A stretch of 40,154 bases of DNA. It comes from Cladosporium sp. IMV 00045 (lineage: Eukaryota > Ascomycota > Dothideomycetes > Cladosporiales > Cladosporiaceae). Location of the stretch: contig MSJI02000003.1 in the NCBI GenBank assembly GCA_001931905.2, positions 1-40,154 of the forward strand, in the 5' to 3' direction. Below the pieces are notes generated by a model. That model was not told the origin of the DNA. It saw only the letters and a program-made list of their open reading frames with translations, and searched no databases. This document shows positions 1 to 40,154 of the stretch, piece after piece; positions within the stretch are counted from its first letter, which is position 1; each line of letters starts with the position of its first letter. Both the position numbers and the translations under genes were made by a program.

Positions 1-839
1 GCTCCGACCTGCCCCCTCCCACGCCCATCAAATTCCAGCTCTCGACCGAGAACCTGGCCGACATCGGCACCGCCGCCACCAACCACGTCAAGCTCATGTC
101 GCAGCACGAGCTGCGCGTCGAGGCCTACCAAGGCTACGGCAAGGGCCTGATGAAGAAGTTCAAGTGCTCGCCCGACGCCTACGTGCAGATGATCATCCAG
201 CTCGCCTACCACAAATTCTACGGCAAGAACCGCCCCACCTACGAGTCGGCCGCCACGCGCCGCTTCCAGGAGGGCCGCACGGAGACCTGCCGCACCGTGA
301 GCGAGGAGAGCGTCGCTTTCTGCGCTGCCATGCAGCACCCCCTCAGCACTGACCAGGAGTGCCGCGATCTCTTCCTCAAGGCTATCAATGGTCATGTTGC
401 GTACATCACCGACGCGAGTGACGGTAAGGGTGTCGACAGGCATTTGTTCGGTTTGAAGAAACTCCTCAAGGACGGCGAGGAGTTGCCAGAACTCTACAAG
501 GATCCCGCGTACGCTTACTCGAGCACGTGGTTCATTTCTTCCTCCCAGTTGAGCTCCGAGTATTATAACGGCTACGGCTGGTCGCAGGTTGTTGATGATG
601 GATGGGGGTGAGTTTTGAACATATCCCTTCCTGAAAGCGGTTGTTTGATGTATGAATCTTGCTGACTTGTTACTTTCCTTCGCAGAATCGCCTACATGAT
701 CAACGAGAACAGCATCCAGTTCAACATCGTCAGCAAGCACCTCGGTTGCGAGCGCATGGCTTTCTTCCTCAACGAGGCCGCGGGCGATATTAGGGATATG
801 ATGAGTAATACTATGCCGGCGGAGAAGGCGAGGTTGTAG
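1..839 (+). CDS. carnitine O-acetyltransferase, C-terminal part (cut by window start)
   Basis: This is the 3' end of a choline/carnitine O-acyltransferase, which moves acetyl groups between CoA and carnitine so that acetyl units can leave peroxisomes and enter mitochondria. The frame is open from base 3 and contains family motifs such as RPTYESAATRRFQEGRTET and the late segment SSSQLSSEYYNGYGWSQVV. One intron, 608-685 (donor GTGAGT, acceptor CGCAG), splits the codon for the Gly in WGIAYM; the exons are 1-607 and 686-839. The protein ends AEKARL, and the final ARL fits a type 1 peroxisomal targeting signal, as in yeast Cat2, which ends AKL. The catalytic His lies upstream of the window. There is no sign of decay. 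Family is certain; subcellular targeting is inferred from the tripeptide. Confidence 0.95.
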
Positions 840-1683
840 AGGACTTGCTGTGCTGCTTCATGATGTAGGGGAGTCAACTTTTATTTGCGATGATTGAGGA
901 GATGAGAAGGAAAGAAGGAAGGAAGAGATAGACTTGTTAGTGAGGGGGATAAGTGGACGGATGGGTATAGATGGTTGACACCGGGATGATGGGAGGCAGT
1001 GGTTTGTATATACCTTACCCGATTTGACCTTACTTTTGTACGAGGGTTTTGTTCCATGTCATCCCGGGCATGCTCCTTAATGGCCTTTGCAGTTGAAAGC
1101 GTGCGGTGACTTCGAGGTGGCTGCTGAATGCCTTTCCCAGGGAGCTCTGTTGATGGACAAGCTTGCGCGACTTCACCTCACTTTGGCAGAACATACACCT
1201 CTGCCGCAAATCGATACATTGATGCATACGCGCACGCCTCCGCTCCTTCATTCGACAAGCCCAGTCGATAATTTCATTACCTCAAAACATCGCCTCCAAC
1301 CGCCGACTTCGCGAGGATCTCTGATCAAGTCACCACCTCCAGCCTACCTACATACCTATCGACCTACATGTACCTCACCTCCCAACCCGTCACTGCGACC
1401 GCGACCGCCACCACCTCCATCCAACGCACCACTCTCAGAAACCAACCCACTATTCCCGACCTCATCCTCCTCTTTTCCTCTCACGCGCAGGAAAAGCCAC
1501 AAAGCCACCGTCGCACACACCTCACACATTCGCACAACGTCAACGCCACCTTCGATTTCTTTTCGGGTACCTGCTTTTCGCGCGGACGGACCGTCGCTGC
1601 TGTCGTGGCACTTTCGCCGCAGCTGTCACATCCAACTTCTGTCCTCGACCTCGAGAGAATTCTTCCTCGAACCCTCCACACCA
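840..1683. other. intergenic region and leader of the GT2 gene
   Basis: After the acyltransferase stop there is a purine-rich stretch (about 884-930), likely 3' UTR. From about 1240 to 1683 the + strand is strongly C/CT-rich, as in promoters and 5' leaders of filamentous fungi. Long open frames here (for example 1087-1683, in frame with the next gene) show no recognisable protein family and are low in complexity, so I treat them as untranslated leader. Confidence 0.6.
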
Positions 1684-4584
1684 ATGGCCTCCCCATCATT
1701 TCCCCTAGCGGATATAATCTACACCTCCCTCCTCCTCCCCCTCTCCCTCCTCGCCCTGCTCGAATGGGTCCTCTGGCTTCTGGCGTTTCTGTTTTGTCTC
1801 GGGAAAGTTTTGCGCAAAGCTGAGACTTGGAGTGTAAGGGTGCTGGCGCTGGGGAATATGGGCCTTTTCACGGCTTTGAGATTGGTGTTTTTGCCGGTGA
1901 TGCTTGTTACGCTGCCGTTGCCGGGGGTTGTAGGGCGGTGGTTGGGTGGGGGACTTGGGGAGGGGGAGGGGGATGGGGGGTGGAGAGGGGGGTTGCAGTG
2001 GGTAAGTTTTATTTATTTTCTTCTTTTGGGTTGAGGTGGTTGATTATTGAGTGGTTGATTGACTGATGTTGTGTAGTTTGTTTCCCCTTTCCTGGCTTCG
2101 TTGCGGTTGCGAGATGCGAGGGCCTACCTGGTCGACACCGCGTTGGGCATTTGTCAATCGTACTTGATTCTCTGGTCGATGCTGACGTCCACTTACCAGG
2201 TTTGCCTTCTACTCCTTCGCTGGACTTCTCGTGGTCCCATGGCTCTTCTGCGTCTACCAACTGGTCACCAAGAATGTCGGTCGATCTCGCCGGATCAAGT
2301 ACGTCCTGGACGAAAACACAGCGCCAAAAGTGGTGATCATCATGCCATGCTATAACGAAGAACCGGAGATTCTCCTCCGAACCGTCGACTCGATCGTCGA
2401 CTGTGAATACCCTCCAAGCTGCCTGCACATCTTCCTCTCCTTCGACGGCGAAGAAGAGAACGAGCTTTACCTGCGAACCATCGAAAAACTCGGCGTACCC
2501 ATCACCCTAGAATCCTTCCCAATCAGCATCGACATTGCCTTCCGCCGCTGTCGAATCACCGTCTCCCGCTTCCGTCACGGCGGCAAGAGAAGCTGCCAAA
2601 AGAAAACCTTCAAACTGATCGACAAGGTCTACCAAGACTACCTCCGCCGCCATGACGACTTGTTCATGCTTTTCATCGACAGCGACTGCATCCTCGACGC
2701 CCACTGCATCCAGAACTTCATGTACGAAATGGAGCTCAAACCGGGCAGCAACCGCACCATGTTGGCTCAGACGGGCATCATCACCAGCACGACTGTCAAG
2801 CACAAGTTGATCACGCTGCTGCAGGACATGGAGTACGTGCACGGCCAGCTGTTTGAGCGGACGGTTGAAAGTGGCTGTGGTGCTGTTACTTGCTTGCCTG
2901 GCGCTCTTACGATGTTGAGGTTTAGTGCTTTCAGGAAGTTGGCCAAGTTCTATTTTGCCGATAAGGCGGAGCAGTGTGAGGATCATTTCGATTATTGGAA
3001 AAATCATCTTGGTGAGGATCGGTTTTTGACGCATTTGTTCATGATTGTGAGTGTCAGCCCTGGTGGCTTCGATCGATGACATTCAGCTAACTGACGCGCT
3101 TTCAGAGCGCAAGGGAACGCTACCAAATCCAGATGAACACCGGAGCATTCTGCAAGACCGAAGCAGTGCAGACGTTCAAGTCCCTGCTCAAGCAGCGACG
3201 GAGATGGTTTCTCGGCTTCATCACCAACGAAGTATGCATGCTGACTGACATCCGTCTGTGGAAACGATACCCGGTCTTGCTGGTGATTCGCCTTGCTCAG
3301 AATACCATCCGAACAACGGCGCTGCTCTTCTTCATCATGGTTATCTCGTTGCTCACGACTTCTCAAAAAGTCAAGAACCTGCCCGTCGGCTTCATAGCCG
3401 TCTCGCTGGGCTTGAACTGGGCTCTCATGATCTACTTCAGCGCGAAGCTGGGCCGGTGGAAAATATCCCTCTACCCGCTCATGTTTGTTGTCAATCCTGC
3501 TTTCAACTGGCTGTACATGGTCGTGAGTAAACCCATGATTCATTCCAAACAGCGCGGACTGACGTCTAGGCAGTACGGCATCTTCACGGCCGGCCAAAGA
3601 ACCTGGGGCGGCCCACGAGCGGACGCAGGCAAAGCAGACGAAAAGACAACCGCAGAGCAAGCCATCGCCGACGCCGAAGCGACAGGAGACGACCTCAACG
3701 TCAATCCAGAGACTTTCAGACCTGCCGCTGAAGCCCGCACGAACAGATGGATGCACGCCCCGCTCCAACCACCAGATCACCTGGAAGGTCGCTTCGCTCC
3801 TGCAGAAATCCTGCCCGGTGGCTGGTATGCTCAGATCAACGACTCGGGCGTCTTGCGTGTGGATCTGACGAGACGTGTGTCTGGAGAGGCTGTGACGCCG
3901 GGCGATTCTCGCAGAAGCAGCATGCAGTCTGTCAATCCGGCATCGAGGTCTTCGAGTCGCTCGATTCCCGTCCCAAGACGGGTTGAGAATATCGTCGGCG
4001 CGGATGCTATCGTCGCTTATCACAATCAGCAAGCTGCTCAACGGCCTGCTGGAGGGGCGTGTTATGAAGCTTCACGGCGGGCATACGTTCATCTTGCCGC
4101 AGGAACTCGAATCCAGACAGCAACCGACCAAGAACGGGCCCTCCCCAACCCGCAAACCCCAGGCTCATCCCCAGGCGCCTCCCCTCGCTCCTCCACATCA
4201 ACAACCTCCCTCCACTTCCCCCTTACCCTCCCATCGCGACGCCCACCCACACCACCACAGTCCTACAATCCAACCCACCCCACTTCACCCATCCAAGCAA
4301 AGCAACCCACCCTCCCCCTCCCCGTCTACCGCCCCGGCACCTCAGCAGCCCGCACAGGCCGTAGTCCGCTCGCGAGAAAGAGTTTTACTCGGTTGGCTGT
4401 TAAGTCGCCTACGGGCGAGATGGAGGGGGAAAGGGAGGTGGAAGTTGAGGTTAGGGTTCCGAGACGGGGAGATGAGGAGGAGGGGAGGGGGAGGGGAAGG
4501 AGGAGGAGTAGGAGTGTGAGTGTGGGTGTTGATGGGAGGGGGAGGAGGAGGTTGAGTAAGCGGAGGGGGGGTGGCGAGGCGTGA
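1684..4584 (+). CDS. membrane family 2 glycosyltransferase (chitin-synthase-like GT2)
   Basis: Processive GT2 enzyme of the plasma membrane, probably adding sugars to a wall or surface polymer. Exons: 1684-2001, 2077-2159, 2200-3046, 3106-3522 and 3574-4584, about 891 residues. ATG 1684 is chosen because a hydrophobic N-terminus (two membrane segments, about residues 10-40 and 57-80) starts there in the context CACCAATGGCC. A third segment near 125-155 precedes the catalytic domain (APKVVIIMPCYNEEPE). Asp motif FIDSDC has its second Asp near residue 296; GEDRF and QRRRW (about 446-450) follow. More membrane spans and the signature YGIFTAGQRTWGGPRADA come next, then a Ser/Arg-rich tail of about 250 residues. 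It resembles the conserved fungal GT2 that Zymoseptoria and Fusarium need for hyphal growth on solid surfaces (established for orthologues, inferred here). The second intron is uncertain: 2160-2199 or 2142-2199. Confidence 0.93.
4421..4575 (+). repeat. polypurine low-complexity tract inside the GT2 coding end
   Basis: About 150 bases of nearly pure G/A with many GGGG and GGAGG runs encode the charged GT2 tail (Glu/Arg/Gly-rich, with RRRSRS-like steps). Several G-runs could form a quadruplex. This is seen directly; any function is unknown. Confidence 0.7.
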
Positions 4585-5024
4585 TTGGGACTGTTGTGAT
4601 TTGAAGGTGGCATGACTATGGAAGATCTTTGAGAGATTGATGAATTCCATTTTGGTTGGGGCTGCGGACGGTGAAAGGTATTTTAGTTCGAATGAGAGGG
4701 TTCACGAGGCACCGCAACCCCATCTTTCGTCTCCAAAGCATCTTGCCACTGAGGCGGTCACGGTTTGAAGCATAGCAGCGAACACCTTGTCATTGGAATC
4801 GATTAGAACCTCGGATGTTGCAGGCGCCATACTTTGATTGCATTGCATGAAAATGTCAGCCAGTGGTGGCGTATCTTGACTCATTGCTTCGGCCGTAGGT
4901 TCGAACCTGTCCGAAAAGACTCTCAAAGGTATGTAGCATGAGAGTTGCTTTTGTAGCTGACTATCGTGGTTTGAACACTTCGCGCAGTGCTCGTGCGAGT
5001 TCCACTGAATTTTGACGCAACCGG
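4585..5024. other. convergent 3' intergenic region
   Basis: This lies between two genes that point at each other. It should hold both 3' UTRs. The minus-strand open frame at 4702-5046 is only partly real: its upstream end overlaps the last exon of the neighbouring gene in another frame. No family is recognisable in the rest. Confidence 0.5.
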
Positions 5025-8000
5025 TCAGTTCGGAACGACAGACCATGTCTCTCCGGTGAACAGAAGGGTCTCATCTAAGCGCATCTGCTCAGGATCGAAG
5101 TAGGCCTTCATGGCGCTGCCGGCGCCGCCAATCTCGTAAACGCGGAGAAGGATGTACACTGCAGAACGGTCACCCGCATTATGTATGTCTCTCATCTGCG
5201 ACCTTTGGTCAGCTTAGATTAGCTAGCGTAGTCTGTTCGTCTCACCCGTTTGTACTGGTTCTTGCTCATGTAAAATGGAGCTTCAAGAGGCCCAGTCGTT
5301 GCTTTGACCTCGATGTAGTACTTGGGTCGCGCAGCTTGCCACTCGTCACGATTGAGGTATCCGCGTTCTATGAGCGTCGATGTGAGGTCGCCTTCGGTGT
5401 CGTCATAGGTGAAATCAGCCGTCTCCCTTCCCATCCATGGCTCCATGTTCTCGTAGTCCGGGTGAATCGCGACATGATGCCTGATCGTGCTTTGCCAATT
5501 TTCGCGACCCCAGCCGGACAAAGGGGGATCCAATCTGGAGAGTAGTTCGAATACCTGTGTAGTCAGAAGATCAGCAGTGTAAAAAAAAATTACAGGGAAT
5601 AGATGTGCTGTACATAAAGCTCGCCTGCAGCCCCGACTTTCTTGTCGCGCTCAAGTCGATCCAACGAACGCAATGCACTTCCATTGCTATTGCTTGGATA
5701 GTCCTCTCTCGGTAACGCCATCGTGAGACCGCTTGTATCGAAAGGACCATATGTTGGGAAAGCCCCCATCCTCGCTGACTGAAGTGCTCTTTCCAAGAGT
5801 CTACGATAGCCTTCGTCATCCGGAACGGCTGTTGTAGAGAGGGCAGGTGTCACCACAGCGGTTTGTCGAGCTTTGCCATTAGACCGGAATAGTCCTTGCT
5901 CTGGGCTACTCAATGCTGATGACTTGAACTGTGCCCGAAGGGCTGGCGTTCTAGGTGGCTCCTCAGGTTGCACCGAATGGTTGCTGGGAGCTCGTCGAGG
6001 ACTCGTGAACGCTTGTGTTGGCTGTTCGCTGGCAGACCCAAGAGTCAACGACTGCCCAGTCGCCACTTTTTCGCTATTCGATATTTCCTCGTAAGAAATC
6101 GAGATCTGGATGATGCCTCGATGGTTGAGAATGTGATCTACCGCGTAAAGCTCTGCAACAAGTACAGAACAAAGCACAGAAACCATTTCAGCATTGACAT
6201 CCTCTCCTCCAATGTTGGTAAGCGGATCGCGCGTAAGCCAGCCAGCCAGATCTGGCGCTAGCACGGAGCAAAAGCAGAAGTCCTGTGCCTCCTCATCCAC
6301 TGGAACGTATATTACCAGGCCTTGGGTATCCTCAGAGACATGTTGGTTGCCGACAATTTCATCCACTTCTACCCATCGGCCGTCCTCAGAGATCTTCGAG
6401 ACCGAACGTATACCATCTGTCTCGATAGTCCTAGCGTTGCGAAGCAAATGGTAAAACCCATTAGGATCCTGTCGATATCGGACGCTGTTGAACGTGGCTG
6501 CAATTCTACGACGGATGGATATGTCAGCCATGTGCATTACTTCTGCTTTGGATTAAGGATTGAGAACCCACCGGAGAATCGCATACGCTTTCCGCTTCAA
6601 GTCGCGCTTGGCAGTTCTGATGGGCTGCTGTACACCTTCCAAGACCGTAGTGTTTTCTTGCACGGCATTGGACAAGAAACGGGTCGTTAGTCGTGTCCAC
6701 TCGAGAAAGGGTCTCAGTTGCCAGACCTCCTCCACAGTATAGTCCAGGATCTTGATTTTACCATCGAAGCGAGCGAGCAGATATTCACGATCGCTGATCG
6801 CAAAGTGAACGTTCGCAGATGACAGTGTTGTGCTCCCGTCTGGATACCTGACCGGAAAAACTGTTGATTTCAGCAGCAGCTTTGGGTCGAGCAAGTGCTT
6901 CTCCGTTTGGAGAAGCGCGTTAAAAGACCAGATCGTAGCTTTGAGTTTAGCGACTGCATTATGCGGCTTAGCCTGTAGGAGCTCGTCGTGTACCATTTGG
7001 AGGGTCAAAGTTTGGACGCCCATCGTTTCAATGAACAGTGCTTTTAGCTCCTCATAGTGATCGTTGAGGGTCACTTTGCCTCGAATTTCTGCTGTGCTGG
7101 ACCAAAAACAGTCACCCGACTTATACCAATCCGGCTTATACGGCCCATTCTTACTACGTAGATCAACGTAGATAAGACCCTCTGCGGCGAATGTCTGTCT
7201 GTTTATCCATGAGAAATGTCAAAAATGTGGGACAAGTCCGAGAAAAGAAAGCAAGAAAGCGAGAGAGAGAGAAAGAAGAAGGGACTCACCTGATACTTGC
7301 AACACAGTCGGGGGTTTTCAGCCGGTCAATGCATTCGTAGAGACTCAAGATGTGATCGAAATCCTCAGAGTTGTTGTTCTTCGCGTGTCGAAGCTCATCC
7401 ACCAAATGTTTCCACGATGCATTTTCGATAGTCACATTCTTCTGGAAGAAGTGAGCGAGTAGGTGTATCTGCTCAGCATGAAGTACTTGATCGTATAGAT
7501 ACTTGAGCGGATATTTTGTTTGCATCATCTGTGGCGCCTCCCATAGACAGTCCTTGAGCGTGGCCCATTTTGCCTTTTGCCGCCCGTAGGCTGGAATCAA
7601 CACGCATTCATTAGATTCGAAGTAGTGCCTAGGTCTCATGATCAATAAAGCCCAAAGCTCTGTAAGAAAGGATCTGTTGACTTACCGAATACGTTCGTTT
7701 CCGTCAACCCTTCTCGATGCGTAAGGGCCCATCGTGGCATAAAGATCAAGTACTTGTTGGTCTCTGCGTACAGGAAATGGATTGCGTTCCGTGATCTTCA
7801 TGTGGGTGAGAATATCCAAATAGAACATCAGATCCTGATTTGTACCAACGAGAAATGATGAGTGAAGAAAAATCCAACTAGCACTAGACTCCGGACTGGA
7901 CGAGAAACCTTCGAGCTCAAGGAATGGAAATTCCACTGGTTCACCCAAACATCGTCTACATTCATGCCGAAGTGTCGTCAAAGGCAGATACGTTTGCTGG

Positions 8001-10506
8001 AGTGTGCATGGCGATGAAAGCCTTGGGCTGCAAAGGTCCTTTGCACTCGTGCCCCGGATTGCAGCAATGAGATCAGGCCGCTTACTCACGTCCGAGCCCT
8101 CGTATGTCCAGAGATATTTCAGCAGTCCAAGGAGTTTCTCGGGACGATGTTCAGCGACGAATTTCCAGGTGTCTGAAAGAGAGTCCCCATGGCGGGATAC
8201 AAGCCTTAGTCTCTCCCGCACACCGAGTATCATATGAAGCCACCTCTCCCATGAAGGATGTGCCGTGTCCGATACCGCTGGTACATCTTCAAGATACGCT
8301 GGATGCAGGAAATTGACTTTCCGACCAGGTGATCCATCCCCTGCAGCCAGAAGCATTTGTGGTCCATAGGAATGATTGCTGCGCAAGAAAAAGTCTGTTG
8401 ATTTAGCATAGGAGAAGCGACCGTCACTATCGTATATGTAGATGTCTTTCAGTTCTTCCATTGTGTTCGTGGGCCGGTGAGACTTGTAGAGAAAACGAAG
8501 ATGGCCCCTGGAAGCTTCTAAGCTCACCGTTTCCGAGAAAAGCGAATAACGTCTCAATATGCAAGCTCGCACATGAGAGATTCGCGGCGCCGAGGCTCCA
8601 AGATATGTGTAAAGGGACTTGCGATCTGCGTTGTTGACGGCTGAAGGGTCCAGGATGGCCAATGGAAGGCCCTCCGGTACAGGAATTCCATTGGTGGTTG
8701 GAAGAAGCGTTGAGCAGGCCTCGGCCGAAACCCAACTGGCATCCCTAAGAGGTAGGATAGCGAAACGCTGGAGTGTTGGAAGATCGACTTTGCGCAAGAG
8801 TCGAGCCAACGCCGAATGCCATTTCTCGCATTTGTAGGTCTTCACTCTCGAGTCCGGCTTGTCAAGGTCGCGCTGTAATAAACTCAATACCAATGAAGCA
8901 TTGTTATTTTTGAGTCCATACTGCTTGAGAATGCCATAAGAAGTCAGGGGATACTTGTCCGACAAGTACGGATCAAGCTTCTCGTCATCAATGAGCGGGC
9001 GATTGTCTCCGTCCATGAAATCCGCAGATAGAGTGACAACGTCGTTGAGTTTTTTTAACCTTGCGCTGTGTCGAGAGTGCAGAACTGGCGTTCTGAGTAA
9101 ACAGTCTCTGATTCCTTGATTAAGACGTTGCAAGAACTCGGTGGGTTCATCAAGAGAGGGAAGGAACTGAGGCCATGTATAGCGCAAAGTCGGATGTTCG
9201 CAGAATTGAAGCACAGCTTTCACGAATGCTGTAGCAATTGGGCTCAAGAGGTCAAAATTCCTCCTGGATGTCACGACAATGTCCTGTCGATTGGCGCTCA
9301 GGTCGAAATCGGATTGGATGATGAACTAAGCAATGTCAATTTTGGATTGCCATGTCCAACTTTAGACTCGATTGACCTGTTACGAGGCTTACCTTGTAAT
9401 CAGATCTTCTGACTGGGAGGAATGCAAAGAGATCTTGTGATTTCAGAAGTGGTTGGGAATTAGCTGTGAGGGGAAAGGCTAGGACGATCTCAGCCTGCGA
9501 GTACCCTGCCCTTGCTTCGTCAGAGCCAGCGACTGTGCGATTCGCACTCCTCGACAGATCGCTTGCCACATGTCTGGTGACATGGTAGTGTCGAGCCTCT
9601 GTCGTATTGGAACCGTCTGCGCTCGTTGCCGTAGTCTCGAGTGCCACGCGATGGTCATTGGTATTACCCACGCAGAAAACCTTCGACGTCTGCACTTCGC
9701 CGTTCTCGCCGTGAAATGTTATGCGCAGTCTTTCGATGTTCCGGAGAAACAACAAACAGGTATGGTCAAGGTCGCCCAGCTGCTGGAAAATGGTCCCGCG
9801 AAGATGTTCGAGCTCGTCCGGATCCCCAGTCTCGTGAAAATATAGCGTCATGCGCGTTAACAGACCGGGAGACTGCTCTTCAACGTCTTGCCAAATCGGG
9901 ATCACCATGCCAAGATCTTCTTCTTCTCTTCTGTGCTCGAAGGAGAAGGAGAAATGGCCGGACTGGATGAAAACTTTCCAAGCAGCGATGAAGACTGACT
10001 TAAATCCAATGCCCTTCGCTCCATAAATAGCCATACGATACAGACTTTGTGCTCTGCCCAACAGAGCAAATAGCTGAAAGATCATTCTTGGTGAATCCGT
10101 CTTCGTTGCATTCAACAACAACGCGATCGGAGTAGACGTGGAAATTCACGAATGGAATATCGCCACTAGCTCGGGCACGCTCGAAGCGGTTGTCGTCTGC
10201 GTTCTGGAGCAACTCAAAGACAAATCTCGCGTCGCTGCCGTAGACCTCTGTCGCAAGCCTTTTTTTAGTTAACACAAATTAGTGTTATGGCAAGATACAA
10301 TCATGTGCTGTTTGTGCTGCGATAATAGGTACATACGTGTTGATGGTTTGAGCTGCTATTCCCTGGGTGTTACGCATGCTCTCCTCAAGAGTTCTACGCA
10401 GGCATGGGTCGTGTTTCTCGAGCCTGTCCCAGTCACTTTGAGCAACATAGCCGTACTTTCTTGCGATGCTGGACACTATGCCTTTTGCTTCCTCCCTGTT
10501 GGCCAT
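5025..10506 (-). CDS. sacsin/NO VEIN-like protein: GHKL ATPase plus DUF3883, with one frame disruption
   Basis: Eight exons fit in phase on the minus strand: 10506-10337, 10258-9393, 9325-7686, 7628-7290, 7198-6572, 6505-5614, 5554-5246 and 5195-5025. The product is about 1670 residues. The N-terminus (MANREEAKGIV) leads into a histidine-kinase/Hsp90-like ATPase domain with FVFELLQNADDN (N box), ECNEDGF and GAKGIGFKSVF (G2 box). The long middle has no named domain. The C-terminus is the NO VEIN domain DUF3883, with GELYVFELL and IEVKATTG; the E-x-K fits the PD-(D/E)XK nuclease-like fold. One extra base near 10023, inside the G2 box, breaks the frame between SYGYL and GAKGIG, and no intron can bridge it. 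All other exons are open, so this is either an assembly error or a very young null allele. The fungal function is unknown. ATG 10506 is preferred over in-frame 10608 by family resemblance. Confidence 0.88.
7240..7283. repeat. GA-rich low-complexity tract in an intron
   Basis: A purine run rich in GAAAG and GAGA on the + strand fills the pyrimidine-rich part of the 91-nt intron 7199-7289 of the sacsin-like gene. It explains why this intron is longer than its neighbours. Confidence 0.7.
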
Positions 10507-12959
10507 AGTCAATTGTCGAAGTTGAAAAGTCGGTCGACTCGTTGGGTCTAATGAAGTAGAACGACCGGTCTGCAAGCCAGTAACGACGTGCTCGTCAAGC
10601 GCAAGCAACTATCACTTAAGTATTAGACCTTGGGACAAGTGATCAATGCGATGCCTCTCGGCTACGCCGTAACGAGTCATTTCAATACACTCCTGACAAG
10701 ATAACCTTGACGCAGGGGGGCGGCGCAGCTAGCGATGTTGATAAGACGTGGACGAGGTGACAAACGCCGCTCGGCAGTATTGTCCCTTTGTCTTTTTTTC
10801 TTCCTTCAACGTATCGCAAGTCTGTCCATGAGCGCTTCTGAAGAGACGGGATCGGTGCGGCAGTGGAAAGAGCGCTAGGTCGACCAGGGCTTCTGTACGC
10901 CTGTGCTTCATCACCGTTACGCGCAAGCGCCTTGTGATTGCATGCGTCTACGCTCATCAAGGCAAGCATGCCAACGCCAACGACGCAGTAGAGTCGAGAG
11001 CATTTCGATACCGATGGGTATGAAGTTTCGTCAAGGCGGATCGGTCTACGGGCACACTTTGCTGTGTCCACAACACGCCTGCCGGGAGAAAGTCGCGATC
11101 ACCGTATCCGAGAAATGGTAGTGCCCTTCTTGCATAGGGCAAGCCCTTGGTGCAGGAATCGAGGACCTCGACCCATGTGTAGCGAGAGCGCTTCGAGGCA
11201 ACCGACGGTATGGGACTCACTTAGCGTCGACGTGCCGCCCTCGCGCATTCGGATCGCTTCCCCGGCCCCGCAGACCACCTGGGACTTATAGTCCGCCGTA
11301 CAGACCACAGGAAGTCTTTCCCCACAGATGGTCCTTTCCAACTTCCGCCTTGTTCACACCAAGAAACATTCGCCTGAACAGGTATCAACAGGTGGTGATC
11401 TAGGTCCCCGGCAAATCATACCCATCGCAAAACACGGATGCAGCGAATGGTCCGATGCTTGGCACCTGCGCCAGCTTGTGCCGCCTTCAGCTGCGGTAAG
11501 ATGTGCATGTCCTTCTACCTACAGCCTGACATGCGAGACTTCTTCGCCTGTCGCGTCGCAGCTGCCGCCCTCAGGCCGGGCGGGATGCCAATCTTTTCAG
11601 ACTTGGTTACTCCCACATCTACTGGGCTGGACTGTTTGCCTGCATCGCTTCTGTATCACAACGAGTCCACGCACGAAAGCAATGTCTACAGTATCGGTTA
11701 GATTTCTGTCCTGCTAATGTGCGTGCCCCATGGATGAGACAAAGACAAATCAGCTCAGCCTGAGCCGCAGGCTTGGGCTGAACGTGGCGCCACCTTACTG
11801 GTACAGCAGGCAGATATTCTGTGGCGATGTGTGCGTGCCATCCATGCAGAATGGCGACTGAACTGATTTGTGGGCTGACGCTGCTGTGCACTTCGAGAGT
11901 ACCGCGAATCGCAGATGCATCAGCCTTCTGCGATATCTATTCTCGACAACTTGTCGCCCAACCATTCCAAGAGGCCACCACTCACATCAACTTTTTCTGA
12001 AGCCACCTCGAATGCATGTATAGTTCACATGTAGACTGCAGCTGTAAGAGGCATAACAATTCGCTAATTTGCTCTTCATTGCACCCCTGCGAAAGCACGA
12101 ATGAAGTCTGCACTCCATGCGCACGTGTCTACTCCTCTGTCAGCCTATCTCTTGCACACTATGGCTACGCTTCAAAGAACCAAGAATAAAGCACAAGGAC
12201 TAATTAATCCTCAGGGAGAGGTTCCCTCGTACCACTCCGTAACAACCGCAGATCTCACTCGCGGCTTCAGTAATCGCAAGCACATGGCGCGGCTAAGCAT
12301 CAAAACGCCACTTGCAGCACACATATACACAATAACATTGCCTGCTCGCGCAGTCCGAGTGGCCTACTAGTACGTTTCGTCTCAGTGTAAGTAGCTGCGA
12401 TAGCCCGGAAGAATAATTTGACGATATTAAGCAACTTGATATTTCTTTAAATTTCATGCCTTTAGTCCCTTGTATCCAATCACTGCGTTAATATCTAAAT
12501 CACGGGCCTTTAATGGTAAGTAGGTAGCTATGACACTAGGCAGACTTACTAACCACTATAGCCTCGGCGACTTAGGCCGCTATGCGTCCTGCAACCCGCA
12601 TCGTTAAGCAAAATGCAGGGTTAGCCTATCAGGTCCTACTAGATCCTCGCGCTCGCAGGCCTAGACTAGTACGACGAGCAGTTCTCAGCTATGCTTCTAG
12701 TAATTAATACTGCTTCTTTGCTTATTCCTCTGCTTGCTTTTTTGCTAGCTTCCATGTATACCTTGCGTTCATCTTAATAAGAGCATTATATGTCTTTCGA
12801 TGAGATAGCAAAATATCTTCTAGAAAGGCGCGCATTAAACGTTTAATTACTCCTATCTTCCGCCTACGATCAACTAGCCCTCGCCTACCCTCGCTACGCG
12901 CATAGCTTGCAAGCCTAGTTACTAGTCTAGTCTCTATTACCTCTTCTACGGATACCTAC
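10507..12959. other. gene-poor intergenic stretch
   Basis: No protein family is recognisable on either strand from 10507 to about 12360; the open frames there are short, overlapping and unlike known proteins. From about 12360 to 12960 the sequence turns T/A-rich, with many TAG and TAA triplets. A short stretch from 12582 (MRPATRIVKQNAGLAYQVL) reads like decayed coding sequence and may be an upstream part of the following NLR relic, but it cannot be joined to it. Confidence 0.45.
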
Positions 12960-15259
12960 CGAGTATCTCATCTAGTATCTTTGTTATGTGCCGCGGGGTC
13001 TATCGTTCCTAAGTAGAACTTTGCTTTAGTAGTAGCAATTAATAAACATCTAGCCGGTCTCCTAAAAGCTAAGAAAGACGCCTTCCGCAATGCATCCCGC
13101 ATAATAGACGAGAAGACGATACTCGATCGAATTAGTACCTTCAATTAGAATCACTATAACGTATTAAGCTTTCGGCAATATGCTCCTAAGCTTAAGGCGA
13201 CGCTTAGATTACTAGATAAGTTCATAGCCGGCATATCGATAGCGATCTAGGCTAATCCCGATCCTTCGGCAATCGTCGTTAGCGCGGTTCGTGTTGTGCT
13301 CGATATCGCTATTAGGTTTCTAGAGTTCTTCTCCAAGCTTGCTGATATGATATGTCGTCTCGGGGATTTCCTGAAACCGCTCGCAGAATATACAAAAGCA
13401 CCACCAGAACAGGAGGTTCTTCAGGAGTCACTAGCCGCCGTGTATGGTGACCTGCTTAAGTTCTGTTTGAGCGCAAACAGGGTGTTCACAGACCAGAAAG
13501 GGCAAACAAGGAAGTGGACATCTTTCAGAATCTTCTGGCGGGTGAATTGGGTACCATTCGAAGCTGAATTTGGCACCATCGAGAGTAACTTCAAGCATCA
13601 CCTGGATGCATTGCTTCATTCGGCGACGGGCGTTTTGTTGAACAACAACTTCGAGGCAAAGCTGCAAGAGAAGGGTATAGTACTCCACTCGTTCATACCG
13701 AACTCACATTCACAGGGCGATATACTGACCAGCTCTAGCTGAGAGAAAGAGTAAGTTCCTGGCTTGGCTCTGAAACTCCGATTTTGAAGAGGCTCATGAA
13801 AGAATACACACCAAAAGGCATCCGGGTACTGGAGACACGAGTCATGGAACTCCTAAGCCTCCATCCAGATCCAAATATCTTGGATGAGAAAGGTGTTACG
13901 TCGCTGTACTACGTAGCGGTCAGGGGACACGAGAAAGTGGCAGACATACTACTCGAGAAGGGGGCCGGAGTCAACGTCCAAGGGGGACGCTACGGCAACG
14001 CCCTCCAGGCTGCGTGCTATAGGGGCCACGAGAAAGTGGCAGACAAACTACTCGAGAAGGGGGCCGGAGTCAACGCCCAAGGGGGACCCTACGGCAACGC
14101 CCTCCAGGCTGCATGTGAGGTCGGTCACGAGACGACGATACGACTCTTGATCAAGTGGGAAGCCAATCCGTTGAAATTAATCTATGGTGACTGGAGTCCA
14201 TTAGATGCTGCTGCCAGAAGGGGGGATCTGAGCGTGGTTGAACTTTTTCTCCAGGGTGCGCAGAACACGACATCGACTCTCATTCAAGAGGCCCCCGACA
14301 CTTCTGATTTCTTTTGGCTAGAGTCTGCTCGCATTGCAAACGAGGCTACAGCTGGCGCGAAACGTCTGATGTCAATTCACGGCCATGCCCTTATCCTCGC
14401 TACGAGCAAGGGCTTCGAGGATGTCTCGCGTTTGATACTGAAAGCTAATCACACTCTTGAGCTCTGTTTTCGATATTGCACCTCTTCTCTACTTGCATCT
14501 TCAAACCCACTCCGGGAGGAGCTACTTGCACGGACCGACTGCCACAGCTCCCATAGAGAAGGACACTCCTCGTGTTGCTGTAATATCGTCTTAGCGGCAG
14601 CATGTTCCCAAAATCAGTCGCTCTTGGCCATGCTTCTCTCATTTGAAGGAGGGACGGAATTTAGGAGCGAGAATGCAGCCGTGCACGACAAGGAAGCAAC
14701 GATCTGCATCCTTCAAGATCTTGGGCGAGATATTAGAACATTTACCGACGCAGCAGGGAAGGGCGATAGGGTACTTCTCGAACGCATGTTGCCCAATTTA
14801 AGGGTCAACGTCCAGGATGGATGCGGGTGGAGTGCACTTCACAAAGCAGCAAACAATGGACATGCTGAGACTGTTCGCTGGCTGCTGGAGGACATACGGG
14901 CAGACCTTCACTTGCGACTCGAAAATGGCAGCAAAGCAATCCATTGTGCTGCTCAACAGGGCCACATGGAAATCGCAAGTCTGCTTGTCGAGAAAGGGTC
15001 TTGTATAGACGAACGCAACTGGTACCAGCGAACTCTACTGCATTGGGCTGTCGAGGGAGGTAGACTCGAGACCACAAAATACCTCCTGGATCATGGAGCG
15101 GACAGCCGTGCCCGCGCTATTGATGGAACCACTCCAGCGGATCTTGCTTTGGACAAGAACTACCGAGAGATCGGGGATCTCTTAGCTTCTTTCACTCCAT
15201 CTGCTTCTCCTCTTCGACCCACAGAAGAATCCTGTGGTCGACCAGAGCGTCCGCAATGA
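12960..15259 (+). pseudogene. NLR relic: N-terminal domain joined to ankyrin repeats, NACHT missing
   Basis: In one frame from about 13020, residues such as AINKHLAGLLKAKKDAFRN, DKFIAGISIAI and VVLDIAIRFLEFFSKLADM form the helical N-terminal domain common in fungal NACHT proteins. TAG stops at 13146 and 13248 replace likely CAG codons. An intron at 13675-13738 (donor GTATAG, branch ACTGAC, acceptor TCTAG) keeps the frame and gives AERKSKFLAWL, then TGA at 13771, then NSDFEEAHERIHTKRHPGTG, the linker that normally comes just before NACHT. The P-loop, NACHT and winged-helix parts are absent. From about 13830 another frame carries an ankyrin block to 15259 (NALQAACYRGHEKVADKLL; GWSALHKAANNGHAETV; TLLHWAVEGGRLETTKYLL). 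Such receptors act in allorecognition and fungal immunity; this copy cannot. Confidence 0.8.
13928..14125 (+). repeat. two near-identical 99-bp ankyrin repeat units
   Basis: The units start at 13928 and 14027, and the first 86 bases differ at only three positions. Each encodes one 33-residue ankyrin repeat (HEKVADxLLEKGAGVN). A third, strongly diverged unit starts at 14126. High identity between neighbouring units points to recent duplication or gene conversion. Confidence 0.9.
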
Positions 15260-15929
15260 TTGAGAAAGCTCTTGCCATCAGGTATGGGTTTGATAGATGG
15301 GGTTTAATGAAAGCTTTTTGTTCCTTTTGGATATTCACTAGGATCGCCATGCGAGAAGATACTGAGAGGATGGGACAACGTGTTGAATTCGCAGAGACCA
15401 AGGTCAAACGGAGTTGAAGTATTTCTATCTATTGACTCCGGATCATTGCAGAATCTCTCTCTAGAGAAGACGAGTCTCCTTGTTGCCGAACAATGATAAC
15501 AAAATATACACAGTGCTACCACTCGAGAAGTATACCTGGTTGGACAGTGAAGAAGGGTGATTCGGTAAATCTTTCGAGGCAGCCTGCAAGGTAGGAAAAG
15601 ATGAGTTGGGACCCTTCTTCACTTACCTGTATGGTGATGTCTGGTCAATGAGATCTATCAATTGCTCTCAAGATTAATCTCGATTTCTGAAACACGTGCG
15701 TGACTGTATAAAGACGCGTAGCCAGATTACAACATCCTCAGATTAGGAAAACCAAAGTTCGTGTACCATCTGGTAAGAGGAAAAGACCTCGCATAGCCGT
15801 TTCCGCCGAACATGCTTCATGAGTAAGTCGAGGCGGCAGGCAACTCTCGCAAGATCATGGCAAATAGGAACGACAGGCCTATGACTGCAACTCTTATGTA
15901 CCTGGCGCAACCCAGTTGTGTTTGGAATG
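15260..15929. other. intergenic, nothing recognisable
   Basis: Short open frames on both strands show no family resemblance. The stretch separates the NLR relic from the 3' end of the next minus-strand gene. Confidence 0.5.
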
Positions 15930-17466
15930 TCACTCAACATTGTAAACGTTCAACGCATATGTGTATCTGCCATCCTCCGTATCTGCATTCTGAAAGACAG
16001 TATCCAGCTCATCCGCGCCATGCGCTCCAACTTTCCACAGCCCCGACTGAACGTATTGCGCGAAGGCAGCAAGCACCATGTACAGCTGCGTTGGGCAACA
16101 AGGCATGAAAGGATTGGTACCGATCTGGTAGAGCTCAAGTTCTCCCGGAATAGCGTTAGGATAAGCATTCAAAGCGGAGCCGTTAGCCCTTATCGCAAAC
16201 CCATTGGCACCCAGAGGGTACGGCAGGGCCAGGCGACAACCATCTTCCACAGGAAAGGACCCTTCGATGTGGCAGAAGTCTAAGTAGAGGCCCCAACACA
16301 TCTGGTCGGAAGAGGCCATGGAGGACGGTGACCAGTCTTTGGTTTGCTTGCTCCCAATGAGGATCGGGAGTGGGAAGTTGAAGGGGTCCTCGCCGGGATA
16401 GAGCAACGATGTCTCGTTTTTCCTTCTTGTACCAGATTGTTCCTCAGCTATACGCCATTTATTATTGATGATCTCCTCATCTGTCGGTAGCTTCAATTCG
16501 GGGCCAAGAAAGACGATCTCGTCCACGGGTCTTTTGGCTTTTGTGAAGAACTCCCAAGCAAAACAATTCTTGCGGATCTCTGCTGCCTCCAATGTGTCGG
16601 GACTATGAAGACTTTCGCTAGTGAAAGGGTCGATTCTCGGCTCCGGTAATCGGTTGTTGATAGCATTGACCAGAGACTGCCATGCATCCAGCGTGTCCGC
16701 TAGATCTTGTTTCGCAAACGGTGGGACTGCCCAAGGATCGTGAATTGCCCCTACCGCTAATCTAGCGCCCGTTTTCCCATCCTCGTACGAGGCACTATCA
16801 TCGTATTCCCCTCGATCTTGCATGGGTTTAATCGAGTGGTGAAGAGCAACGACCTTGCCGCGCTCGATCAGTTCTATCCAGGCTGAAAGCATAGTCTCTA
16901 GGCGTTGCCACTCGGTAGAGGATTCTGGGAAATTGCCTTCGTGGCATGATCCATTGTACTTGCAACAATGGTACTCTTGGTCGTAACTGTGGTAATGCAA
17001 ATCAGTATCATTGTCATTTAGACGGTCGCAACTTTCGTGAGACAAACATTATATCGATGCCAGAAAGGCTAGAGTCATCGTGCGACAAGTACAGAGCCAC
17101 TGCGTCCTCGTCCAAGTCCAGGGCATCGACTTGTTCCCATAGAGCCTTAGCAGGACCCAGATAGCCTATGTATAGAAAGAATTCACCCTCTGGGTTGACG
17201 ATAGCCCGCTCGAGAAAGCTGATCACGTCCGGGTGGAGGCGTCCTAGTCCCTCCTGCAGAGCAGACTCGTCGTCCGGAGGCCAAACGTGCTGGATCGGTA
17301 GATCCTTGAGGTCACGTCCAGTAGCAACCCAGGTATGTTTTACAATGGCGTTATGGAGGGCAGCACATCGTTCGAAATCAAGGTGGTCGCTAGAGTCGGA
17401 TTCGGGATTGGTTGGAGTAACTTTAAGATATCGCACCTCGTCTAGTGGTTCAGAGGAAACAATCAT
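15930..17466 (-). CDS. two-exon protein of unknown function
   Basis: Exons 17466-17048 and 16986-15930 join across a 61-nt intron (donor GTTTGT, branch TACTGAT, acceptor CACAG), giving SGIDIIYDQEYHCCKYNGSC and an open frame of 491 residues. I do not recognise the family. Visible features are an acidic N-terminal half with HPDVISFLERAIVNPEGEF, a Cys/His cluster (HCCKYNGSCHEG, about residues 145-156) that could bind a metal, and a C-terminal half rich in Pro, Trp and aromatic residues (PFMPCCPTQLYMVLAAFAQY). There is no signal peptide and no membrane span. An in-frame TGA lies four codons upstream of ATG 17466, which supports that start. An upstream frame at 17481-17672 (SHAYGSIISLEIPEYLAKI) looks partly coding and might be an extra first exon, but I found no convincing splice. 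No decay is seen. Confidence 0.72.
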
Positions 17467-18203
17467 TTCGCACGCTCAAATTATGGGAGAAGCAGAGCTT
17501 GAGATCTTTTCATAGACGTGAGTGTCGAGTGAAGTCGGCACTCGTTCGGCTCCCTAGCGTACTTTGGTCTTGGTCGAATCTTGGCAAGGTATTCCGGTAT
17601 TTCTAGTGAGATGATTGACCCATAGGCATGACTCAGCACCAGACTTTTGCGGATTTCCTCTAGGGTTAGCAATAATCGAATGGGATCCCCATGGAGAAAG
17701 CAGATGAAAAGTGACCACGGTAACGGGATGCCAGCCTGTACTCCTTAGCGACGCCGCTGTGAAGAGAGCTTTTGGTGAGCACTTGAGAGTAAATGCCACA
17801 TCCGCTCGTCTCATAGACTGTGTAATGGAATCCTGTTGGCAAGAGATATGCAAATGCTGTACAGCTTACGAATTTGGAGAACGGAGCAAAATGATCGCTT
17901 ATCAATTTCTCGAGAATAGGCCTTCTCGGAGGTCTTCTTCTTTGCCTACCCTCCGTCGTTCCCTTCGTTACCAGCATGGATTCTCTCGTCATCAACTTCA
18001 TCGAGTGAGACTCCCAGCTTCTGTCGAAACAGACTGGGAGTCCTGAGGGCCGTCCTGGATAAAGACAAGCATATCCAGTCTCTCGACGATTTGACAGCAT
18101 CGCCCTGGCTCGTGAGATTGCCGATAAGTACGTCTGCGCTACAGACGACGGCATTTCCGCGTTGGCGTTGTGTGAAATATCTGCAGATAAATGCGGCGCA
18201 GGT
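17467..18203. other. intergenic with weak coding signals
   Basis: The minus frame 17481-17672 may be an unplaced upstream exon of the preceding gene. On the + strand, 18088-18210 reads without stops (IALAREIADKYVCATDDGIS) and may be the end of a broken gene that converges on the ankyrin gene. Neither matches a family I know, so neither is called as a gene. Confidence 0.3.
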
Positions 18204-18962
18204 CTAGCCCTGCTTCCTTAGAATCTCCAACATCTTTGACACATCTTTTCCTTCCAGCTTCATCTGTTCCGCAATCTCTATGGCCGTTAGACCATTGTGA
18301 TCGGTAGCATTCGGGTCGGCACCGTACTGTAGCAGCATTCTGACTATGCTATGAAAGCCTTGGCTAACAGCAAAATGGAGGGGCGAGCCAGTATTACCAA
18401 GCCCGTAAGCTTTGGCTTCGGCTTCTGGACGGGCTCCGCCTTCCAGGAGATGGAGCACCATAGCATCTTTTCCCTTCTGGGCGGCAGAAGCTAGCGCACC
18501 TGTGCCCTTTGTAAGGGCACCATACTTCAGTAGCAGGTCGAGCGCGACGGGATCTGTATATAGAAACGCGACTAGCGTAAGTGGAAAGGCTGCTGCGTCT
18601 GGGTCCATGTTTGGATCTGCACCGGCTTCAAGGAGGAATCGTAGATACTCGGTGTTTTGTCGACCCATGCAGGCTACGATAAGAGCTGATCCGCGATGGT
18701 CGAAGGGCATATTTATAATACCAGGATCTCGGGCCAGTAGGACCTTGGTGATAGGAATGGAGCCTGTGTAAACCGCGCCTCGGAGGATCTCCTCGTTCAA
18801 GGGAACAGCAGGGTATTGATCCAGAAGAGAGTTGATAGTGCCAAGATCCTCGCTTTTTGCTGCGGTCACCAAGAGTGCTTGAATGGCTTCTTCTGATGGG
18901 GACTCATGCTCGCTCGGAAGAGTTTCCATTCGGTCGGTGTCTCCGGTCGAAGCCATGGTCAT
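18204..18962 (-). CDS. small ankyrin-repeat protein
   Basis: Single-exon, intact frame of 252 residues (250 if the second ATG at 18956, in the better context ACCATGG, is used). It carries five or six ankyrin-type helix pairs. Recognisable turns are RGSALIVACMGRQNTEYLRF with LLEAGADPNMD, and GSPLHFAVSQGFHSIVRMLL with QYGADPNATDHNGLTAIEIA. There is no catalytic domain, signal peptide or membrane segment. Proteins of this kind act as binding scaffolds, and the partner is unknown. It lies in gene-poor sequence but has no premature stops. It could be a stand-alone gene or a fragment of a larger NLR repeat tail that gained its own start; the clean N-terminus (STGDTDRMETLPSEHESPSE) favours the first. 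Confidence 0.82.
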   Translation of the reverse strand: MTMASTGDTDRMETLPSEHESPSEEAIQALLVTAAKSEDLGTINSLLDQYPAVPLNEEILRGAVYTGSIPITKVLLARDPGIINMPFDHRGSALIVACMGRQNTEYLRFLLEAGADPNMDPDAAAFPLTLVAFLYTDPVALDLLLKYGALTKGTGALASAAQKGKDAMVLHLLEGGARPEAEAKAYGLGNTGSPLHFAVSQGFHSIVRMLLQYGADPNATDHNGLTAIEIAEQMKLEGKDVSKMLEILRKQG

Positions 18963-21558
18963 AGGTGATTCCTCGAGGCGCCGACGACGACGGTTTCCAT
19001 TGCGGATGGGATGGTGTAAAGGTGTTTAGATTGGATGGGATTGCATGCTGGGCGGTCTCATTATTATAGACAACTCTCGGCGCCCCCCAGAAAGCCGGAC
19101 TCGGGTGTTGGTGCGGCGTGGGTTGAACTTATTCTCCCGGCGTAGCACAGGAGGTCGCTGTCGTTTGGATGCAAGGAATCGAGATCGCCGCCAAGACATC
19201 ATCACCAACTTCCGGTTCAACAGAGAGCCAATTTAAAGACGTATGCCAACCCAGGTGAAAACCAAATGGTGTGTTGCAGCACCGGGGTGAGTGGCAGCAG
19301 CCGATCACATGCCCCGAAGGCGTGCACACAATACGGCCAGAGCAGGCGGCAGGCCGTCACAAGGAGCACTGCACACCGAAGGGGCGACCGGTGAAGTACA
19401 GGATGAGGTCGAGGAATAAGAACGGACTGGGTGTCGCGAAAGTCGCCTACGAAGTTCGTTCTCAAATAAGGTAGCCATCATTGGCTTTCTATGTGTGCTC
19501 TGCGGTCGAAATCCTTCCTTCTCTAATAACATCCGATTCTGCTCGCCAGCCAGCCCAAGCCGCCACGCCACGGCTTTTGAACGAGTTGAGACACAACTCT
19601 CCAGCCCAGCCCTCCTCCAACTCTAAGATGCTACCACTAATCTTCCATTGCAGACGACTCGCCCTCTCTGTACCTACCATCGACAATCATCAACGGCAGC
19701 ATGGGAGACAACCACTGAAGCGCAGGCTAAAGGCAAACTCTGAGCCACCCTCCTTTGTAACGAGGCTCGTCAACGTCGCGCCAATGCGCATCCCATAACT
19801 CCAATGAATCCTTTGGCAATCTTCCGCCACGACTGTGCATCACCTTTTGGCCAAGGCTCTCGTTCACTTTTGACACAATTTTATTGATATTCCGATCTGC
19901 TTGCGGATAGAACAACATCTCGGTATGTGGCGACTCGCCACAACCCGCCACGCTTTGGATCAATCTACGCGGCTGTGTATCAATGCAATAACACTTGCTT
20001 CTGGAGCGCTCGCTAATGCGACAAGACAATCCATCGGCTTTCGGGGTGCTTTTGGCGTCGACTATGTCCAAGACAATCGTTTATATCGAGACTAAATTCC
20101 CAGGATCGCGATCAAGCGCCATGGAAAGTCGGAGCCCACCGTTGCCATCATGACAATATATACTGTTTACTTGCTCCCTCCTAAAAGGCTCGACCAGTCT
20201 CGTGCAGCGGCGCCAAACTCCAAGTCATAACTCATAGACGCTACAATGGAATACAATCAGAACATCCCGAAGCCGTAAGTGAAACCTCCTTCATATCATT
20301 AGCGCAGCAATTGGTATCAGCACACGCAGTCGAAATCCCCGTCCTTTGCTGGGGCCACAAAGGTAACTTTTCTCACCTCGAGGCAAGCCGTTACAGATAG
20401 TGTCATTAATACCAGTTTCTCTGAGATCCTCAGAAGCAAAATGGCATCATCACCTAAAAGATCTCACCCAACCGAGTAGCCATCTCGAAACACTTCTGGA
20501 CACGCGGCTGCAGCTTCAGCACCTTTCGGAGGTGCAGGAGCCAACTCCTGTACGTCGCGCCGCCTTTTGTTGTGGTTCCTCAGCTCATTGCACATCTCAT
20601 GTCCGATTATGACATGTTGCTTGACATTGAGAATGGTGACAACGCAGCTACGTCTCGTAAGTAGCGTTGCAAGTGTGTGATTTCCTTCGAGTTGTACATG
20701 CGATCCGAGAAGAACATGAAGGAACTTGGGATAATGATGTCAAACTGTATTGCTTAGCGATCACGCCGAGATGCTGCCGCCATGACTGCTCAAGAAGAGA
20801 GTGCTGACGGGAAGGGAGATGTAGGATTCAGCAACTTCAGTAGTGTTATCTCTGGCTTGTGATGAGCTGAGAAATCGTATTTTGAGGCGCGATTTCGTCT
20901 CCATGGTGAGCGGGGCCGACTTCCGAACACCTTGGTAGAATGCTTATCGCTTTCAAGTTTATATTCGCAAAGATGCAACCTGTAGGGTGACGTTCAGCCT
21001 CTATTCTGGGAATTTCCCGTGATACTTTGGATTGCATCTCCAAACTGGCCGAGCTACGTGATCGCTCATCTGGACCATGCCTGAACATGGACCATCATGG
21101 TCCGAAGCCTTGAGCATGTGTTCATTACAGCCGGTCACCAATATGGCCTATGATCAATACTTGGAAATACAGAGCTCATATCCGAGACGCTTTAGACTTC
21201 TTTGTCTATCTGTAAGGTGCCTTGAGACGTGCCGTCATCTATCGAAAGCAGCTTGATCGAAATGCTTGCTTACACGTCCGGTCAGGGTTTGGGCCTTTCC
21301 ATTCTCCCACCAGCGTGTCAAGATTGCAGCTTAGAAATGCATTTGATTTACATGATTAGCTATACAAACTCGAGGATGGAGACTGCGACTCTCGCAACAG
21401 CCTCGAATATAAAAGTGCGGCCAACTTTCTTTGCAAAGGCCAAATCATTATTTCCACCATCCGATTCCGCGCGTCCAGAGGCAAACATACCATCTACGAA
21501 AAACCACCATCGACAGTAATCTGAACTTCGGACCATCCCAGCCACCATCATCAACAAA
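18963..21558. other. gene-poor stretch with one possible decayed gene
   Basis: No confident gene. At 20246 a short frame (MEYNQNIPKP) ends at a GTAAGT donor; farther on, VEIPVLCWGHKGNFSHLE (about 20329-20383) and VAPPFVVVPQLIAHLMSDYD (about 20550-20610) read like coding sequence in different frames. They may belong to one broken gene, possibly an alpha/beta-hydrolase, but I could not join them. The remainder, including 18963-20245 and 20700-21558, shows nothing recognisable; the last 100 bases are probably the leader of the following pseudogene. Confidence 0.35.
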
Positions 21559-22653
21559 ATGCCTTCGATTGTCGTCTTCGGCGCTTCTGGTTTCATCGGG
21601 GGTAAGTCTCTGCACCAACATCTCACCTCCATTTCAAATCTGACTTTCTATTCAAGCACCGTGCGTGAGAGCCATTAAACATGCCCACCCAGACTGGCCT
21701 GTGACCGCATATGTGCGCAGCATAAAGCACGAAGATGAGCTTAAAGCGGCACTGAAAGCAAACCATATCGTAGTCGGCGACTTCGGCGATATCGAGAAGA
21801 TCAAGCATCTCAGCAAAGAGCACGACGTCGCCGTCAACGCTGGCAGCTCTTTCACAGGGGATCTCGTCGAAGCTATCATTGCAGGACAGAAAGCAAAGCC
21901 ATCCGGCCAAAAAGGCAAATTGCTCCACATCAGCGGCGGCAGCAACTAGATCGACTTTAGCACCTGAGGCAATTTCAACCCAGAGAGCAAGGTCTGGAAC
22001 GACTCCAAGGTTGAAGACATCAAGGCAATCCACAAGGACATGTTCAATGGACAGTCTGATACCCTTGTCCTCGAGGCCGGAGCGGACAGTGCTGTGGAGA
22101 CGTACATCGTCTGTCCCTCGGTCGTGAACGGAGGTGCCAGTGTCTCTTCCCCCACCATGGGCATTGGGTATAGTCTGATTGTCGGCAACGCGAAGCCTCT
22201 CGGTTACGTTCCTTATGTCGGTGATGGAACGGCTGTTCTCAGTACGGTGAGAACCCTCCTCGCATATTTGTACATGCACCCGGCTACTTGCTAACAGTGT
22301 CACAGATCCACGTTCTCGACCTTGTCAGCTTCCTGGTCAAGATCTCCGAGGTTGCCGTCAAGGGTCCGGCCCAGGGCACGTCCTACGAGCGTTACTTCAT
22401 GCTGGAAATGAGCAGAGTGCAGTAGAAGGATCTGGCGACCGAGCTCGCGAAGGTCATGCATACGAGAGGTCTTTTTCCGAGTCCGGAGCCGAGAAACGTA
22501 CCTTTCGAACTGGCAGGAGAGGGAGAGGTTAAGCACCTTGTTGCTGCGAAAATGCTCTTCCAGGGCGATCGCGCGACTGCGATGGGGTTCAAGCCGAAGC
22601 AGCCGAGCATTCTTGCTGAGATCCACGCGAATCTAGGGAAGGTGCCCATCTGA
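21559..22653 (+). pseudogene. NmrA-like / NAD(P)-binding Rossmann protein, three in-frame stops
   Basis: Three exons, 21559-21601, 21657-22246 and 22306-22653, join in phase through introns with GTAAGT/CAAG and GTGAGA/CACAG ends. The N-terminus MPSIVVFGASGFIGAPCVRA is a classic Rossmann nucleotide-binding loop (GASGFIG). YVRSIKHEDELKAAL, VAVNAGSSFTGDLVEAII and GKLLHISGGSN follow, as in NmrA-like or short-chain epimerase-type proteins. The frame then meets TAG at 21947 and TGA at 21965, stays coding (NPESKVWNDSKVEDI; YIVCPSVVNGGASVSSP), and meets TAG at 22423 before ending at 22653. The codons could originally have been CAG, CGA and CAG. Splice sites and protein sense are otherwise intact, so decay looks recent. 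An intact copy would be expected to be a cytosolic oxidoreductase or redox sensor. Confidence 0.85.
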
Positions 22654-23439
22654 TCAGGTTTTGGAGATTCGAGAAATACTGGTTGGCGGCAGCGTTGCTA
22701 GCTCGTGGAGACAACAAGGCAAATCAGATGCCTAATCGTGCACCATTCTAGCCCTCTACATCCGAAAGTAGAGTGACTGTTGAGATAGCTGTTTGCAGCT
22801 CGGACTAATGAAATCTTGATGCGTTACCACGCGTAACAGACAGGCGGGCTCCTGGCCACTTCTGCTGCACTCGAGGCTTGGTGTGGTGTGATTTTGATAA
22901 ACCACGTCTGTTTGCTGGTAATCACATACGACCACAGGTCAGTAAAAACTGGGCATCCCGTCCGAAAACCCCCAATCTCACCGTCGTAGGTCGTTCCAGG
23001 ATCCCAGTGCTGCCTCCACATCGTAGTGTAAGCTACCCCGGCATCCAAGTCCTGGTTCAACTCTGTAGCCTAAGGACGAGTCGCGCTTTGAATTTAGGAA
23101 AAGCTGAATTTCATAATGAGATCGCTGTTCATATAGCTGATGCGCAACCTAGAATTCAAACTCCTCACCTCTGATCCCTTGTTGAATGGATCTTTAGCGG
23201 ATCGAGGAGTCTGGAACTTGTCTTCAATAGTACTTCAGTGGCCTGCTGCAAGGCCGCAACCTCAAGGTGCTCGCCCTGGTAATTTTCTGAAAACGATTCG
23301 CTAGAAATTGGTTCATAGCAGTGTTCTTCACAGGCTATATCGCCAGGAATAAAGGGTTCATCGCTTTCGCTTTCCATTTGCTTACATGAATCCTGAAACC
23401 AAAATCCAGCATTCAGGATCTAGGAGTAAAGATTAAGAT
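22654..23439. other. intergenic, nothing recognisable
   Basis: Normal base composition with short conflicting frames. A 70-codon acidic minus frame at 23165-23377 has no recognisable family and is not called. The G+C drops sharply after about 23440. Confidence 0.45.
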
Positions 23440-24289
23440 TGTGCCTAAAATGTACTAATTCTATATTAAGCATATAGGCTTAAAACATAAGAGATTAATT
23501 AATTAGCTATCTACTATAGCTTCTAAGAGCTTCTTTAAATAGATTAATATAGTACTAAATATACTTATATTATTAGTATTTTAACTAAATTTTAATACTA
23601 TAATACTTTTTTTCTAAAACTATTAATCAAGAAATAAAATTAAGAAAAAAAGTAATAAATTATAAGTTACTAGATAAATAGCTTATATAGAAAAAAAAAC
23701 TTAAAAGCTATTAAAAATAATTATCTAATAAGTGATTATTTAGATTTTTCTCTAATTTTAATAATTTCTTAAAGTTTTTTTTTTTTAAAAAAATATTAAA
23801 AATAAAACTTTAGAATTTATAATATTACTTTTTATTAGAAAGTAATAAATTATAGAATTTTAATAGAGACTAAAGTAGATATATAATAAGAACTAAAAAT
23901 ATATTAGAATATACCTAATATTAATACTATTAATTAATTAATTTAATAAGAAACTACTAATATAACTAAAGCTATATATTACTTTTTATTTATATAACTC
24001 TTAAAGCTAAAAGTAGTTTTCTTAATTTATAGATTAAAAAAGACTAATTACTAAGTTTAGGTATCTAAGAGTAATATTCTTAATAAAAAATATATTCTTA
24101 GATAATAAAATTTACTTATATTACTATTAATAGTATCTATATATATTAGTAATAAATAAATACTAATCTTTTACTAAAAGAAAGCTAATACTAATATATA
24201 TACTAGTCTATATTATATACTATATAAATATATAGTTCTAGATATAGTAATATATAAACCTAATATTATAAATTAAATAGCTGTCCTAC
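23440..24289. repeat. A/T-only block, probable RIP-destroyed transposon relic
   Basis: Roughly 850 bases are almost entirely A and T, dense in TA steps, TATA, TTAA and TTAATTAA, with hardly any C-A or T-G steps and no usable reading frame. Normal composition returns abruptly near 24280. In filamentous ascomycetes such blocks are repeats converted by CpA-to-TpA mutation. What the repeat was cannot be read. It lies directly upstream of the DUF3435 recombinase gene and so may mark or cover the left end of that element. Confidence 0.85.
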
Positions 24290-24397
24290 TCAATCTGAAG
24301 CTAATTTAGGACACAAATGCATGCTACTTAGTATGCATATTCGGAGGTCCCGAACGCGCCTTAGGTTACATTCAACTTCATTTATAGATACGCTAGC

Positions 24398-26972
24398 GTG
24401 AAGCGCCTTGCGACTGTAGCACTGCGTCTGCGTCTCGCTAAGATTAGGCTGGAGAAGCGATAGAAAGCCACTCGCGCTGACATTGAAGCTATACCGACTA
24501 TGCCTTAGCGATACGGCGTCGCTAGGCGCCGAGACTCTTCTCGCAGTGTTTAGTCTACTAGAAACTCCTCGGGCTTTCGCTAGCCATTCTCACTAGCAAC
24601 GATGGTAGTTAAAGCACGTCAAGAACACCGCTATAGCGCAGTTTGTAGCGGCGGTAGTAGAGGCGATGGCGACGGGAGCGTCGCCACAACGCGGTCCAAG
24701 TCCGCAGATCTCGCAGAGGAGTACATACGACGAGAAGCGGAGTTCGACAGCATTGTTGCGACACGCCGGGTATACGCGAAGAGCAGCAGTGAGATGCTCA
24801 GGCGCATGGAGGCATTCTGGCTGGAGTACGTGCCTGTCCCGAAATATCATTAAATCGATCAACTGCCCTTTTTTCGCTGACAGGAGTCTAGGTATTGCGA
24901 GCTTACACGCCAAAGTTCGGCAGAAAAACTACGAGACTTCTCTGTGGGTACATTACACAGCTTCTTCCATTGGCTTCTACGGACAAGGAAGAGTACACTG
25001 CGGAAAGCGAGCACTCTCTAGACTTACTGGAACACGTTATGCCTCGTGCGTAAAGCGGAAACTGGGCTTCATGTGATTGCGCCGGATCTCAAAGCAGCTA
25101 TGGTCGGGGTGAGTCGGCATTCGACAAGACAGGAGGTTCGAGACATCGTATATATTAACCACTCACTAGGTGCGGCAGACCTTGGCCGCAGAGTTCGCAC
25201 TCGACACCGAGAAGGTTGAGAAACCTATCGTTCGCGTAGAGGACGAGTTCGAACTTTTGAAGACGATCTGGAGTTCAACGTCGATGAAGCTCAAGCATGA
25301 GCGTATCCGCGTGCAGCTCGCTCTTATCGCACAACTCGCTGGAATCACTGGAAATCGACCGGGGGCTTTGCTGGCATTGCGTTACGGCAACTTGAAAGTC
25401 ACGCTCCTTCGCGACCCGACTGGCGGAGACAACCCCAAAGTCCTACTTGAGGTTACCTTCAAGGTGTCGAAAACATACCATGGATCCAAAGAACCGTAAG
25501 TAAACCAGGTCGGCTGTAAGCTCTCAATTCGCTGACCATGAGAGTGTCGGGTTATTAGAAACACCTTTCCCATTCCAGAAGTATGTTCAGAGTCATGCCT
25601 CTCTCTCTGCCCACAAATTATGCTCCTTGGCCTCCTTTTCAACGACGCAGCCTTCGAAGCTCCGCGACTCGTTGGACCTAAGGAGCTCTTCCAACTGAAG
25701 ATCCCTCACGGGCTGAACCAACTACTACTGCCTCTCAAAGACTCTTTAGCGCATGTCCCAATATTCTAAGACTCTCAGCCTACAGTCAACGGCTTCGAAA
25801 TGTCTACGACTCGGGCGATGCCGGCTGGCAAATTGAGAAACTGTTTCGCGAAATGGGGCCAGATCACGGGGTTCGAGTTGCCGCTCAAGCCTTATGCCTT
25901 CCGGAGAGGAAACGGCGAGGCTCTTGATAGTAGTAGTGAGTCTTACAGTTGCCGGCAAGCTGAGTATGTACTGACTTACTTAGATCATATCAGCGATGCC
26001 TAGCGCAACGTGATATTACAGCACGCGAACTCTCGGGTATTCGAGCGCAACTACCTCCCGCGGTATATCACACAAGACACCCAAGCAGCTTATCGAGGCT
26101 TGGAGCCCCAAGTCGAATTGACCCGGCTCGCCAGCGGCATGAAGCGTACGATCGACACTCGGCAACCTATGCGACTTACACTAAAGCAGCTTGCAGCAGT
26201 CGACCAGCATCCCGAAGTTCGGTTACTGTTCCGCACCAAGAACGCTCTCAAGAAACGAATTCGCGCAGAATTCGGAAGCGTCACTCAGGCTACCAAAGCC
26301 ATGGTTTACGACACCTATCGCCAAATCCGCAAAGACTACGAAAAGACACGCAAAGCACATAGTAGAGCCGCTATGAAGGCTCTGCAGGCCGGGTTCCGAA
26401 AGCAACAGGCGCTGTTAGATATTGCTAAGCAGCTGGGTCGAGCTGGAACGCCAAATCCTCTCAATGAGGATTGTGAAGTCGTTGCCGAAACAGATCCCAA
26501 CACGATAGCAGAGCATTTGAGCGAAGAGCGTACGGCTGTACTTCTTGCTCTGTTTTCTCCATCGTCCCCCGACATAAACGAGGAACGCCGCCGGCGCTGC
26601 GAAGCTATCAATGCTATCACTACGCTATGCAAGCAACAAGAACCGAGCTTTCCGAGTCGAAATAGGCATCAAACGTCATCGTGTATCGTCAAACAGACTG
26701 CTTCGCATACGACTATACCAGAGATTCTTAGTCGTGAGTGCACCCCAACGCAGTGCATCTTCTGTCTCGGCAATGTTTCTCTCCCTCAAGCGAAACGCCG
26801 CAAAGCCTTTCGCGATCGCTATACTCTTCGCGACCACTTCGTACGCATTCACCTTGATCGACTTCCTAACGACCAGCCTATCCGGTGTCCGCACCCTTCG
26901 TGCTTAGAGCTGCTCCAGCATAAGCAACATCTACGCAATCACGCTCTCCAGGTTCACTTCACTCCCACTTAA
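24398..26972 (+). pseudogene. DUF3435 tyrosine recombinase (Starship captain type) with C2H2 fingers, broken
   Basis: From ATG 24602 the exons 24602-24829, 24884-25108, 25170-25495, 25559-25935 and 25984-26972 join in phase, giving 715 codons including the final stop. Family signatures include LRDFSVGTLHSFFHWLLRTR, then LAGITGNRPGALLALRYGNL holding the first conserved Arg. SKEPNTFPIPE, KWGQITGFELPLKPYAFRRG and VILQHANSRVFERNYLPR hold the His and the likely nucleophilic Tyr. The tail has paired C2H2 fingers (CIFCLG...HFVRIH; CPHPSC...HALQVH). In-frame stops are TAG 25019, TAA 25767 and TAG 26001, all one C-to-T step from CAG or CAA. The same frame continues upstream to about 24398 with four more stops, all TAG, so the original N-terminus was probably longer. 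The product would cut and rejoin DNA to move a transposon. The first donor (GTGCCT, 24830) is weak. Confidence 0.88.
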
Positions 26973-27576
26973 AAACATTCGCGCCGGGGTACGGGGTTTT
27001 GGGATGGATATATATTACAGTTCATAGTTGCGTTATGAAGGGCTTATTTCGTTTTTAGTAACATTGTCCTAATGCATGATAATCACATGCGAGATACGCA
27101 TCATTCTTTATTAGTTTTCTGTTTCTTGCTATCCTTACAGTAATCTATTGCATATGGCGTGAGAGCCATATGATATAGTTCACCCTCTGGATATAAGACC
27201 ATAACAATTTAGAGACCACGTGGAAGCTCCCTTGACGTGGCTCCTAGCCCGTCAAACGTCTATGACCCCGAGGATCTACTTGCGATACTAGTGTTAAGCC
27301 ATAGATCAATAGTTACCTCAAGGAACTGCCTAGCCCATGGTTAATATACCCTCGGGTGCCTAGTGCCCTAATAGTCAGCTTACCTAGTAGGCATGTGTAC
27401 ATTAAGATAAATTCGTCCTTAGGGTAGTGTTCACTTCGAGGTACTAGTTACTTATAGGCATTATCTACCTACGCACGCGTTGCCCATAGGGCCGGTGCTA
27501 CCTTAAATCATAGCGTATCCATATGGTCTACAAACTACGAAGCTAACGCTTCCTCGAGGATAACAAAATTCAATTA
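26973..27576. other. intergenic, nothing recognisable
   Basis: A T/A-leaning stretch with many TAG and CTAG motifs lies between the recombinase 3' end and the DUF3723 3' end. It looks mutated rather than constrained, and I see no gene, tRNA or clear repeat. Confidence 0.45.
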
Positions 27577-30180
27577 TCACAATTCTTCGCTCTCATTAGT
27601 AAGGTACCCTCCACAAACCGCTATGAAATGCTTCCAATCTTCTTCTTTACACTTGAACGATAAAGGCGGAGATATTCCACGAATTTCAACCTTCATCATA
27701 TCACTAACCTTCTTTACATCGTATATACTAAGTCCGCGATTGAATTTGATACTCTCTACTTCATTCCCATTACGATCCAGCAAAACAAGACAGTATACAT
27801 TTTCGGTGCCGGTCTTTTCGCAGACAAGAGTATAACAGACATTTTGCCTGGTGATAGGCAGAGAGTCGGCCATATGCCTCACTGCTTTTGGGGAGACCAC
27901 TAGGATCTTAGGATGCTAAGACTGTTCTATCGCGCGCCAGGCGTGTTCTGATCCGTTACCTGAAGATACTGTCCGATTCTGCCCATGAGCATACATAAAA
28001 AGGCATGTCCGATTAGTGTGGATGGCTTTCAGAATTCGGTCTAGCTCGTTTCGTCCAGAAGGCCCCCCTATAAACGGTCTGATTATCACATCTTGTGTAC
28101 TTTCATTAATGACACACCACTGTCCTGGTTCCAATTTCTTCTCTGCTTGCGCTGAGAGACTGAGACCAGGCTGTTCGAAGTCTGCTGGACCATCCGCTGC
28201 TCGTTTGTTCTTTGGTAGTGTGATATGGTTAGATGGTTGTTCGTCAAATGGTGAAGCCTCGTATAATTCTTCTTCTTCAGCCCATTAACCAATCGCTTCG
28301 TGAGTGGGGTCACCTAAATCTGCCGTCTGGACATCCATCGCGCTTGCCGTGTACGTCGAAGTACTGGGATCGATAGCTCCGTTTGTCCGTGAGTTGTCGG
28401 TAGCATCATGACTTGATGTCGAAGCAGGCCTGGCACTTAGAACTTCGCCTATTGTACTGTCTTGAATCGGATCTTGAGAGGCGTCTTGCATGTTTATATT
28501 AGACTCCACGTGTTCAGGCATGGTCTGGTGCTCAGTTGATAGTCCCTTAAGCGAAGTGATATCCCAGAAAGAGCATAGAAGATCTCGGGCTATAGCAAAG
28601 GTGGTGATGAATTCATGTTGTAGTGCTTCTGGCTCAGGAATGATATACTTCAGGAACAAGTATTTCCGATCAGTACGGAAGCTGCGTTTAAAAGGTCGAT
28701 TGCTCCGAGCTTTAACTAGGACGTCGCTCACGTCGGTCGTTGATGATAGGGCTCTCGTCGCTATTGGGACGTCCGGATCGCCTGGATGATCCACTCTATG
28801 AAACTGCGCTTTAATCTTTAACGACTTGAAACCCAGATGTTCTGCGAACATCGCGAAAGCATTGACTCGGTCTTGCATTGGCCGGCCTGTCTTAGGCTTG
28901 GGGAGCCTAGCTTCTTTGCGTGGCTGGCTAGCCGCGATGTCGGACAACTCAGGAAAGTGACGCATCGCATAGAGCCATAATTGAATATATGTCTGATAAA
29001 AAGAATCCTCTGCGCCATTAAAGATGTCTCGGAAGGCTTTCTCAAAGCTCTCTCTGTAAGACTGTCGAGATGTGAGAAGGTTTCGCATCGAGCTATGGCA
29101 GATTTCAAGGTAGATAGTGTCCTCAAAGAAAGAATGGAACGACAAGATCCTAGTAGACTGTAGCAGCCTTTCGAGTAGCCCGGATCGTTGACTGGTATCT
29201 TGGACTCCTAGAAACAACCTATAGCGCGCGTAGCCTGCTGAACAGTCTCTGCTATATAGCGCTTCTGTAACGGCTCTGCGGTCAGACAAGGATATACGTG
29301 GGAACCAGAGTTGCAGAGCCTGAACAGTTTGTGGCGTCACTTCGGACGGGTTCTGGTCTCCAAGAATTTCTATCCACTAAGACTTCATTCTCGAAAGGTA
29401 GAACCTAATCTCCTGTATGAGTTAGCCAGAGCCTTGAAACCAAAGGAGGCTAATCTACCTCCCACGTATGCAATGGTAGCACCCTATTCATAGCGCCTAG
29501 CTGAAAGTCTTGCCAGAGTCCAACGAATGGTAGAAGGCTATTAAGGACTTTGATAATACGACCGTGATCTGCCTTCTCGAGTTGAAGAAGATTTCTTCTC
29601 TTGCTAGGGCTGAGTCGCGCTTGCCACTTCTCTACAGCTCGCTGTTCGTCGGCTTCCTGAGCTTGGCGATAGAATCGAAAAATGTCGCCGTCCGAGAACC
29701 GAAGTTCGTTTGTATAATCCTCTACTAGTGTGTGACGAAGCGATACTAGCATGGCTATAAAGGCGCAAGGGATTAGAGTCTGTTGCTGCTCTAAGATTTA
29801 CTGTTTCGATACCTACATTCATCGTATAAGCTTACGATCCACCATTGGTCTCGCTCCAAGAGGAATTCTCTTGCTGCAATAACGCGATGCTTCCCGTGTA
29901 AACATAGGATCGTATCAGCGCTTGATAGTAATAGTTCCGTTGGCTGCTCGCTCCTCTGCCATTCTCCTAGCATAGTACTCGAGATGATAGCTGGGATTCT
30001 ATTCTTTGGAGCCTCTCGTTGACATTTTTCGAGTTTGAAGACGTTGATCAACCGCGCGACATTCTTCTCGTCGTAATCTCGGACCCCAGACTCGAACCTG
30101 AGATGCTCGAGTCTGATTCTTGCGGTGCCAAGAAAGTACTCAGGTGTCACAGATTGGTTCTTTCTCTCAGACATAGTCAT
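27577..30180 (-). pseudogene. DUF3723 protein gene, three in-frame stops
   Basis: Exons 30180-29817, 29754-29459 and 29412-27577 join in phase (introns of 62 and 46 nt with GTAGGT and GTAGAT donors) to 832 codons. The start is MTMSERKNQSVTPEYFLGTA. The DUF3723 core is clear: CLHGKHRVIAAREFLLERDQ followed by WWIVSLYDE, then VEDYTNELRFSDGDIFRFYR, then HTWEEIRFYLSRMKS. Stops are TAG 29379-29377, TAA 28287-28285 and TAG 27918-27916; sense resumes after each (WIEILGDQNPSEVT; WAEEEELYEASPFDEQP; HPKILVVSPKAVRH). All are one CpA or TpG transition from CAG, CAA or TGG. The C-terminal 200 residues are acidic then globular (FIGGPSGRNELDRILKAI). The biochemical role is unknown; DUF3723 is a recurrent Starship cargo family. 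Its 5' end faces the phospholipase gene 264 bp away. Confidence 0.88.
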
Positions 30181-30444
30181 TACTTAGGTAGATAGATGGC
30201 AGCTTGTCCCGCAGAGGACGACCTCCTCTCTTATGTAGCACATCAGACGGTGCGGAGGCTTTTCGGTCTGGACAGGTGGGCTGTCTCCATAAGGCAGCTA
30301 TGGATCCGCAATTAAGCGACCTGATTTAAATATAGATCTTACTAAAATAGAGCTATACAATTTTAAATCGACTTTAAATAGTCAGAAGACATTGCCTTAA
30401 CAGTCTGATTCAGTCACGCAGACTCTTCGTCGCTCGAGTGCATA
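30181..30444. promoter_or_regulatory. divergent intergenic region between DUF3723 and phospholipase genes
   Basis: This 264-bp space separates two head-to-head start codons, so it must have held both promoters. The middle (about 30320-30385) is A/T-rich with TATAGATC, TTTAAATC and TTTAAATAG steps that could serve as TATA-like sites on either strand. No specific operator is recognisable. Confidence 0.5.
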
Positions 30445-33400
30445 ATGGCCAAGCCTCACTCATCCCTTATAAGGCCTCAAGGGCGCCGGGCTTGGACACC
30501 CATATCTGTATATTGCGCTACATACACGATGAGGCGCTGCAAACATGAAGCACTGGTCGAGCTCTCTGCTGCAGCGGATCCGTGCCTAGTTGACCCTCAT
30601 CGATTACGTCGCTTAATTGAGTCATTGCCAAACCCCGAAGACCAGACCCCTTTGATTATTGCCTACTACGGGACCCAGGAAAAGCGTATGGCCCTTAGCC
30701 AACTATTTCCAGCTAACGACTCCAAGACCCGGGATCGACGACCAGCGATGTGTAAGATATACACAGACGCGATTACCTCCCACCATAGAAACCCAATCTT
30801 CTTTGCCGATATTGACCCTGATTGCGGGCCACCTTCTCAGGAAACGATCGCCCATTGCCACCAATTCCAGGCGTATAGGATAAGCCCTAGGCCGTATAAG
30901 ATTCAAATCAATCATATGCTTATGAACTGCTTGCTTCTGCCGTTCACTGACCTGATCTGCATCTTCGCCGATGATCTTGGTGGACTTGCCGTAGTGAAAC
31001 AGCATTTGCAGCATTGGGCTGATTCTGGCATCGAAGCTGCTCCCCAGCAACAGACTACAAGAGTGGTGATCATCATATCGAGTCCAAGTTGCGGTCAAAT
31101 CGATGACTTTTGGGTAGCTATAAGAGATTCTTGCCTTGACAAAACCTTTCCCGAGATCAGCTTCGAAATTTTGTCAGGCCAAGCAGAGGATAATGTTCGG
31201 TACATCCCATTGCGAGTCTCTCTCCTCCAGGAAAAGCTAGGACTCGCTCGGCAAAACCGCCAAAACCGCATGCAGCTATTCTCCGGGCCCCACCTAGCAG
31301 CATTATTCTCACAATGCTTAGCGCACATCGCTACCAATCCGCTCAAGCCATTTCAAATGTTACAAGCAAGTCGGCAGGGCATTCCACAGCCTCCAGATTT
31401 CTCTGAGTGTGTGGCAGCGTTCCTCAAGGCTACTTATGACCAAGACATACCTTATTAGACTGTTGCTTGTCTCCTTGCATCAAGCTTGCTGATGCAAGCT
31501 TGTCCGCCATCTGCACATAGTAAGAATGTCATTCGAGAGCGCTATCATTCTGCTGCCGCGGCTGATGCCTTCTAGTGTTTCCGCCACAAGAAATTTTCGA
31601 TGCACTTTTCCGACCTACACTTGCGAGATGCTTTGAAAACTATTTGGGACATAAAGACATTGCCTCCTCGAATACAGCGCACAACGTCTTGCGCGGACAG
31701 ATGCTTTCGTATGTGGCACGGGAATTTGCGACTCATTGGACGGCGCTATGCGAAGAGAGAAGCTTGGCTGCCGAAATGCATCGAGCACGTCTTGAAGCCC
31801 AAGCTATGCGAGAGCATTGGGGCGGTCTTAGTAAGAATACTTTCTGCGCAATCTGTATTGTCCGACGCCCAGAGCATGTGATGAAGTGCCGACATTCTAT
31901 TTGCGATCTCTGCGTCGAAGTGTTTGGTGTGCCTCGGATAACTGAGGAGTACACCTTCACGTTCCCAAGCTGCCTTTGCTGTGGCAAGATAGCGGATCTT
32001 CTTGTTCGATTGAAGCCCCCGACAGCCGGCCTTTTAGGATTCTAAGTATTGATGGTGGCGGTGTGAAAGGGATTGTCCCATTGGAATTTCTCAACTTGCT
32101 ACAAAGATCTTTAGGTTCTAGCTGCCGCGTGCAGGATCTTTTTGACCTTGCACTTGGCACTAGCGTTGGTAAGCAAATGCTACGCTCTAACAATTTGGAA
32201 TCTAGCTAAGAGATCTTTAGGTGGGTTGGAAGTCCTCTTCCTCTTTGCCAAAAGCTGGGACATTCCAATCGCTCTAGCGACTTTCCGCCGCCTTGCAAGG
32301 CAGTGTTTCACTGCATCTTTGAATGGCAAACTGTCATCATTAGCTCGGTTCGGCTCGTACATTCGGTGTCTGCTACGTGACAGCCTATATAAAGCAGAGA
32401 TACTTGAGGAGATTCTGAAAGATTGCTTCGGCAATCATCTTCGAATGTTCGACTATCCCGAGACTGGTATCTCCCAGTGCAAACTAGCGGTTACGGCCAC
32501 AACCACATCAACGGCTTCTATAAGGCTTCTAACGAGCTACAATGGCTCGATCCTCGAGAAATCAAAGCGAGGTATTGCCCGCAGAAGTGGATATTGTCTT
32601 CTTCAAAATATGCTAACGCCTATCCAGGATACCGTATCGTTCGACCAGACGAACCAAAGCTTGAACCTCTCGTTTGGCAAGCGTATGTAGATCATCCGTG
32701 GTATGATCACGACCACAGCTGATATAAATATAGGGGACGAGCAACTTCGGCTGCACCAGGGTACTGTGATACTACTGTCTGTCTTGTGAGTGGTCACTAA
32801 TGTTTCTAAGAATGTTTCCGCCCCTGCATATACCTGGCTTAGGAAGATTCCAAGATGGCGCATTGAGACATAACAATCCTGTCAATATTGCGCTATGGGA
32901 AAGTGATCGCATCTGGCCACGTGAGACTACAAAGGATGTCGTACTTTCTTTGGGCACCGGCACTGGGCCTAGTGCAACGACGCCGCGTACAGCAACATCG
33001 ACTCCACAACTCGCATTCAGCGAGAAGTTTATCCCCCGCCTCTTCCGTTCGTTCCTCACAGGGTTGGACGGCGAGGTGACATGGCACGAACTTCTACATC
33101 ATCTCGAAAAAGATGTCCATGATAGATACTTTCGGCTGAACATCAACATGGCTAGCCAGGAACCGCGGCTGGATGACGTGCGAGCGATACAAAGCCTTTC
33201 GAATGCGGTCGAATCCCATAAAGACGATCCCAAGATCATTGATATCAAGATGGCACTTCTAGCATCATGTTTCTTCTTCGAGTTGAAGCGAACACCAACC
33301 TTTGATGCTTCTGGTTTCTACGTCTGTCAGGGGGAGATTCGAACTCGTATGGATCACACTAAAGTTTTCATGGCTCTGAGGCAAATGGGTACATCTCCTA

Positions 33401-33798
33401 TAGAGTTTTTTAAAGACCACGTCTCCCTTAGACCGTCCGATCCATCGACCGATGTATGTCCGGGATGCTACAGATTCCGCAAGAAAGTCTGCTTTTTCAT
33501 CAGACATCCGAGCGAGACAATCTCAATCACCGTTAGCATGGGCGACTATCAGCGTAGCCTTAGTGGATTTCCGAAGACGATGACATGGTTTGCGGCTACC
33601 CAAAATCTCACATCACCGTTCTATAGAACACAGAATGTAGCACTGCCTGAGAGTCTCTATGACTGCTTCAAAACATCAAAGGTCACTAGCACAGCGTCGG
33701 TCTCTCAGAATTCTAGCAAAAGGACAAGATGGAGCGGCACTGAGAACCATATCAAACGGAGGATGCCACGGTTCCTTTCTTTACCTAACCTTGCTTGA
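30445..33798 (+). pseudogene. patatin-like phospholipase with RING-like zinc finger, one stop and one frameshift
   Basis: Exons 30445-31519, 31576-32168, 32221-32571, 32628-32682, 32734-32760 and 32811-33798 give about 1030 codons once one missing base is allowed for. The N-terminal 350 residues have no named domain (TPLIIAYYGTQEKRMALSQL). A Cys/His-rich RING-like segment starts near residue 448 (CAICIVRRPEHVMKCRHSIC, then CLCCGK). The patatin domain follows: SIDGGGVKGIVPLEFL is the oxyanion loop, GTSVG carries the catalytic Ser near 554, KLAVTATT and GRATSAAPG follow, and DGALRHNNP carries the catalytic Asp near 715. Stop TAG 31456 sits where CAG would restore the frame. The frame is lost at the T run 32032-32035, between LKPPTAG and RILSIDGGG. 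The original enzyme would hydrolyse acyl lipids; this family is a common Starship cargo. Confidence 0.9.
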
Positions 33799-33890
33799 AA
33801 AGCTATCCTATAACAAGCTAGCTGTCTTTATTTTGACCTTTTTGCTTTGTTCTGTATCATTTCCCATGAGTACTTCTTCTTCTTTGATAG

Positions 33891-34297
33891 GCTCAAGTCT
33901 TGGTCTATGATATTCTAGTATCCTTCCCATCTGGACAGTCTCTAGCCGTTGAAACTATAGATAATCAGGCTCTGTGCCATCGCTATCAAGCCGTGCGTGA
34001 CATGGAGTGGGATTGCAACCATCATACCTGACTGATTGCGGAGATAACGGGCTGATCGAAGTCAAGGTTTATGAGGAAGCCGGTGACGTGTTGTTCTTTG
34101 ATCCAAGAATGGACTTTTCCGTTATCAAGCCGCTGATTCAGGTACAAGCAGTTACGATCTGCAAGATAGCAGATCCGTCGATGTATGCAGATAGCGTGTC
34201 TCTTAGACCGGCAATATGTGTCGACTATATCAACGCATGCTTCTGGAAAAACACCTCTAGAAGCGAAAAAGATGATACAGACATCCTCCTTGATTGA
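33891..34297 (+). pseudogene. possible fragment of a broken gene, family unknown
   Basis: From 33891 a frame just after a plausible acceptor (TTTGATAG) reads SFPSGQSLAVETIDNQALCH and onward until TGA at 34029. A second frame, 34007-34297, then reads EVKVYEEAGDVLFFDPRMDF and FSVIKPLIQVQAVTICKIAD. Both look protein-like, and the switch suggests a small indel, but no family is recognised and no start is assigned. It may be part of a gene that followed the phospholipase. The flanks at 33799-33890 and 34298-34443 show nothing. Confidence 0.3.
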
Positions 34298-34443
34298 CCA
34301 TGGCTAATCACAGCAAGACATACTTGGATGCAGTAGCTCTTCACTGATCTTGTCTACCTATAGTAGTGGGAACGACTAGCACTATATATAAAGCTAGGAT
34401 GGCCGACCGCATAGGCTACCTGGAGATAAAAATAATCTAGAAC

Positions 34444-35070
34444 ATGATGACCCCCTCTAAAGTCCGTTTTGACCCGATACTAGTAACCGCGTACATTCGA
34501 GCCCCGACGTCCTCCGAGGAAACGGCTCTGAAATTATTCCAAGAGCACGCACTCGAGTGCTCTACATGCAGAGGTTTCGTGGATGACCGGCATACTAGCT
34601 GGTCATGTCTTTTAGGAGCTCGTAGAGTCGATGCCCTTAGCGAGTTAATCCGCTGGAACGGCGGGAAATTTGTCGCAACTTCATCTCGGGCAAACGTATA
34701 TGACACTGTTGTTGAGATACCGAGACGACTTGTACTGTCTCGTAAGATACTCTATATTGCAGCGTGTTCGCCCCATCGCTACCTAAACCGGGCTCGAGAA
34801 AGCGGCAAGTTGCCTACGACGTTTTTTCGAAAGGAAAAAGCTCCACAAGAAGCAGATCCAAATATAAGGACTATGACAGAAACGCTAAGAGATGGTTTGC
34901 ATTTCGATAGCCGGAACAGGGACTGCAACAGTCACCACATCCGCTCTCGTCGTTCCCGTCGAGAAGGAGAGTTCCAGAGATATGAGTACACATTTAATCA
35001 TGTTATCGCAGCACAAGGGCAGCGGGTCGAAATTCGAGGATATGTCCGACGCCTATACAATTGTACATGA
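34444..35070 (+). CDS. orphan protein with CxxC motif
   Basis: Single open frame of 208 residues (ATG pair at 34444 and 34447). I do not recognise a named family. The N-terminal part (LKLFQEHALECSTCRGFVDD) resembles a recurrent kind of fungal orphan protein found in repeat-rich regions, where an acidic helix leads into a Cys-x-x-Cys pair, and a third Cys follows in SWSCLLGARR. The second half is basic (SHHIRSRRSRREGEFQRYEY) and could bind nucleic acid. It has no signal peptide or membrane segment. Its 3' end faces the coiled-coil pseudogene only 15 bp away. No premature stop is seen, unlike most of its neighbours, but at this length chance survival of the frame cannot be excluded. Confidence 0.5.
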   Translation: MMTPSKVRFDPILVTAYIRAPTSSEETALKLFQEHALECSTCRGFVDDRHTSWSCLLGARRVDALSELIRWNGGKFVATSSRANVYDTVVEIPRRLVLSRKILYIAACSPHRYLNRARESGKLPTTFFRKEKAPQEADPNIRTMTETLRDGLHFDSRNRDCNSHHIRSRRSRREGEFQRYEYTFNHVIAAQGQRVEIRGYVRRLYNCT

Positions 35071-35085
35071 TCAATCTAGTGAATC

Positions 35086-36021
35086 TTATGCTCTCGCCTT
35101 TCCCTTCTTCTGATCTTTCTTCTTTGGAGGCTGACTATTATCTCTCTCCGGTGCGTTTATGACAGACGGCGGCTGTACCCCGCTTCCACCTTGCGGCCTT
35201 ACAACATTCACATTCGGATCAAAATGACCAGGCTGACGCATGCCGGAGGATTGAAGATTGGCCTGTGGAGGGGTATGGGTCGATGTGAGTGTCGGCGGAA
35301 ATTGAACTTAGGCTCCAAGAGAAGTGGTCTGCTTTGATGTCTAAGCATCAAGCTCGAGGCGTAGTCGATCGAACTCTCCCATCTGATTACGATAAGCGTG
35401 ATGTAGAGTTGTAGTTGCCTCGTCAGAATCTGAAGATTTACTGATGGTGAGAAGCAGTCGAGTGACTAATGAAAGTTGCTCGCGAGTCAATCTGTGGTTC
35501 TCCCTTTGAATGAATAGTTGCTCTCGCAAAGTTGCGTTCAGTTCATCTTTGCTAGTTAGCATACTATTCAAAGCTCCTTTCTGGTAGCGTTCCACAGTAA
35601 GCCCATGTTATGTATGGAGAAGCTCATTCTTCAGGCGGATTGTGTCGCTGGTTAAGGACTGTTGTTGCGATTCTAGGAAAGTTTTACTGTTTGCGATCTG
35701 GACTTTCTCCGCCCACACGTCGTTGAATATTTGTGCTTGTCTCTGCTGTCTTTTGCCTTGCTCAACTATCAATTGATGCAAGTCATCGTTCTTGGCCATA
35801 AGCCAATCACTATCAACGTAAAGCAGAGGCTGCCTCAAAGTTAGTCGAGGAATATGAGAACTGGGGGGGCTCGACAGATACCGCAAACTCATTGCAAGTG
35901 CCTTGCAGAGATGCAATTCCGGCGTTATTATCCTCTTACGTGGAGCCCCCATTTGCATCCACTGGACTTGAAGATGCGCCAACGAGTGTGGTAAGTGATG
36001 CCTGGCTCTCGATACCAGCAC
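35086..36021 (-). pseudogene. coiled-coil protein with Pro-rich, Lys-rich tail, three in-frame stops
   Basis: One frame runs 36021-35086 (312 codons) and is interrupted by TAA 35610-35608, TAG 35343-35341 and TAA 35310-35308, all one C-to-T step from CAA or CAG. Between stops the sequence is consistent: an N-terminal basic part (GAPRKRIITPELHLCKALAM), long Gln/Glu/Leu-rich helices typical of a coiled coil (LIVEQGKRQQRQAQIFNDVW; NATLREQLFIQRENHRLTRE), a Pro/Gln-rich spacer (TPPQANLQSSGMRQPGHFDP), and a lysine-rich end (KKKDQKKGKARA) that resembles a nuclear localisation signal. No named family is recognised. The N-terminal start is uncertain, and an unseen intron near 35850-35900 is possible. 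It may have been a DNA- or chromatin-associated cargo protein. Confidence 0.55.
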
Positions 36022-36288
36022 TCACACTACTGGGGCAAGAGACCATGTCAATGTCGCACATGGTAGCGTAATATGAATATAGAGCTAATATCCAGTCTAT
36101 GAAACCTTGAGCCTTTAGCGCCAGACCTATATATATGTCTCCATGTATATATATAGCGTAGTGTCAGTACGTGAAAATAGCACAGTACTTATTTTTAGTA
36201 CACTCCATCACCATATGAATTAGCGCTAGTCGTCGACACAAGTATATTAATGATATGGAACAGATTGCTACTATCTAGCTAAACAAAC

Positions 36289-36867
36289 ATGCCGCTTCGT
36301 ATTCTCGTAAGCACTTCATATCTTATCGTTCGGCTTGCGTCCGCTTTCGAAGTCCATGACTTCGGTGGATTATGTTCCGATGCAGGCCGTCAAATCTCCT
36401 GGGATAAGCCATTCGCTAATGCATGGACGACATCCGGAGACTCTGCTCCGTTAAAAGTAACAGGTGTTCCAAAGGATGAGACAATTGCAACTATCACGTC
36501 TACGACAACAACCACCATTACAGTGACGCCGTCACTTGTGATTAGCAAGCCAGATATCAACTGGGATGATACATTGCAAGAGAAGACAGAATGCCAAAGA
36601 GCGACCAGTCAAAACTCAGGGAGACTGCCTTTTGCGTTCGAGAGCACAGGCGCTCAACTATGGTCGTCTACAAATGGGTCAGCGATCTTTTCTATGGGTT
36701 CAAGCGGTACCGGACAGCCCCATATTGCGACTGCGTCTTATACATCGCTGTATTTTCCTAGCGGTCAAGCTAGCCCTACGAGCTCTGCATGTCGCCTGAG
36801 TCCAGGGCAAATTTGGATCATAGTGATCTCTTTAGCGCAATCGATGAGGCAGTTGAGTCGCGTATGA
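36289..36867 (+). CDS. candidate secreted protein, unknown function
   Basis: An open frame of 192 residues begins with a likely signal peptide (MPLRILVSTSYLIVRLASAF), probably cleaved after about residue 19. The mature part is rich in Ser and Thr, with a run of Thr (ITSTTTTTITVTPS) and repeated Ser-Gly-Thr-Gln segments, as in O-glycosylated wall or secreted proteins. The C-terminus has a hydrophobic stretch (GQIWIIVISLAQ) after a small-residue region. That could be a GPI-anchor signal, although it ends in basic residues. It has only three cysteines, so it is not a typical Cys-rich effector. Upstream DNA (36060-36280) is A/T-rich with TATATATA runs. No family is recognised, and the call rests on composition. 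Confidence 0.45.
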   Translation: MPLRILVSTSYLIVRLASAFEVHDFGGLCSDAGRQISWDKPFANAWTTSGDSAPLKVTGVPKDETIATITSTTTTTITVTPSLVISKPDINWDDTLQEKTECQRATSQNSGRLPFAFESTGAQLWSSTNGSAIFSMGSSGTGQPHIATASYTSLYFPSGQASPTSSACRLSPGQIWIIVISLAQSMRQLSRV

Positions 36868-37744
36868 GAAGATCTAGGTAGTGAGACTTTGAGACTTTCA
36901 TGAGCTGGCCTCTGAATTCATAGGTTTGGGATCATTTTGATGTTATAGATCGTTTACATAGTCAAGCTCCTTTCGCGTTCCCCTATACAAACCAAGCCTA
37001 TTTAGATTCACTTTCCTTTCCTGCTTATTGCCCGAGTGCTTGGTAACGTCCGTCCAGCTATGGAGGAACACCTAGTGAGGCGGATTGAGATGCACTGGCA
37101 TCGAATATTTCTCTGCTGTTCGCAAGGAAAATGGCTCGAAACTAACTTTCTGCTATTCCCTAAGGGTTCCTCCATGGAGTTGAGCACATTTAAAAATCAC
37201 AATGATGGCGTGCGTGGCGCAACCCTTGTCTTTATTCCCGCTCTTCATCTCCGCTCCATCACTCTGTCCACACTGTAGACCTTTACATAAGACTAATGAG
37301 GTCAAAAGTAGGTTTCTCAGGTTCGCCGTCATGCGACGCACACGATGCATGTGTCTTCAGGCTGTCGATCGCCGTTGCTGAACGCTAATGCACCTATGTA
37401 AGCGCTGAACAAGGCTTTGCGAGGAGCACGCAGATAGGCTGACCGGTGGCAAGCGGGGCCGATGTCGCGGCTTGAATCTCGTCTCATGCGTGCGGCTTAC
37501 GGCGCGCGGCTACATAGGCGAGTCCCGAACCGCAGCCGTGTGTACCTGGGCTTTTGGCAAGGAGCACGACGGATGCCAGTGACAAATATCATGAGGCAGG
37601 TCACGAGGTGACTGCGGGATTCCATAGCTTTCCATGCACACAAGTAGCTGGCAGCGAGTATGTACCTGACGCATGTAAGACACCCGGGTCACTCTAAAAC
37701 CTGTCAGTATAGGTACATGCACGTTGTACAGCAAGGTTCCAAAC
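36868..37744. other. intergenic and 5' flank of the transposase
   Basis: 36868-37380 has only short frames. 37380-37744 is C+G-richer and is probably the 5' flank of the pogo-type element. I searched by eye for a terminal inverted repeat matching sequence beyond 38905 and for flanking TA pairs, and found none that convinced me. Confidence 0.4.
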
Positions 37745-38905
37745 ATGGACAAAGCTAGTTAGGCTCTGGCGCAAGGCGTTCCGACCGGCATGTCCAGCTC
37801 ATACCGCGCAGTTGCAGATCATAGCGGAGTCCCCTGCTCCACGCTCTACTACCGCGCTCACGGCCGACAGTCGATCGAAGCAAAAGCTCAGGCTCAGCAG
37901 TACCTTGCACCGTTCGAAGAGAAGGCAGTAGTGCAGTTCATCCTGCAGATGGCCGAGCTCGGCACTCCAGTGCGGATCAAGTACATACCCTCGATAGCCT
38001 TTACTGCCACCCGCCATAGGCCCGAAGCAGATAGACCAGTCAAGCCTCCGAACAAGAACTGGGCTAAAGCCTTTAAGAACCGTCATCTAGAGCTCAAAGC
38101 GAGGAAAGTCAAAGCATTAGACTGGAATAGGCATGAGAAGAACATATACCATAAGATAGAACACTGGTTTGAAGTGATCGGGAAGGCGCTGGAGGACCCA
38201 GCCGTGCTCGAGGAGAATGTATATAACATGGATGAGACCGGGGTAATGCTCTCCAAGCTTTGGCCCATTAAAGTACTCGTGGGCAGAAAGGACTTACGAG
38301 ACTACCGAGGTGCGCGGGTTAAGCGCATAGTGGTGACCGCTATCGAGTGCATCAGTGCTAACGGTAGGTACCTGAAACCCATGGTCATATGGCTAGCGAC
38401 GACGCACAGAAGCAACTGGACGACGTTTCCCACGCCCGGCTGGCACTATGCGTTCTCCGAGTCCGGTTATACGGATTCTCAGATAAGCTTCGAGTGGCTC
38501 ACACGCGTTTTTGATCCGCAGACCAGGGACCGAGCGAACGGGAAGCCACGCTTTCTGATTTGCGATGGCTTCGGCACACACGAGACGCTAGAGATCCTGG
38601 AACGTTGCTTCGCTAATAATATCCGCTTGTGCCGTCTCCCTTCTCACACTTCCCACAAGCTCCAGCCTTGTGACATCGCGGTGTTCTCTCCTTTGAAAGC
38701 AGCCTACCGCGACGCAGTCGAGCGTCTTGAGCGGGGAGGTGTGAACACCATTGGCAAGCAGCACTTTACCTGCTTGTACAGACAGTTGCAATATCGGCTT
38801 GAATTCACACACTCTTTGACAAAGTCAAGTGTGGGTCATGTTTACGGGGCCGAGAACGGCCCGCTCATAGTTCCTGGATTCGGACCCTTGCGAAGGGGCT
38901 GCTAA
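37745..38905 (+). mobile_element. pogo/Fot1-type DDE transposase, truncated, one early stop
   Basis: Tc1/mariner-superfamily (pogo/Fot1) transposase. An open frame of 371 codons starts at ATG 37790, but the same frame begins at ATG 37745 with TAG at 37760, where CAG would give MDKASQALAQGVPTG; the original start was probably 37745. A helix-turn-helix (RAVADHSGVPCSTLYYRAHG) and a CENP-B/Tc5-like DNA-binding part (NWAKAFKNRHLELKA) precede the DDE_1 domain. Counting from 37790, the catalytic Asp residues are D148 (YNMDETG), D259 (LICDGFGTH) and D295 (PCDIAVFSPLK), a D35D spacing with all three present. After KQHFTCLYRQL the family resemblance ends and the last 45 codons look unrelated, so the C-terminus is truncated or frameshifted. 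It would excise and integrate its element at TA sites. Confidence 0.9.
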
Positions 38906-39204
38906 ACGTCCGCTTTCCAGGCTGATAAGCAACAGCCAGCGCGTAATTTACCCGCTTCAACCGCTCTGAGTGAGTTCTGCATTGAAAAAAATGGCAACAC
39001 ATGTTGATATCTCTCACGACAATAGAATGGAAGCGGGTTTCGACTCTACATCAAAGGTATGATCAAATTTGTTCACTTTACAACCCACCACACGTACGTG
39101 GCAAATGTCTTCAAGATCCGAAGCAGCGTGGGGCGACAAACGGCTTCTTACTTCACTATTACTAACAGAAAAGACAGCTTTCAGCAAAGTGCAAACCCGG
39201 CATA
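38906..39204. other. intergenic, nothing recognisable
   Basis: About 300 bases between the truncated transposase and the 3' end of the WD40 NLR relic. No terminal repeat or gene is visible. Confidence 0.4.
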
Positions 39205-40154
39205 TCAATCACTTATTTCCCAGAGCGAAACCATGCCAGATGAGTGACCTAAAGCCATGAATGCTCCCCGGACCGCAATCGCATCTAGTAAAGGGCGGAG
39301 CTCTAGAGGAAGCCAGATCATCTTATGATCCTGTCGGTGGATCCATTCGCCTTGGACTTGAAGGTTGGAGGTGCAGCTGCTCATCGGCTGAGCTTTCTCA
39401 CAAGTACCGTGCTTAACGAAATCCTCTGCAGTATGTATCGCGCCAGCAGAGCGATGAAAACCAACGTCTGGCACATGGGCTGCGACCGCATACCGGGAAA
39501 CGAGGTGCCCTGGAGAGGGCCAGATAGTCTTTTGAATATGGCGAAGACTCCCTCGTGTTTGGAGGTAGAAGAGCCAGGCATCCTCACCAGATGGCCCGCT
39601 CGGCGCAGGCTTCAGATCAAAGATCCCGATGTTTGTTTGTAGGGAAGCCCCGTCTGCGGAAAACTCTAGATCTGATACGTAGCCTCTGAGATCGATTATT
39701 TCATGGTGCAATCCAGTGTTCGAATCCTAGACGATGACTGTCTTGTTATCAGATGCCGACGCCAGCTTGCTGTTGTCCGGCGAGAACTGCACCGCTGTGA
39801 CCACGTTCGAGTGGCCTTTGAGTTTCAGCAGCTTAGGACTCTAATGCTCAGGCACTCGAGGAGACTGCTTGATGCAGTCAAGAAGTCCTGTCTTCTCCAG
39901 AAGCTGTCGAACCATGCTTGTCGATGGTGCAAACAGTGCGGCCGAGACATATGTCTGCAGTGGTGCCTGCTCAATGCCAGACCTTACATACATCAAAAAT
40001 CTTCTGCAATCGTGCACGAGAGCTCGCACTAATGGGGATTGTTCGCTCTAGGTCGCATGTTAGTCCTAAGCTCCAGGGTCTCATTATAGCAGTCATGTTG
40101 TGGTTTGTGTGACATACCTCGATCGTTGCCTCTAAGGAGGTCATGGCCTCAATG
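39205..40154 (-). pseudogene. NLR (NACHT-WD40) C-terminal end, two TGG-to-TAG stops, cut by window end
   Basis: Exons 40154-40118 and 40047-39205 join across a 70-nt intron (donor GTATGT, branch ACTAAC, acceptor CCTAG). The read-out IEAMTSLEATIE then FLMYVRSGIEQAPLQTYVSA with LFAPSTSMVRQLLE is the helical stretch that links NACHT to the WD40 propeller in fungal NLRs. One WD40 blade follows (KLKGHSNVVTAVQFSPDNSK), then a degenerate blade (DLRGYVSDLEFSADGASLQT). Next is the typical closing module (LQVQGEWIHRQDHKMIWLPL; ALGHSSGMVSLWEISD). Stops TAG 39843-39841 and TAG 39729-39727 stand where the family has Trp (WSPxLxxLxGH and TVxVWD), so each is TGG mutated to TAG. NACHT and the N-terminal domain lie beyond the window. 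Such proteins act in non-self recognition. Confidence 0.85.

What the first reader, a model, noticed from the sequence alone, without database searches (positions are those of the whole stretch)
24290..40154. A decayed Starship-like giant transposon: captain, DUF3723, patatin-like phospholipase and NLR together
Four families that recur as the gene kit of fungal Starships lie within 16 kb. The DUF3435 recombinase is first and inward-facing, next to an A/T-only block, with no housekeeping gene between them. The set with orphan ORFs, a coiled-coil gene and a secreted-protein candidate as cargo was not obvious from open frames alone, because every hallmark gene is broken.
Basis: partly seen in the sequence, partly recalled or inferred. 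Interest (0 to 1): 0.85.

Follow-up and report, generated by a model that had tools for sequence, protein, structure and literature searches.

The report
Broken giant fungal transposon in 5S gene
A decayed giant fungal "Starship" transposon appears to sit inside a ribosomal 5S RNA gene of a fungus with two gene sets, and the matching stretch of the other set still carries the uninterrupted gene, which shows where the element begins.

Summary
The window is all of contig C3 in a 49.9 Mb genome that looks two-subgenome. Contig C448 matches window 11,409-22,964 (main blocks 84-87%) and the match stops inside a 5S rRNA gene: the window keeps 5S nt 1-41 (22,924-22,964), C448 has the whole gene. This is the left half of an insertion/empty-site pair; the element starts at 22,965, not 24,290. 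A DUF3435 tyrosine recombinase begins about 1.6 kb inside and points inward, followed by DUF3723 (-) and a patatin-like gene (+).

The only other DUF3435 locus found (C759) shares its contig with a DUF3723 and a right terminus running into 5S. Five of five such right ends meet 5S at nt 35, so both kinds of end carry CCGTCCG. C791 repeats the divergent DUF3723/patatin pair and has such an end.

Recombinase and DUF3723 each have three stops in aligned positions; other "breaks" look like introns. The AT block is RIP-saturated. Not shown: this element's right end, an NLR (one WD40 stretch, no NACHT found), the captain's family. A new member of a known kind. Open puzzle: 22 such left junctions, two DUF3435 loci.

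The parts
11409..22964 (.). Left flank shared with C448 (host DNA); window 15,811-18,105 has no match there
   Evidence: blastn blocks, main identities 84-87%
22924..22964 (+). First 41 nt of an interrupted 5S rRNA gene
   Evidence: Alignment to the complete 5S of C448:11,368-11,487 (-) (Rfam RF00001, 76.2 bits). The truncated piece itself does not reach Rfam's threshold
22958..22964 (+). CCGTCCG, candidate direct repeat / crossover core (5S nt 35-41)
   Evidence: Also present at the start of the 5S remainder in 5 of 5 right ends of sister elements
22965..23007 (+). Left terminal sequence of the element
   Evidence: Shared after the same 5S cut in 22 places incl. this one; 9 aligned
23441..24290 (.). 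AT-only block, RIP-saturated repeat
   Evidence: GC 0.15, (CA+TG)/(AC+GT) 0.13; partial copies on C199 (two) and C33
24603..26972 (+). DUF3435 tyrosine recombinase (captain), broken; start codon inferred
   Evidence: Pfam 25,236-26,624; 39 homologs; stops; catalytic residues kept
27580..30183 (-). DUF3723 gene, broken
   Evidence: Pfam; 12 homologs; stops
30445..33798 (+). Patatin-like gene, several exons or frames, divergent from DUF3723
   Evidence: same divergent pair on C791
34444..36867 (.). Orphan ORFs (34,444-35,070 +; 35,608-36,021 -; 36,289-36,867 +), cargo candidates
   Evidence: No Pfam match
37745..38769 (+). Nested pogo-type transposon, cut short
   Evidence: HTH_Tnp_Tc5 and DDE_1; 75% DNA match to C759:8,975-9,991
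39640..39831 (-). WD40-type repeat piece; rest of the gene would lie beyond the contig end
   Evidence: WD40 E 1.6e-6

Best explanation
Window 22,965 to at least 40,154 is the 5' part of a decayed Starship that was integrated by a DUF3435 tyrosine recombinase into a dispersed 5S rRNA gene on one of two subgenomes. Integration would be a site-specific crossover at CCGTCCG (5S nt 35-41), leaving 5S nt 1-41 on the left and nt 35-120 on the right. Order: 5S head, terminal sequence, AT block, captain (+), DUF3723 (-), patatin-like gene (+), cargo; the right end lies beyond the contig. C-to-T change of the RIP type, saturating the AT block and weaker over the captain, and stops in recombinase and DUF3723 have silenced it. 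Shown: the left junction against a complete 5S, gene order, stops, composition, and right ends of sister elements in 5S. Inferred: that this captain made the crossover, that this element's right end is of the same type, and that RIP did the silencing.
For: Homology with C448 stops at 22,964 inside 5S, and C448 has the complete gene. The same cut plus shared terminal sequence occurs 22 times (up to 3 mismatches), reversed control 0. Five of five right ends run into 5S from nt 35. DUF3435 end to end, catalytic residues kept, first gene with a Pfam match inside the junction, pointing inward; DUF3723 and patatin-like gene follow. C759 holds DUF3435 (+), DUF3723 (-) and a right end in that order; C791 holds DUF3723 (-), patatin-like gene (+) and a right end. 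5S-targeting Starships are in print, and direct repeats over 6 bp go with 5S targeting (PMC12153272, passages).
Against: No contig found holds both kinds of end; the window has no such right end. 22 left junctions against two DUF3435 loci and five right ends is unexplained. The C759 recombinase is distant (26-38% to homologs of the window's; very long branch), so the C759 right end may belong to another captain family. The far flank is disordered: C668 stops short and C33 leaves the C448 sequence 0.8 kb before the 5S. A terminal inverted repeat is weak. RIP-like composition is patchy rather than a smooth gradient. No ferric reductase and no NACHT found.
Confidence: 0.84

Rival explanations
1. 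The 5S junction belongs to a separate short repeat (5S nt 1-41 plus about 42 nt), and the DUF3435, DUF3723 and patatin-like genes are a solo recombinase and neighbours that merely lie 1.6 kb downstream.
For: 22 such junctions but two DUF3435 loci; in several copies similarity fades after about 90 nt; lone DUF3435 genes are common (PMC12134995, passages). In C863 and C55 the terminal sequence is repeated about 92 nt further on.
Against: The upstream flank and 5S head are shared with the complete gene of C448, so a 5S gene stood here first and was cut at this base. Right ends beside DUF3723, with a DUF3435 or a patatin-like gene on the same contig, also sit in 5S and share CCGTCCG. Some copies (C811, C709, C79, C745, C932) resemble each other well beyond 90 nt.
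Confidence: 0.1
2. A Crypton-like short tyrosine-recombinase element with no cargo; the other genes are unrelated.
For: A tyrosine recombinase with a C2H2-type end at a site-specific junction.
Against: It matches DUF3435, the captain domain, end to end, and DUF3723 and patatin-like genes recur with 5S-type ends elsewhere in the genome.
Confidence: 0.02
3. Assembly chimera or rearrangement: two unrelated stretches joined within a repeated 5S sequence.
For: 5S is multicopy, the contig ends in the element and the far flank is fragmented.
Against: The base after the cut and about 42 nt beyond are shared by 21 other 5S cuts in 19 contigs; these are not a normal 5S continuation.
Confidence: 0.04

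Closest known systems
Osiris Starships (Enterprise family), Aspergillus fumigatus (PMC12153272, passages)
   Same: Insertion into 5S rDNA coding sequence, fragmenting the gene; direct repeat longer than 6 bp
   Different: Other host class; broken captain; family of this captain not tested; exact Osiris cut in 5S not seen
Voyager Starship (as cited in PMC10128009, passages)
   Same: DUF3435 and DUF3723; Starships reported to enter 5S rDNA; its target AGAATACAGGGC matches C448's 5S (TGAGAACTGGGC, nt 20-31) at 8 of 12 bases by eye
   Different: Here the shared repeat is CCGTCCG, about 4-10 nt further on; relation to the Voyager captain not tested
Sanctuary, Horizon and Frontier Starships (PMC12506042 and PMC12257634, passages)
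   Same: DUF3435 captain first at the 5' edge with a predicted C-terminal DNA-binding domain (Sanctuary); DUF3723, patatin-like and NLR genes as accessory genes; RIP-damaged captain (Frontier)
   Different: Sanctuary has a 6-bp ATWHCT repeat; its captain starts about 350 bp from the edge, here about 1.6 kb with an AT block between
C759 and C791 elements of the same genome
   Same: DUF3723; patatin-like gene (C791); DUF3435 (C759); right ends in 5S with CCGTCCG
   Different: No stops in the aligned parts of the C759 DUF3435 and DUF3723; C759 recombinase is distant

Membership tests
[quoted passage not shown]
   Pfam; junction at 22,965, recombinase from about 24.6 kb on +; no other Pfam match between in + frames from 24,290 or - frames; + frames of 22,965-24,290 not scanned
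Starship | Recombinase catalytic residues | tested here: met
   Conserved in aligned homologs: R 33/34, K 31/34, Y 34/34, R 34/34, H 32/36, Y 34/36, all kept in the window (37 of 39 homologs aligned; catalytic labels recalled). The gene is broken
Starship | Accessory genes DUF3723 and patatin-like | tested here: met
Starship | Accessory NLR | tested here: inconclusive
   WD40 stretch only; gene runs off the contig
Starship | Accessory ferric reductase | tested here: not met
   No such Pfam match in frames of 24.3-40.15 kb; not every Starship has it and the right part is missing
Starship | Precise insertion, with direct repeats, against an empty site | tested here: inconclusive
   Left junction met; right end of this element not on the contig; CCGTCCG seen at right ends of sister elements only
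Starship | Terminal inverted repeats (not in every Starship) | tested here: inconclusive
   TTNTCACCG between left ends and C759-type right ends, reached by 73-116 of 2000 shuffles for the three best pairs and 317-1932 for the other six
Starship | Captain inside a published captain family | not testable with these tools
   No labelled reference captains; tree of 27 homologs groups the window with Meristemomyces, Baudoinia, Elasticomyces and Friedmanniomyces (93/100, not starred)
Starship | Size of about 15-700 kb | tested here: inconclusive
   At least 17.2 kb on the contig; full length unknown
5S-targeting Starships (Osiris, Voyager) | Insertion inside the 5S gene | tested here: met
5S-targeting Starships (Osiris, Voyager) | Captain grouping with Osiris or Voyager captains | not tested
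   Reference captains not available; Macrophomina homologs at 36-38% are only a lead
Crypton | Short recombinase element without cargo, recombinase only distantly related to captains | tested here: not met
   DUF3435 end-to-end match and accessory genes following

The most novel reading that the evidence does not exclude
The genome carries a large family of elements that enter 5S rRNA genes at the same nucleotide (22 left junctions found) but has only two recognisable captains. Most copies would then be captain-less elements, or stumps, moved in trans by a few captains, with two very different DUF3435 proteins serving the same 5S site.
Probability: 0.25. Interest if true: 0.72.

Novelty: new member of a known kind. 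Interest (0 to 1): 0.52.

Why it matters
It fixes the left boundary of a Starship to the base by means of an empty site inside the same genome, in a fungus where one gene set can serve as the control for the other. It adds a case, with sister elements, of 5S genes as Starship docking sites. My library search for Hortaea plus Starship listed one paper, a review on coral-reef fungi that I did not read; the species itself is my inference. The excess of left ends over captains makes mobilisation in trans, and the cost of breaking many 5S genes, directly testable.

Tried and rejected
Viral contigs for relatives of the recombinase: 5 stretches matched a pattern, none confirmed. PDB by sequence: two matches at E 0.18 and 0.81, not meaningful. 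Adjacent locus tags between DUF3435 and DUF3723 homologs in public proteins: none seen by eye. Element start at 24,290 (edge of the AT block): rejected, since the homology break and the repeated junction lie at 22,965. C33 as the assembled far side: considered because it seems to continue the flank after C668 ends, not accepted because one search found no right end there and its break lies 0.8 kb from the 5S. Elements that rebuild a whole 5S at their right end: the stretch before three complete 5S genes lying 2.4-3.9 kb beyond left junctions was read; no common end seen by eye. Terminal inverted repeat: weak, not claimed. Right end in the window: CTCTGCCATA absent on both strands, CCGTCCG and GTGTACT nowhere adjacent. 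Pogo terminal repeats by a simple ungapped scan: none. Pfam on window 4,600-11,412, minus frames: nothing; plus frames were scanned only as single long ORFs elsewhere. Structure prediction was not used.

My notebook entries and working titles count the 5S head as 42 nt and the right half from nt 36; recounted against Rfam's gene start they are 41 and 35, as given here.
Full report
What the window is. It is the whole of contig C3 (40,154 bases) in a genome of 49.87 Mb and 954 contigs. The 39 recombinase homologs at E <= 1e-10 are mostly from Dothideomycetes and lichen fungi, the best from Meristemomyces and Elasticomyces. Several patatin loci occur as pairs of nearly equal score, and C448 matches the window's left part at 84-87% in the main blocks. 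Size, two gene sets and relatives fit the black yeast Hortaea werneckii, whose reference genome is a hybrid diploid (PMC5952469, abstract). The species is my inference; no call names it.

The left boundary. Window and C448 run together from window 11,409 to 22,964 (window 15,811-18,105 has no match in C448) and then stop. In C448 that point lies inside a complete 5S rRNA gene, C448:11,368-11,487, minus strand (Rfam RF00001, 76.2 bits, model 1-120). The window has the first 41 nt only, then AAAACCCCCAATCTCACCG; Rfam finds no 5S in the window. With up to 3 mismatches the same cut plus terminal sequence occurs 22 times, the window's included, with 0 matches for the reversed control; 9 are exact to the pattern, 3 have the full 3 mismatches. 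The 21 others lie in 19 contigs. Nine (window included) were aligned: the layout is the same up to the cut and about 42 nt beyond; the short upstream stretches differ, except that C863 and C55 look alike. The element therefore begins at 22,965.

The right boundary of sister elements. I read the first 40 kb of C791 (230,151 bases): DUF3723 at the very start (-), a patatin-like gene (+, about 2.2-4.5 kb) and, from 34,741, GTACT followed at 34,746 by CCGTCCG and the rest of 5S. A search with this end gave six matches: five run through the junction (C791, C385, C759, C374, C97) and one, inside C791 at 30.6 kb, lacks the terminus. All five were read and continue as CCGTCCGCTCTGCC of 5S; C759 ends 32 nt into it. 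Left ends stop with CCGTCCG and right ends are followed by it, the layout of a 7-nt direct repeat at a site-specific crossover. The window has no such right end.

The genes. From left to right: terminal sequence, AT block, recombinase (+), DUF3723 (-), patatin-like gene (+), orphan ORFs, a pogo-type transposase and a WD40 piece. DUF3723 and the patatin-like gene form the same divergent, collinear pair on C791. Searches found two DUF3435 loci (C3, C759) and three DUF3723 loci (C3, C759, C791) (the tool calls counts of large families lower bounds). Both DUF3435 loci have a DUF3723 within 25 kb, a limit set after the fact; crude random estimate 9e-6. On C759: DUF3435 (+, 12.4-13.5 kb), DUF3723 (-, 35.7-37.3 kb), right end at 38.67 kb. 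The residues taken as catalytic (labels recalled) are conserved among homologs and kept here. Many homologs are named C2H2-type by their sources; the Sanctuary captain is also predicted to end in a DNA-binding domain (PMC12506042, passages).

Decay. Three stops lie in aligned positions of the recombinase and three in DUF3723; the aligned parts of the C759 recombinase and DUF3723 have none. Other stops in the recombinase fall in gaps that look like introns. In the patatin-like gene, stops at 31,456 and 32,112 are aligned and two others fall in a gap, and the frame changes near 32.04 kb; introns are not excluded there, and the C791 copy also has one aligned stop. The index (CA+TG)/(AC+GT) is 0.13 in the AT block, 0.97 just before the captain, 1.03 over it, 0.89 after it, 1.13 at DUF3723 and 1.40 at the patatin-like gene, against 1.23-1.28 left of the junction and 1.16-1.41 along C759. 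Finer windows are patchy: 0.83 at 27.2 kb and again at 34.4 kb. RIP with leakage from the AT repeat is my inference from composition.

Results against the reading. No contig was found with both kinds of end. C668 carries the flank expected on the far side (84% over the matched stretch) but ends at 71,663, about 1.5 kb short of the site. C33 seems to continue it (95% over 492 bases) but leaves the C448 sequence 0.8 kb before the 5S and enters other DNA, with an NLR-like gene (weak NB-ARC and caspase-like matches) and long RIP-degraded repeats. The last 164 bases of C668 are 99.4% to C448, so which gene set these contigs belong to is uncertain. The two DUF3435 proteins are far apart. The window's place in the tree is not starred. 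Three left-junction contigs carry complete 5S genes 2.4-3.9 kb downstream on the same strand; only 40 of 143 5S candidates were scored, and the sequence before those three shows no common end. A terminal inverted repeat is weak.

What is known. Starships have a DUF3435 captain at the 5' edge and often DUF3723, patatin-like, NLR and ferric-reductase genes (PMC12506042, passages). 5S rDNA is a target for some (PMC12134995; PMC10128009; PMC12153272; passages each). A RIP-damaged captain is described (PMC12257634, passages). Two primary Starship papers were not held. The kind is known; this host lineage, this locus and the imbalance of ends and captains are what is added. Of papers holding both Hortaea and Starship one was listed, not read.

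Verdict. A degraded Starship in a 5S rRNA gene starting at 22,965 is the best explanation (0.84). Its far end, the NLR and the captain family remain open.

Noticed in passing
G000, 19 other contigs (for example C55:20522, C79:13954, C531:32544, C662:22860, C863:128089): 21 further 5S genes cut at the same nucleotide with the same terminal sequence, far more than the two DUF3435 loci.
   Followed up: partly
C863 and C55, right after the left junction (L046, L057): The terminal sequence appears twice, about 92 nt apart, the second copy again preceded by CCGTCCG, as if a very short element or a second insertion were nested there.
   Followed up: no
window 4600-11408: No counterpart in the genome was reported for this stretch, while its right neighbour matches C448; no Pfam match in the minus frames. 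Possibly another insertion or a region present in one gene set only.
   Followed up: partly
window 15811-18105: About 2.3 kb absent from C448 inside an otherwise matching flank.
   Followed up: no
window 13922-14119: Two 99-nt tandem units (92% alike) in an ankyrin-repeat ORF; C448 gives several overlapping matches there, so unit number probably differs.
   Followed up: no
C33:6.5-25 kb (L052, L051): Long RIP-degraded stretch with low GC and few open frames beside the putative far flank.
   Followed up: partly
window 2231-4584: Chitin-synthase-like glycosyltransferase pieces in two frames, probably a host gene with introns.
   Followed up: no
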